Shown here piece by piece: positions 1 to 64,000 of a DNA stretch of 64,000 nt (positions are counted from its first letter, which is position 1; each line of letters opens with the position of its first letter). This stretch comes from Chytriomyces cf. hyalinus JEL632 (lineage: Eukaryota > Chytridiomycota > Chytridiomycetes > Chytridiales > Chytriomycetaceae): positions 62,001-126,000 of the forward strand of contig JAIWWG010000037.1 of the NCBI GenBank assembly GCA_025435555.1. Reading direction: 5' to 3'. The notes under the pieces were generated by a model, which saw nothing but the letters and a program-made list of their open reading frames with translations, searched no databases and had not been told where the DNA came from. Both the position numbers and the translations under genes were made by a program.

Positions 1-403
1 TGTGCTCAGTTTCAGTGGCCAGCAGATCTTGTGCCTGACGCGCGAAACGCCCACTTGTGAACGACATTTTGGAAAAAAGATATTTTATTTACGCGGCCGA
101 CGTGCGCAGTAAATGTACGTCCGCCACACTAAATTTTGGTTATAATAATCTCTAAATATTAGTTCGGGCAACAACAATAAAAACAAATAAGAAAATTGGC
201 TTAGTCTTTTTGACATGACCAATAGTCCAGGAAGTAACTTGCGCTATTGTGCAGAAACATCTCACGAATTTGATGCACAAACAAAAACCAGGTTTGTCAA
301 ATAAATACGTAATTCCGCGGATCATTGCACAATACTTTCAGACTGGCAGATGATGGGTGGCAGTGATAAGCTTGGCCGCCATATTCGAGTTCTTGTTATC
401 AAT
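1..403. other. Intergenic left edge
   Basis: No coding region is supported here. The stretch is A+T-rich and lies downstream of the first receptor copy, so it should hold that copy's 3' flank and perhaps the end of a gene off the left edge. I see no tRNA, repeat or known motif. Confidence 0.4.
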
Positions 404-1409
404 TTATTTCTTTTCAAAACACCGACGTGCACACGGCCTGCACACATTACTACGGATCTCCTTGTCAAACACGAGAATCACGATCGGATTTGCGACGTAA
501 TTCAGTTGCGAAACAAAGTCTGCGGCAAACTCAAACTCCGTCGCTTGCGGCACCCCGTCATCAGCTCCGTCACCCCAAATAAGAAATATGGACCCCGACC
601 GACAATAAATAAACCCACAATTGCTATGCTCTGAATCAGCAGATTCATCTGCTTCTCCTCTTCCTCCGATTTCTTTCGTCGCCTATTTTGAAAGATTGCA
701 GACTTTGTTTGCTGTCCGCTGTCCGATAGTATGTTAGCATTCACAGTCACAGGTGCTGAAGGAATATTGGGGTCACGCTCGTACGCAACCACACCAGTGT
801 TTTTGAAGGCTTCAAATGTGGTCCATACTTTTTGGTATATTCGGTAGTAGGCGTATGCGATTCCAACTAACGGCGTTGCGAGAATAATAGCGCACAAGCT
901 TGTTAAAATAACGGTCTGGGGGTGCCGGCCGTGCCATCGAGGCGTGCAGTTATCGCCGGAGGGTTGCATAAAGTAAGAGTCGTCCTGGGACCCAAGCAGA
1001 AAAGGAAAGCCCACTACAGCAGTAGGCACAACAACTGACACCGATATATAGGTCGCAATGAATATGTTTGTGATTTTTTGGGCTTTGACGTCACTTTGTA
1101 CCGGAGTAAAGTAAGGCCAGCACAGAGGCTCATTGAAACTAAGGCGCCGCCAACGACCATAGCCCCATGGATCTGACAGATCTTCTTGTCATACTCGAGA
1201 GAATTTCGGATAAGATGTGTAGTAGTAAGTATCCAACCGTTGATCATCGTGAGACAGTCACTGCAGCAGAGCGTAAAGATGATCACGGAAGTGTGCGGCA
1301 ATTCTCTGAGCACGCGTGCATTGGATAGAATGAGGACAGAGTTTAGAGCTATCGCGATGCTGTTGATGATTGCTTTCGACCACGAATAAGCGAGGTGTGG
1401 GCTGTCCAT
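404..1409 (-). pseudogene. Seven-helix receptor copy A, frameshifted
   Basis: First member of the tandem rhodopsin-like (class A) receptor array. It begins with the same MDSPHLAY start as copy B and has TM1-TM3, but the frame is lost after RYKV, around 1085-1095: one base is missing from the codon after that valine compared with copy E. The frame reopens for TM4-TM6 (the GRGPY motif near 620). It is lost again near 550, where a run of four G stands where the paralogue needs five, and ends in a premature stop. Reading past the second lesion gives TM7 with the NPIVILVF motif and a stop at 404. Two single-base deletions in an otherwise clean copy suggest a young pseudogene, or assembly indels, the second being in a homopolymer. 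Confidence 0.75.
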
Positions 1410-1731
1410 TGTTGTAGATCTTTGGCATCTGCGGAAATAGTGCTTCTTCATGCAGCAAAAAAAAATTCACATCGAGAGGCTATATTATAAGTCAGTTACG
1501 CCTTCCACGCACAGGGTCCAATCACATATTATTACGGATTTGAATGCGATATCTTTCACCACATGCCACAGCTCCTTCATATTTCATTTCAGCGTGACAG
1601 CTCTGTTTGGTGGCCCGACGTGACCTTCCTCAAAACTGGGACATTCCTTCTTCTTTTTCCCAAACACATTATTTCTAATGTCCTCGTCAAACACGAGAAT
1701 TACGATCGGATTCGCTACGAAATTCAGTTGC
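1166..1731. repeat. Tandem duplicated tract, unit 1
   Basis: By eye this tract is identical to 2381..2946, a shift of exactly 1215 bp. It covers the 5' third of copy A, the A/B spacer and the 3' end of copy B. Identity stops abruptly on both sides, inside coding sequence, as expected for a recent unequal crossover or gene conversion. Confidence 0.85.
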
Positions 1732-2624
1732 GCTATAAAGTCGGCCGCAAACTCAAACTCCATGGCTTGTGGCACACCAGAAAGCACCTCCATCATTGCA
1801 AATACGAAATATGGACCCCACCCAAGAACGAAAACTGCCACAAGCGCAAGGCTTTGAATCAGCAGCTGCATTTGCTTCTCTTCTTCTTCCGACTTCCTTC
1901 CTTTCGTTCGAGGGAGGGAGGACCTTGTCAGTTGCCTGCTGTCGGATTTCATCGGAACACTGGCGCGGTCAGGCGCAGATTGTGAGCAGCTCTCGTACGA
2001 GCAGACGCTGGCTCCTTTAAAGGCCTCGAACGTTGTTGATACTTTGCGGTAGATCTGAAAATACGCGTATCCCATACCAGACAAAGGAATCGCCAGAGTT
2101 ATGATGCAAGCAACCGACATGACAAGTGTCGGAGGATCTCTCGCATGCCATCGTGGAGTGCAATTGTCGCCCGATGGCTGCATCATGAACGAGACATCTT
2201 GCGACCCAAGCAGGAACGGCAGCGCAGCAAGAATGAAGCTAGCAAACGTTACCGTTGATATATAAGCTATCACGAGCTTTGTAGTGGCTTTTTGAGACTC
2301 CACAATCATTTTGTATCGCAGGAATGTGAGACCTGAACACAGACACAAGGAAATCAAGCAGCCGGCAGTTATCAAGACGGCATGGATCTGACAGATCTTC
2401 TTGTCATACTCGAGAGAATTTCGGATAAGATGTGTAGTAGTAAGTATCCAACCGTTGATCATCGTGAGACAGTCACTGCAGCAGAGCGTAAAGATGATCA
2501 CGGAAGTGTGCGGCAATTCTCTGAGCACGCGTGCATTGGATAGAATGAGGACAGAGTTTAGAGCTATCGCGATGCTGTTGATGATTGCTTTCGACCACGA
2601 ATAAGCGAGGTGTGGGCTGTCCAT
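1584..2624 (-). CDS. Rhodopsin-like seven-helix receptor, copy B
   Basis: Predicted 346-residue, intronless plasma-membrane receptor of the class A GPCR fold. Seven hydrophobic segments lie near residues 12-30, 40-62, 80-101, 118-139, 166-190, 251-275 and 288-312. Class A landmarks: LCCSD in TM2 (Asp51), a Cys78-Cys155 pair linking TM3 to the second outer loop (DNCTPRW), LRY at 102-104 in the DRY position, GWGPY in TM6, and NP at 305-306 followed by an acidic helix-8 start (FDEDIRNNV). The third inner loop is long, Ser-rich and ends in an acidic KSEEEEK stretch. Residue 299, where opsins carry the retinal lysine, is Gln, so this is not an opsin. I chose MDSPHLAY as start because copies C and F also begin MD; an upstream in-frame Met would add 14 residues. 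Ligand unknown. Confidence 0.85.
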   Translation of the reverse strand: MDSPHLAYSWSKAIINSIAIALNSVLILSNARVLRELPHTSVIIFTLCCSDCLTMINGWILTTTHLIRNSLEYDKKICQIHAVLITAGCLISLCLCSGLTFLRYKMIVESQKATTKLVIAYISTVTFASFILAALPFLLGSQDVSFMMQPSGDNCTPRWHARDPPTLVMSVACIITLAIPLSGMGYAYFQIYRKVSTTFEAFKGASVCSYESCSQSAPDRASVPMKSDSRQLTRSSLPRTKGRKSEEEEKQMQLLIQSLALVAVFVLGWGPYFVFAMMEVLSGVPQAMEFEFAADFIAQLNFVANPIVILVFDEDIRNNVFGKKKKECPSFEEGHVGPPNRAVTLK

Positions 2625-2946
2625 TGTTGTAGATCTTTGGCATCTGCGGAAATAGTGCTTCTTCATGCAGCAAAAAAAAATTCACATCGAGAGGCTATAT
2701 TATAAGTCAGTTACGCCTTCCACGCACAGGGTCCAATCACATATTATTACGGATTTGAATGCGATATCTTTCACCACATGCCACAGCTCCTTCATATTTC
2801 ATTTCAGCGTGACAGCTCTGTTTGGTGGCCCGACGTGACCTTCCTCAAAACTGGGACATTCCTTCTTCTTTTTCCCAAACACATTATTTCTAATGTCCTC
2901 GTCAAACACGAGAATTACGATCGGATTCGCTACGAAATTCAGTTGC
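2381..2946. repeat. Tandem duplicated tract, unit 2
   Basis: Partner of 1166..1731, identical by eye over 566 bp. It covers the 5' third of copy B, the B/C spacer and the 3' end of copy C. Copies A and B therefore share a promoter-proximal region, and copies B and C share a C-terminal tail. Confidence 0.85.
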
Positions 2947-3839
2947 ATAACAAAATCTGCCGCAAACTCCAACTCCGTCGGCTGCGCCACGCCAGAAATC
3001 ACCTCCATCATCGCAAATGTGAAATATGGAGCCCATCCAACTACGAAAACTCCCACAATTGCGAGACTCTGAATTAGTAGCTTCATTTGTTTCTCTTCTT
3101 CTTCGGATTTTGTTCCTTTTGTTGGGGGGATCGAAGACCTTGTTCCCCCGCTGCCATTAGATTTCATCGCAACACTGGTGCGACCAGGAGCAGACTGCGA
3201 GGAGCTCTCATAGGAGAAAGTACTGACTCTTCTGAACGCTTCAAATGTTGTCGATACTTTGCGATAGATTTGATAATATGCAAATCCCATTCCAGCCAAA
3301 GGGACTGCTAGAATCGTGATGGCAGAGATAACCAGGGTAAGAGTTTCAGGGTCTCGCCCATGCCATCGTGAAGTGCAATCATCTCCCGATGGTTGCATAG
3401 CGTACGAAACATCCTGGGATCCCAGTAGAAACGGCAAGCCGGCAACGACGAAGCTAACAAAAGTTGCCATTGACATAGAAGCTACCAAGAATTTGGTGGT
3501 TACTTTTTGACAGTGAACGATCATTTTGTATCGCAGGAACGTGAGGACTGAGCACAGATTTATGGAAAGCAAGCAGCCGCCAGTTATCAAGAAGGCATGG
3601 ATCTGACAAAGTTTCTTGTCATAATCGAGGGTGTTTCGGATAATATGTGTAGTTGTAAGGATCCAGCTGTTGATCAGCGCGAGACTATCACTGCAGCAGA
3701 GCGTAAAGATCAGCACTGAGGTGTGAGGCAATTTTCGGAGTAGGCGTGAATTGGACAGAATGATAACAAAGTTTAGAGCCAGAGCGATGCTGTCAACGAT
3801 TGATTTTGCCCACGAATACGCGAGGTGTGGGTTGTCCAT
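2799..3839 (-). CDS. Rhodopsin-like seven-helix receptor, copy C
   Basis: 346-residue intronless paralogue of copy B starting MDNPHLAY. It has the same landmarks: a TM2 LCCSD, a TM3 cysteine (KLCQIHA), the loop-2 cysteine (DDCTSRW), LRYKMIV after TM3, GWAPYF in TM6, and NPIVILVFDEDIRNNV across TM7 and helix 8. The C-terminal tail (FGKKKKECPSF onward) is identical to that of copy B because it lies in the duplicated tract. The body is clearly diverged, so only the ends have been homogenised. Expected to be an intact G-protein-coupled sensor; ligand and G-protein partner cannot be read from sequence. Confidence 0.85.
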   Translation of the reverse strand: MDNPHLAYSWAKSIVDSIALALNFVIILSNSRLLRKLPHTSVLIFTLCCSDSLALINSWILTTTHIIRNTLDYDKKLCQIHAFLITGGCLLSINLCSVLTFLRYKMIVHCQKVTTKFLVASMSMATFVSFVVAGLPFLLGSQDVSYAMQPSGDDCTSRWHGRDPETLTLVISAITILAVPLAGMGFAYYQIYRKVSTTFEAFRRVSTFSYESSSQSAPGRTSVAMKSNGSGGTRSSIPPTKGTKSEEEEKQMKLLIQSLAIVGVFVVGWAPYFTFAMMEVISGVAQPTELEFAADFVMQLNFVANPIVILVFDEDIRNNVFGKKKKECPSFEEGHVGPPNRAVTLK

Positions 3840-4014
3840 TGTTGGAGATCTTTGGCATTTGCAAAAGTAAGGTTTGCTTTTGATGGAGTATAATTTTTTT
3901 TACGCAAACCCGATATTTATTCAGCCTGTCCAAAAGCCGTGTGCAAGACCCAATCACATTATTACGCATATCTCTGCGAATATCTTTCACCGCATGCCAC
4001 AGCTCCTTCATATT

Positions 4015-5024
4015 TCATTTCAGCGTGACAGCTCTGTTTGGTGGCCCGACGTGACCTTCCTCAAAACTGGGACATTCCTTCTTCTTTTTCCCAAACACAT
4101 TATTTCTAATGTCTCGTCAAACACGAGAATCACGATCGCATTCACTACGAAATTCAGGTTCATAACGAAGTCCACCGCAAACTCCAGCTCCGTCGTCTGA
4201 GGCGCCCCAGAAATCACTTCCATCATCGCAAATGCGAAATATGGAGCCCACCCAACCACGAAAACTCCCACAATTGCGAGACTTTGAATCAGCAGCTGCA
4301 TCTGCTTCAACTATTCCTCGGATTTTGCTCCTTTTGTTGGAGGGATCGAAGACCTAAGCAGTAGCCTGCTATTGGATTTCGTCGGAACATTGATGCGACC
4401 AGGAGCAGATTGCGGGCAGCTCTCGTAGAAGAAAGTACTGACTCTTTTGAACGCCTCGAACGTTGTCGATAATTAGCTGTAGATTTGACTCCATTCCAGC
4501 CTAAGGACAGCCAGCATCATGATGCAAGAGATTACCATGACAATCGTGGCGTGCAGTTATAGCCCGATGGTTGCACAATGTACGAAACATCCTGGGATCC
4601 CAGTAGAAACGGCAAGCCGGCAACGGCGAAGCTACCAAAGGTTACCGTTGATATAGAAGCCACCAAGAACTTAATGGTGACTTTTTGACAGTGGATACTC
4701 GTTTTGTTTATCGCAGGTACGTGAGGCCAGAGCACAGGTTTATGGAAAGCAAGCAGCCGCCAGTCAGTTATCAAGACAGCATGGATGCGGCAAAGTTTCT
4801 TGTCATAATCGAGGGTATTTCGGATCAGATGTGTAGTTGTAATGATCCAGCCGTTGATCAGCACGAGACTATCGCTGCAGCAGAGGGTGAAGATTATCAC
4901 GGAAGAGTGCGGCAATTCCCGCAGTACGCGTGCATTGGATAGAATGACGACAGAGTTCAGAGCTAAAGCGATGCTGCTGACGATCGCTTTTGCCCATGAA
5001 AAATAAGCGAGGTGAGGGGTCCAT
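4015..5024 (-). pseudogene. Seven-helix receptor copy D, decayed
   Basis: Recognisable from end to end as a receptor of this array but broken many times. Compared with copy C it shows: a net +1 indel just after the start; a 4-bp duplication (cagt) near 4762 that shifts frame in TM3; extra bases at the LRYK motif; loss of about 30 bp around the loop-2 cysteine region near 4550; loss of bases near 4487; a stop in the acidic KSEEEE stretch near 4310; and a single-base deletion near 4110 that turns the helix-8 motif FDEDIRNNV into FDETLEIM. Yet the last ~130 bp (3983-4112) are almost identical to copies B and C, which points to recent conversion at the 3' end of an otherwise old pseudogene. Confidence 0.85.
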
Positions 5025-5089
5025 TGTTGCAGATCTTAAGCATTATGGTATGCTTTCACTCTTGGACAAGTAAAGTTGACGGTATTTAT

Positions 5090-6112
5090 TTATGTTATGT
5101 CACTCCTTCCAAAACGCCCAGTGCAAGGACCAATCACATTATTACGGATATCCTTATCAAACACGAGAATCACAATTGGGTTCGCGACATAATTCAGTTG
5201 CGCTATAAAATCCGCCGCAAACTCAAACTCCGTCGGCTGCTGCACTCCCGAAAGCAGTTCCATCATCCCAAACAAGAAGTATGGACCCCATCCAACTACA
5301 AAAACTCCCACAATTGCTATGCTTTGAATCAGTAGTTTCATCTGTCTCTCTTCCTCCTCGGATTTCTTTCGTTTGCCCGCTTGAACAATAAGGGGAGATG
5401 ACTTTGTTTGCTGTCCGTTGTCAGATTGAACGGTGACGTTTACGAGACCGCGCGATGACTGCGATGAGACTTCATAGCTGACTACTCCGGTAACTCTAAA
5501 TGCTTCAAATGTTGTTGATACTTTTCGGTAGATTTGGAAATACGCGCATCCCATTCCAACTAACGGCGTTCCAAGAATAATGGCGCAAGTGGTTGATACA
5601 ATGAGTGTCCGTGGGTCGCGACCATGCCATCGCGGAGTACAGTTGTCGCCGGATGGTTGCATAAAGTACGAGTCATCCTGGGATCCCAGCAGGAACGGCA
5701 GGCTAGCCACTGTGGCAGAAACAGTAATTGACGCGGATATGTAACTTGCAACGAATCTCGTTGTGATCTTTTGCGCCTTGACAATGACTTTGTATCGGAG
5801 CAAAGTAAGCCCCGCGCATAGGCTCATTGAAAGTAAAGCACCGCCAACGACCATGGCGGCATGGATCTGGCACAATCTATTATCGTATTCAAGACTATTT
5901 CGAAAAAGATGGGTTGCTGCGATGGTCCAGCTGTTGATCAGGGTGAGATTATCGCTGCAGCAGAGAGTGAAGATTAAGACAGACGTGTACGGCAATTTGT
6001 ACACGAAACGGGCGTTGGATACAACGAGAGTAAAGTTGAGAATGAAGGCAATGCCTTCCGTGATGACCACTGTCCATGCATAGCCACGATGGGTTGAATC
6101 CATTCTTTGCAA
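5090..6112 (-). CDS. Rhodopsin-like seven-helix receptor, copy E
   Basis: 340-residue intronless receptor. The start is MQRMDSTHRGY, or MDSTHRGY three residues later to match its paralogues. TM2 has LCCSD, TM3 is preceded by RLCQIHA, loop 2 carries DNCTPRW, TM3 ends LRYKVIV, TM6 has GWGPYFLFG, and TM7 ends NPIVILVFDKDIRNNV. The inner loop 3 ends KSEEEER. The C-terminal tail differs from B and C (VIGPCTGRFG), so it lies outside the homogenised region. This copy is the best reference for locating the lesions in copy A, with which it shares several segments. Confidence 0.85.
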   Translation of the reverse strand: MQRMDSTHRGYAWTVVITEGIAFILNFTLVVSNARFVYKLPYTSVLIFTLCCSDNLTLINSWTIAATHLFRNSLEYDNRLCQIHAAMVVGGALLSMSLCAGLTLLRYKVIVKAQKITTRFVASYISASITVSATVASLPFLLGSQDDSYFMQPSGDNCTPRWHGRDPRTLIVSTTCAIILGTPLVGMGCAYFQIYRKVSTTFEAFRVTGVVSYEVSSQSSRGLVNVTVQSDNGQQTKSSPLIVQAGKRKKSEEEERQMKLLIQSIAIVGVFVVGWGPYFLFGMMELLSGVQQPTEFEFAADFIAQLNYVANPIVILVFDKDIRNNVIGPCTGRFGRSDIT

Positions 6113-6167
6113 ATCTTTTCCTGTAAATCTTCAATTTGACGAACAGCGGGACAGTTCAAGTTCAAGT

Positions 6168-7181
6168 TTAACACGTCACGCGTCTGCTTATTTTTATTGC
6201 AACAAATGAGAAGCTATCGCGCACGTTTTTTTGAATGTCCTTATCGAAAAGAAAGATGACGAAGGGGTTTGCCAGATAATTCACTTGCAAAACATAGTCT
6301 GCCGCGAACTCAACCGAAGCCGAGAGACTCACCCCCGACAAAAGCCCAAATGTTCCGTACAGCATATACGGCGTCCAACCAACAACAAATACACCTACAA
6401 TAACAAGACTCTGAATCAAGAGCGCCACCTGCTTCTCCTCCTCTTCGCACTTTTCGCGTTTGCTCTGTTTCGTAAGATGCCAAGTCCCCGTTTTTATCTC
6501 AGAAGCATTCGTCAAAGCGCCTGTGTTTGAAGTTTGAACTGATTTTCCTTCGTTGCTGATGACGCCGGTCGCTTTGAACGACTCAAACGTTTTCGAAACT
6601 TTTCGATAAATAAAGTAGTACGCGAACCCGATCCCCGTCAACGGTGTCACCAAAATCACGGCGCAAGCGCAAGAAACAATGACAGTTCTCGGATCCCGGC
6701 TGTGCCATCTGACTGTGCAATTGTCGCCAGAAGGCTGCATTACATATGATTCGGCTTCGGAGCCAAGCATGAACGGCAAAATGGCCGTCAAGAAGGCAAC
6801 TGCGGCAGAAGAGCCAATGTATTGCGCGATAAACAGGCGAGTGATTTTACGCCCGGTTACAATGACCAGAAATCGCAGCAGAGTTAATCCAGCACACAGA
6901 CCCAGCGAAAAAAGCGCGCCGAAAGTGATAAAAATGGCCTGGATTTGGCACATTCTCGCGTTATAGTCGAGGCTTCCACTTGTCAGGTGGTGGACAACGA
7001 GGATAAAAGTGTTGATCATGGTGATGTTGTCGCTGCAGCACAGGAAGACGATCAGAACTGAGGGTTGCGGCAGCTTATGAAGACAGCGAACGTTGGACAG
7101 AATAATGATCAGATTGAGGGTGATTGCGATGCCTTCGGTGATGGCCGTTGCCCAGGAATAACCCCAGTGTGCCTGGTCCAT
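6168..7181 (-). CDS. Rhodopsin-like seven-helix receptor, copy F
   Basis: 337-residue intronless receptor and the most divergent intact copy, at the head of the array. It starts MDQAHWGYSW. Landmarks are kept: LCCSD in TM2, MCQIQA before TM3, LLRFLVIV in place of LRYKVIV (Tyr replaced by Phe), DNCTVRWHSRDP in loop 2, GWTPYMLYG in TM6 and NPFVIFLFDKDIQKNV in TM7/helix 8. Inner loop 3 is again long, with an acidic EEEEK end. Its start is about 50 bp from the divergent OB-fold gene, so the two may share a promoter. It may be the founder from which the array grew toward lower coordinates. Confidence 0.85.
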   Translation of the reverse strand: MDQAHWGYSWATAITEGIAITLNLIIILSNVRCLHKLPQPSVLIVFLCCSDNITMINTFILVVHHLTSGSLDYNARMCQIQAIFITFGALFSLGLCAGLTLLRFLVIVTGRKITRLFIAQYIGSSAAVAFLTAILPFMLGSEAESYVMQPSGDNCTVRWHSRDPRTVIVSCACAVILVTPLTGIGFAYYFIYRKVSKTFESFKATGVISNEGKSVQTSNTGALTNASEIKTGTWHLTKQSKREKCEEEEKQVALLIQSLVIVGVFVVGWTPYMLYGTFGLLSGVSLSASVEFAADYVLQVNYLANPFVIFLFDKDIQKNVRDSFSFVAIKISRRVTC

Positions 7182-7231
7182 TGTGAAAAGTATTTGAGTG
7201 CAATCTGTAAATCCGTGTTACTGTGAACAAC
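7182..7231. promoter_or_regulatory. Short divergent promoter
   Basis: Only about 50 bp separate the start of receptor copy F (minus) from the first ATG of the OB-fold gene (plus). Both core promoters must lie here or overlap the opposite gene. No clear TATA box is visible. Confidence 0.35.
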
Positions 7232-8140
7232 ATGTCGGCCACTCTGGAAACTGCGACAAGTACTCACACTCCCACATCGATGCCGGTCACTGTCTGTGCA
7301 TTCGTCGAATGCGCTGAATCCGCGAAGCCAGTGCACGCAGCCAATTCAAAAACCCCAAAAGTCGTTCTCGTGCGAGACAACACACGAAGCGGAGTCACAC
7401 TCAAGACATGGTCGAACGCGTTCGACGGGCTTCGAAGCGGGGACTTGGTGAGATTTGTTGCGGTCAAGAGCGTATTTATGGGCACAGCCAGTCTGCAGCT
7501 GGTCAGGCAGACTGACACGAATTATGCTGGACTGGGCCGAGAATGGATGGATTCTGGCGACAGCGGCGGGGTCGTTATAGTTTCGAGGATGACTGGAGAT
7601 GGCGGTGAAGGCGGTGGATTCGGTGATACCGATGAGGTGTATCGAGACCGAATTGAATCTTTGCTGGCGTGGTCAGTCTCCGATCCTTTTCTCTCGTCTC
7701 TCCGCCGTTACTCGGCCTCTGAGGTGGCTGACGTAGCTGACGGTGCCAACGACTGCTCCGGTCAAACCGCGGGATTGAAGCCAACCCGCCACAGTCCCGC
7801 ATCAACCGGCGCCGCCAATTCTTCCGTCACAATCATAGGCGCACTAAAACTCTGCGATGCAAAACTGCCTTCAGTCATGGCGCCGGATTTTTGCGCGGCG
7901 GATGAATTTAAAGTGCAGGTGACACAAGCATGCACAGTCACACATCACTCCATCAGACGGGATGCTCTCGAACAGGTGCTGAGCTGCTCTCTCGTTGGTC
8001 CAGAGGACTTGTTTGCAAGGCTTCGATGGGCAGACCGGCTCCTTCAACGCGTGCGCTTGGTGGAATCGTTCCAGGTTGAAATCCAGGCCAACGCGTACGG
8101 AAGAATCGTCAGCGTTGCCATAGACATGGACAGTAAATGA
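7232..8140 (+). CDS. OB-fold-like hypothetical protein
   Basis: 302 residues, no intron. The first ATG is at 7232 (MSATLETATS); the frame is open nine bases further but begins with GTG. The N-terminal third reads like an OB-fold: VTVCAFVEC, then VVLVRDNTRSGVTLKTW, LRSGDLVRFVAVKSVF and SLQLV. This is the strand, (D)xTG-like turn and GDxVR pattern of RPA, shieldin or meiotic OB proteins. The middle is Gly/Ser-rich and unstructured, and the C-terminal third (about 190-302) is a compact mixed domain with no motif I can name. A single-stranded DNA or protein-binding role is inference from the fold only. Confidence 0.6.
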   Translation: MSATLETATSTHTPTSMPVTVCAFVECAESAKPVHAANSKTPKVVLVRDNTRSGVTLKTWSNAFDGLRSGDLVRFVAVKSVFMGTASLQLVRQTDTNYAGLGREWMDSGDSGGVVIVSRMTGDGGEGGGFGDTDEVYRDRIESLLAWSVSDPFLSSLRRYSASEVADVADGANDCSGQTAGLKPTRHSPASTGAANSSVTIIGALKLCDAKLPSVMAPDFCAADEFKVQVTQACTVTHHSIRRDALEQVLSCSLVGPEDLFARLRWADRLLQRVRLVESFQVEIQANAYGRIVSVAIDMDSK

Positions 8141-8366
8141 AGCGATCATTCGTCAGTCAGTGTGCACTTTATTGCCCAGTAGTCCAGTGTCCCAGTATGT
8201 ACCAGCATAACTCCCCAGCGGTGGCCATCCCCAAAAACTGCCACCACGGGCAGTAAAACTTGTAATCCACCGATCCGATTGGGCATCATTTGCTTTTTTC
8301 TGCAAAAACGCCATACAGGAAAATCTTGAAGCGAACATCCAATCGAGCATCCAACCAACCGACGAC

Positions 8367-9088
8367 ATGACCGACCTGAATTGGTATGTGCGCCTCCTCT
8401 GCATGACCTCTCCCCTCCTGCACTGGTGCCTTTGTGATGGTGCGCCTGGTGCATTAGAATGCCGTGGCATGTCCTGGAATGATCGACGCAGTGCCACATT
8501 TGCGCAATGACTGGATGTGGCCGGTCCTTCTCCCGCTACTCTGGTAGTAGGGATCACTCCTACCTGGGGATACAGCCAACAAAAGCACCGTGGTCGTGGC
8601 CCGTGCGCCGTCTCCGCTACTTTGTGGCACCCCCATATCCCACATAAAATTCCGCTCTGTTGACCGCCAATACCCACGCTGACCCTCACACCAACAGGTG
8701 CATCTGCGGCAAGTCCACGATGGAAGACGCCCTCTACTGCTCCCTCCGCTGCAAAACGGCCGACTGCAAATCGATGACGCCAGATTCGTGCCCAGTCAAA
8801 CACGGAAAAATCGAACCCTTCTTTTCCCTTCCCAGCCCAGCAATTCTCTCCCCAACGTCACCATGGAAGACCGCAGCCGCGCCACAAAACACATTTGTCT
8901 TCCACTCGGGTTCTCCCTCAAAGCCGGTGGGCGCGCCCTTTCTCAAACGACCCCGCATGAACTCTGTGGAAACGCCGCCGGCAAGCCCCGTTTTGAGACA
9001 CGTGTTGAATGAACACGACACGGCGAGTGCCGAGTTCTTGTACGCACAACTGGCGTTCAACAGGCGAAGCAAGCGCGCCGTTTCATAG
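8367..9088 (+). CDS. Ecl1-family zinc-binding protein, copy 1
   Basis: CDS join(8367..8383, 8698..9088), 135 residues. Exon 1 codes only MTDLN plus two bases of a Trp codon. The donor is gtatgt and the 314-bp intron ends in cag; exon 2 completes the Trp and runs straight into the zinc motif CICGKSTMEDALYCSLRC. This spacing (CxCGK, then YCSxxC) matches the Ecl1/2/3 family (Pfam Life-span regulatory factor), small zinc-binding proteins that in fission yeast respond to starvation and extend chronological life span. The rest is Ser/Pro-rich and ends YAQLAFNRRSKR, a tail shared with other copies here. The intron is the longest in the array. First of eight genes on the same strand. Confidence 0.8.
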
Positions 9089-9391
9089 CCCAAGGCGCAC
9101 GTCGTTGCTGTACTATTATTCCCCCCACGCATCCTGCACCCAATCAGTGCTTGCTGCGCTTGCTGCCGTTCCCTGTTTCTTTTTCTCCTTGACTCGACTC
9201 ATTTCGTCAATTGTATTCTTTCCATTCTCCTCTTGATATATTATTTGGTGTGCTGCTGTAAAGGTCCAATGTAAATCTCGTAAAATGCCCCGCGTATTTA
9301 TCAAAGCAATTTAACAGATGAGTTGATTTATGGATGGACAACTCCACAATGGACCAAGCTTGTGCACAATATTTATTCAACACATTTGCAG

Positions 9392-12300
9392 TCAAAAGAA
9401 GCTGCCCAGGATGTTCACATTCTCATCATCACCATCTGCTTCAAGCAAATCCCTCACTTTTTGGTTGCGCAACAGAACAGGCTTCATTTTGATCTTTCCA
9501 CTAGTTTCCTTGAATGTCTCACTCAAACTTGCCTGTTTCAAAAATCATGAAAGTTAAACCAATATGTTGTTTCCCAAGGAAGATTTTGTTTACCCCTTTA
9601 ATGTTTTTCAGGATATCTTTGAGAAGGATATGCTGATCACGCTTCATTTTGCCAGGCTGCATAAATGCAATGTCAAATGCCTTTCAAAAAATAAATTTGA
9701 ATCAGTATGATTTGGGGACACTCAAAAAGAGCCACATTTACCTGAAGTCTTTCTACAGACATGCCTGGAAGTGCAACCAGGGTCTCAAATGCAGAAGAGC
9801 AGTTTTCTTGACGTAGCAGCACATAAATATCACACATTAGAACTGCAGCCTCATTGTGGATTTCTTGAAAGTACCCATCATGGAATAGCTGCCAGTGAAT
9901 TTATGTGAGATTTATATTTGGCTATCAAAAAAAGTTGAAAAAAACAATACTACCTCCAAGCAGGTATGCATCACAGTTTGGCCAAGGTATTGGAATACAT
10001 CTGTACGTTTTGTTTTCACCAACACAGGCAGACACTTGATCATTGCTGTTAAGGCTTTTCGACTTGCCAATGTGTCTTTGAGCATCATGACTTGCAGGAG
10101 ACATCCAAACAAGGCAGCAAAGAGAGTCTGGGTTCATGTTGTCGTGTAAATGAGTGAATAACAAGCTGAAAGCCACTGCACCAACAAACCTGATCAGAAG
10201 CAACATAAAAATAGATGCTGGATTCATCAATTTGAAGAACTGGCTTCTCTTTTGACCTTCCCCCACCCCCAACATTGGCTGGCTTTCCTTGGTCTGGTGA
10301 TACAATTGCAACAAGCAGATCTGAAAACACACGTGTGAGGTCACGCAACAGCTTTTCAGCCACAACTTCTTTGCTGGGTTCCTCATCCTCAGTGATGCTG
10401 AAATAAAAACAAAAATGGTGAATGAGCAACTGAGAGCACTAAAACTTGGAAGTTGTCTTACTCTTCATCTGGTACAGTGTTCTCCACCCCCTGCTTTGCT
10501 GTTTCAATCACCTCCCATTCTGCAGCAAGCATTCCTTTCATAAACTCCACCAGCTTCAAAAACAAGTTACTGAAAACCAGGCCACGTGCTTCCATGGGGC
10601 AGTTCATTAGCAAGGGGCGAATGACTGTTCCAAGCAGAGTCCTCCAATGCAGTGTGCCAAGATGACTTGAGAATGGACCAAAGAGGCAGGCTCCAAGCTG
10701 GTTATACACATTGGGTAACTTGCAGAAGGTGGGACCAGATGATACCATTGCACCCATGACAGAATAACTGAATAAAATCTCAGCTTGTTAAACATTAGAC
10801 AGACATTGAAAAACAACCAACGTACCATGCCTCACGCATCCCTGCAATCCATGACTCTGTTTTGTGCAAGAATACTTTGATCTTGTTCTCCTCATGAGAC
10901 ATGATTTTAGGGGTGGACTTCTCTGATTGTCGAATGACATCAGTCAATGATGTGAATGAAGACATAGCAACCAAAACTCAACTGAGAATAGCATCTTTTG
11001 CCCCTTCAGAAATCACCATATTTAAATGAAGATGCACTGGTACATTTGCCCATGCTGAAGGCTCACTCAAGCTGTGGATACACCTGGAAACTCATTCCAT
11101 CAGCCCTCATAAAAAACCAAGCTTCAGGTTTTACGTACTGAGTGATTACAAAGATTCCTGGAGCTATGCATGCAAGGTACGGGGTCCACAAGCTTGGCTG
11201 AAAACATGGCTGTGTTTTAGCTACACAAACACAATAAAAAAGAAAGAGACTTCCAAAACAAACCTTTCCAGTTGTACGCTTCATCCAACTCATCCAGCTA
11301 CGCACTGAAATACTGACCTGAGCAGAAAAAAAAAAGTAGCAAGCTTAAATAAACTCATTGAAAAAAACCCAGAGTTGATCCAAACCTTTTGCTGCCATTT
11401 GCTGATTTCTGTGAGGCCATCTGGTGTCATTGTCCCTGCTCAACAGTAGTTGTTAAATGGTAAAAATCATGCACCAGTACTAAAGATGTACCTGTTGCTG
11501 CAAGCTTTCTGATCCCCAGATACCCAAGCAAAGAGTCTGATGATCCAAATGGTGTTGGATCAAGTGCCTCCCATTCCTGCACATATCCTTCAAGAATGCT
11601 GGCAAACATGGCAGATTTTTCAGAGGCTGAGATGCTGGAGGAATCACTGATCCAAAAAAAAAAAAAAAAAAAAAACATGACACCCATGAACATCACATCA
11701 TAAAAACATAAGGAGAAAATACTCAACATGACAGCAATCAAGAATTCAATTAATTTGACACGTTCTGCTTGTGTGACTTTGTTCTCAGCAATGAATGACT
11801 GAACCAATTGTACAAATTGACCAAACAAGGGCTGAAGATCACATCAAATTAGCTGCCATTTGTCAAAAAACCTCATCCAGATAGAGAAATTACTCACAAT
11901 GAGCATATCTGGAACAGCAATTGCCAACTTGATCAATGCAGTTGCAGCCTTCATTCTCAGGTTTCGTGTTTCTTCTCTCAGAATGACGCCACGTTGAATA
12001 AAGTCAACTTCATCAGGAAGAGTGAATGTGACACAGTTGACGATCTGCAAAATGTGTGTGCTGCTCAGACAAAAAAAGGGGGCATGTGATTGTGGTGTCA
12101 AAATACCTTCTCAATGCAAGTAAGCAGAATGCTGTTGTCTCGTGCAACTTCTGCAATACAGACGTAGGCTGACATGAGAAACCTTCTGACAATTGGGTCC
12201 TGCAAAAATGGTAGAGCAGTCAGATTTTAACAGTGATGGAAGCCAACAAGGTGCTCTCTACCATAGATTCAAAAGCCAGAATGTCTTGAAAGTATGCTGA

Positions 12301-14853
12301 CAGCAGGTTGAACAGAGCAGAATCAAACTTTGGATCCTATTTCAAGGGCAGAGATTTGTTTTCAATAGATACAATCAGGTGAGGGACAGAAATATAAAGC
12401 TTGTTACCTGTGCCACAACTTTATCATGGTCCAAGTTCCGCATGACATGCTCAATCAAGGTGGATGCATTTTCAAAGTGAACAGATGTTGCAGATTCAGA
12501 TTGAATGAATCCAAATTCTAGGAGTGTATGGAAGTTAAAAACTTGAACATGAAAATTTTGGGTAAACAATACCATTTTTTTGCACATTAGGATTTGCAGC
12601 CAACAACCCTCTTGAAAAATCTTGAACCATTGAACAGACATCAATTGACTGATATAAATAATGATCAAAAATCCATGTCATTTGCAGGAAAAGTGAGGTA
12701 CTCACATAATTCAACATCAAAAACCGAAGGAGGTCAAGGTATCTCTGCCCATTTGAGGCAATACATGCTGTTCTGTCTTGCTTGCAGTCAAAGTCTGAAG
12801 AATCATAGGCTGCAGACACATTTGATATGAACTCAGAGTCACCCTGTTGGTGGATACCTTTTGTTAAAGATCCCAGTTCCAACCTACAACTTTGCCCAAA
12901 TCACCTCAGAAAGCCTCTGAATACAGAATTGGATCAATTTCAGTCTGTATCCACTAAGCTGAGGTGCCTGTAAATGGATAAAAAAGGCAGCGTTGCATCA
13001 GATCACATAAAAACTAATCAAAAGTATATACATCTTTCAGAAGAGGATGACTTGCAACAGCAGCCCAAACATGTACAACCAAAGAAGAAACTGTGCGAGA
13101 TGGGTGACATGTAAAGTAAACCAGCAACTCAAGATATCTGATGTGTTTTAAACAAAAGTTTTTTTTGTGAGTTGAGTTCAAGTTGTTTTAATATAAGGTA
13201 CCGTTCAAGATGTGGCACAGCTTGAGTCATTTGCTTGTAAAAGACTTGATGTTCTCCAAAAACTGATACAATCTGATTTGGGTGAGTGATCAGACAACAA
13301 GATGTCAAAACACTTATCTGCAAACAAAAAAACAAAACCTCAGCAATTTTTTTCAAGTATTCATAAGCATTATTCTCCAGTGTTTGGGTATTGGTAGCAC
13401 CATGAACCATGTCCCAGTTCTGACAGGAGTACACTGCTTGCACAGATCTGAACAGGGCAGACAGCAGAAATCCATCTCCCTCCATCAAAGGCGTAACAAT
13501 TGCTGGCCAAAACAGTTCTTCAGTCACAAGGCTGCTGCGACTAAACAAGGCTGAAAGGCATTCAGCAGCAGCCTAAAAAAAAAAAAAAAAAAAAAAAAAG
13601 TGGAAAAAATTAGGTTGGTTTTACAATTGCAAAGAATGACAACCAGAAAAAGTTGTACCATGCGCTCTTGAAATGATTCAGACAACAAGAATTCAAAAAG
13701 AACAGGCAAGATATTTGAAGACTGGATTCCTCTGAATGATGAAGTTCATCAGCTTGCACAGTTAAATTTTAGATATGGACAATGAGAAACTCAACTCAAG
13801 TATGATCCAATGAAGAATGATTCCAATAGTTTCAAGGGAAAGCTGGATAAGTTTCTTGGAAGTGGATGTGCTGACATTGTCCTGCATGGCGTAAAACAAA
13901 CGGCCAAAATGAGAAAACAACCAAATATGGGAAAAGAATGAAATGCCAACAAGATGATACCTTTTTCCACGCAATCATATTTTGAGTCAATCGCAACATC
14001 CACCCTTTATGTTGAGGATCCGCACGGATCACGTTCAAGACATAATCCACATTCACAGTTTGCTTGGACACCTTCAGAGAAGCTCGATCATTGCTGCAAT
14101 AGACGTGATTCAACACGTTTGCATCCAAGGTGATGGCCATCAGTGAGACAGACAGGTCCTTTTTTCGCGTATCAGCTATTGAACTTTCGAAAATGAACAT
14201 GTCCTCCATGATTGCTTTGTAGATGAGAAGAGCTCTTTCTTGAGAAGCAGGCTGGGGTGGGAATGCGTCAGAATTGGTTGCGGGATTTCGTAAAAAAAAC
14301 ACCGTCTCACGTCTTTTGCGAAAAGGGCGCACAGGTACGTGTCAAACTCTGGCCACTCGACAGGCCACATTCTTTCGGCAACTTGAGCAAGCACGGCACA
14401 TGCTTTTTGCGTAATGAATGGCGGTAAACTGGACCCGGCCTTTGCGACAAAGGGTTGTTGTTTGGAGACGAAGAGATGGATATCAGATGTGCATCGCGCG
14501 CAAAAAAAAACACAGGAATATGAACCTGATTTGAGAGAATTTGCGCAAGCTGGTCCCGTAGAAGCAGTTTGTTTGGTTGCGCGACGTCGTTCCAGCCAAA
14601 GCGCACGGCATGTTCGAGCAGAGAAAGACCAAAGAATAGCGCATTGACATCGCGGGCAATGGAGAGTAATTCGAGTCCCGTTTGAATGCACAGTGGAGAG
14701 TGTTTGATGTTCTCGAGCATCTGCGTGGTGGTTTTGCCGGTCAGATGGGGCTGATGAGTGCGATGTTGAAGTCACCTCGTTGGCGCTCTTTCGGTCCTGC
14801 AGGGAAGTTGACGGCGAGTGCACCGCATTCAGCGCGGCTGTTACTGACTCCAT
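9392..14853 (-). CDS. XPO5: Exportin-5 (Msn5/XPO5-like karyopherin)
   Basis: Large intron-rich importin-beta-family gene. Exons I could phase: 14776..14853, 14526..14720, 14311..14439, 13961..14251, 13796..13881, 13659..13731, 13339..13572, and the last, 9392..9532, ending NVNILGSFF. The joined N-terminus reads GLSLLEHAVRFGWNDV, then QKACAVLAQVAERMWPVEWPEF, the exportin-5 pattern (LQILEHVVKFRWN; a KREWPQHWP-like helix). These proteins carry cargo (pre-miRNA or tRNA in animals, phosphoproteins for yeast Msn5) from the nucleus with Ran-GTP. Exons between 9.5 and 13.3 kb are clear as short open segments but not all junctions were fixed. Several introns carry long T-runs next to the acceptor on the coding strand. 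An in-frame extension to 15066 exists, but homology favours the MESVTAAL start. Confidence 0.8.
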
Positions 14854-15296
14854 TTTGATTCTGAGGTGAAGGCTGCCATCAAAATCTGGGCAAGACGAAC
14901 GGTCAAAATGTTGACTCACCAGTTCCTGGATTTTGATTTTATTTTCTGCATACCGAATGCTGTACTTGGAATCATGGTAACGAGCCCCATTGACAAAATG
15001 ACAGGAAGCGGTTAAAAACCTGATGAGAAGCGGTAAATGTTCGCGCATTTTATTTACGCCTTCCATGTTGTCTGTGCTGCAGAAATCTATACAGATCCAG
15101 CCAACAAATCACCGACTTTTCGGACAAAATGGACAAGAAACGGACAACACGCTCGCGCTGTTCGAGTTGGATCACATTTTCTTTTTACTTTTTTGCAACC
15201 CACTCTGACTCAACCTGGATAATAATTTTGTTCAAAAAAAAAAGAGTTCACCGCCACAAACGGCCGAAACCCAACACATCACACACAACACAGCGT
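14854..15296. promoter_or_regulatory. Divergent spacer between exportin and Ecl1-type copy 2
   Basis: Holds the promoters of the exportin gene (minus) and Ecl1-type copy 2 (plus). The exportin frame stays open upstream to 15066 (MEGVNKMREHL...), with no family similarity that I can see. It is either a species-specific N-terminal extension or untranslated leader. Confidence 0.4.
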
Positions 15297-15862
15297 ATGT
15301 CCGACTTGAACTGGTGCGTGCATCCCCCCCAACCAGCGATCACTCCACGCCCGCATGATCCATCATCTCTCCCTGTGCGAATCCAGGATCTTGAAAATCA
15401 AATTGAAGGGGGATCAAGTTGAAGGGGGCGATCACTTTGAAGGGGTGGTGCCAAACCACACATCGTCTAACTCGATCCATCTGCTTACCCTTCCCCATCA
15501 GGTGCATCTGCGGAAAGGCAACAAGCGACAATGTCTTTTACTGCAGCCACGATTGCCAAGTCGCCGACGCTTCTGCATTCGCCACATCAACTCCGCCTTC
15601 TCCACCTTCGGCACAGACGCATTTTGTAAACAATGCAATCCATTCGATCGATCATCAGTATCAAGATCATGGACTTGGAAACTACACTCTGATGCGTTCT
15701 TTGGCGACTAGCAAGAGAAGCGCTCGAGAGACAATCCCAGCACCGTATCATTCGATCGGAAGCATCAAGCAAGGCATGGATACATGCGGTGCGCGATTCA
15801 TACATGAAACCCAAGTTTATGCGCAGCTGGCGTTCAACAGCAGGAACAGACGCTTCCATTGA
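15297..15862 (+). CDS. Ecl1-family zinc-binding protein, copy 2
   Basis: CDS join(15297..15313, 15502..15862), 125 residues. Exon 1 is MSDLN plus TG of the Trp codon, donor gtgcgt, acceptor atcag. Exon 2 gives CICGKATSDNVFYCSHDC, the Ecl1-type zinc pair, then a Ser/Thr/Pro-rich middle, and ends VYAQLAFNSRNRR. If the intron were retained the frame would still read W-C-V, because the donor repeats the GTGC that opens exon 2. Divergent from the exportin gene and head-to-tail with copy 3. Family role (starvation response, life span) is known for yeast homologues only. Confidence 0.8.
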
Positions 15863-16157
15863 TTGATTTGACTGACGGCAATTCCTTTTTTTCTCTTTTG
15901 CTGCTTGCTGATTCATTTTCTTATTTATATAGTGGTATTTATAAAAGACGGTATACTTTTCGGATGTCGCTGGTTGTCGCATCGTTGTTGTTTTTTTTTT
16001 TTATATGCACGTGCGTTTATTTAGAATGGTTTGCCGATCTTGAATCCCCCGATGCGATTGACCAATCACAGAAAACAAAAATAAAAAAAAGAGAGAATAC
16101 TCGCAACGCCCCCAACCTGTTGGAAATAACTGGAAAACCAAAGAAATACGCAAGGAA

Positions 16158-16700
16158 ATGGACATGAACTGGTGAGCAGCATCCTCGCAACCCCGTTTGA
16201 ACAGCTTTTCTGAATGCAATGATCGCTCGCCCCCCTGCAACAGGTGCCTTGTGTGTGGGAAAGCCACGAGCAACGACTCGGAGCTATACTGCTCACATCT
16301 CTGCTGCATGCAAGACGGAGACAAGTCCCGCATCGATCCATCCCTTCATGATCATCACTCATCCAACAAGTCGTTAAACATCAATTCACACCACATGCTT
16401 CACGAACCACCACCCCCGCTTTCTCTCTCGTCTCCATTCGGCGAAACGTATTCACCGTCGAAGAACTTGAGTGCACCGCCGGGAATGACCTTGTCACCGC
16501 AACAACTCAAATGGGATCCGTCGGTGCAGCATATTGGACCCTTGTTTCCTGCAACAAACACTTGTGCGACTGTGCTGGATCATTTCGGGTTAATGTCTCG
16601 CATGCGTGGATCTCCGAGCATGAATAGTCCAAAGACGGATGCAACCGCGTCACTGTATGCGGCCTTCTCGTTCAACAATCGGAAGAAGAGGGTGCGGTGA
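16158..16700 (+). CDS. Ecl1-family zinc-binding protein, copy 3
   Basis: CDS join(16158..16171, 16244..16700), 156 residues. Exon 1 is one codon shorter than in its siblings (MDMN plus TG), the donor is gtgagc and the intron is 72 bp. The zinc motif is CLVCGKATSNDSELYCSHLC with an extra Cys next to it. The centre is rich in His, Ser and Pro, and the end is YAAFSFNNRKKRVR, matching the shared tail with Phe-Ser for Leu-Ala. The stop is followed within a few bases by a CTTG/TTTG repeat. Confidence 0.78.
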
Positions 16701-16703
16701 CGT

Positions 16704-16756
16704 GCTTGCTTGTTTGCTTGTTTGTTTGTTTGTTTGTTTGCTTGCTTGCTTGCTTG
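16704..16756. repeat. CTTG/TTTG tetranucleotide repeat
   Basis: About a dozen tandem copies of CTTG or TTTG directly after the stop of Ecl1-type copy 3, so within its 3' UTR. A simple-sequence tract, probably length-variable. Confidence 0.8.
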
Positions 16757-17093
16757 TACAGAAGATTCATTAAAGACCCGCCCTCGTTCATTGGTCGCCA
16801 ACTGTCTCCATTTTATGCTGACGATCCGTAAATCGCAAACAAAGGATCGCACGTCAGAAAAAGGTTAAAAATCGATCGATGCAAAAAGTAGTGTGTGTGA
16901 CGTCACGTTGGATTTGGCGCCACCTTAAAAATGACCCCCACATTTCCCAAAACCCTAATTCGCAAAGAAGTAAAGTTGTAATTTAACAGCACTCAGAAAT
17001 TCAATTGCATCTGTTGTTTGAGCCACTTGGGTTCTGTTTCACACTCCCCCAGTTGTCATGACAGTTTTCTTCTTCCAAAACTCTTACTACCAA

Positions 17094-17426
17094 ATGTCCA
17101 ATCTCGACTGGTGCTTCTGCGGCAAGATGACCATCGAGGGCGCTCTCTACTGCTCAGATCGCTGCTACTTTGACGAGACGGGAAGATCCATCCACTCCGA
17201 TTCCAAGCATACCATCCACCTGCACCAACACAGTGTCTCGGTCTCTCTACCCACTCGCATCCACTCGCGATCGCCCGTGCGACAACGACCCGACACATTA
17301 ACCCCTTCCACCAGCCCCATGTCGCAGTATTATGGATCGTGGGGTAGCCACACTCAGACTGGGAGCATTGGGGATTGTTTTGCAGCACTCGCTTTCAAAG
17401 GAAGACGAAACCAAGGCAGCATGTGA
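17094..17426 (+). CDS. Ecl1-family zinc-binding protein, copy 4 (intronless)
   Basis: 110 residues in one exon. It starts MSNLDWCFCGKM, so the Met-to-Trp leader and the zinc motif (CFCGK...LYCSDRC) are fused with no intron. In all seven siblings an intron splits that Trp codon. Removing the sibling intron exactly would give this junction (tggtgc). I chose this ATG over one 36 bp upstream because it matches the sibling leaders. The tail is FAALAFKGRRNQ, a weaker form of the shared end. The loss looks precise, as in cDNA-mediated conversion. Confidence 0.78.
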   Translation: MSNLDWCFCGKMTIEGALYCSDRCYFDETGRSIHSDSKHTIHLHQHSVSVSLPTRIHSRSPVRQRPDTLTPSTSPMSQYYGSWGSHTQTGSIGDCFAALAFKGRRNQGSM

Positions 17427-17433
17427 AACCATC

Positions 17434-17451
17434 AGAGAGAGAGAGAGAGAG
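17434..17451. repeat. Short GA dinucleotide repeat
   Basis: About nine GA repeats a few bases after the stop of Ecl1-type copy 4, in the presumed 3' UTR. Confidence 0.7.
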
Positions 17452-17628
17452 TAATTGCTTTTTATCTACTTTAGCGTGTACAGACAGTTTGTTTGAATTC
17501 GAGCAGTAAAAACCGTGTTCAATATTTTGTTGTGTCTTTTTTCCTTTTTTATATTTGTCATTCAAAAACAATCAGGCAACAGGAGTCAACCAGCCGCACG
17601 GGCTTAACAAAAACACGGATACTGAATC

Positions 17629-18219
17629 ATGGCCGATCTCAACTGGTGCGTGCATGTCTCTTACTCTCGTCCACGGCCTTGCTAACCCAGCAGCGTTCCT
17701 CACAGGTGCTTCTGCGGCAAAGCCACAACAAACGCCGCCCAACTCTACTGCAGCGACACCTGTCTGCGCTCAGACGGATACAGCAATCCATGCGCATCCA
17801 CCACCACCCACTCCCTTAATGCACAACAACCACGCTTCACAAACAGCGGCGGTGACCCGCGTGTCCACACTCGGAACAGGGACAAATTGGTTTACCCGCT
17901 TTCACCCGCACCAGCCACCAACCACCACGCAAACCCATTTGCGCACTACTCCTCTCACTATAGTTTCATCTCCGCATCGAATCTCATTGCTCCTAAACCG
18001 CAACGACACCACCACCCTGCATCTTCCGCTGCAATGTACTCTATCCTTAATGTTCCTTATCACTCGGGAAATAGCACCCCAATTTCTTCGCCACCGCGGC
18101 AGTCGTATAGTCCTGTGCCTTCCCGCGGTGCCACGTTTTTAAGTCCGGGCCGCGTTAGTTCCATCCTTGGGCACTTTGAAGAGATTGCCGAGCAGCAGCA
18201 GAGACTGCGAAGCCGGTAG
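17629..18219 (+). CDS. Ecl1-family zinc-binding protein, copy 5
   Basis: CDS join(17629..17645, 17706..18219), 176 residues. Exon 1 is MADLN plus TG, donor gtgcgt; the 60-bp intron ends in acag. In the exon 2 frame the zinc motif is CFCGKATTNAAQLYCSDTC. A different frame stays open longer across the first part of exon 2, so simple ORF calling misses this product. The rest is rich in Ser, Pro and His. The tail is ILGHFEEIAEQQQRLRSR, a short charged helix, and the LAFNxR ending of most siblings is absent. Confidence 0.75.
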
Positions 18220-18351
18220 TTCCGATCTCCTCTTCTCCTTGAACACTACCCTTCCTCCCCTGAACATTACCCATGTATTTGTATAGTCTTTTGTATACTT
18301 TTTTGTAAGCTGTTTTGTTGTTATTTTTTGGATTCATTTGCAGTGTTTAAT

Positions 18352-18357
<6 letters not shown>

Positions 18358-18420
<63 letters not shown>

Positions 18421-18421
18421 T
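18358..18421. repeat. CTGT microsatellite
   Basis: About 16 uninterrupted copies of CTGT between Ecl1-type copies 5 and 6, 140 bp after the copy 5 stop. No palindromes or spacers, so not a CRISPR array. Confidence 0.9.
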
Positions 18422-18657
18422 GAATATGTAGTCTTTGGCCCTTGAAAATAAAAGCTGAATATATGTTAACATCAAGCACTCTCATTGGTCAATCCATCGA
18501 TCCTATCTCTCAAGCCCCTTTTATGATGCCTCAGAATTTTTTGTTATCTTGACTTTCGGCGGATGCCGGGTAACGGATAAGATATGGGGATGTTTGATAT
18601 AATTAAACAATGCCCGCGATTCTCAAACAAAGATCCTGTGAACTGAACAAGAAAGAC

Positions 18658-19178
18658 ATGACTGACGTCGATTGGTGGGTGTGGCCTGGCCTGGCATGTC
18701 CATCCCCCATTCCCTCCTTCTGACCCATACTCTCATCAGGTGCCTTTGCGGGAAGAAAACAGACGGCGTCTCGCTCTACTGCTCAGCGCGTTGCAGATCC
18801 ACAGACGGCGGCTGCACCTCCAACGAGGGATCCTTCTTGCCCACAGAGTCCAGCAGTGTCGACATGGACCTGGGACGCTTGAAGCGCACAACAAGTCTTG
18901 TCAAGAACCTGTCGCATTTGATGATGGAAATGGATCTTTCTTCAACGCTTTCTAGTCGCAGCACTCGTCACTACTCCGGGCAGCATATGTTTTCTTTGTC
19001 GGCGACTTCTCCGACCATGTCGTGTCCTAGCTTGGTTGACTCATTTTCTCTGCCACGGTCCATTGCGGGATCCGAGAAGCGGCAGCACGACGAAAGCAGC
19101 CAAGCACTTATTGGTCAATCACGAGACGCATCTTTACCGCCTTTGGCTCTGAAACGACGGAAAATGGTCAAACTATGA
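18658..19178 (+). CDS. Ecl1-family zinc-binding protein, copy 6
   Basis: CDS join(18658..18674, 18740..19178), 151 residues. Exon 1 is MTDVD plus TG, donor gtgggt, intron 65 bp. The zinc motif CLCGKKTDGVSLYCSARC is intact. The middle is Ser-rich with the stretch SLVKNLSHLMMEMDLSS. The end is LPPLALKRRKMVKL, a degenerate version of the shared tail that keeps the basic character (LALKRRK for LAFNxRxR). Upstream is the CTGT microsatellite; copy 7 follows 275 bp later. Confidence 0.78.
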
Positions 19179-19453
19179 CAGGGAGAACCAGGCTCAAATA
19201 TTTATAACTTGTCTTCCGTACTTTGATACTTACAGCAAAATAATGACAACTGCACACTGCATGAGTAGGATGGGTTGGGGTTGGGTTGTTGGAACTAAAA
19301 ATAAAATCCAAACACCCGAAATTTGTTTCATTGGGGTCAATCAACGGCGCGTGGCCAGAGCACGTTTCTTTCTTTTTTCTTTCGACTCGGGACGCCGTCA
19401 TTTTACACTCCAGAAAACAACCCCATACCTCCATCTGTCTCTTTGCTGAAACC

Positions 19454-20369
19454 ATGTCGGATCTGAATTGGTGGGTGCATAATCTTGGGAGCTGCCACTT
19501 CAGAAATCTTGTCTCTCCGCACATGCTCAAAATACCATCGGACACTATCTCATCCTTCTTTTCCTGCTTCCAAAAGGTGCTCGTGCGGAAAAGCTACGCA
19601 ACCAGGGACAATGTACTGCAGCACACTGTGCCGAACCGCTGACGAAGAATCCAACAAACCAACCTCGTCGTCCTGGTCCCTTGACAACGCTGCCAACATC
19701 AACACGAGCAGCCCAATTGCTTTTTACCCGTACAACCACTTTGCCAATGTCGCTATGCAATCTCCTCGATCGCCCTTCATGACTTTGCTTCCGCAAACTA
19801 CTCCCAAGTTTGCTGCCGCTGCGTCTCCGAGATTCACGGGGTCGTCAAGTCGAGGCGGAGCAAGTAATTCTCCGTTTGCTTTGGGATCCATTGCCGCTGG
19901 TAGTGCGGCTGGCAACTTGGGTGCAGCAAGTGGCGCATCGATTCCGTTCTTGGCTCTTCCCCAAAGTGAATTGGATTTACCGCCTCTTGAACTGGATGGT
20001 TCAAAGAAACTGGAAGTTGTTGGCGGGAATCTATCTGGAGCACACACAAGAATGGACCCGTTGATTTCAAAAAGCCGGCGCGCTTCTGCAAACATCCAGT
20101 TTAGCCCGCTCAGTCACCCCACATCTTCAGCAACAGTAGCACCACCAGTAGTGTCGAACCATCCGCGAACAAGTGTACGGAATATCCTTGAAAGTCCCAT
20201 GATGAGTGGAAGGATTCCGCCGCCGAGCCCGCGAATGACGGGGGGCAGTCAAGACATGAGCTGTGCAGCGGGACCGAATGGTGGTGGGCTCGTGACGGTT
20301 GCTGGATCCAACGCCATGTTGGATGATTGCTATGTGTCGCTTGCGTTTAATAATCGGGTTAGGAAGTAG
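19454..20369 (+). CDS. Ecl1-family zinc-binding protein, copy 7 (long)
   Basis: CDS join(19454..19470, 19577..20369), 269 residues, the longest member. Exon 1 is MSDLN plus TG, donor gtgggt, intron 106 bp. The zinc motif is CSCGKATQPGTMYCSTLC. The long middle is Ser/Ala/Gly/Pro-rich and looks disordered, with several SP or RxxS sites such as ILESPMMSG and IPPPSPRMTG that could be kinase targets. It ends YVSLAFNNRVRK, an almost ideal copy of the shared tail. Zinc motif and tail sit at opposite ends whatever the spacer length. Confidence 0.8.
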
Positions 20370-20767
20370 TTTTTTTTGTTTTCATTGTTTTGTGTGTGTG
20401 TGTGTGTGTGAGGGGTGAAGAAGATTTGTATAAATTACGTGAAAGTACACATGTCTGTTTGGCTGCGTTGTCTCGCCTGAAAACGCGCTTTTCTTGTGTG
20501 CGGGTGCAATCAGCCACCAAAGTTCACGCGATGGAACCATTTTTTTTACGGATTGTTTTCGAAAGAATCGCCCCGTCAAATCGGAACACATCATCGACCA
20601 ATACAAAAAAAAAAAAAAAAGAAGGAAAGCCAACAGACAAGAGAGAGCGCCCGAGTCACAAAATCCCGTATATGCAAACAAGTCACTGCATAGAATAGAT
20701 CGCGCGTTTCCACAATTTACTTTGCTCTCTTCAGCTTCCTCCCCTTTTTTTCCCGAAACCACACAAC

Positions 20768-21082
20768 ATGGCCGACCTCAACTGGTGAGACCCCTTCCAA
20801 CTTAAACATCAACTCATCTCATTCTTTTACACTGAACAAACATCTCACTTCCAATATCTCAGGTGCATCTGCGGCAAAGCCACCAGCCATCTCTCGAGCG
20901 ATCTGTACTGCTCGTACGAGTGTCGCGAATCAGAAATGCAAGGTCCTCAAATGTGCGGCACATCCAACGCGTCCTCCTGTCATCAAAACAAGCGTAACCG
21001 TGGAAGCAACCATCTCGTGACGGACATTGACACTTACTACGTGGCTCTGGCATTCAATAACCGGGCCAGGTCGCCAAAGTGA
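20768..21082 (+). CDS. Ecl1-family zinc-binding protein, copy 8 (minimal)
   Basis: CDS join(20768..20784, 20863..21082), only 78 residues. Exon 1 is MADLN plus TG, donor gtgaga, and the 78-bp intron ends in ctcag. Exon 2 gives CICGKATSHLSSDLYCSYEC, a short linker and the ending TYYVALAFNNRARSPK. It is nearly pure zinc motif plus shared tail, close in size to yeast Ecl1 proteins, and shows which two parts the family keeps. The plus-strand frame is too short to be found by ORF length; exon phase and the two motifs support it. Confidence 0.75.
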
Positions 21083-21692
21083 TTATCGCTCTGAAATCTC
21101 TCTCTTGCTGCAACTTGCCCTGTTTTACTATTCTACTATTATTATAATCGCTGTTCCATTATTTATGATCGACCCATAAGCATCCCCTCTCCCCTGGTTC
21201 CCTCTCTCACACTATTATGTAAGCTGACCAAGCTTGCTATTTATCATTCTGATCCATCGCAAAATCCCCCCCTCCCCTTCCAAAATATTCCCTTATTTAG
21301 CAATAAACGCACACGTGTATGTGCACAATAACTTACCCGGCAATGTCAGAAGCAGTGAACAAGACTGGCTAAACATTTAAAAGATAAACCGTTCGGATTT
21401 ACCCATTCCGAAAAAAGCCATAAAAACGAAAATGCAGGCCATTGCGTCCAGAGTGGTGCGTCACTGATCCCTTGTTGCCCGGATACCCGTCTACCTTTGT
21501 TACTCCCTTTCATGTTGCCTTGGTATACCCCTCCTTTCACAACTCCCCTCGCTCAATGCAATTCTGCATGTGTGGTCTCGACCCCTGTCTCTGCTTCGAA
21601 AACCAAAACGAGGGATGTATTTTTGATATTGATCGCGTGCTATTTCCCGTCTTCTTTCCTTCTTCCAGCCTCGTACCAGATTGTTTTCATCC
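21083..21692. other. Intergenic region before fumarase
   Basis: Contains the 3' flank of Ecl1-type copy 8, with A/T-rich tracts and several AATAAA-like words, and the C/T-rich leader of fumarase. A Cys-rich reading frame at 21557 (MQFCMCGLDPCLC) lacks the YCSxxC half of the zinc motif and I do not call it a gene. Confidence 0.4.
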
Positions 21693-23539
21693 ATGTCCCT
21701 TGCAAGGGTTTGTGCTTTCCCTCTTTGTTGCTCGCTGAAGGATCGTATTTTTGATAACCCCAGCGTCTCTTCCTCTCTGAAAAAAGGGTCAGTTCCGTGT
21801 CGAAAAGGACACTTTTGGAGAATTGAACGTTCCCGCGGATCGATACTGGGGAGCCCAAACTCAGAGGTACATTTTCGATCCTTTCAAGTCATGATCCAGA
21901 GAGAACAAACTTTTCTCAAACATGTGCGCAAACAGATCTCTAATGAACTTTAACATTGGCGGACCCACCGAGCGTATGCCCGAACCCGTCATCAAAGCAT
22001 TCGGTGTCATTAAAAAAGCTGCCGCGCAAGTCAACATGCAAACAGGTCTCGACAAAACTGTCGGCGACGCCATCGTGAAAGCTGCCGATGAAGTCATTCA
22101 AGGAAAACTAAATGACCATTTCCCATTGGTTGTCTGGCAAACTGGATCGGGAACTCAATCCAACATGAACGCGAATGAAGTGATTTCAAACCGGGCAATT
22201 GAACTGCTTGGAGGACAATTGGGATCCAAGAAGCCTGTGCATCCGAATGACCATGTGAATCAAGGACAGTCTTCGAATGATACGTTCCCCACTGCGATGC
22301 ATGTTGCTGCTGTGGACGAGATTCAGCACCGTTTGATTCCTGCGTTGGAGCACTTGCATGCCGCCATGTTGGTGAAGGTGAAGGCTTTCGATCATTTGAT
22401 CAAGATTGGAAGAACCCACTTGCAGGACGCTACTCCATTGACTCTGGGACAAGAGTTTTCCGGGTTCGTTTTTTTTTTTTCCTGTCCGAGTTTTTCACGC
22501 GGATGATTGACACGAATGTTTTGTTGGCAGTTATACCACTCAAATCGAATACGGAATTGAACGCGTCAAATCCACTCTCCCACGTTTGTATAACTTGGCT
22601 CAAGGTGGAACTGCTGTCGGAACCGGTCTCAACACTGTCAAAGGTTACGATGTCAAAATTGCCAACCAAATTGCCAAGATTACTGGTCTGCCTTTCCAAA
22701 CTGCTCCAAACAAATTCGAAGCCCTTGCTGCACACGACGCGATTGTCGAAGCCAGTGGTGCCTTGAATGTGCTTGCCGTATCATTGAACAAGATTGCCAA
22801 CGACATTCGTTTGCTTGGTGTGTAATCCTGCGATATTTCCACTTGCGAAATAGTTTTGCTAATTGATTCTTTTGGAACCTTGCTAGGTTCTGGTCCACGT
22901 TGCGGTTTGGGAGAACTCAGCTTGCCCGAGAACGAACCTGGATCTTCCATTATGCCCGGAAAGGTGAACCCAACACAGTGTGAGGCCATGACCATGGTCT
23001 GTGCTCAAGTTATTGGAAACCACACTGCCATCTCTGTCGCTGGAGCTCAGGGACACTTTGAGGTAAACATTTTTTTAGGACGCGTTCAATTCGGTTCATT
23101 GGCCCATCTAACAACGGTTTTATTCCAAAATAAGCTCAACGTTTTCAAGCCAGTCATGATCCGCAACTTACTCCAATCTGTCCGTCTTTTGGCGGATGCC
23201 TCCGTCTCCTTCACGGACAACTGTGTTGTTGGAATTCAGGCAAACGAAAAGAAGATTGCTGCTATTATGAACGAATCCCTCATGCTTGTGACTGCCTTGA
23301 ACCCATACATTGGCTACGACAGTTGAGTGATTTTTTTTCCTTTTCGAGACAAAAATGCTTTGATAAAACTCAAACAACCCCTTTTTGCTCGAACAGACGC
23401 TGCCAAGGCTGCCAAGAAAGCCCACAAAGAAGGAACCTCATTGAAGGAAGCTACCGTTGGTCTTGGACTGCTGTCTCCTGAGGACTTTGACAAGTACGTC
23501 CGCCCTGAGCAAATGATTGGACCCTCGGACCCCAAGTAA
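21693..23539 (+). CDS. FUM1: Fumarate hydratase, class II
   Basis: Reversible hydration of fumarate to L-malate. CDS join(21693..21707, 21793..21866, 21936..22463, 22531..22817, 22887..23062, 23135..23321, 23397..23539), 469 residues; every exon phase fits. The N-terminus reads [18 protein letters not shown], then [11 protein letters not shown]. The class II motifs are clear: [50 protein letters not shown] and the active-site loop signature [13 protein letters not shown]. The 15-bp first exon is the least certain part, but its phase and the 86-bp intron are right. No mitochondrial presequence is visible from this start, so it is the cytosolic form or an upstream exon has been missed. Confidence 0.93.
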
Positions 23540-23729
23540 AAAAAAAAACGTTTCCTCAACCTTTTTCTGCTTCTGCTGCTCGGTATTCAATGCCGGTGTT
23601 CTGCTATATGTGTGATGCAAGGGATAATAAATGAACTTGTGCGCGCTGTTTAATCGCTGTTAATGTGGGGAAGCCGTCATCTTTTTGGGGGCCAAGATAA
23701 AATCACATTTTAAATAAAATCCTGGTCGC

Positions 23730-24754
23730 ATGTGGCGGCTTCGTCAAACAGTTTCGAGAAATCAGGGCCTATTCAACGCAGCTCGAATTGCCGCTCCACA
23801 ACTTACACCAAGAACTCATCTACTTTTGCATGCAATGACGTCTGAAGATCAAAGAAGATTTAAGATCTACACAAGGACTGGGGATAAGGGTGAGTGCGTT
23901 GCAGGTGGGACTCCATTTCTGTTTGAGCTGACACTATTGATGTTCCACAAAGGCACTTCTGCCCTTTACACGGGCGAGAGGCGTGCGAAGGATGATGCCA
24001 TTTTTGAGGCGCTTGGAACGGTGGACGAGCTGTCATCGTACTTGGGGTAGGCAAGGATCGCTCAACTTGTATTTCACTGCTTAAGACTCATCTTCTTTGC
24101 ACTCATCTAGTCTTGCCCGTGAATTCTGCGAAGAAGCCAACAACGGCCTCGAAGAAAACTTGGAAAAGGTGTGTGAGCGCGCGCGGGCGATCCGAAAAAC
24201 ACGGGGGACTTCTCGATCGATTTTGCTGATCACCCCAACCCCCCCCCCCCCCCCACACCTCTCCGAAACATCAATCCTCAACTATTAAAATCAGATCCAA
24301 TGCATCCTCCTCGACGTTGGCGCCAATGTAGCAACCCCACGCGGCTCCGCATCCCAATTCAAACTCACAAGAACCGAATTCGATGTAGACGGGTCCTTGA
24401 CAAACGAACTGGAAGACTGGATTGATGAACTGGACAAGTCTCTTGAACCACTCAAGAATTTCATTCTTCCTAGTGGTGGGCGTGCTGCGTCCACGCTGCA
24501 TGTGGCAAGGAATATTTGTCGGTCTGCGGAACGGAAGGTTGTTCCGTTGATTGCGGAGAATATGGCGGATGCGAGTGTGGGCAAGTATATTAACCGGTGA
24601 AGGATGCTTTGATTTTTTTTTGTGTGTTTAAGGGAAGATTGGCTGATGTAATTTTTTGTTGATGTTTAGGTTGAGTGACTACTTGTTTACGGCTGCGCGT
24701 CATGCTGCCAAGTTTGAGGGAAAGGCGGAGAGAATCTACAAAAAGCCAAAGTAG
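23730..24754 (+). CDS. MMAB: Cob(I)alamin adenosyltransferase (PduO/MMAB type)
   Basis: Transfers adenosine from ATP to cob(I)alamin to make adenosylcobalamin, the cofactor of methylmalonyl-CoA mutase. CDS join(23730..23889, 23953..24046, 24111..24168, 24295..24596, 24670..24754), 232 residues, all phases consistent. The N-terminal ~35 residues are Arg-rich without acidic residues, like a mitochondrial presequence. The PduO motifs follow: [50 protein letters not shown], and the C-terminal [25 protein letters not shown] and KYINRLSDYLF. The third intron contains a long run of C. Shows that the organism uses B12, which most Dikarya do not. Confidence 0.93.
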
Positions 24755-24975
24755 CTTCGTGAACAGTAAGCTGTTGCACCGGAATAAAATATATCCAATA
24801 CTCCAGATAGATTACCAGCTTTATGATCCTGACTCCATATCGCCACTTGTACTATCTATCAAATGGAACACAAGCAACTCCCCCACCGATCTTACAGTCT
24901 GAAAGCAGCTGAGGGAAAAAAAAAAAATTGATGCTGGATATTCAGTTTATTTTGTTGGACAATTCCCTGTTTTTT

Positions 24976-27543
24976 TCAGACAACCAGCAACGTTCGAATT
25001 TCTTCCACTGGTCTCAAAATGGAAGCCGGAAACTCAAACTTATTTACCGGGTCCATGACTGCGGCATGGAACCGCTGATACGCAGCCATGAACGCAGCAA
25101 ATGCACCCTCCAACGCGCGCTCTTGGTGGTTTGATGATAAAAGCCCGCTGAGCCGTGTTTGTGCGTCAAACCCAGCCGTGCAGAGGTACACGTCCATGCT
25201 TGACATGGTCGTTGAGATGGTACGGGGGTCGAGTAATGGGACATGAGCGAGAGGCATCTGGTTTCCCCAAATTGATTCCTTCGATCAATGTTATGAATAC
25301 CGACCCCAGTAAAACTATACAAACCTTTCCAAGATTTTCATCGACGGCTTCAATCAGTGGGGCAAGTCCACTCTGCTGTAACACTACAGAATACAGCTCG
25401 CCAATGAGAACTCCAAGCTGCGTCTCAATCTGAGTTAGAATCGCGTCGCAGCGCGCACTGGCAAATTCGTAGAGAGAAAGTGGGCTTTGGATGTAATGCA
25501 GGCAGTTGCAAATGTAGACGGCGTTTTCGAAACGTGGCAGAGAGGCAGCGCCCTTTATACACATAGCTAGGAGCGGGTCCAATGACGCCGAGAGAATTGC
25601 ATCGAAGCTGTCGTCGAAAGATTTTTCGGACGAGTTGGGTTGCACGAGCATGCTGGATTCATGGGATGCCATGAGTTCTCTCTGCAAAAGATAAACGCAC
25701 TACATCAGAACTACTTGATGAATAAAAAAGACACCTCACCAATTGCATAATAGCTTCCTTCACGATCGGAGGTGGCGCCAAATCCCTGCCTGGTTTCTGC
25801 ACAAAAGCGCCCATTCGAATTCCTTGGGTTTCCAGGGCGTCGAAAAACACTTTGAGCGCTTTTGTATGGCAGTCTTTGAGAGTTTCGCATAACGCAGTCG
25901 CAGGTCCAATCACGCGCGAGATTGTTTGGTTGTAAAACTGGATCGTGTTTGCCAGTTTGTAAGCGAGTGTGGCACCAGGATGTGAGGCAAGGACTTCATC
26001 CACGCGGGCCTGGCAAAAGAAGTTCAAATGGATAAGTGACAGAAATGCAAACAATGCCAACTGGAACCTTCAGTGGCCGGCAAGTTCGATCGGTGCATCT
26101 TCCCAGAATTTCATACATGGAGTCTGGCTGCTGATGACGCTGGACACCCAAGTTGAGGGTAGAAAACACGTCGTCCGCCGAGAGAGACTCGCTCAGCATT
26201 GCTTAAAGCGGTACCATGTTAACATAAACACGCAGAAGAAGTGGAATGTGATATTCTCACCATCGCCAAAGAGCAACCCTTCCACCAATTCACGTTCGCC
26301 GACAGATGCTTGGTGTAGCCATGCGAGCATGTCTCCAACATATCGGACTGGATCGTGCGCGTGGAGTTCGATGGGTCTTGGCATGCCGTTTGGGCCTCCG
26401 CGTGTCAAGGCGTCCATGAAACTCTGAACAATAATTTCCTGCCGAATTTGGCATATTTCATCTAAACAGGTTCTGAATGTGAAGGAATATCATGGATTAA
26501 GCCTGGCGGCATTATCAAAGCACACAAATAGTTCTCTCACTGGAAAAGAGTGGGACGAGATTTCAGAGCAGCCATGGCTTTTCTAAGCACAGGCGACAAT
26601 TCGGGCGTTTCTCGTCGCATATTTTGTGGCATTTGGTTGATTTGGATCCAGGAAACAAGCTTGTTGTACGCTTTTTCTTGAGCAATGGCAATGGATTCGA
26701 TGATATCGTTTCTGTTGCGATAAGACTCGTTCAGCAATACTGTGCTCTTTCACAGATACACAGTTATAATAAAGAAGAAAACAAACCCCGCTTTTTGATT
26801 ATCGTTCATCAGAAACGCGTTGCATTCATCATTGATTTTGGACAAGTTTGCGAATGCCGCAAAGAATTCGTCCGAGATTCCGGTTGAAGGATTTGTGAGA
26901 ATTGCCAGCTCCTTCTCGGACGGAGTGAAGCGTGTCAAGAACTGGTTCGTAATGTCCTTTTTCTCGATTGCCTTTGCCCTGTTCGCAGGAAATGGTCCCA
27001 TGTCAACATCCCCCAATATCGAAACATTCATGCACAAATGCGTGAAGCTCACCTCAGCGACTTGAGCTCCCTTGTTTGCGCCAGCAAAGCGGCAGAGTCT
27101 TCCTTCGCGGTCCTCAGCGTTCCCTCCATCTCGGCATAGGTTGTGTTCACTGCATCCAAATCCGCTTCGATTCCCTGAATACGAAACACATTAGATCCAC
27201 GCTTTTGAATCTGTCGAACCTCCGATGGTACATACCGACAGCGTCCCCAACACTGAATCAAAAGCACCAAGAAAGCGCCGGTATGAATCCATTTCGCGTG
27301 CATCCAAATGCGCCTTCAAATCTTTGCGATCCAGCTGCTCCGATTCTCCCTCGTAGAATGCATCGAGCGATTCGAGCGCTGTTCGAGTTTCGGTGCTGTC
27401 GAGATTCTATGTATTGTTGCATGTGAGTGGCCTGAACTGTATACCGATCAAGATGCTTCGTGCAGTACCTGCGAGAGAATCTTTTGCAGCTTTTGAGAGA
27501 GCGGATGCGTACGGGCTAGTTTGGCCGAGACAGTCGTTGCCAT
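24976..27543 (-). CDS. COG6: Conserved oligomeric Golgi complex subunit 6
   Basis: Golgi tethering-complex subunit for retrograde vesicle traffic. Multi-exon gene. Exon 1 (27469..27543) reads [25 protein letters not shown], with the family's PLSxKLxKIL. Later exons read [28 protein letters not shown], then [36 protein letters not shown], nearly the animal COG6 signature. The last exons run to a stop at 24976 ([18 protein letters not shown]), matching the family's C-terminal end. About seven to nine short introns are present; not every junction was phased. Divergent from the small spliced gene at 27591, with under 50 bp between the starts. Confidence 0.88.
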
Positions 27544-27590
27544 CTCCCACTTGACTTGTTCCACTTATTTATTCACAAACACCGTAAAAA

Positions 27591-28841
27591 ATGGATGATG
27601 CTGGGTGCTCAAGCACCGAAAGATGGCTGCACGAAATAATTTACTCAGTTCATCAGCCTTTCACCAATTGGCATTACAACTCGTGACGAATGATGGACGG
27701 AACGCGAGGATGCCGTTTTGAGCGCGGTCATTGCAAAAGCAACAAACGTGCGGCCTGTTGTTTTTGAATACGGAGCGAAGAACAATGAAGCTGCGAAGAT
27801 GCATTTAGATTGCTTTGGATCGACATCGAAAGAAAGTGCTTCAAGGAGAGATGGTCGTTGCAGTATTCAAAAGTCATTTCAAGCCTTCAAAACGCGTCTT
27901 GAAATGTTAGGTGGACAGGAATCTCCAGAGCATGTGATACGGGCCATGAATAAGCTGTTTTCTGTCGACAGCCTGAATGCTCTGGTTGAATAAAGACGTA
28001 ACATAACAAATGAAGCGATGACTGAAAATCTCAAAATTCGTGAGAATCGGGCTCCACGTGCCATTGTTCTCCCATATGAACGCCACCTGAGACACGGCAC
28101 TTCTGAACGCACAGGGCGTGTCGCATTTAACCGAAACTACATTCCAATGACTCTATCTGATGGCACCGAGCTGCCTAGATCCACACAGTCTGCCAGCTTA
28201 ACTGTCATGGCAGGTACCTTCAAATTTTGAACGCGTATCGCTTTGGATAAACTAAAACAAATCTTTAAAGGTTGTATCTGCTGCAGAGATTTATTGTCGG
28301 TCTCAACACAGCATGTTATAATTGCAGAAACCGGGTGTCAAGAGTTGTGAAAGTTGGAACGCGTGAAACGCCGATAAACCATGATACCACCACACTAATT
28401 GAGATATCTCGGATCTAGTGGCCGTGGTCGCACTGGAGTTGGCAACGTCTTGGTCAGAACGTGTCCAAACACCGATAAACCTTAAGAAGACCACATGAAA
28501 TGATATTCCCACTTCAAGTTGGCCATTTTCGCATATCAAGTTGATGAGGGGGTCTAATTTAGCCGTGCTCGATTGAGTTTCCGCCATCCAGTTTTGCTGT
28601 GCCTTCGTGACATGCAATCCGGACTTGGGAATGTTCTGCAGCAGAAATACGCAGTTTAACACTGTCTACAGCTCCTGGCGCTGTCATTCCTGACAAGTTG
28701 ACAAATGAAACCGCTCGAGGGATCCCAGAGACCACGGCTATTGAATGGTTGAACCGTCTCACATCATCTTCTCATGAGACACCGCTTGAGGCGACAGCAG
28801 CACGTCTCTCGAATGACACAATCGAAGCGTTTGAATTGTAA
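27591..28841 (+). CDS. Unrecognised spliced gene (one or two products)
   Basis: Exon A 27591..27647 (MDDAGCSSTERWLHEIIYS) joins 27709..27993 in frame after a 61-bp intron and ends SVDSLNALVE. A second open stretch starts at 28018 (MTENLKIRENRAPRAIVL), and with donor at 28214 and acceptor at 28671 joins 28672..28841, ending SNDTIEAFEL. The two stretches may be separate 113- and 121-residue proteins, but the 24-bp gap is too tight for normal eukaryotic genes. An intron from about 27982 to 28041 (gttgaa...gtgag) would fuse them in frame. The last intron would be about 458 bp and contains a minus-strand frame (28303..28662) of doubtful meaning. No family recognised. Confidence 0.4.
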
Positions 28842-30425
28842 TGAGGGAGGGAGCATGCTGCCATTGCGCTGGTGGAGCCCGCGAAGGCGGAGGTGGGTGT
28901 TTGTCGCGCTTGGATTCTCTCGCCGATGCCAAAACACAATCGGGTTGGGCTAAGCGGGACGAAGGATACTCAGTCGAACTCACCTTCTGGAATGGGCGTG
29001 AGGCGTATGTCGGGTATGGGGCTGGTCCTATCGATGTGGTGTTGGTTGCCTTGAACGCGAGATTCCAACACAGCGCACCGGCGTCCATAGCCTCCATCCC
29101 AATGTGCTTCTTAACACCTCAGTAGTGTTGCTCGGTTGTCCTGAAGCGGTGCTGGATGCCAGGGCATGAAGGTGGTGTTGATATTGATGCCCTTGTTTTT
29201 GGTGTTGTTTGTTGGGGGGTGCTTAGCCCGTCCAAAATGGAATTCGCGGCTTCTGATTGGTCCATCTTTCTTGATGTCCGAATTCGCATAAAAGGCGAGC
29301 AAAATACTTACACAAAAAAAAAAACACTTCCACATCAGTCCTAAAACTTATCAAACCATCAAACCCCCACCACTGCATACGCCCACAACTTATCAAATCC
29401 ACCACTCCACCCCTTATACTTCTGCAAACAAGTCGAGCCATCAAATCCCATCCCCATCAAAAGACGCACAGGAAACCGCACCTGTTAAGAGCATGGCCAT
29501 TGTTTCAGCAACAATATGAGCAAGGCAACTGCACCAACAAGAAGAGTAACGATGGCCTCAGCACCTGGGGTTGAGGGATGATGATGATGTTTGTTTTGAC
29601 GCGTTTGCGAGTGAGTTTCCCCCTCTGTCCTTTTTTACTTTGAAAAGCATGCAAACGACGGTACACGACCAGCAATGTTGATGCCATTTCTGGAGCCGGA
29701 CTCCTGTGGCTGCATTCCCATCCGTGATCTTTAAGGTCCGGAGCAGCAGTGAGTACTGCCGCATCCCTAATTTGTTTGTTTACAGGTCTCTTGGCTTTTA
29801 TTTGTGCGTGTTAATTATATGGGTCGTGTTTATTTGTTTATAGTTGGTGATGAGTGTGTGGGGTATCTGGATACATGGAGTTTTTAACTAAAGTAAAGTT
29901 TATCGAAGCACTTGGCACTCTACTTTTTTTTTTAGCCATGCGCCAGTTTACGGAATAGCTCCCTGCGACACGATGAGAGCGTTCAACAAATGCCTTGTGG
30001 CGACTGCCACTGGCTCAACATTCGTTCATGGCAATACCGATTGGGTGAAACCACTTTAGTAAGTGCATTCTCGTTTGTTTGGCAGCTTGCATCAGCCACA
30101 CTCGCGATTAAACCTCTTCGAAAAATGAAACGCAGTGTTCCTCATCTGATCTCATCCCAATATCAACCCATACGACGTCAATTTCAGTGTCCGTAAACTC
30201 AGCAAGAATCGAATTGGACCTTGACAAACTGTATCGCATCAACCCTAAAATGTTGATGTTAAATTGAGTTCGCCTTCATTTTCAGCTTGGATACGGCCTT
30301 TTACAAAAACATTCCGCCTGGCTATTACTGGAGTATGATGGCTGGATCATGTCGAACAGATGCATAAAGTTAAAATAAAGTATTAATAAATAAACAAAAC
30401 GAGACAAACACATGTCATAACAAAA
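28842..30425. other. Gene-poor region
   Basis: About 1.6 kb without a gene I can support. A plus-strand frame at 28841..29125 contains AYVGYGAGPIDVVLVALN, vaguely like the C-terminal regulatory domain of isopropylmalate synthase, but there is no supporting upstream exon. Minus-strand frames at 28759..29097 and 29505..29764 look like chance. The last 500 bp are A/T-rich and should hold the promoter of the glycosyltransferase gene. Confidence 0.4.
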
Positions 30426-33329
30426 ATGCGGATTCGCGGCTGTCCATTATTGCTCGCACTCTTATTCAGCAAAATCATTGTCCACAGCGTGTTCGCAGCC
30501 AGCAAACCATGGCATCACATTTGCATAATTGGGAACGCCCAGTCAACTGCCGATGCCACGCGCTCTCATAAAATGTGGAGCAGCGCGTATCCTTCCTTCT
30601 GGTACAGATGGGGCAGTCCATCGCATGAGTCGCTCGAATCACTGCCGCCAAACTTGCACTTTATCGAACCAAGCACCACTGACGCCAATGGGAATGTATC
30701 CATGACATGGGCGCAGGGCATTTCATTTCTGTTCAATGCAGTCAAACAATCGCACGACTGCGAGTACTTTTTCACCCATGACGACGATCTGTACTTCAGT
30801 CTTGCTCCAACTCAACAAACAACCAATAGCAGCAGCACAACTACATCCATCGCCAGTACGCTCTCGAACATTCTAATTCAATACCAACCTGCTGTCGCTG
30901 GATTCCCGTGGGCATATGGCGACATAACCTATGCAGGTTTGAAAAGCCAAGCCAAGCTCCAAGCACAACACCCATCAGTGAATGTGCTCACTGGCTTCGA
31001 CAGTGGCATGATTCTGTACCACAAATCGATCGCATCTCTCTTCATTCCGTACTCTCCGAGAGGCGAGGGCGGGTTCCACGGAAACTGGTCTCTATGTGCG
31101 CATTTTATATCCCTCTTTGCTCCACACACGTTCAAAGGTACCGCCATCCGAATCAACGCAATTCAGTACGAGAACCGTGTTTCCATCAGCAACGTTCCTG
31201 TCAGAGAACGGAAACGAGTTCACAAAAAGGAATCCAAACAGGGACTCACGGTGCACACCGAATCTCGGCATCCATATGAGTTTACAATGAATCGAGGGTA
31301 CATGCAGTTTCTGACGGCAGGATTGTGGAACCGCGAGTTGAGATGGGGTAGAGAGATGCGAGCCATCGACTTGGCATGGGATGTAGAGAGTATGCCCAGT
31401 GCCGAGTCCTTCAGCGCAGAAGGGATACGATCCGGGGTCCAGAAACACAGGTCGTTTGATAAATGGGACACGTTGCACAGGCTGGCTGATTTCTACGATC
31501 TTTCGCATGCAGCACTTTCAAAGAACGCTTGGATTCGGGGCAACTTTATGGATGCTGAGTTGGTGCATTTCTTGGAAAAGCGCCACGAGGACGGGATGGA
31601 GTTTTCTTTCAGCGTCCATCTCTTTACTCAAGGCTCGAATTGGGCTGCATTTAGCGCACTGTGGACATCCATCAGTCGCGCAACAAAAGTGTCCAATCCC
31701 GTGCACATCCACATCCATTTTGACAATCAAGAGCGCAGCCATGTACCCCCTCTTGAAACCCTGACGCGCTTGCAAGGCCTCTCTTCGAAACACGGCCTCG
31801 TGTCTGTCCATGTTTCAACTCGGAAAAAGGGCCCCGTGCGATCCATGCTCGGTGCATGGACTTCAACCGATCCCAAAGAGTACGCCATATTCATCCCGCA
31901 CGAAACGACGCGAGTTTCGCGCCACATTTTTCAGTATTCGAAGCAAATGACACGCACGTACCTGCACAGCCCACTTCGTCATTCATCGTGCATAGGAGTA
32001 TCCCTGCATCCAGTCAAAGGAGATCAATATGTGCTTCCTGAAGATATGACCAACAGTTCTTCATTGGCACTGGCACAGATTCCTCCTCAGGATGGACTGA
32101 TTGTGAGCGCGTCAGCATGGACTCGATTTGTTTCGTGGTTCGCGTCGGTTTCAGTTGATTTCGATCCAATGGTGTATGAAGGTTTCTCCAATGAGTGGAG
32201 TGCAGATGAGAGGTGGGACAAGTTCTTGATGCGGTGGATGGTTGACCGAGGTGCTGGTTTCGTTTATCCGCCTGGCCGTGAATCGCTGGTCCTGCATCAT
32301 AATGGAGACAATCATAATATTCGCTTGGATGTGGATACTATCGAAGGCGAGGAAATGAAATCTTTTTGGCGTCAGGCAACTGGTCTTCAATTTCAATTTG
32401 CAAAGGATGGGGCGAACATCGGCAATGCGGAATTATCGAAAGGTACGTCTTGGCGCGTTTTATCATACAACGTACTTTGGAAACTGATGAGAGAACTAGA
32501 TGATGACTCTGTCATAGCTGGCCTTTCTCGCTCTATTTTATACCCACACACGAAGCAATTGCCCGCCCTCTACAGCCCGGACCTATCAATTCTCAATCAT
32601 CAACTGCACGCAGTAAAGGATATCAACAGCTTGACGAAATACTCCCGAAGGTCACGGCAAATAGACAGGTGTACATTGGTATTGTACGTGGAAGATCGCA
32701 CGCGCACTTCAGCAATTCGAATCCAATACTACCAATCCCATCCTCTGATAAGCTCAATACAAGTGATATGGAACAGTGCGCGCGAAAACTCATCTCTTAT
32801 ACACGAGTCAATGCCGAATGCGACATATTCAGCGCCGTTCCGGATCATTGAATCAACAACGAACCAACCACTTCACCGCTTCTCACATCACATCTTGTCA
32901 CCTGAATTAATCAAAGAAGCCGCATGTGTTGTGCACCTGGACGAAGACACCGATTTGCACCACGAAGATTTAACTGGCGCCATTCGCACATTTCAAAAGA
33001 TGAAGCAGTACAACCAAATCGTAGCAGTCACGCATCCGATAGTGCGATACACGGATCCGCAAAGATTTGGAGCAGCCGTGTTCCATGTTGATCATTTGAA
33101 AGGATTCAACGGCTTCATCCTGAAAAATACGCAGGTGGGACTGGAAGAAGTGGGGCGCTGTGTTGATGCTGTGTTTGTTTCATATGTGGAACGGAAGAGC
33201 CCTAGCGTGAAGCCGCTCGTTATACATAACGCCAAACGCGTGGCAAACATGGATGGATACTCTCAGGACGATGCCCACTTGTTCCATCAGGACATCAGCT
33301 GCAAGAAGCATATGCTGCAGTGGCAATAA
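30426..33329 (+). CDS. Two-domain glycosyltransferase, secretory pathway
   Basis: 967 residues, intronless. A signal peptide or anchor is evident (MRIRGCPLLLALLFSKIIVHSVFA). The first domain (about 30-340) has YFFTHDDDLYF near residue 117, a typical DxD metal/sugar-nucleotide site, followed by LTGFDSGMILYH. The C-terminal domain (about 745-967) resembles the exostosin/GT64 fold: ISSIQVIWNS, then ACVVHLDEDTDLHHEDL near residue 839 in the position of the LSLDDD motif, IVAVTHPIVRY, and a late RVANMDGYSQDDA. Probably works in the Golgi on a glycoprotein or wall polymer; substrate unknown. The central part (about 380-650) looks like a further transferase-like region (FSVHLFTQGSNWAAF) without a clear motif. 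Confidence 0.65.
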   Translation: MRIRGCPLLLALLFSKIIVHSVFAASKPWHHICIIGNAQSTADATRSHKMWSSAYPSFWYRWGSPSHESLESLPPNLHFIEPSTTDANGNVSMTWAQGISFLFNAVKQSHDCEYFFTHDDDLYFSLAPTQQTTNSSSTTTSIASTLSNILIQYQPAVAGFPWAYGDITYAGLKSQAKLQAQHPSVNVLTGFDSGMILYHKSIASLFIPYSPRGEGGFHGNWSLCAHFISLFAPHTFKGTAIRINAIQYENRVSISNVPVRERKRVHKKESKQGLTVHTESRHPYEFTMNRGYMQFLTAGLWNRELRWGREMRAIDLAWDVESMPSAESFSAEGIRSGVQKHRSFDKWDTLHRLADFYDLSHAALSKNAWIRGNFMDAELVHFLEKRHEDGMEFSFSVHLFTQGSNWAAFSALWTSISRATKVSNPVHIHIHFDNQERSHVPPLETLTRLQGLSSKHGLVSVHVSTRKKGPVRSMLGAWTSTDPKEYAIFIPHETTRVSRHIFQYSKQMTRTYLHSPLRHSSCIGVSLHPVKGDQYVLPEDMTNSSSLALAQIPPQDGLIVSASAWTRFVSWFASVSVDFDPMVYEGFSNEWSADERWDKFLMRWMVDRGAGFVYPPGRESLVLHHNGDNHNIRLDVDTIEGEEMKSFWRQATGLQFQFAKDGANIGNAELSKGTSWRVLSYNVLWKLMRELDDDSVIAGLSRSILYPHTKQLPALYSPDLSILNHQLHAVKDINSLTKYSRRSRQIDRCTLVLYVEDRTRTSAIRIQYYQSHPLISSIQVIWNSARENSSLIHESMPNATYSAPFRIIESTTNQPLHRFSHHILSPELIKEAACVVHLDEDTDLHHEDLTGAIRTFQKMKQYNQIVAVTHPIVRYTDPQRFGAAVFHVDHLKGFNGFILKNTQVGLEEVGRCVDAVFVSYVERKSPSVKPLVIHNAKRVANMDGYSQDDAHLFHQDISCKKHMLQWQ

Positions 33330-33492
33330 GATTCTGTAAATGAAATGGCAAATACCAAACAGCATCCTTCATGCATGCCATTGTCTTTACCACGACAGTG
33401 AACATTTGCCAAGCCGTCGGAACAAGTTCCAAAAACTTTTGAGTGCTTTGCAGAACAGGAATTTTTTCACGAACAAACAAAACAAGACGCAC

Positions 33493-34006
33493 ATGGAGAA
33501 GAGTCGGTCGCTGCATCTCGCACCTGCCTCCAACCACACGGGCGAGGGCGTCGCAATGACGCGTTGCTCGGCACAGCGGCGCTTCTCCGTCCCAGCACTG
33601 CCACAAGCACCAGCCACACCTCACATCCACAACACAGTCATCGAATCAGCACCCGAACACATTCATTCGAAGCGAGCTTCTCCACTCGCAACACGGTCCA
33701 CACCGCCATCCTCAACCACAAGCAAGCACAGCCAAGACGACTTATCCTTGCCCGTGCTTAAATACCGCAAGAGATCCATTTCATTCAGTGCAACAGTGTC
33801 TTGCCACGAAACCTTCTCGAGAGACGAATGTAGGCACCCATAGTCAGCCAGCAATGCGCCAGTTCCAATATTTAATAAATCCGCGTTATATTTTACACAC
33901 AGACGACCGATCTTCAGGACCTCGGGAACTCTTGACTCGCCACGACTTTGCAGAACTGTTAAAGTTTAAAATGCAGTTGGCCGACGCGTCTATCGTCCGT
34001 ATATGA
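33493..34006 (+). CDS. Small hypothetical protein with phosphosite-like motifs
   Basis: CDS join(33493..33787, 33852..34006), 149 residues. The 64-bp intron has donor gtgcaa and acceptor ccag; joining gives one frame (RKRSISF then TMRQFQYLINPRYIL). The first 95 residues are Ser/Thr/Pro/His-rich, with RRFSVP and YRKRSISF that resemble basophilic kinase sites. The C-terminal 50 are a compact conserved-looking unit ending FAELLKFKMQLADASIVRI. The start MEKSRSLHLAP is the first Met after an A-rich leader. Family not recognised. Confidence 0.55.
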
Positions 34007-34778
34007 AAAACTCTGCCCGTTTGGACACCCCACCTAATATCCCCCCCTACCCCTCATTCTTTTCGAACCTTACACCTTGCCTACTTTATACTTGTCTGGA
34101 CTTGACGCGGGCTCGCAGTGATTAGACGGGTTGCTATTTACGCCCCAAAGTTCTCCTTCTTTTCAGTTTTTGGTACTGCATTTACCTACTATTTCTAATT
34201 GTCCATTAATAGCACTGTATCTGATAACGCAACAAATGTTAATAAAAAGATCTCATAAATAGCGAGAATCCAAAAGAGAGACTCCTTTCTTTGGCGAATA
34301 GTGCTGTCTTATTGTGCTCAAGTACCGTCCAACCGAGTGGAGAAACAATGACCAACAAAAATTTATGCGCCCTGAGAAGAGCAAGCGGAAATTCCAGTGG
34401 GCTGTGATGTTTAAATAAACGCGATTGAGTACTGGTACATTTCAAAAATGTTTGTTACGGAAGTAGTCAGGAGCTCGATTGCAGCTTCAAGACTGGGAGA
34501 GGACTTGAGAGGAGTTGAGAGAGTTAAGAGATTATTGAGAGACTTTTTTTTTTATTGAATCAAGAAAGGCCTTCTTAAATAGCCTTTGTGGCAAATGTAA
34601 GGAAGACAACAGTGGCACTTGAAATGATAGAAAAAGTAATAACGAAGACGCGATCGTGTCTGGGGAGTGTTAGAGTGTTGGAATTGCTGTGAGTAAATTT
34701 TGTGTCTGTGGGAATTTTTGATTGGCGTGGCGAAGCTTCTGGACGTGCGTGACTGAATCTGTAGATTACGTGACAATG
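34007..34778. other. Intergenic, low complexity
   Basis: A/T-rich and C-rich runs with a purine-rich patch at 34490-34545 (repeated gagag and ttgagag words). A 16-base word, ggtacatttcaaaaat near 34433, recurs in inverted form just outside the second hairpin element near 38750. No gene seen. Confidence 0.4.
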
Positions 34779-34939
34779 TTCAACAGGCCGTGTAGCTCAG
34801 CGGTACAGAGAAGCGACAATATCTTATCATCCAAGGGAGCCAGGATCAAACCTGGCTTTCTCTGCTGAGCCACGATCCGACACCTGTGCTTTTGTTTTTT
34901 GCTTTGATTGAGGTGCCTTCACCACTCCGTCTGAGCCAA
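34779..34939 (+). repeat. Hairpin element with tRNA-like boxes, copy 1
   Basis: 161-bp element matching the reverse complement of 38582..38742 with scattered substitutions and no obvious indel. The core, 34786..34878, folds on itself: GCTCAGC (34795) pairs GCTGAGC (34864), CAGAGAA (34806) pairs TTCTCTG (34858), and an inner AGCCAGG/CCTGGCT stem encloses a 6-base loop at 34845. A tRNA A-box-like word tagctcagcgg lies at 34793; on the opposite strand a B-box-like aggtttgatcct (34842-34853) and a second A-box-like tggctcagcag occur. It is not a normal tRNA cloverleaf. It may be a tRNA-derived short mobile element or a structured RNA gene. Confidence 0.65.
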
Positions 34940-35264
34940 GATTTCTTTAAAAATTCCCGGCACTATCGACCGAAACTCTTCACGAAGAATGCCCTGTTAA
35001 TGCGAATGCTGCGATGGAGCAACTGCCATGATCTATTTTGCAGGGAATTTTGAGAGAACAGTCACTTCATTGTTGGTTGTCTTCCAAAAGTCCGCTTTCA
35101 AAGTGGATCATCATTCAAAATTTGGTCCTGAATGTATGTGTATGTACGTGCAATATATTTAGGCAGGCGTCTTTGCAGTCAGGAGACAAGGTGCCACTTG
35201 ATGAGCAGAGTCCCACGAGCCTCTCTCTGATTGAAACCGCCAGAATTTTAAATTTAAAACATTC
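34940..35264. other. Upstream region of BTB-domain gene
   Basis: Probable promoter and leader of the BTB/T1-domain gene. A/T-rich near the start (aattttaaatttaaaac just before the ATG). No other signal recognised. Confidence 0.35.
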
Positions 35265-38200
35265 ATGAATGCGCTGCTCGGATACGTTGTGCAGGCACTG
35301 CAGCTGTGCGTGTACGCACTAGCTCTACTCGGGCTCTTCTCTCTCGCCGTCATTGGCCTGTCTGCCATGAGCGTCAGGCTCGACGGAGGGGACCCGGACA
35401 CTGGTGGCGCTGTCGTCCCTGTCACTGACGACGAAGACAAGAAGGAAGTTGTCCTCCCGAAAGAGGTTGTCGGCAAAGTGGCCGAAGAGGGGATGAAGGA
35501 GATGGACGCTACCAATGCAAAGTATCTTCGCATCAAAACAGTTCGGAAGAAAGGTAACACTCGCTCCGCAGCTCAATTCTCGATTCTCGAACCTTACACC
35601 CGCTTTTAAAGAGGTTGCGTCCGTATCAACATCCGTATCGGATGCGGCCATAAGAGCTGCTGTCCTCATCAAACAAAGCCCCATCCCAGACGCAATTGCT
35701 GCCCTTTTGGGAAGGACGGTGGACAGATACAAGGTGATAGTTTCTTCACATCAAGCATGAATGCAACCTAAGCTCTCTGAACGTACTGGATTGTCTGCTT
35801 TTGTGTTTCAGAAAATCGATTCCGCGTTTGCTGTCAACAACCAGCTTGTCTCGGTCTCGCAACAAGTTGTCAAACACGGTCTCAATGCCGCTTCCATCGC
35901 TGCAGGCGCTGCAATTAAGGCGTCGGTGGCGTACCAGACTGCTCCCAGTTACAGGTAACGTCCACCTTGTCATTGCCTCAGCGTGCTCACACTCGAATTG
36001 TCTCAGGGATCTTTACGGATACGAAACGGATACGGATTCCGAAAATGGGGACAATTTAGGCTCAAACGATTTCGAAGTATTTGAAGACAACAAACGGATC
36101 CTTGGCAAGAAGCGAAAGGCGCGAAAGGGTCTGCGCAATCAGCCATCACTCTTGTCGCTGGCATCAACGTCTCAGAATAACACTCAAATGAACGGAATGA
36201 CTTCGCCCACACGGTTCGATGGTCCCGCTGTGCGTATCATCAAATTGGATGCATCCTTGCCTGGAGGATTTCCTCACAAAGAAACGATTGAATCCAGCGT
36301 CGAAACCGATTCATCCATCACTGGAATCGCGAATTTGATGCAGGAGGATTGCGCCTGCGCGGAGTGCGGAAGAATGGGCCCATACCGGATGACGCCGTTC
36401 AACGATGGTAGTGGATTGTTTCGAAATGCGCAAAAGTCAGTCTCTCGCTCTAAAAGCGATTCGCTTCTGGGGACTCTGTACAACACGAGCACGAACGTTG
36501 CGGGCCGTGTTATGACTGCTTCAAGCACATACTTTTTGGGCAAAGAAACTACAGAGATTTTGTTGGGCCCGACTGACCCGAACACCTCCGCATTGGACAA
36601 AGACTTGACTCCAGAGGAAGCATTTATTGAGCGAACAACGTTGGAAATTCGTGCGCAGTTTGAAGCGTCGCCGATTCGATCGTTTTGTGTGGGTGGCGTG
36701 TTTGTGGCAACCAGTTTGCGGACGCTGCTGCGTGCACGCGGAAGCAAGCTGCAAAAGTGGTTTTCTCCCATCGAAGAGAAGACCAAAAATTTGGATTCGG
36801 CAATTGTCAAAGAATGGATCAAAGATGGCGTGATGATGCGGGATGGCACTTTCTTTATTGATCGAGATGGTATGCAATATTGCAATAGCCCTGTGCTTGT
36901 TGGTTGTTATTGACAGGATTTATTTCGATATGCCAGGAACGCATTTTAAGCACGTTATCAATCATCTGAGAGGTCTTGCATTGTCACCATTGCTTGATTC
37001 ACGCGTAGTCTTGGAAGAACTGCGGAGAGAGGCGTTATTTTACGGCATTGTTCCGCTGATTGTTGAAATTGATGAGCGGCTGCTGTCCGTTGACACGATC
37101 GAAGAGGAAGAAATTCGTGACTTGGAATCTTCAGTGACGTCCGAAAAAGCACATCAACCGCGTTCAGCTGACAACCACTTCGATTTGATGGAACCGCAAG
37201 CAGTGGAAACGTCGTGTTTATCTTCGGTTAAACTGGACGAGAATCTCGAAACCCCATTGCCGAACAATATGGTTCATTCGCGGTGCGCGTCTCCAATCAG
37301 ATCACCATCGATGGACACAACGCCTTTGCTCTTGTCTCCTGAACCTCAAAATCCCGCGTCATCGCCATCAGCATCTCCAGCTTCAATCACCACACTTGCT
37401 ATCGAATCCAGTACTTCACCAGAGCAAACGTCTGGTCTGCGTCTTCGAAAAAACCGCAAAAAGTCTGTTTCTTCGTCCCTCTCTCTGCCGAAACCGGCTT
37501 CTATTGCACCACCCCCACCCGCTTCAGTCACAGCTGAACAAGCACCAGCCACCCTATTTTCGTCAGCATTCTCATTCGCATCCTCTTTTATACCCGTGCT
37601 TCCTCCTGCAGCTGCGAAAAAATCATTTACCCTTGCGAATCCGGATGAATCTGACGATGCCGCCATTGGCAGCGATTCAGATTCCTGCTCGGGTGACGAC
37701 ACGGAAGAGGGTGAAACGGAAGAGGCCAGCGCGAGCGAACCGGAACGAATAATTGATCTCCCACCAACCCAACAACTGCCTGCAGCACAAAAAACTGACA
37801 TTGCGTCAAGCATTCTTCAAAAAAGGAACTCTATTCAATCAAATTTGAGTGGCGGCGATGAAACAACGTGTGTTCAGCAACCTCGAGGAGATTTGAGTGC
37901 AACCAGCAGAAGTGCTGGCGCCTCAAATATTCTCATGCCTACAAACGCAGCCATTGAATCTGTCGAATCATCTGCGAATGAAGAAACTGCTGCTCAAAAA
38001 ATCGCAGACGATCATTCCACCCGTCGCACTATGAAATCGCATGACGAACGCTTGCTTGACATCTTGATGAAGCGGCGACAAAAACGTATTGCCATTCCAT
38101 CATCAGTGGAAGAAGCGACAACTTTGCTAAATAGTCGAGCATGGGACTGTGTGAACAAGTACAATGCCTTTCGAGCAGAAAAGACTTTAAACAACAAGAG

Positions 38201-38426
38201 CCCCTACAATGATTTAGACGGGCGTGTCAGTTTGGCTAGTGCGCCTTTGGTTTCCGATTTGGAGTCCTTTGTTGAGACGGTGCTGAGTTCTTGCGGCATG
38301 TGGGTTGGAATGCCACCGCCGCCGAGAAACGATGTTTTAATGAATGTTTCATGGGCGTTTGGCGTTGGAGCAGCTTTTTGCTTGCAGATTGGGATTCTGA
38401 TGGTTGTGGTTGCTGTGTTGTCGTGA
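35265..38426 (+). CDS. BTB/T1-domain protein with two membrane segments
   Basis: Exons 35265..35553, 35612..35733, 35812..35954, 36007..36869 and 36917..38426, about 975 residues. The first four join in frame. A hydrophobic segment near residues 5-33 and a C-terminal one (NVSWAFGVGAAF to VVVAVLS) flank a long Ser/Pro-rich body. The central domain has SFCVGGVFVATSLRTLL, then GTFFIDRDG and IYFDMPGTHFKHVINHLR, LEELRREALFYGI: the T1/BTB_2 fold of KCTD and Kv proteins. A Cys pair CACAECGRMG precedes it. At the fourth junction (gtatgc...gacag, 47 bp) the phases fail by one base, although the protein alignment is perfect across it. Either a base is missing from the assembly, the splice is unusual, or the gene is broken. 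Confidence 0.65.
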
Positions 38427-38581
38427 TTCCTCCCTTCAAATATCGATCCTTTTTTATTTTTTATTTTTTTGGATGAACGGTCTTGCGGCGTCTTTTGCCT
38501 ATGTATCTATTAGATTGAAGTTCTTTTGAATAACAACGGGCAGTTCTATTTGGTCAAGCGTCTTTCCCTCGTCTGAAATTT
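38427..38581. terminator. 3' flank of BTB-domain gene
   Basis: T-rich stretch (tttttattttttattttttttgg near 38451) directly after the stop; probably the 3' UTR and end region. No defined poly(A) signal beyond A/T-rich words. Confidence 0.3.
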
Positions 38582-38742
38582 GTGGCTCAGAAGGTGTGGA
38601 GAAGGCAACCCAATCAAAGTAAAAAACAAAAGCACAGGTGTCGGATCGTGGATCAGCAGAGACAGCCAGGTTTGATCCTGGCTCCCTTGGATGATAAGAT
38701 ATTGTCGCTTCTCTGTACCGCTGAGCTACACGGCCTGTTGAA
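38582..38742 (-). repeat. Hairpin element with tRNA-like boxes, copy 2
   Basis: Inverted partner of 34779..34939, also 161 bp. It keeps the inner stem agccagg/cctggct, the B-box-like aggtttgatcct (plus strand here) and the terminal tagctcagcgg (minus strand). Substitutions include ggatcag for ggctcag and gagacag for gagaaag in the outer arm, so one arm pairs less well. The two copies face each other around the whole BTB gene, about 3.6 kb apart. Confidence 0.65.
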
Positions 38743-39335
38743 GATTTTTGAAATGTACCACCAGTTAATTTTGGGCTTACACATAAGCACCATCACAACA
38801 CTCACTTGAGTTCCCTGTCTCAATTGCGTCCATTTTTACTCACGTGTGGCTGCTGTGACTTGATACTCGGGTGCAGATGCGCGTTTCCAACTTTGTTCAA
38901 CACAAGCCATCAGTCACGTGCCCAACGACAAGCTGTCAGAATGTCACTTCAGACCAACTGCGAAAGCAAAACGGGCAAAGTAAATCTGCGTTGGTTCAGA
39001 ATGAGGCCTGTTTTCTGTTCAAGCAACTGCCGCGTATCATCATCATTAGACGGGTGCAACTGACGGCCCTCGCTTGCCTCGTCTCCTTCTCCACGGTCAC
39101 AAGCGCGTTTCTCTCAATGCATGGAAATATTACGAGGCCCTCATTGGTTTTATGTCACTCTCAGGCGCTGTATTGAAAGCTTGAGGTCATGTGATGAAAA
39201 GTAGGGACGAACTTTTTATAAACAAGCCTGTCGGGCAAATACAAAATCGACAATACACGAACAACAAAATGCAGTAAAAACGATACGCAAGCTCAAGCTA
39301 CTATTCCTACTCTGCCTCACACCGACGACCATATA
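38743..39335. other. Intergenic region
   Basis: About 590 bp with no supported gene. The frames at 38806 and 38871 lack any recognisable domain. The right part is the 3' flank of the minus-strand single-pass protein. Confidence 0.4.
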
Positions 39336-40556
39336 TCATGTGTGGCGTGGCTCGCTGTACAACGACGACTCATAATACCGATCCAGCGTCTGAATCATGG
39401 GCAACTGCAAGTCCGGCCGACTATAATCATACGGATCCTCATACGCGCTTTCACTCACAATCAGGCTTGCCCGCCGTCCTGGCACATAACTAACGGGGTC
39501 CACACGCACACACACCTCCGAAATCGGAATCAGCGGCGACACGCTGCGCAAAGAATCGTACTCTGGCAGGGACCCTTCATCGCTCGAGCAACTCGTGTTT
39601 CTGTACGTTACAACAGGATCACTGAATGCAACGCGTTTTGTTCTGCTCAAAGTTGCGTACATGGAGTCTTGGTCGAGGCTTTCGTGTGTGGGGTACATAA
39701 AGTCCGAGTGCGCTGCATCATTTTTGTGCACGCGGGGGTCCAGGTGTACAAGAACAGTTTCCGGTGATGCTGTGGCTTCGGAGGATGTCGCAGAATGTGC
39801 GAGTTTGGGGACAGGAGGTTCGTTGAACTTCAGAGCGCGTTGTCTGTGTGTTGCGAGTGCAGTTCGGCGTTTGAAGAAGAGAATCAGGCCAGCTGCGATT
39901 ATTAATGCTCCGATGGTGGATGCGGCAGCGATCCCGACTATGGCGCTTTTGGAAAGGTTGTTGGAGCCACTGCTGTTGGAAGCGAGGCTTTCGATAGTTG
40001 GAAGTGGGGGAATGTAGGGGTCTGTTAATGATACAATTAAAGTAGCAGTCGCAGTCGCAGTGGCTGTTGCTGTTGATGTTGCAGTGGCTGATGCAGTGAA
40101 TGCGTGTGTTGTTGCGTGCTTTGTGCTGGTTGTTGATTTTTTAGTTGCAGGCCGTTTCGATTTCAATTGAACGGTAGCCAAAATGGATCCCATGCGAGCA
40201 TTTGATGTTGTGCCGAGAGACGAGGTAGCGCTTTCGGATGTGAAAGGGACAGAGTCCGTTGCGGCAGGTGCAAAGCCAACAAACGCGTCTACATCAGTTG
40301 AAGTTTCATTTGTTGACTCTGCAGTGTCGGTAGCACTGCTTGCAAAGGAATAAGAAGCCGTAGTTGCAGATTCATGTTTCGGCTGGGTAAAGAGCGCGTT
40401 CATGGCAGACAGAACATTTGATGCTGCTGCACCGCCGCCAACAGCGGACGTGGCGGATTCCATTCTTTGGCCTAATGTTTCCTGTGAAGTCATTGCATGC
40501 CACGGCCTTCTCGGATGGTGTTCAACCCGCCAAGTTCGGATGAACGTGTCCGTCAT
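39336..40556 (-). CDS. Single-pass Ser/Thr-rich membrane protein (sensor-like)
   Basis: 406 residues, intronless. The outer part (about 30-205) is extremely Ser/Thr/Ala-rich with an alternating TATATATA-type run (SATATSTATATATATATL), suited to dense O-mannosylation. It is followed by a transmembrane helix (AIVGIAAASTIGALIIAAGLILFF), a basic stop-transfer (KRRTALATHRQRALKF) and a ~170-residue inner tail with many Tyr and Ser (EDPYDYSRPD, DRYYESSLYSEP). The layout resembles Wsc/Mid2 wall sensors, but there is no WSC Cys domain and no obvious signal peptide at MTDTFIRTW. A later Met (MTSQETLG) would not supply one either. Confidence 0.55.
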   Translation of the reverse strand: MTDTFIRTWRVEHHPRRPWHAMTSQETLGQRMESATSAVGGGAAASNVLSAMNALFTQPKHESATTASYSFASSATDTAESTNETSTDVDAFVGFAPAATDSVPFTSESATSSLGTTSNARMGSILATVQLKSKRPATKKSTTSTKHATTHAFTASATATSTATATATATATLIVSLTDPYIPPLPTIESLASNSSGSNNLSKSAIVGIAAASTIGALIIAAGLILFFKRRTALATHRQRALKFNEPPVPKLAHSATSSEATASPETVLVHLDPRVHKNDAAHSDFMYPTHESLDQDSMYATLSRTKRVAFSDPVVTYRNTSCSSDEGSLPEYDSLRSVSPLIPISEVCVRVDPVSYVPGRRASLIVSESAYEDPYDYSRPDLQLPMIQTLDRYYESSLYSEPRHT

Positions 40557-40779
40557 TTAAACCAGGGGTGTTTTGCTGTCAGGGCGGAGTTTTAATTCAA
40601 CAAAAATGTACGGCGCCATTTTGAAAGCATTTATGCGTGACATGTTTACTTTTATGAAATCAATCTCTACATTCACAGTTCTAGCGAAAGAAAAAAAGAG
40701 TCCAAGACACAACGATCGACCAGCGAAGTCTTAAAAACAGAAAAGTGATGAGGTAAAACAGGGAAAACAGTCGCTGAGA

Positions 40780-43311
40780 TTATTTGGATCCGCCCATCAC
40801 AGAAGCTAATGCAGATGCCCCTGGCTCTTCGTCCTCCTCTGGGATGGCACTTACGTAGTCGGCACCCACATTTCCAGACTTCCGTTTGGACTTGCCCGTC
40901 AAAACAGCCACAGGCGCACCTTCACCCAATCCACTCGCCTTGTTGGGTTTATATTTGCCAGCAACACCGCCGCTTGTGCTGCGACGCTGATCTTGCATTC
41001 TTTTGGGCGCAACGTACTCCGGCTCAGTCTCATCATGCGGCTGCTGGTGTTGCTCGCCAGCTCCCAAAGCAGCGTGGTACACGTCAATCCCAGTGTTACT
41101 GCTCCGTCTTCTTCCTCCAAAACTCGAAGCAGTACTCTTTCTCTTGTCACCGCCCCCAATGAAACTGCCGCGTCGACTGCTCGACTCGATGCTCGCCAAC
41201 TGCTCAGCAACTTCGCTGTTTCCAGACCACCAAGATTTACGCTGCTCTTCACGAATCGCTTGTGCCTCAAGAACAGACTCGTTTTGTGTGTTGGCACCCA
41301 CACCCGTGGCGGCCCACCATGCGTTTCGCACAGTTTCCTTTTTAACTTCCTTGGCATCGGTAATGACGATTGATTCGAGCGCGGATGGGGTTGCACTGGC
41401 TGTAGACATGCGTTTTGAAAAGTTGAAGGATGCGCCACTTGCCCGTTTAGATCCAGGTGAGGTGGCAGAGGTGGGGGTCAAGTTTGCGTTGCTGCTGCTC
41501 GACAGTGATGCGACGGATTTTTGGTTTGCCACGTTTTTGGTGTTAAGAGGCACCACGTCAATGATGCTGACACGCTTGGAGCTGCGTTTTCCTGAGCTGA
41601 CGGCACTGGCACGCTTTTTGTCGGTTGGGGTGGTAGGAGTAGTTGGTGATGATGGTTCCTTCTTCTTCTCGTCCCCAGATGCCCACTGTGCGCGACGGTA
41701 TTGCATGATTTGGTCGTAGGAGGCCTTGATGGCCGCATCGTCACCTGCCTCCTCCTCTTCGTCCTCATCGTCTTCATCATCGCTTCTCAGTGGAACCTGG
41801 TGGCTAGACACCTTCTTTTTGACAACCGTGGGTTTGGTGACAATGAACGTGACCGAGTCCGTTTCTTGTCCCTGAATATACTCAGTATCTCCTCCTTCTT
41901 CTTCTTCATCCCCTTCTTCGTATTCGTATTCATCGTTCGCTTTGGCCAATTCCATTTGTCTCTTCAACCGCTCCTGCTCCAACTGCGCAATCAAACGTCT
42001 CCGCCGAATCACAAAATACAGCGCCATCAACAACCCAAGCACAAACAACCCACCCACAGCGCCACCGATCACTGCACCAAACGGAAAATCAGATCCAATG
42101 GGCGTTTCTTCTTCTGCAGGAGTATTACTGATTTGCAGCAATGGACTCGGCGTGGCAGTTGCAGACGCCAACGCACTCCCCGCCGTGAATGTGGGCGGGA
42201 GAAGGATGGACTCAACAATATGAATGACACCCGAGTCAAACAGAATATCAGGGATCTTGATTTGGATTTTTTGCGGGGCGGGGGTGGTGTTGTTGCCTGA
42301 GGTTGCGAAATGGGTTGCGTCCGTTGCAACGATCGTTTGACCGTTAAAGTAGGTGATGACGGGTGTGTTTGGTGGGAGCGAGTTGCCCTTTCCGGCAACT
42401 TTGATGCCAATGGTGTTGCTGTAGTACACGCCGTTGATGATGTGGTATTGCAGGATGCTTGCTTTAAGACCGGCTGGGACATCCTGGACCTTGTTGGATT
42501 CGAGAAATTCGGCGAGGGCGCCTTGCTCGGGGATGAGGACAGTGATTCCTTGAAGCGACTTGAAGGCATTGGTGATGTTGGCAGCGTTTACCCACAATGC
42601 AAAATCGTTGTAATCCTGTGAAGTTGCTGTAGAGATGACATCGGACGGGATGGGGATGGCTGCCGTGACGATGTGAATGATACCTGATGTGTGGGCCAAA
42701 CAAAAGTAATTAATTTCCGATGAATTTTGAAATTGCCTTGTTTGAGCCAAACCATAATCTGTGCGGACTGATCGCTTGACTGTCGCACGCACAGTCCCCG
42801 TCGAGAACTGGCCGGTCCCATTCTTGTTGGACACGCCAATCACTTGCGGGACACCGTTGCCCAGGTTGTCAAAGCCCGAGCCATACCGGGTCAGGAATGT
42901 TGAAACAAACGGCTGAATTGTCTTTAAAGTGTCGTTAAAGTCGAGGATTGCGTTGGGAATGAGGTGGTACGTCAGCAAGGCAGCTTGGTTCGCAGGCGTG
43001 GCGAGCAGACCCTTGTTGGGGCCGGTCTGCAGGGCCGTGTATGCGTCGTTTTCGAATGCAATGACAGTGTAATTGGGAGGCACAGTGCGAAGGGCGCTTG
43101 TTCGAGATAGTGTCAGGTTTGGGTAGACATCACGCATGCCGAACGACTGGGCCTTGGTTGCGTTGACCAGCAGAGCAAACTGAGAGACTTCGGGGATGCT
43201 TGCAAGGGCTGCGATGATGGAGCCGTTGAAGAGGTCGAGGGGAGTCTGGGCTTCTGCGACTGCCGAGAGCAGTGCCAGCAGTGCCAGGACCAGCGCGTGC
43301 GGTGTCTGCAT
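40780..43311 (-). CDS. Fasciclin (FAS1) two-domain membrane protein
   Basis: 843 residues, one exon. Clear signal peptide (MQTPHALVLALLALLSAVAEAQ). Two FAS1 repeats follow: the first about 25-215 (YTVIAFENDAY, LLTYHLIPNAIL, TSGIIHIVTAAIPIP), the second about 220-385 (ITVLIPEQGALAEFL, ILQYHIINGVYY, IPDILFDSGVIHIVESILLPP). A Ser/Thr linker leads to a membrane helix near 415-435 and RRRRLIAQ. The cytoplasmic tail of about 400 residues has acidic runs (EYEEGDEEEEGGD, DDEDDEDEEEE) and many Lys/Arg-Ser sites (KRKSTAS, RRRSS). FAS1 domains mediate adhesion to surfaces or matrix, and the phosphosite-rich tail suggests signalling or cytoskeletal linkage. Divergent from the PP2C gene 132 bp away. Confidence 0.82.
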   Translation of the reverse strand: MQTPHALVLALLALLSAVAEAQTPLDLFNGSIIAALASIPEVSQFALLVNATKAQSFGMRDVYPNLTLSRTSALRTVPPNYTVIAFENDAYTALQTGPNKGLLATPANQAALLTYHLIPNAILDFNDTLKTIQPFVSTFLTRYGSGFDNLGNGVPQVIGVSNKNGTGQFSTGTVRATVKRSVRTDYGLAQTRQFQNSSEINYFCLAHTSGIIHIVTAAIPIPSDVISTATSQDYNDFALWVNAANITNAFKSLQGITVLIPEQGALAEFLESNKVQDVPAGLKASILQYHIINGVYYSNTIGIKVAGKGNSLPPNTPVITYFNGQTIVATDATHFATSGNNTTPAPQKIQIKIPDILFDSGVIHIVESILLPPTFTAGSALASATATPSPLLQISNTPAEEETPIGSDFPFGAVIGGAVGGLFVLGLLMALYFVIRRRRLIAQLEQERLKRQMELAKANDEYEYEEGDEEEEGGDTEYIQGQETDSVTFIVTKPTVVKKKVSSHQVPLRSDDEDDEDEEEEAGDDAAIKASYDQIMQYRRAQWASGDEKKKEPSSPTTPTTPTDKKRASAVSSGKRSSKRVSIIDVVPLNTKNVANQKSVASLSSSSNANLTPTSATSPGSKRASGASFNFSKRMSTASATPSALESIVITDAKEVKKETVRNAWWAATGVGANTQNESVLEAQAIREEQRKSWWSGNSEVAEQLASIESSSRRGSFIGGGDKRKSTASSFGGRRRSSNTGIDVYHAALGAGEQHQQPHDETEPEYVAPKRMQDQRRSTSGGVAGKYKPNKASGLGEGAPVAVLTGKSKRKSGNVGADYVSAIPEEDEEPGASALASVMGGSK

Positions 43312-43443
43312 TGAGTGTTGAAGTCTGTTGGAAACTTGGATTTAAAATTCGGTCAAATTGATATTTAACTTGGCCTGATTGCAATCAACCACCAACCCCT
43401 TACACTCAATACACACCAACAACAACTCCAACAACAACACCCG
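43312..43443. promoter_or_regulatory. Divergent promoter, FAS1 / PP2C
   Basis: 132 bp between two start codons facing away from each other. The PP2C side is rich in CAA/AAC repeats (aacaacaactccaacaacaac), a common unstructured leader. The FAS1 side has A/T-rich words such as gatatttaact. Confidence 0.45.
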
Positions 43444-45184
43444 ATGCTCAAGCTTTCCATCTCCGCCGCTGCTACTCGCTCCGCTGCCACGCGTGCATCA
43501 GCTGCCACGCCTAGGTCTATCCAGGTGTCCGCCATACGTCCCGCGTCGAGTGCCAGCAAACCCGCTGTCCACAACGCTTCCAGCCCAGGCTCCAGCAGTG
43601 GACGCTGGTTTCTTCCAGTCACCGCCATTGTTGCTGCCGGTGCTGCTTACAAGTACTACCAGCAGTCTGAGCCTATCGTTATCGACACTGCTGCAACCGA
43701 GATCCCTGCCGGAGTAGATATCGACAGCATCTTGTACGCTCAATCGAGCATTACGACCCTTGCCAGCGCTTCCAACGTCTCTCCCGCGGGTCTTCGTCTC
43801 GACAGCTGCACTGTTGGTTCAAACAACCCGAGTGAGGATCGAATCGCTGCGTTATCTCTCGGACCAACATCGCAACTGTTTATTGTCGCGGATGGACACG
43901 GCGGTGGACAGTGTGCACAAATCGTAGTTGATCACATTGCACCGTACATTGCGCAGGAGCTAAAGAACCGCGGCGCTGTCTCAACCGTTACGAACGGCAG
44001 CTGGTGGTGGCCAACTGCATCCCCGGCAACAACCGCTTCTTCTGCGGATCGATCGCAATTAGTTACCGAGTCCATCAGTGCCGCCTTTGAGCGTCTTGAC
44101 AGCGACATTATCAATGGTGCTTTCATGGCCCCAGCTCCTAAAATTTCAAAGGCCTCTTTGGCCGACGCTGAAGCGCATCAGCAAGCATTTAATGCATCCA
44201 TCGCTTCTGCCGTTGCTGGTTCCTGCACTCTTGTTGCCCTCGTGGACGGCCAAGATTTATTCGTGTCCTGTGCGGGAGATTCAAAAGCCATCCTCGGTTC
44301 AAGAAACGAAGATGGCTCGTTTGAAGCGATTGACTTGTCTGTGGAAAACAGACCCGATCATCCCGAAGAGCGTGAGAGAATTCTTGGCGAGCATCCTGGC
44401 GAGGATCCAAACATGCTCGTGGGTGTTCGTCCAAACTATGATGATGCGGTCCGTGTGTTGCAGTATATTGCCATTTCGCGTGCATTGGGTAGGTTTTTTC
44501 AGCTTGCTTAAACTCCGTTTTGATTTTTAAATCCTTCCAACAAAACCAGGCGATGCGTTCCTCAAATGGCCCATCACAACAGCCCAGTCTCTCCCAGAAC
44601 CTCTCGTCACAAAGAAAACCGTTCCTCACTGTGTTACACCGCCATACGTCACGGCAACACCTCTTACAACACATCGCCGCATTACGGCTTCCAAGGACTT
44701 GTTTATGATTCTCTGCTCAGACGGATTGACGGACGAACTGTCTTCAAAAGAAGCAGTCTCAATTGTACACGGGTTCATGCGCGTTGCGCAGGCGGTGGAG
44801 AAGGGCACAAACCGAGTCTGGGGAAAAGACCCATTGACTCATCAAAAAGGCTGGGTATTGGATCGGGACGATAATGCGGCTGCGTGTTTGGTGAGAAACG
44901 CGTTTGGCGGCAAGGATGACGCCGTTTCCCGCATTTTGTCGGTGGAGTATCCAGATTCGCGAGATGTGAGGGATGATGTGAGTGTGCAGGTTGTGTTTTT
45001 TCGTGGGGATGCAAGCAATGACGGTGTTCATGTGGATACACTTGTGGAGGATGCGCGTCTTGGAGCGAGTCGGTTTCCTGTCAAGCGTGGGTTGGATTCG
45101 GTCAACTTGTCTCTTGCTCAGCAGAAAGTGGCACAGCTGCCCAAATGGATTCAATGGCTTGAGGCGAGCAAGAGTGCTAAATGA
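43444..45184 (+). CDS. PP2C-type protein phosphatase, mitochondrial (PDP/Ptc5-like)
   Basis: CDS join(43444..44488, 44550..45184), 559 residues; the 61-bp intron interrupts SRALG|DAFLK in phase. The first ~50 residues are rich in Ala, Ser and Arg with no acidic residue (MLKLSISAAATRSAATRASAATPRS), a mitochondrial presequence. It is followed by a short hydrophobic stretch (WFLPVTAIVAAGAAY) that may anchor it in the inner membrane. PP2C motifs in order: SEDRI, LFIVADGHGGGQCA (metal-binding Asp-Gly), SCTLVALVDGQDLFVSCAGDSKAILG, SRALGDAFLK, FMILCSDGLTDELS and DVRDDVSVQVVFF. Best match in plan is pyruvate dehydrogenase phosphatase / yeast Ptc5. Confidence 0.88.
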
Positions 45185-46220
45185 GAGTGTATTTGTTTCT
45201 GAAGTTGGATGGACTCTGGGCCCGAATGAGTGGTTTATATTGGTGGGTGTGTGGGTCTGTTGTGGATATTCGGGTCTTGTGTGGTGCCTGTTTGTGTTTT
45301 CTGTTCTTCAAACCGGGCTTTAGCCTGGTTTCTTTCCTCTCTTTGTACTGTGCCAGCGCCTCATGTACCGCCTCTTTTTCAACTTTTCTTTCTCCCAAGT
45401 TCAGTCCCCCTGTTGTCCCATTTTCCCATCATCACCTCCCCCTCCCTCCCTCCGGATCCATATTCATGTTTCTCTTTTCCCTTCTTTCTAGTTCTGCGTT
45501 TCTTCCGCCCCGTGAACCCAAACGAGCCTCTTCAGAAAGACATATTCGAAATACAAAAAGGAAGTTCCACAATTCTTTGCACTGCAACTTCAGCCGCCGC
45601 TGCTTCGCGTGTTGCTGATATAATCGTGGGCTGTGTCTTGCGCCGATTAAAAAGCGTATTTTTAATCGGTGAGCGTCCTTAAAATTTATGCGTTCATCGG
45701 GAAAGAAGACCCGACAAACTGCGTCAACAGATGCGAGCAACCGTCTGTTTGTACCAGAACCATCCAACGATGCTACCAACAACGACTGCACCAACCAACC
45801 AACCAACAGCAGCAAAGTAGTTAGTGACACACACACGGACTGTGTCACATGGTTTGATGACTTTTTCTGAAATGTTGGATTTCTCATCAGGGGTACGACT
45901 GCCTGCTGGGATTTGGAATCATGGGACATTTGAGGTGGTTGCGTGGTTGCTGTCCAGTAGCATGTGCCCTGCAATGCTCTTCATCAGCACTCCAGCAGTC
46001 AGTTACTGTCTCAAACCGCAGTCGCCGCTGTCTCGTTAAACGACCCTTTAATGATCCGACGCCCAACCCGCTCCTACAAAGCCACACTCTGATTAATGGC
46101 GCCATGGCATCAAATTTTTACAGCACCTGCCACCCGATAATTTCATAACTGATCAACACATAAAAAGGCAAGCAAGCAGCAGCAGCATCCCCGACATCCA
46201 ATACAACAACCACGTTTCCA
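45185..46220. other. Intergenic region with a doubtful minus-strand frame
   Basis: About 1 kb. The left half is T/C-rich. A minus-strand frame spans 45432..45974 (180 codons). Its middle contains one convincing hydrophobic helix (VSLTTLLLLVGWLVQSLLVASL) followed by a basic stretch, but the C-terminal third is low-complexity. It could encode a small membrane protein starting at an internal Met (MSHDSK or MRNPTF); I do not call it firmly. The right end is the OPT promoter. Confidence 0.3.
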
Positions 46221-48563
46221 ATGGAAGGCGAGAAGAAGGACCTCGAGGCCAAAGAAACCGACGCGGAACTTCACTCCACGCATGCCGGTGCAACGCGCGA
46301 CGAGATTGCAGAGACTCTCAAGGTTGACGCATGGGGCTTTGATATCGTCAAGGCCATTGTTTCGGCTGAAGATGACCCTACTGAGCCTGTGTTTACGTTC
46401 CGGTTTTGGTTCTTGGGTACAATTCTGGGAATCTTTGCTGGTTCGCTGGGTCAGCTGTATACTTTCAAGCCGCAGACGGTCGCTGTTTCGTCGCTCATGC
46501 TTTCTGTGTTTGGCTACGTGAGTGTCTCGTTGTGCCTGCAGATTTCTGTTGCGACCTTGTTGCTTATCAAGATTTCCATAGGTCGGCGGTCTCTTCCTCT
46601 CAAAGGTCCTCCCAACCGGCATCTTAAACCCCTCAAAGTTCAACAAAAAGGAACTGGCACTCACAGTCATCTGCGCTTCGACGGCCGGTAAAGGTGTCGC
46701 CTCCACTCTCATCATCGGTGCCAAGGACCTGTTCTTCAACCAAAAGTACGCATACGTGGACGCAATCATCCTGGTCATGGTCACGCAGTTTATTGGATAC
46801 GGCGCAGTGGGCTTATTTCGTCCAGTGCTCGTGTATCCACGCCGCGCATTCTACCCTACAGCCCTGTCCGGAGTATCTCTCTACGAAACGCTGTTTGCGC
46901 AAAACCTGAACGACAAGGCTTTCAAACTCTTTTGGATGGCCACGGCTGGACTCTTTTTCTGGACCTTCATGCCACAGTATCTCGCTCCCACGTTGATTGG
47001 CGTTTCGGTGTTTTGTCTTGCCAACCAAAACAGCCCGCGTTTCACGCAGCTTTTTGGTGGAGTCAACAACAATGAAGGGCTTGGAATTCTTTCCATCTCG
47101 TTTGATTGGAACAACATTGGCGAGGACGGCTTGTGAGTGTTTTTGTTTTGTTTTTTGCTGTTGCTTTTTTAAATTGACGATGATGTCTTCTCAGGGTCTA
47201 CCCGTGGGTTACGCAAGTAAACCAGATGGTCGGAATGATTGGCTGCGTCATCATCATCCCACTTCTCTACGATAACAATGTGTGGAACGCAAAGTCATTT
47301 CCCTTCATGGCCCAGGGTCTCTACTTGGCCACTGGCAAGAAATACAACCAGAGCAAGATTCTCACAAACAATGCCCTGGACGAGGACAAGTACGCAGCGT
47401 ACGGTCAGCCATACTACGCGTCCTCGTGGGCATTCAACACAATGATGCAAAACATGTCTGTTACTGCCGGTATCGTCCATGTCATCCTCTGGCACGGTAG
47501 TGACATTATGGCTGGAGCCAGATCTGTCATTAACAAGAAAAAGAACGCCGAGGGTGCCCCAGTTGGAAGCACTGAGTTGACGGATGTGGACGAAACCTAC
47601 CTCCTCACGTCTGTTCATCCCGAAGTGCCCCATTGGTGGTACGGTCTGCTGATGGTCATTTCCCTTGCTCTTGGTTTCTACTCGTGTCTGAGGGATGACT
47701 CTCTGCCATGGTGGGCTTTTATCCTGACGATTGTGATGGCCTTCTTCTTTATCATTGTTTCGGGACTCCTCGCCGCGTTCACTGGCTTCTCTCCTCCGTT
47801 CAAGACTTTTATTCAGTTGATTGGCGGTTTCATCCTTCCAGGCAAACCAATTGCAAACATGTACTTTACCACATTCGGCGCCAATACCATCACCGAAGCC
47901 GTCGCAATGTGCACGGATTTAAAAGTCGGCCAATACATGAAAATTGCCCCACGCGCCGTATTCTGGGCCCAAATGTACGGCGGTTTCATTGGCGCACTCG
48001 TGCACTGGGTCCTCAACCACATTGTCCTTGAACAAAAACGCGACATTTTGCTAGACCCAAACGGCGACAACAATTGGTCCGGTCAAAACATTATCGGCTT
48101 CAACACGAAAGCAATCACGTTTGGTACGCTTGCACCCAAAATTCTTGCCGCTGGTGGAACATATGAATGGCTTTCGTACGCGTTTATTGTGGGTGCCCTT
48201 CTTCCAATCCCCTTTTGGCTGGGTCACAAGTATTTCCCGAAAGTCGGGTTCAACTATGTCAATACGGCCATCCTGTCATGGTACTTTTGCATTTTCACTG
48301 TCGGCGTCAATTCGGGTTGGACTTCAAGAATCATTCTTGGATTCACGTTCCAGTTGTACATGCGTAGATACCAGTCCGCGTGGTTCAACAAGTACACGTA
48401 CATTTTGGCGGCTGGTTTAAATGCGGGGACGCAGTTGGCTGTGTTTTTGATGTCGTTTGCGTTTCAAGGTGCTGGTGGAGTGACGGTTGATCCGCCGTTC
48501 TGGGCGCTGAACCCGAACCCGGAGTCGGGGGTGTTTTCAGACTACTGCACGCGTAGCAAGTGA
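46221..48563 (+). CDS. Oligopeptide transporter, OPT family
   Basis: Proton-coupled uptake of small peptides or peptide-like metal chelates across the plasma membrane. CDS join(46221..46517, 46582..47132, 47195..48563), 738 residues, all phases consistent. After an acidic N-terminal tail, about 14-16 hydrophobic segments follow. OPT landmarks: DDPTEPVFTFRFWFLG, ILNPSKFNKKE (the NPxxFNxKEH motif, with His replaced), SFDWNNIGEDGLVYPW, GKPIANMYFTTFG, and DLKVGQYMKIAPRAVFWAQ (the LKxGxYxKxPPR region). The C-terminus is WALNPNPESGVFSDYC. The PHWWY and GFSPP loops also fit. Close to full family length. Confidence 0.92.
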
Positions 48564-48802
48564 TTTTCTCGTTGCTTTCTGTTGCTTTCTGTTGTTGTTG
48601 TGGGAGGGTTGACATGTCTATGAGCATACGTTTTTGAATCTACCTAAAAAGTCCAATAAAATGCAGTCTTACATATTAATATATTCCTTCGCACAAGTTG
48701 TCATATGCAAATCTCAAAGGCAAGTCGCAAGATTTACAACCCAATATTAATATAAAATTCTTGCCAAGCACAACAAATCAAAATAAATCAAAACAACAAA
48801 AA

Positions 48803-49778
48803 ATGGAGACACTTCAAACACTTCACATCACCTTGAACCACGCCTTCCTCGCATCCACACTGGCCGCACTCGGATGGTGCATCCAGAACAGACGCTTTGT
48901 GCATCTGCCTCCGCGGCCCAACACACATCGCACTCTGCTGCAGTCGCCATGCCTTTCTCAGTTCCAGCTACAACTTGCAGTCCATTTCGTGTTTTACACT
49001 GTCGAACTGCTTGCAACTGACTTGGTGCACGAGTTCCCGAGCATGGCCGTGCATCACGTTGTTGCGTTGGGAATCTTTTTTGTGTACATCAACGACTCAG
49101 GCACGACTTCTGTTACAACGCTATTGTAAGCAAATTTCTCTTATGAGTATTAGTTGAAGGAAAAGTGAGGGAGACTGATCCTGGGTATCCCCAAGCCCTT
49201 TTGTTTTTCACAGCTTGTTTTGGGTGCTGCTGCCGGTTGTCGCGGACCAGCCGCACTATTACTACGCACTCCTCACTGCGTACAATACTGTGCTGCATGC
49301 CGTTGGGATCATTTGCCTGCTCAATTCCTTCACTCTCGTTGCTTGGGACAGACTGGCAACTTCATTCAAGACAGACGCCAACGAACGCGTTCATTCAAAC
49401 TCTGTAGCATATAAACCACTGATTTGCAATACTTCGCCACACATTCTGGGTGTCTTGGCGATCCTGGAAGCCTGCGTGAACTACTATTCATATTGCGACC
49501 ACTACAACGGAACAGTATGTCCACCTGAGGGATACTTTGCAGCAATGGCGGCAGGAATCTTTATGTTTTCTTGTGCGGCTGCGTGGGTGGGGTCCTTTTT
49601 GATGGTGTTGGAGGGATGCGCGCCTGTTGGGGTTTTGCTCGGGCAGCGAGAAAATGGAGGAGGGTTCTGGGATCTGGACGGCGTGGACTTGTCGCTTGAT
49701 TTGAAGAATGTGAGGGGATTCTTGAAGTTGCGGCAGTTTGCTGTTGGTGTGAAGGAGGTCGATGCCAAAGAGGAGTGA
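48803..49778 (+). CDS. TLC-like multi-pass membrane protein
   Basis: CDS join(48803..49125, 49214..49778), 295 residues; the 88-bp intron interrupts LLF|LFWV in phase. Five or more hydrophobic segments. A TLC-type signature is visible: FVFYTVELLATDLVHEFPSMAVHHVVALGIFF has the paired His (HH) of TRAM-LAG1-CLN8 domains, and YYYALLTAYNTVLHAVGI follows. TLC proteins include ceramide synthases and lipid regulators. The ceramide-synthase acidic motif (DxxD) is not seen, so a TLCD-type role in membrane lipid homeostasis is more likely. The C-terminal tail is acidic and short. Confidence 0.6.
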
Positions 49779-50148
49779 CGTTTGAATTTTAGCTTGCACA
49801 TGAAAATAAGAAACTCCTGGGACAGATACGCACAGCTCTCTGGCCAGCGCGTTGTCCGATTCCATCCAGTGCAGTTACACCCACATCCAACTCCAGCCTC
49901 AGCAACTTCGGGCGAGGGAGAATCATCCGCCCATTTCTACAGATCCGTCATTGCATCGACAGGCTCACTCAAATGCGCAGTTTCTGAAGGGAATACACAG
50001 GAAAAAACATAAACTTGACAGTTCACATGTGGTCTTCTAGTGCGGAAGAATCCGCAACTTCTTTCTGTCTACCCATTCCATCCATCTTCAGCCTCTGCTT
50101 TGCGAAACCGCCATATCAACCACACAACTAGACCACACATGTCACCCA
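49779..50148. other. Intergenic region
   Basis: About 370 bp of 3' flank and promoter between the TLC-like and G-patch-like genes. The open frames at 49782 and 49852 show no domain. Confidence 0.4.
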
Positions 50149-50349
50149 ATGGCAGCCATGGAAAAAGAAGACAATGCCCAACGACCCTTCATTTACGCCT
50201 TTTGTGAAAAGGGCACTGGATATCGAATGCTCCAGAAACACGGCTGGAAGCACGGAGACGTGTTGGGAAGGAGCAAGATCCAGACTGCGTGGCAACCGAT
50301 TGCGCCAAAAGATTTAAACGCGATCATGCTGGACTTGGAAAGGCTGTGA
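50149..50349 (+). CDS. Very small G-patch-like protein
   Basis: 66 residues. The core is GTGYRMLQKHGWKHGDVLGRSKIQTAWQPI, matching the G-patch pattern (GxGxxmLxkmGWxxGxxLG) of RNA-helicase activators and splicing factors. The usual second glycine pair before LG is replaced by DV, so helicase activation may be altered. The start MAAMEKEDN is the first Met. It may be the first exon of a longer protein: the +1 frame stays open to 50507, but I found no convincing splice. Confidence 0.5.
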   Translation: MAAMEKEDNAQRPFIYAFCEKGTGYRMLQKHGWKHGDVLGRSKIQTAWQPIAPKDLNAIMLDLERL

Positions 50350-51026
50350 AGGGGGATTCTTTGAAAGTAATGAAGCGAGTTGGTGGACTCGTTTCGAGCT
50401 CAGATTCTGGATCAGCGATGGCTGCTTCTAAGCGGGTAGTGGTTCCTGCGGCCGTGTCTGTGCGTACTCGCAGCCATATCTCAAACGAGGATAACGAGAC
50501 GAGGTAGAAAGGGATAGAGCTTCTCTCGTATTTAAACAATAGAAAAACGCTTGTTAGATTTGGCAGGTTTTGGTTAGTAATTGGGAACCCCCTTTTGAAT
50601 CGAAGCTTCAAGCGTTGCAGAATGAATCTGATTACGCAGGAATGTGACAGGTGGAGCAAAAATCTGGTCGGCGACTTCAATCATGACAGCCTGATGGAAT
50701 TTTGTGTAATGAGAGTGGGGAGGATGGCGGCCGTTGAGTCAGGGACACTGCTGCGCCCATGGAACCCGTGTCCGAACAAACTCACGCATGTCCGAAAAAG
50801 ACGTGGATACTTTTGTGTCGCCAGAGTTGCTTCATAGCGCAAAGTTCAGACAAACGTTCGATTACTTTTTTGGAGGTTAAAATTTAATGGGGCAATCATC
50901 CGGCGCGTGCAGAAAAAATTCAACAGTTTTGGTCATTTTAAAAAAGGACATTTGGAATTCAAAAAAGATCGCACTTTGTTCTTTACCTGTGTCCGCTGCT
51001 GTCCTTCTTCATCTTGTCCCCCGAGA
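50350..51026. other. Intergenic region
   Basis: About 680 bp. Overlapping frames on both strands (50324..50680 minus; 50595..50837 plus) show no motif. The last 200 bp are A/T-rich and should carry the promoter of the HTH regulator. Confidence 0.35.
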
Positions 51027-52844
51027 ATGCAGAGAGATGGGATGAGCCATCATCAGAACACACAGCCAGGCGCCAGCAGCAGCTACACCCTCAGCGACGA
51101 CGACGAGGACGAAACAGATCCACGGAACGACGACCAAGCGGAAGAGGAGCACTCCAACGGACCCGGCGATGAAGCTTACGCTAGCGATACGATCCAGCAT
51201 GCAGTGAGTCGCCCCTCTCCCATTCTCTCTTTGCCTGGAGGGTGCTTCAACGCATACCGTCATCCAACAAACACCTCCCCTCCTCCAGACTCCCGTATAC
51301 GGAATTGCGCAGGAGCAAACAGAGACGCTCACAGAGACTGGACGCTCCTCACGGGCGGCGTCAGTGACAGGATCCGGGATGACCCGCAACACTTACACGA
51401 TCGATATGAAGATTAAGGTGGCCGAGCGGGGGCTTGAGAAGGGCAGAAACATTGCCGCAAAAGAGTACGGCTTGAACGGATCCATGGTCGGGCGGGTGAG
51501 TGCATTGTCTTGTATTGGTGCAACCCTCACAAGCCAGATCAGATCTAACCCTTTTATAACCCAAACTGTTTTGATTGGTGCGCGGCACAGTGGATGCGGT
51601 CCATTGATACCATGCGGCAGACGATCCTTGCGAGCGAGGAGGCTGCCGAGCCGTTTGGATCGGCGAGCTCGACTTTAGTCCAGACGAAGCGGAGGCGGTT
51701 GCCTGATGGAATCACTATGGTGACAGGAGGGCGCAAGGATTCATCGACAGGGCAGGCAAAGTTGAAGCGGAGAAACACAAACGATCAAGGCGATGTGAAA
51801 GAAGAGACTGTCTCTACAGCCGGGAGCACACCACAGCAGTCAATTTCCCACGAATTTCCATCACAGCATGAAGTATCAACTACAACGACCGCTCTGGATT
51901 TGAAAGGAAAAGCTCGCTTGCTGGGTGTTCAGCCAGTCACGCTTTCAGATCATCAAACTCGGCAATATGCGTCTCAGCAGCAGTTGTCCCATTCTTCGCT
52001 TCCAACGAGTTTACCAATGGCGAGCCACCCCGCAGAGGGATCCGTGCCCGATCCTCTCATGATGAATTTGTACTTTTCAAATTCCAACCCAATGAACAGC
52101 CCCATCAACTATCAAGGCGTGTTTCATTTGCCGCCGCAACAGTCACAGCAACAACTGCAATATTCAACATCCATTCAACCGCACAACCCACAATCCATCG
52201 TGTCTCAGACATATAACACAATGCCGCTTCGAAACAGTCCATTGCAGCAGTCTTTGCAAGCACCATTTCAAAGTCAACAGGCATCCAATATTTACGCAAG
52301 TCACAGCCATCCAGCTTTTCAAACAAATCAAACTCCTCATACGTTTTACACGACGAATTCGCTGCAGCCGAATCAACAGCAACAACAATCGCAACAGCAA
52401 CAACAACCACCGCCACCGCCAACACCATCATCACAGCAGCAACAGCAACAGCAAACATCGCTACAAACGGACTTTTTCATGCAGCAGCAACCTTTAAGCT
52501 TAAATTCAACATCATCGTCCCACTTTTTATCCACACACGGACAAGGAAGCAGTTCAGCAAATGTCACACCTTTCCACGCGCAACCTCAACTCACCGCGTC
52601 ACAACCACTTTCTGCAGCAACACTTCATAACACGACACCCGTCGTCAGTGGAGCAAACACGGCTTCCAAGATGGGAGTTTCGATTGCACTTTCGGGACTC
52701 AAGAACGCGCTTGACGTGTATAATGACGATACATCTCTGGACGATCCGCATTGGAAAGAACTTGTACCGCTGTTGAAAGATACTGTGAAAAAGTGCTGGC
52801 CGCTTTATCAAAACAGTAGTGACGGTGGTGCTCAATCATCGTAA
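51027..52844 (+). CDS. Gln-rich HTH transcription factor
   Basis: CDS join(51027..51203, 51289..51495, 51591..52844), 545 residues, all phases consistent. An acidic N-terminus (SDDDEDETDPRNDDQAEEE) is followed, across the second splice, by YTIDMKIKVAERGLEKGRN, IAAKEYGLNGSMVGRWMRSID. This is a helix-turn-helix of the psq/CENP-B/Brinker-like type: helix, then AAxxYGxxxSxVxRW. A basic patch (KRRRLPDG) comes next. The rest is Gln/Ser/Pro-rich with poly-Gln runs (near 52370-52450), typical of activation domains, and ends with a short structured part (DDPHWKELVPLLKDTVKKCWP). Probably a nuclear DNA-binding regulator. Such HTHs are also found in pogo/Tc transposases, but no catalytic domain is present. 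Confidence 0.65.
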
Positions 52845-53078
52845 GAAACAAAACAAAGCAAACAAAACAAAAAATGTTCTTTGGATATTCCGCATTTCTT
52901 TTGTTCTGTTTTTTGCATATTTTCCGTTCGTTGCTTATTTAGATGCTTGAATTTATTTAAAACTGGGAGAAGGAACGTTGAATGTAGTTTGCTAGTAAAG
53001 TGTTGCGTGATAAATACTTTCCGAGTCACTGTAAATTATTATTATCTCCCTCCAAATCCCACACTCACACACACACCC

Positions 53079-53506
53079 ATGCAACTGCAGCGTCTGATCA
53101 AACCACAAGCGCGTCACTTGTCCTACTTCCGAGCGCACCCGAAACCCAGCACTCGTTCCGCTGCAGCCTCATCAACGTCCACCAACACAACATCCACACC
53201 ACCACCCGATAACACAGCAAAGACACAAACTGATGACATCAGCAACTTCAAGCCACCCAGGGATCCCATGGCAAACTTCTCTGAGAGTGAAGTGAAGCAG
53301 ATCAAACGAGAGATTGAAGATCAAGGACGTCGCGCATTCAGTTTTGGGTGAGTGAGGCAGGGAATCCCTTTATTTTTTGACCCGTTTTTGCCCGATGGGG
53401 TTCGGCTAACCGGGTGTGTGTTGCTTGTCATTGCAGGTATGCGATCATTGGTGGTGGGATGGCCATTGTGCTGGGATTTGTGGGATACAAGCAGCTGCAG
53501 AAGTGA
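53079..53506 (+). CDS. Small mitochondrial-type single-pass protein
   Basis: CDS join(53079..53347, 53437..53506), 112 residues; the 89-bp intron splits a Gly codon in phase. The N-terminus MQLQRLIKPQARHLSYFRAHP is basic and amphipathic, like a matrix-targeting presequence. A Ser/Thr/Pro linker, a helical stretch (SESEVKQIKREIEDQGRRAF) and a C-terminal membrane helix (YAIIGGGMAIVLGFVGYKQLQK) follow. The shape suits an inner-membrane assembly or stability factor, but I do not recognise the family. Confidence 0.6.
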
Positions 53507-53816
53507 TGTTGACAAGAGACGTCGATGCAACGAACGCGTAAACAAAACACATAAAAAAAAAGAGTCCAACTCTTGGCGGAATCCGTTTCCATGGCTTTCT
53601 TTCCGCCGACGATTCTTTCTAATTTTTACAAAGCTGCTTGCTGCGTAAGCAACTTGAGAAAAAAACAGTGGAGTCATTTTCTCGTCATTCTAGAAGCCGA
53701 ATAGGGCCCAAGGTGCACCCAACCTTCTGTAGAGTCCGACGCACCGGCCAATGCTAACAACTGAACTTGGATGCTGGCAAAAAAAGATATCCAAACCCGA
53801 TTACCAAACTTGCGAA
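53507..53816. other. Intergenic region
   Basis: About 310 bp between the small mitochondrial-type gene and the first STK32-type kinase. No feature beyond A/T-rich 3' flank and a presumed promoter. Confidence 0.35.
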
Positions 53817-55762
<1,946 letters not shown>

Positions 55763-55925
55763 AAGGCGTCGATCGCATCAAGAACTGAAAAACAAAAGAC
55801 TAGTACAGAGTGGGGCGGAAGTCCCTGACTATTTTAATAAACAACTGTTTGGATATCTTTTTGCGGTATTTGTGAATTTAAAAGGAGCCAATCACAATCG
55901 GCGCCATTGTCTGTTTTGGTCGGCC

Positions 55926-55949
55926 AAAAAAAAAAAAAAAAAAAAAAAA
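55926..55949. repeat. A24 homopolymer in kinase 2 leader
   Basis: Twenty-four A in a row, 18 bp before the start of the second kinase. It would lie in the 5' UTR or core promoter, where it could act as a nucleosome-excluding tract. Confidence 0.7.
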
Positions 55950-55967
55950 GACTTGTCAACACCAAGA

Positions 55968-57487
55968 ATGGGATGCTGTGAAAGTACCCCAATTGATTTT
56001 GATGCCCCCGTGGATATCACGCACTTTGAACTGTGCCGGTCCATCGGCAAAGGTAAACATGCCACACATCGCATATGTGTGTCTGCTGACTGATCGCCAA
56101 ACTGCGCAGGCGCATTTGGAAAGGTCCGCATCGTCGAACACAAGAAGACCAAGGTCCAGTACGCCCTCAAATACATCAATAAGGCCGAAGTGGCAGAGCA
56201 AGGGCTGGCAAACAACATGCTGCGGGAACGTAAGCTGCTCCAAGAGTGCGATAACCCCTTCATATGGTGAGGATGACACCCAGACACCCACACAGCCATC
56301 TCATAAACAACGCGATATATCCTTTCATCAGCAATTTGCGCTATGCGTTTCAAGACGATATGCATCTCCTAATGGTCTTGGATCTCAAATTGGGGGGAGA
56401 CCTCGAGTTCCACCTGCGAGCGAACGGGTACTTTACCGAAGACCGATCCAAGTTTTATTTCAGCGAGGTTGCGTGCGGGATCCGGTACTTGCACTCGCTC
56501 AAAATCGTGCATCGGGATCTGAAACCCGGAAACGTGTTGTTGGACGAATTTGGGCACGCGAGTTTGACGGATTTCAATATTGCTTGTCATTACGATGTGC
56601 AAAAACCCATGACTTCGAGGTCGGGCACGCTGGCGTACATGGGTGCGTGTGTATGTTTTAGTTGGTTAGTTTTTGTGTTAAGGTGAGTAACTGGGATATC
56701 GCGCAGCACCCGAGGTTGTCAACAAAGCTCCGTATCTGAACTCAATCGACTGGTGGAGCTTAGGAATCATGACATTTGAGATGCTCTATGGATATGTGAG
56801 CTCAGAGCGTTGTTTCCAAAAGTTGATGGTGACCAACCTACACTGTATCCCAGACCCCTTTCGCAGGCGACGATGACACTGAAACGAAATTCTCGATTCG
56901 AAACGACGATGTTACATTTCCCGCCGATCCAAAATCGCCCGTCTCTGATGAAGCTAGAGATATGATTATGGGGCTCTTGAACAAAAACCCCATACTGCGG
57001 TTGGGATCCGATGATAATGGCGGGGAGGCCAAAGTAAGAAAGCAGGCGTGGTTTAAAGGCTGGGATTGGGACAAGACCGAGAGTCGCGAATTACCTGTTC
57101 CATTCTTGCCTGATGTGAGTCGCGAAAACAAACTTATACTTTGAAAGACTGATTATTCCTCCATATTTGCTCAACACGTAAACGTAAACCCAGCCCAAAA
57201 ATAATTTGTACTATAACCCAATCTTGGAACTCGAAGAAGCCCTGTTCGAAGATAACCCACTTCAAAGCAAACCCGTGCGCATCAAAAGTCGCGATCCTAT
57301 CAGCAAAACCAACAAACTAACTGGCGAAGAGCTCGTTCTTTCGGACGAAGCGAAACAAATGAACATGTTGAATGAAGGCTTCGCGGACTTTGACTTTACC
57401 AAATTTGTTGCGGACCCGCACGAGCCGCTTTCAATGACGATCGAAGGGTCGATGGAAGGACTTGTGGAGAAAATCGCGCGTGGGTAG
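55968..57487 (+). CDS. STK32/YANK-type AGC kinase, copy 2
   Basis: CDS join(55968..56052, 56110..56266, 56332..56642, 56707..56795, 56854..57114, 57194..57487), 398 residues. Tandem paralogue of copy 1: [21 protein letters not shown] (lipidation site again), [48 protein letters not shown] (Gly for the usual Asp before Asn), [32 protein letters not shown]. Intron positions are mosaic. Four are shared (after the PFI motif, at YM|APE, after GY, and after LPD). Copy 1 alone has an intron at KPDN|ILL and one at DAE|VDI; copy 2 alone has one at GKG|AFG. The C-terminal tail is short and acidic, unlike copy 1. Confidence 0.88.
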
Positions 57488-57855
57488 AAGAAGTTGTGAT
57501 CCGTTGGGAGCGTGTCTTTTCTCTGTTTTAGTCATTGGCGAATGGTATTTAGTTGCTGGACAGCATCTGTTTTTCTTTTTCTTCAGCACAGCGGGAATAC
57601 AGAAGAAATTGACCTTCTTTCAAACCCGTTCCATTAAGCTTTGCTATAAACGCGTGCAGTGGTATAAAAAGCACAAAACGAGTCGACAACTGATTCTCAC
57701 TGCCCCTGCCCTCACTGGAAGCAATATTCAAATACTTGGCGCACTGCCCGAATCTTGCGCAAACGAAGCCGACAGAGATTTCATCTGTTGACCACTCAAC
57801 GATTTCGCTTATTATTCAATTGTGTCCACTTGTACTAACGCCAGTTGATCTTTAT
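57488..57855. other. Intergenic region
   Basis: About 370 bp after the second kinase, convergent with the small minus-strand gene. T-rich at 57565-57590; no gene supported. Confidence 0.4.
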
Positions 57856-58245
57856 TCATTGCAATAATGACTTTGAGTCAAACTCTTTGTAGGCGGGTAA
57901 GCTCGCCACGTCTGCTCCTGTAGCCTGCGTGCGGATGCTCGTGCCGTTATTTACAAAGTTATGCGTAGTATCTCGCACTGCGTGGCGAACTTCCTGGCCG
58001 GCTGTCGCATCCCGCAAAGAAAGTGGCGCATTCACTCCATCCTTTTGACCAACACCAGAATCCTTTGAAATCGGTTGAAACTCATCCTTACGACACGCGA
58101 ACAAGTCTTGCACATCTTTTGTGATTTGACGGAGCTGGTTCTTAACCAACTTCAGTGGACTCAGCAGAGGGTGCACGCTTGACGGGGACGCGTTGGATGC
58201 ACGTGTGCTGCATGGCATTGGATTCAAGCTGGCGGATCTTCTCAT
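57856..58245 (-). CDS. Small hypothetical protein
   Basis: 129 residues from MRRSASLNPMPC. The frame extends 43 codons further upstream, but that part is His/Gln-rich and unlike protein, and it overlaps another open minus-strand frame at 58242..58505 that begins with a hydrophobic stretch. The two may be exons of one product. The central part (LLSPLKLVKNQLRQITKDVQDLFACRKDEF) looks like an amphipathic helix. No family recognised. Confidence 0.4.
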   Translation of the reverse strand: MRRSASLNPMPCSTRASNASPSSVHPLLSPLKLVKNQLRQITKDVQDLFACRKDEFQPISKDSGVGQKDGVNAPLSLRDATAGQEVRHAVRDTTHNFVNNGTSIRTQATGADVASLPAYKEFDSKSLLQ

Positions 58246-58577
58246 GGAGTAGCATTGGCGTTGGCTGCATGGACTCTGCTGTGGATGCTTATTGTGCAAG
58301 GGGAGGATGAGGTGCTGGTTGGTACTGACACTGGTGTTCCAGAGGCTCTGGCGGGATCTGTTTCGCTGGCACATGCTTTTTTTGTGTTGATATTTTGCAT
58401 TCCTGGACGAGCCTCGCTTAAAAAGAAAACGGCGCTGGATTGCGGAGTCAGCGCCAAAAAATTAATTTTCAGCAAGCTTGTGCAAAGTGCAAAAACAATC
58501 CGCACAAAAAAGAACCGCGTTTAATTCCATGAAAAATAACAATGATGAGGTCATAAGTGTAAAATGAATCATAGCAA

Positions 58578-60164
58578 TCACAGCCGCTTCAGCCGTGAAA
58601 CTGCAACTTCCAAACGCTCCCGCATTGCTGCATCCTCCACCTTCAACACTGACGCAAACTCTTTCGCAGGCATAAGCAGCAACGCCCGTCCGTCAATCTC
58701 TTGCTCGCGAATCGAAGCAACCGTTTCCGCACCGCCAAACTGGTTTTGGGTGAACCACGCGCAGACTTGATCGATGCTCCATTCAGATACTTGCACGTTT
58801 GCATCTTTGACTGGCGTTGCGGGTGGAGAGTCTGTGTCTCGATACGCAATTTTGATGGGCAGAGAGCCAGATTCTGGCCGCCCTTTTTCAATGTACCCAG
58901 TCGTAGATGCTTCCTCAGCCACATTCGAAGACGACACATTGAGGCCAGTGAATAAACCTGACACGTGTTTCTCTGGCGCACTTGAATCGACAGGCTGCTG
59001 AGATCCAGCACCGCTTGCGCCATATGAATCTGCGGTGACAACTGTGCCTGAGGCTGCCACATTCATTGCCGCGTAATACATGGACTGCTGCATTTGCATT
59101 TGCTGCAGCGCTGCGGGATCGATTGGGTATCCGTGTTGTTGGTAGTACGCGTTCGCTTGTTGCTGGTACAGATCGTGCTGCTGCTGTTGGTACAGAGCAT
59201 CTTGCTGATGTTGTTGGTAGTAAGCGTGTTGTTGTGCGTAGTACGCTGCTTGCTGTTGGCTCAGTTGTTGCTGGTTCAGTTGTTGCTGGTTCGACAGTTG
59301 GTGATAGTATTGATGATCGTAAATGTTTACTTCGGCGGGAACGGCGGGTAGCGGATTAATCTGCTCATTTGAATTCCCGTTGGGCAATTCGGCAACTGAA
59401 TCAGCGACGATGGATTGTTCCCTTGGTGCTGGCGTTCTGTCGCACAAAAATGAGAGGAGACATGTCAAAACACACGCATTCATAATATGCATCAACCGAG
59501 TGTCGGTAGCAGGAAGAGACAGCCAAAGCGGTGCGTACCTCATTGTCTGCACAAGAGTCAGATGCGTGTCCCTCCGCTCAAACTTGTTTACTATTTCGTC
59601 AATCTCGCCGTTGCGTCTTCTCCTCTTGAAACACCCGCGCAACAGCATCAATCCCGCAATCGCAAGTAGAGCGCCAAACACGATGCCAGTGATGGTCCCG
59701 ACATTTGAGGATGCCCAGCTGGGCTGATTAGTGCCGTTGTTGTTTGTCCCGTTGTTGGACGGGTCGATCGATGTTGTGATTGTTCTTGTTGTGGGAAGTG
59801 AAAAAGGCGCCGTTGTTGTTGTTGTGCGGAGAAGTCTTTCGGTTGTTGTGAATGTGTCTGGGTTCGAATCAGCAGTTGTGGATGTCGATGACTCATCATC
59901 GTCTTCGGAGCTGGTTGTAGTTGGGCGTGGTTGCGACTGGGATGAAATTGGCCGTGCTGAGGTCGTCTGAGGAGGGGGAGGAGAGGGTAACGGCAGTGGA
60001 CTTGGCTCTTGAGATGGCGATGGAGCCGGCGACGGAGATGGAGATGGAGATGGAGATGGAGGCGGGACAGCAGATGAGGTCGGAGGAGGTACTCGAGTGG
60101 TTGGCAACGGGATCTCGGACGGAGCTGCTGTGGTCACGGCCGCCGAGGTTGTGTTTGCGCTCAT
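58578..60164 (-). CDS. Membrane protein with C-terminal SAM domain
   Basis: CDS complement join(58578..59436, 59539..60164), 494 residues. The 102-bp intron keeps the frame open, so it is easily read as coding. Donor gtacgc and acceptor gacag are good, and the insert would add an unlikely second hydrophobic stretch. The outer part is Ser/Thr/Pro-rich with an SP-dipeptide run (PPSPSPSPSPSPAP). One membrane helix follows (VGTITGIVFGALLAIAGLMLL), then GCFKRRRR. A Gln/Tyr-rich tract (many QQQ and YYQQ, around 59095-59300) leads to a SAM domain (WSIDQVCAWFTQNQFGG to GRALLLMPAKEFASVLKVED). Looks like a surface receptor or scaffold that multimerises inside the cell. Confidence 0.7.
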   Translation of the reverse strand: MSANTTSAAVTTAAPSEIPLPTTRVPPPTSSAVPPPSPSPSPSPSPAPSPSQEPSPLPLPSPPPPQTTSARPISSQSQPRPTTTSSEDDDESSTSTTADSNPDTFTTTERLLRTTTTTAPFSLPTTRTITTSIDPSNNGTNNNGTNQPSWASSNVGTITGIVFGALLAIAGLMLLRGCFKRRRRNGEIDEIVNKFERRDTHLTLVQTMRYAPLWLSLPATDTRLMHIMNACVLTCLLSFLCDRTPAPREQSIVADSVAELPNGNSNEQINPLPAVPAEVNIYDHQYYHQLSNQQQLNQQQLSQQQAAYYAQQHAYYQQHQQDALYQQQQHDLYQQQANAYYQQHGYPIDPAALQQMQMQQSMYYAAMNVAASGTVVTADSYGASGAGSQQPVDSSAPEKHVSGLFTGLNVSSSNVAEEASTTGYIEKGRPESGSLPIKIAYRDTDSPPATPVKDANVQVSEWSIDQVCAWFTQNQFGGAETVASIREQEIDGRALLLMPAKEFASVLKVEDAAMRERLEVAVSRLKRL

Positions 60165-60348
60165 TTGGCGTTGTTTCGCACAAACAAAAAAGCCAAGGAG
60201 GAAAAAACCCGAGAATTTTTTTTACGGCGTGTCTGACAAGATAGATGGACTTCAGTTTTCCTTTATTCATACGATAATACATGTAGCGAGTGCGGGCCGA
60301 GGCCATCTAAAAAAATTCGCGCTTCGCATTCGTGCCGGCAACGCAGAC

Positions 60349-62204
60349 TCACAGGTCCAGCGCCTCCGCAATTCTTTTTAGTCGCTCGTAGGGATACACG
60401 CTCGAGAGGACTTCGTATTTCATTTGCCTGCATTGTTGGTGATTCAATTGATGAATTAACAGATGGAGAAATGACGAATAAATAAAAACGCGACGAATGC
60501 TCACATGCTCATAGGCACCCACTGCAAGGCCCAGAAACTCAGCAAACCCGCATCGACAGGCATCTTCCCAAACTCATGCTCAAGGGCTCGGGCACGCGCC
60601 GCGCCAACGCCCTCCATCATTGTCCGCACGTATGCTCGCACGGCGAGAATGAGTTTCGCGTATTCGAGCGCGTCAAAATGTGCATGCGCGTCTATATTGT
60701 TCAGATCAATGTCGTCAAGTCGCGTCACGCGCGCGTGGTGAAGGCCCTCTGCGGACACCGTTGTCGAGTCGGCAACGACTTGAAACCGGAACTGTGTTTT
60801 TGCTTGGACAAGGTAGCGAGGGAGTGGTCTTGGAGGTGTTTGGAGTATTTATTGGATAGTTGTATAGTTGTATAGTTAGTGTACGCTGTTGTGAGGCTGT
60901 AGTGTAGATCGGTGTGAGATAACTTCAATCAGACTTATTTACCCCTTGCTGGTCTCCATGTCATTCCCTGGAATCTGATGCGCAACTTCGACTCCCACTG
61001 CTGCACCGATATTCGAAAACTGCATGCGCTCATCAAACGGATTTAAACTGCGACGAGGCAGGCACAGCCCAAACGGCAAGTTCTGCTCCAAACACTCCTT
61101 CACCATCACGCGATACCGCGGTTCAAAGAAATGAAATTCCTGACTTGTTCCAGGAAACGCCAGCGTGAATGGAAAGATGGGAAGAACAAATTCGCGTTGT
61201 TGAATTTGCTGCAGTGAGTCGGCTGTTGCCTCTTCGCCAATTGTATTCGCAGGTCGAACTGATAAATGAGGCGCCCAATATGTGACGAGTGCATCAAGAA
61301 GCCAGTTTTTCGGACGTGTTGCCACCGTCGAATAAGGCGGCAAAGGAAATCTGCAGACGGGACAGACTGCGTTCTGTGGCGCATGAGATAGAGATGACAG
61401 CAAGCACGATCGGCAGGTGGAGTGGCCGCACGAGAGTGTGATAGGATCTTGGAGAGTGTATAAACATAGATGGCATTCGAGGTCCTGTAAATCTTGATCA
61501 GATGGAACGGCATTGACAGTACGAGCATTGGCATTGTCCGAACGAGGAGTCCACACCGCCCAATTCATGACTACTTCATCTGGAACTGTAGAAGAAGCTT
61601 CCAAAGGTATCCCGATGGAGTTTGCTTTCATCTCGACAGCTTTTCTCGCAGTCAAACCGCGTCTGTTCCACGGGTTGATTCGATGGGCATTGTCCGCGTG
61701 TTTTATCGCCTCCTCCAGGCGGCCTCGCAGAAGACAGATCCGCGAGGCAGCGAGCGCCGCAGTCTGGCTCGTACTGTGCCACGTCGAGAAACAAACTTCA
61801 CTCAAGTGGAGATCCGCCTCACTGCGCAACACCGCATCGCACGCCACATGAAATGCCACCTGCTCTTCCTGTGCGACATGACTTGGCATGTCACCAGGCC
61901 CATCTCCACTGGCCGTCAAGAGCCCAACCCCACTGACTGGCCCCCGTGACAGCAAGCCGCACAGCCGCCAGTCCGCCGCCGCCACGCCAAAGTGCCGCTG
62001 TCTGCACGGCCGAGCGGGACACCGGAACGGCCGCAGCCACGCGTCGAGCCGCAGCGCCTTCACTTCCTCGTCGTTGCATACGGCTTCGAACTGAGCATCC
62101 TTCACAACTTGCACGCACAGGGAGCACACACTGAACCCGCACGGTAGGCACACTGGTTGGTGCAGTGTCTCCAGGCAACATGCACAGGCGTATTTGAGGG
62201 ACAT
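60349..62204 (-). CDS. LONRF-type RING-TPR-RING-LON protein
   Basis: CDS complement join(60349..60427, 60505..60828, 60943..62204), 554 residues, all phases consistent. Likely an E3 ubiquitin ligase. The first RING-like segment, residues 7-75, has CACC, CLPCGF and CSLC. A helical repeat region with AASRICLLRGRLEEAIKHADNAHRINPWNRRG reads as TPR. The second, canonical RING near 243-285 has CHLC, SCGHSTCRSC and CPVC. The C-terminal LON substrate-binding domain begins VLPIFPFTLAFPG, HFFEPRYRVMVKECL, and continues across the splice as PLPRYLVQAKTQFRFQVV to YEVLSSVYPYERLKRIAEALDL. No ATPase or protease part, as expected for LONRF. An ORF starting at 60758 is only the second exon. Confidence 0.88.
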
Positions 62205-63027
62205 CTTTTTTTAATTGGTTTTATCGGCATTTCAAATCTGGTTATTTTCCCGATTCTGCCGCACGACACGGCTGAGAGAGAGATCATTGCTTTTGCGTAA
62301 AATGAAACGAACCGGATCCTCTTGGACGCTAAGGTTCAGTTTTGGCAATTCCCGGGCTTGATGGGCTCTAAAATATATGCAATGTCTGATTCTGTTTGCT
62401 GGCATTCCACGGAGGCCATGCATTGAAACAAGAGCGTGCTTGAGTCTTGACTCGCAGCAGTGGGATGCGTTTGCTTATTTAGTAAATATAAATTGTCGAA
62501 AGTATTTGTCAGCAACACTCTTTCACGCTTCTTTTTTCAGCTTCCTCAGACGCGTATTACGGCATTGCTCGCTTCTCACTTAGAATCCAGTCAACTGTGA
62601 TCAAGGGCTGGGTGCTGTATGTATAGAACTGTTCCTGGTTCTCACGTTTATAACGGCTGTTTGCTAGCACGGACAGCACAGGTCAACAACACGCTATTAT
62701 TGCTGAGGCATATCTTTCTGCCAGCGTGACCAACGAAAGATGTCGCATCAATAAAAATTGCTGGCAACCCTACTCACACGGCTCTTTTTGTGCTGGGAAG
62801 TGGGTCCACATAATCACACATTACCACCTCCACCTCAGCTTCTCCAACATTTCTTCCGCGTATTCTCAAATATCAAAAGGACACAACCCAAGGACCCACT
62901 TCGCAGGATGTGGCTTCTATTCCCTCGCTTGCGGCTTGCACGGAAGCCGTTTTCAATCCAAACCACCAAATTCCAGTTTCTTTTGTTCCCAAAACCACCA
63001 CCACCAACCCACCACCTCTTTCTCCAA
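62205..63027. other. Intergenic region
   Basis: About 820 bp between the divergent LONRF and final genes; should contain both promoters. The frames at 62726, 62758 and 62232 show no domain. No tRNA or repeat seen. Confidence 0.4.
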
Positions 63028-63841
63028 ATGATCTCGACCCGATCAAGCCCGTCTCTTGACGAGTTGACGAGCGACTTTGTGCGCATTGATCTGAACGTTG
63101 CCGGTTAGAACGGCTTCCCCTTCAAAACCACTGGTTTAATTTACATTTTATTCCATCACATGCTTGGTTCCACCAGCTGATATCGAGTCCGTGGCAACAT
63201 CAGCCGATGCAGAGTCTATTGCGACATCGGCCGATATGGATTCCATGGCGACTTCAACCAACACAGAGTGCTCAGTCAGCACAGCCACTTCAACCAACAC
63301 AGCCAGCACAAAGTCTGCAGTTAGTATTGAAAACGGGGCTGCTTGTGAGTCTGTACTGGCTATGTTGGATGAGATGGCATTGTCGGATACGATGTCTGAG
63401 ATATCTGAGATGGCTGCCGCGTCAAATGCCTTCCTCGCCTATTTTGCCAATCACGGACTACCGCTCAAACCGCACATGAACCCGCGCAACCACTTCAAAC
63501 GCCTTGCCACACTGAAGGGTTGGGGCAACAAAAAACGCGGGGAAGAGCGCCACCAAATGCACACGATTGTCTGCAACATGTTTACAGATGAACAGCCCGT
63601 GTGTGACTTGGTGCTCGAGTTGACGGGCCGCGATGTGGCCGCCATAAGCAAATCCAGGCGGAAAAAGGTTTGTTTCGGCAGCCGATTCAACATTTGGAAG
63701 TTTGTCATGCGCTTCAGTTTCGGTGCGAGTGCTGGCGCTGATATTGATGTCCGTGCGGACATTAATCAAAAGAATTGGTTCCCAAAATCGCATGCCAAGC
63801 GGTGTTGTCTCAAGTTGCTGTTGGTGATGGTTGGATGGTGA
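63028..63841 (+). CDS. Fungal hypothetical protein (FKRL..GW family-like)
   Basis: CDS join(63028..63103, 63177..63841), 246 residues; the 73-bp intron splits an Ala codon in phase. After a short leader (MISTRSSPSLDEL) comes a repetitive Ser/Thr/Ala/Met region (ESVATSADAESIATSADMDSMATS). The second half has NAFLAYFANHGLPLKPHMNPRNHFKRLATLKGWGNKKRGEERHQM, CDLVLELTGRD, and FNIWKFVMRF. The order (FxxYF..F, EFxRLxxxxGW, then a late NIxxFV) is that of a widespread fungal domain of unknown function in which a short protein ends with a KxxxVNIxDLV motif. The match is by pattern only. The far C-terminus (KSHAKRCCLKLLLVMVGW) is atypical. Confidence 0.55.
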
Positions 63842-64000
63842 TTGACGGATGCTGGCATGTTGCTTTCTTTGATGGATTGTTGCTGATGCTGAGGGTGGAG
63901 GCTGTTAGTTTGATTGACGAAATATCGCTTTTTAGCTGTTGCAGATCGATTGATACCAGCGGAGGAATGTGCTGACGGCGTGAATATCATTTATTTGTCT
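63842..64000. other. Right edge, non-coding
   Basis: 160 bp after the last stop. Presumed 3' flank; no feature seen. Confidence 0.3.

Follow-up and report, generated by a model that had tools for sequence, protein, structure and literature searches.

An expanded array of Ecl1-like genes with mostly CxC-type, putatively zinc-binding heads and a conserved C-terminal motif in the genome of a probable chytrid-like fungus

Ecl1 is a small protein of yeasts that slows growth in starvation, and yeast genomes hold one to three such genes. In S. pombe, as far as the account in PMC11984688 extends, Ecl1 has RAPTOR (Mip1) and Wat1, the orthologue of Lst8, as binding partners, its overexpression leads to lower TORC1 activity, and much of its function is lost when any of its four cysteines is replaced; the same account describes the molecular basis of its action on TORC1 as still open and Ecl proteins as apparently conserved in fungi only. 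The S. pombe proteins Ecl1, Ecl2 and Ecl3 resemble those described here in their N-terminal four-cysteine head, their small size and the presence of several paralogues in one genome, but S. pombe has three Ecl genes (all in the cited parts of PMC11984688), whereas many more copies are found here, and seven of the eight genes described below have CxC in place of CxxC and seven of the eight have an intron in the head. COH1 of Metarhizium robertsii (174 aa) likewise has an Ecl1 domain, a comparable length and a hydrophobic residue after the first cysteine, as in most copies of the array (PMC11984688, PMC8366996), but is encoded by a single-copy gene.

The window, which is the whole stretch of 64,000 nucleotides that was analysed, contains eight plus-strand Ecl1-like genes, rebuilt here from the DNA, that extend from a first ATG at 8367 to a last stop at 21082 (Table 1). 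The original prediction of eight same-strand genes was exact in these limits and the genes splice cleanly. The array is not contiguous, being divided 1+7 by an exportin-5-like gene, the DNA of which was found once in the genome. Seven of the eight genes begin with a tiny exon of 14 or 17 nt that encodes M-x(3,4)-W and ends TG/GT, followed by a GT..AG intron of 60 to 314 nt within the tryptophan codon and a second exon that begins G/TGC. The exception, E4, is read straight through as MSNLDWCFCGK; this intronless gene encodes the same W-C junction directly, which is independent support for the splicing assigned to the others. The same spliced frame is present in all seven intron-bearing syntenic relatives (five on contig C199 and two on contig C90), with different intron lengths, and copy 4 on C199 is also intronless. 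The leader M-x-x-x-x-W and the zinc pair CxCGK, both predicted for the whole array, apply to seven proteins each; E3 has a leader of the form M-x3-W and a CxxC pair (WCLVCGK), and is the only copy to match the CxxC spacing of S. pombe Ecl1 (Cys6, Cys9). CxC is a variant of this spacing, and no source known to us formally requires CxxC of members of the Ecl1 family.

Table 1. Ecl1-like genes of the window, the gene that interrupts them, and the syntenic arrays elsewhere in the genome. PF12855 scores are given relative to the curated cut-off.
Feature	Coordinates	Strand	Structure or content	Protein	Zinc head	C-terminal end	Pfam score
E1	8367..9088	+	exon 1 8367-8383, intron 8384-8697, exon 2 8698-9088	135 aa	CxC	tail YAQLAFNRRSKR	PF12855 25.8 bits (below)
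E2	15297..15862	+	exon 1 15297-15313, exon 2 15502-15862	125 aa	CxC	tail YAQLAFNSRNRR	PF12855 30.6 bits (above)
E3	16158..16700	+	exon 1 16158-16171, exon 2 16244-16700	156 aa	CxxC (WCLVCGK)	tail YAAFSFNNRKKR	PF12855 33.6 bits (above)
E4	17094..17426	+	intronless	110 aa	CxC	tail FAALAFKGRRNQ	PF12855 24.4 bits (below)
E5	17629..18219	+	exon 1 17629-17645, exon 2 17706-18219	176 aa	CxC	no YxxLAF tail; conserved end FLSPGRVSSILGHFEEIAEQQQRLRSR	PF12855 36.1 bits (above)
E6	18658..19178	+	exon 1 18658-18674, exon 2 18740-19178; central LKRTTSLVKNL	151 aa	CxC	tail LPPLALKRRKMVKL	PF12855 19.3 bits (below)
E7	19454..20369	+	exon 1 19454-19470, exon 2 19577-20369; long linker	269 aa	CxC	tail YVSLAFNNRVRK	PF12855 28.7 bits (just above)
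E8	20768..21082	+	exon 1 20768-20784, exon 2 20863-21082	78 aa	CxC	tail YVALAFNNRARSPK	PF12855 22.1 bits (below)
Exportin-5-like gene	about 9.4-15.1 kb	-	between E1 and E2				PF19273 42.1 bits for one exon
C199 array	61.7-67.0 kb	-	copies 1 to 6 in the same order as in the window, then a fumarase-like gene
C90 array	267.7-270.5 kb	-	copies 1 and 6 intact, and a headless remnant of copy 8

Profile search of the eight spliced proteins supports their proposed Ecl1-family identity: all eight match the Pfam Ecl1 model PF12855 (E 0.0026 or better), four of them above its curated cut-off of 28.3 bits, and none of the eight reversed-sequence controls matches. All eight also have four N-terminal cysteines, the second pair being in the form YCSxxC. 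In an alignment of 19 of the 20 complete genes of this type in the genome (copy 1 on C90, which crosses a locus boundary, was omitted), the four cysteines and the Y-C-S core are kept in all 19 proteins and six residues are invariant. Among the eight syntenic relatives and N2, one of the conventional Ecl1 proteins described below, eight of nine match PF12855, one of them above the cut-off; copy 6 on C199, which has a shortened head, gives no match, and thus the head can decay while the end persists. The best reading of these similarities is that the array constitutes an expanded, diverged, mostly CxC-type branch of the Ecl1/TORC1-inhibitor family, and zinc binding by its proteins may be predicted from fission yeast Ecl1. 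Sequence searches identified no solved structure, one of them giving a single match at E 1.9 and the other none up to E 10. The AlphaFold model of E4 is poor (mean pLDDT 54.6, from 18 relatives, most without the spliced leader); its features, a hairpin in the head and a short helical stretch at IGDCFAALA, deserve little weight.

The local expansion to eight genes that had been predicted is real, and the family is larger still in the genome as a whole (37.8 Mb in 242 contigs). Syntenic regions, located by protein search with copy 8 and by DNA comparisons, contain further arrays on C199, where counterparts of E7 and E8 were not found, and on C90. The complete array-type genes number 8 + 6 + 2 = 16, and with four conventional Ecl1 genes (N1 and N2 on C191, N3 on C232 and N4 on C223) there are at least 20 complete Ecl1-type genes, the genome search being one that scores best candidates only. 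Three of the conventional genes were found with the PF12855 model (45, 42.2 and 38.6 bits, all above the cut-off), and the tail pattern led to the fourth, which lies about 2 kb from the first on C191 and scores 25.6 bits, below the cut-off. The conventional proteins share with the array the W-C head, the YCS..C pair and a basic C-terminal motif, and N3 and N4 have a central LKR[ST]..NL in common with E6, but their genes have no head intron, their CxxC is not followed by the GK that comes next in the array, and their tails have the form FSL[EQ][FI]KSRR instead of YxxLAFNxR. The head pattern CxCGKxT occurs at 26 sites in the genome (16 for a control pattern), of which 13 are within array-type genes on C174, C90 or C199; two of the other 13, on C206 and C213, were examined and have no Ecl1-like frame. 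One scan of viral contigs (with copy 1 of C90 as query) and one of prokaryote contigs (with N3) confirmed no relative, and among the papers listed by literature searches on Ecl1 and PF12855, including chytrids, none was seen that describes an array of this kind. When full proteins are placed in a tree, the copies cluster by syntenic position in all six gene lines (bootstrap 99-100), and the tandem array therefore predates the duplication of the region. Trees also separate the array from the conventional group (99/99), with long-branch warnings, and the full-protein tree leaves the order of the tandem duplications unsettled.

The presence of a C-terminal tail in six copies and its absence from E5 were both predicted correctly: the pattern [YF]xx[LF][AS]F[NK]xR is present in six of the eight window proteins, and in none of 160,000 shuffled proteins was it found within the last 25 residues. 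E5 has another conserved end (FLSPGRVSSILGHFE) distinct from the YxxLAF tail. E6 retains LALKRRKM, and its central LKRTTSLVKNL matches N3 and N4, with a shuffle p of 0.001 (the floor of the test) for each of the three copy-6 proteins. The tail had also been thought new, and in this the prediction was mistaken, as comparison with paralogues in the same genome, used in place of homologues from related species, shows: the four conventional Ecl1 proteins have a related motif, FSL[EQ][FI]KSRR, close to their C-terminal ends or directly at them (N1 ends in FSLEFKSRRPRRI; N2 has about 20 residues beyond its motif). A matrix made from the six array tails selects this C-terminal motif as the best window in all four (shuffle p between 0.0055 and 0.0155 for single proteins and 5e-4 combined, the latter being the lowest value that 2000 shuffles allow), the four proteins being related and the result not equivalent to four independent tests; with the same matrix, E5 and E6 of the window are not significant (p 0.86 and 0.17, respectively). 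It seems that the tail did not originate with the array but is a variant of a terminal motif spread through the family in this genome. Nor is the array-tail pattern exclusive to the array genes: it occurs at 60 sites in the genome versus 35 for a control pattern, with 10 of the 60 in complete array-type genes, another in the remnant of E8 and about 20 in copies of a single repeated sequence. The conventional-tail pattern occurs at five sites (control, one), four of which are N1 to N4; the fifth, on C167, has no Ecl1-like frame in the stretch examined.

The tail appears to lie largely outside the Pfam Ecl1 model, and does not seem to be modelled there. None of three isolated tails matches PF12855. 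Pieces consisting of head plus end score about 3.5 bits higher in three cases of three (37.4 to 40.9, 23.7 to 27.1 and 25.5 to 29.0 bits), a single control with a scrambled tail equals the real tail (27.4 bits), and the matched stretch ends in the spacer. Full-length N2 matches positions 1-163 of the 170 in the profile over its residues 1-169, which extend into the tail, and the profile may on this account hold a weak tail signal.

With moderate confidence, the array is interpreted as an expanded Ecl1 (TORC1-inhibitor) branch, the products of which would serve as adaptors that combine a zinc head with a docking or nuclear motif at the C-terminus. The array probably arose by tandem copying of a conventional CxxC Ecl1 gene, ahead of the larger duplication of the region; on the simplest reading, the array line gained the intron in the tryptophan codon, which was lost again in copy 4, and the zinc pair would have been shortened to CxC in seven of the eight array copies. 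Each protein would most likely be a small adaptor with an N-terminal four-cysteine zinc head and a linker of free length, and the C-terminal motif, a hydrophobic patch followed by basic residues, may dock on a partner, drive nuclear entry, or both. By analogy with fission yeast, the proteins would contact TORC1 or RAPTOR and inhibit TORC1; starvation would lead to more array protein and hence to more TORC1 inhibition, and with so many copies, different signals could call one brake. The gene structures, family similarity, paralogy, and selection on head and tail are the established part of this account, whereas zinc binding, contact with TORC1 or RAPTOR, entry into the nucleus, expression tuned to particular signals and the sequence of evolutionary events are inferred. 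The account is weakened because four of the eight proteins are under the Pfam cut-off and because the spacing CxC departs from that of S. pombe Ecl1, which is CxxC. A more ambitious version, which must be considered doubtful, is a TORC1 brake with multiple inputs, in which an early-branching flagellated fungus would have made a single starvation effector into a set of at least 16 array-type genes with promoters and linkers of their own and, in most of them, a common output peptide, this being a docking module of the family for TORC1 or a nuclear partner, unrecognised in the Ecl1 model of Pfam.

It is possible, though rather unlikely, that the proteins are instead nuclear co-regulators that bind and destabilise transcription factors, the tail being chiefly a nuclear localisation signal and TORC1 being secondary or absent. 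The basic clusters of several array tails (KRRK, RRSKR and RKKR) are consistent with this, as are the mainly nuclear location of S. pombe Ecl1-GFP in growth, reported in the relevant part of PMC11984688, and the contact of the Ecl1-domain protein COH1 with COH2, the stability of which it lowers (PMC8366996, in its account of this pair). The basic clusters are weaker in E4, E7 and E8, however, the hydrophobic YxxLAF core is conserved as well as the basic end, and COH1 itself is without a predicted nuclear localisation signal in what PMC8366996 relates of it.

Very little likelihood attaches to the idea that the family tail is a TOS-like peptide that docks on RAPTOR, of which the array tail would be a divergent descendant. 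Both are short hydrophobic peptides, the TOS motif being that of S6K, 4EBP1, Psk1 and Atg13, and RAPTOR is a known partner that Ecl1 binds (PMC11984688, in the portion already cited). The conventional tails FSLEF, FSLQF or FSLQI are close in form to a TOS (Phe, x, hydrophobic, acidic, x), and, in the part of PMC8542387 that deals with these motifs, the candidate TOS of Ypk3 is FSLDE and the TOS is functional in fission yeast Psk1 and Atg13. The reading is attractive for N1, with its FSLEF, but it fails for the array tails as judged from their residues: Phe is present in all four conventional proteins and the acidic residue in one, Gln replacing it in the other three, whereas none of the six array tails has Phe or an acid at the aligned places, and Phe-4 and Asp-7 of Psk1 are indispensable according to the same part of PMC8542387.

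Codon comparison of the six window-C199 pairs, in which the tail set includes the particular ends of E5 and E6, agrees with the prediction that the tail is functional. Pooled dN/dS is lowest in the tail, at 0.09, against 0.16 in the zinc head and 0.31 in the linker, and the tail is therefore under purifying selection. Identical residues amount to 94 of 105 in the tails versus 333 of 523 in the linkers (Fisher p 4e-8). Because pooled pS is the same in tail and linker (0.49), with pN of 0.06 versus 0.21, the conservation of the tail is at the protein level. The signal is less clear in individual pairs than in the pool, notably in E3, E4 and E6: windows of the linker that equal or exceed the tail core in conservation number 1/80, 5/71, 17/101, 8/55, 0/108 and 21/97 for copies 1 to 6, and in the E4 pair dN/dS of the tail (0.26, with few synonymous changes) is close to that of the linker (0.28). 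A neutral family of redundant copies in birth and death, with tails kept by recent common origin or gene conversion, would account for the low pS of the zinc head in E2 (0.07) and E4 (0.06), and for the reduction of the C90 array and for E7 and E8 not being found on C199, but is disfavoured and highly improbable, since equal pS with lower pN indicates a tail that is old and selected, and even the linker has a dN/dS well below 1.

The original observation is real and larger than first noted, and the function of the proteins, including the proposed diversified starvation or life-span regulation, would be that suggested by family membership. The novelty lies above all in the extent of the expansion, in the CxC head and in a C-terminal motif under selection. 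A tail kept despite large changes of linker, in array and conventional copies alike, is a candidate binding or targeting site, and the expansion bears on the yeast-based picture of one to three Ecl1 genes and on the way in which early fungi might bring numerous starvation signals to bear on a single growth control.

The heptamer ATTGGTC (the CCAAT box, reversed) was considered as a shared promoter element in the 350 bp upstream, where five of the eight window genes and none of the eight duplicates have it (p 2.4e-5 before correction for 2075 tests), and is not claimed. The genome has radial-spoke matches, from which the organism is probably flagellated, and because of these matches and the apparent restriction of Ecl proteins to fungi, it is likely to be a chytrid-like fungus. 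Matches to the RAPTOR N-domain (PF14538) are present on two contigs, in favour of the TORC1 reading of the array. With its duplicate RAPTOR and radial-spoke loci and its three syntenic regions, the genome may have been duplicated on a large scale or be of hybrid origin.

The syntenic array regions are three in number, one in the window (443-25153, contig C174) and one each on contigs C90 and C199 of the same genome, and divergence differs among them. The loci for RAPTOR (contigs C176 and C169) and for radial-spoke proteins (contigs C231 and C182) are likewise duplicated. Because the three regions are unequally diverged and these other loci are also present twice, genome duplication or hybridisation is suggested.

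Copy 1 is separated from the array gene that follows it by only ~0.5 kb on C199 and ~1.1 kb on C90, and the exportin-5-like gene that occupies this gap in the window (see table) occurs once in the genome searched, as expected from either gene loss after duplication or insertion in the window.

Features flanking and interrupting the Ecl1-like array
Feature	Window position	Strand	Basis
Row of similar 7-transmembrane receptor genes	443-7181	minus	self-similar BLAST blocks, ORFs, PF00001 matches
Exportin-5-like gene, between array copies 1 and 2	9400-15100	minus	

Synonymous divergence (pS) from the C199 partner is very low in the zinc heads of copy 2 (from 15297; 0.07) and copy 4 (from 17094; 0.06), and reaches 0.50 and 0.47, respectively, in their linkers. 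The low values in the heads may reflect either gene conversion or constraint acting at the level of the nucleotide sequence.

The receptor row, which has a syntenic counterpart on C90, has genes at ~1.2 kb intervals, as read from the self-similar BLAST blocks. Four minus-strand ORFs of at least 200 aa are listed there, and both of the two that were scanned match PF00001 (7tm_1, rhodopsin family; 79.4 and 66.8 bits). Tandem rhodopsin-family receptors within a fungus-like genome merit separate attention.

Sequence matching the array tail pattern, [YF]xx[LF][AS]F[NK]xR, is also present in three copies at 231-base intervals on another contig (C25:13428-13915), and is probably an unrelated tandem repeat.
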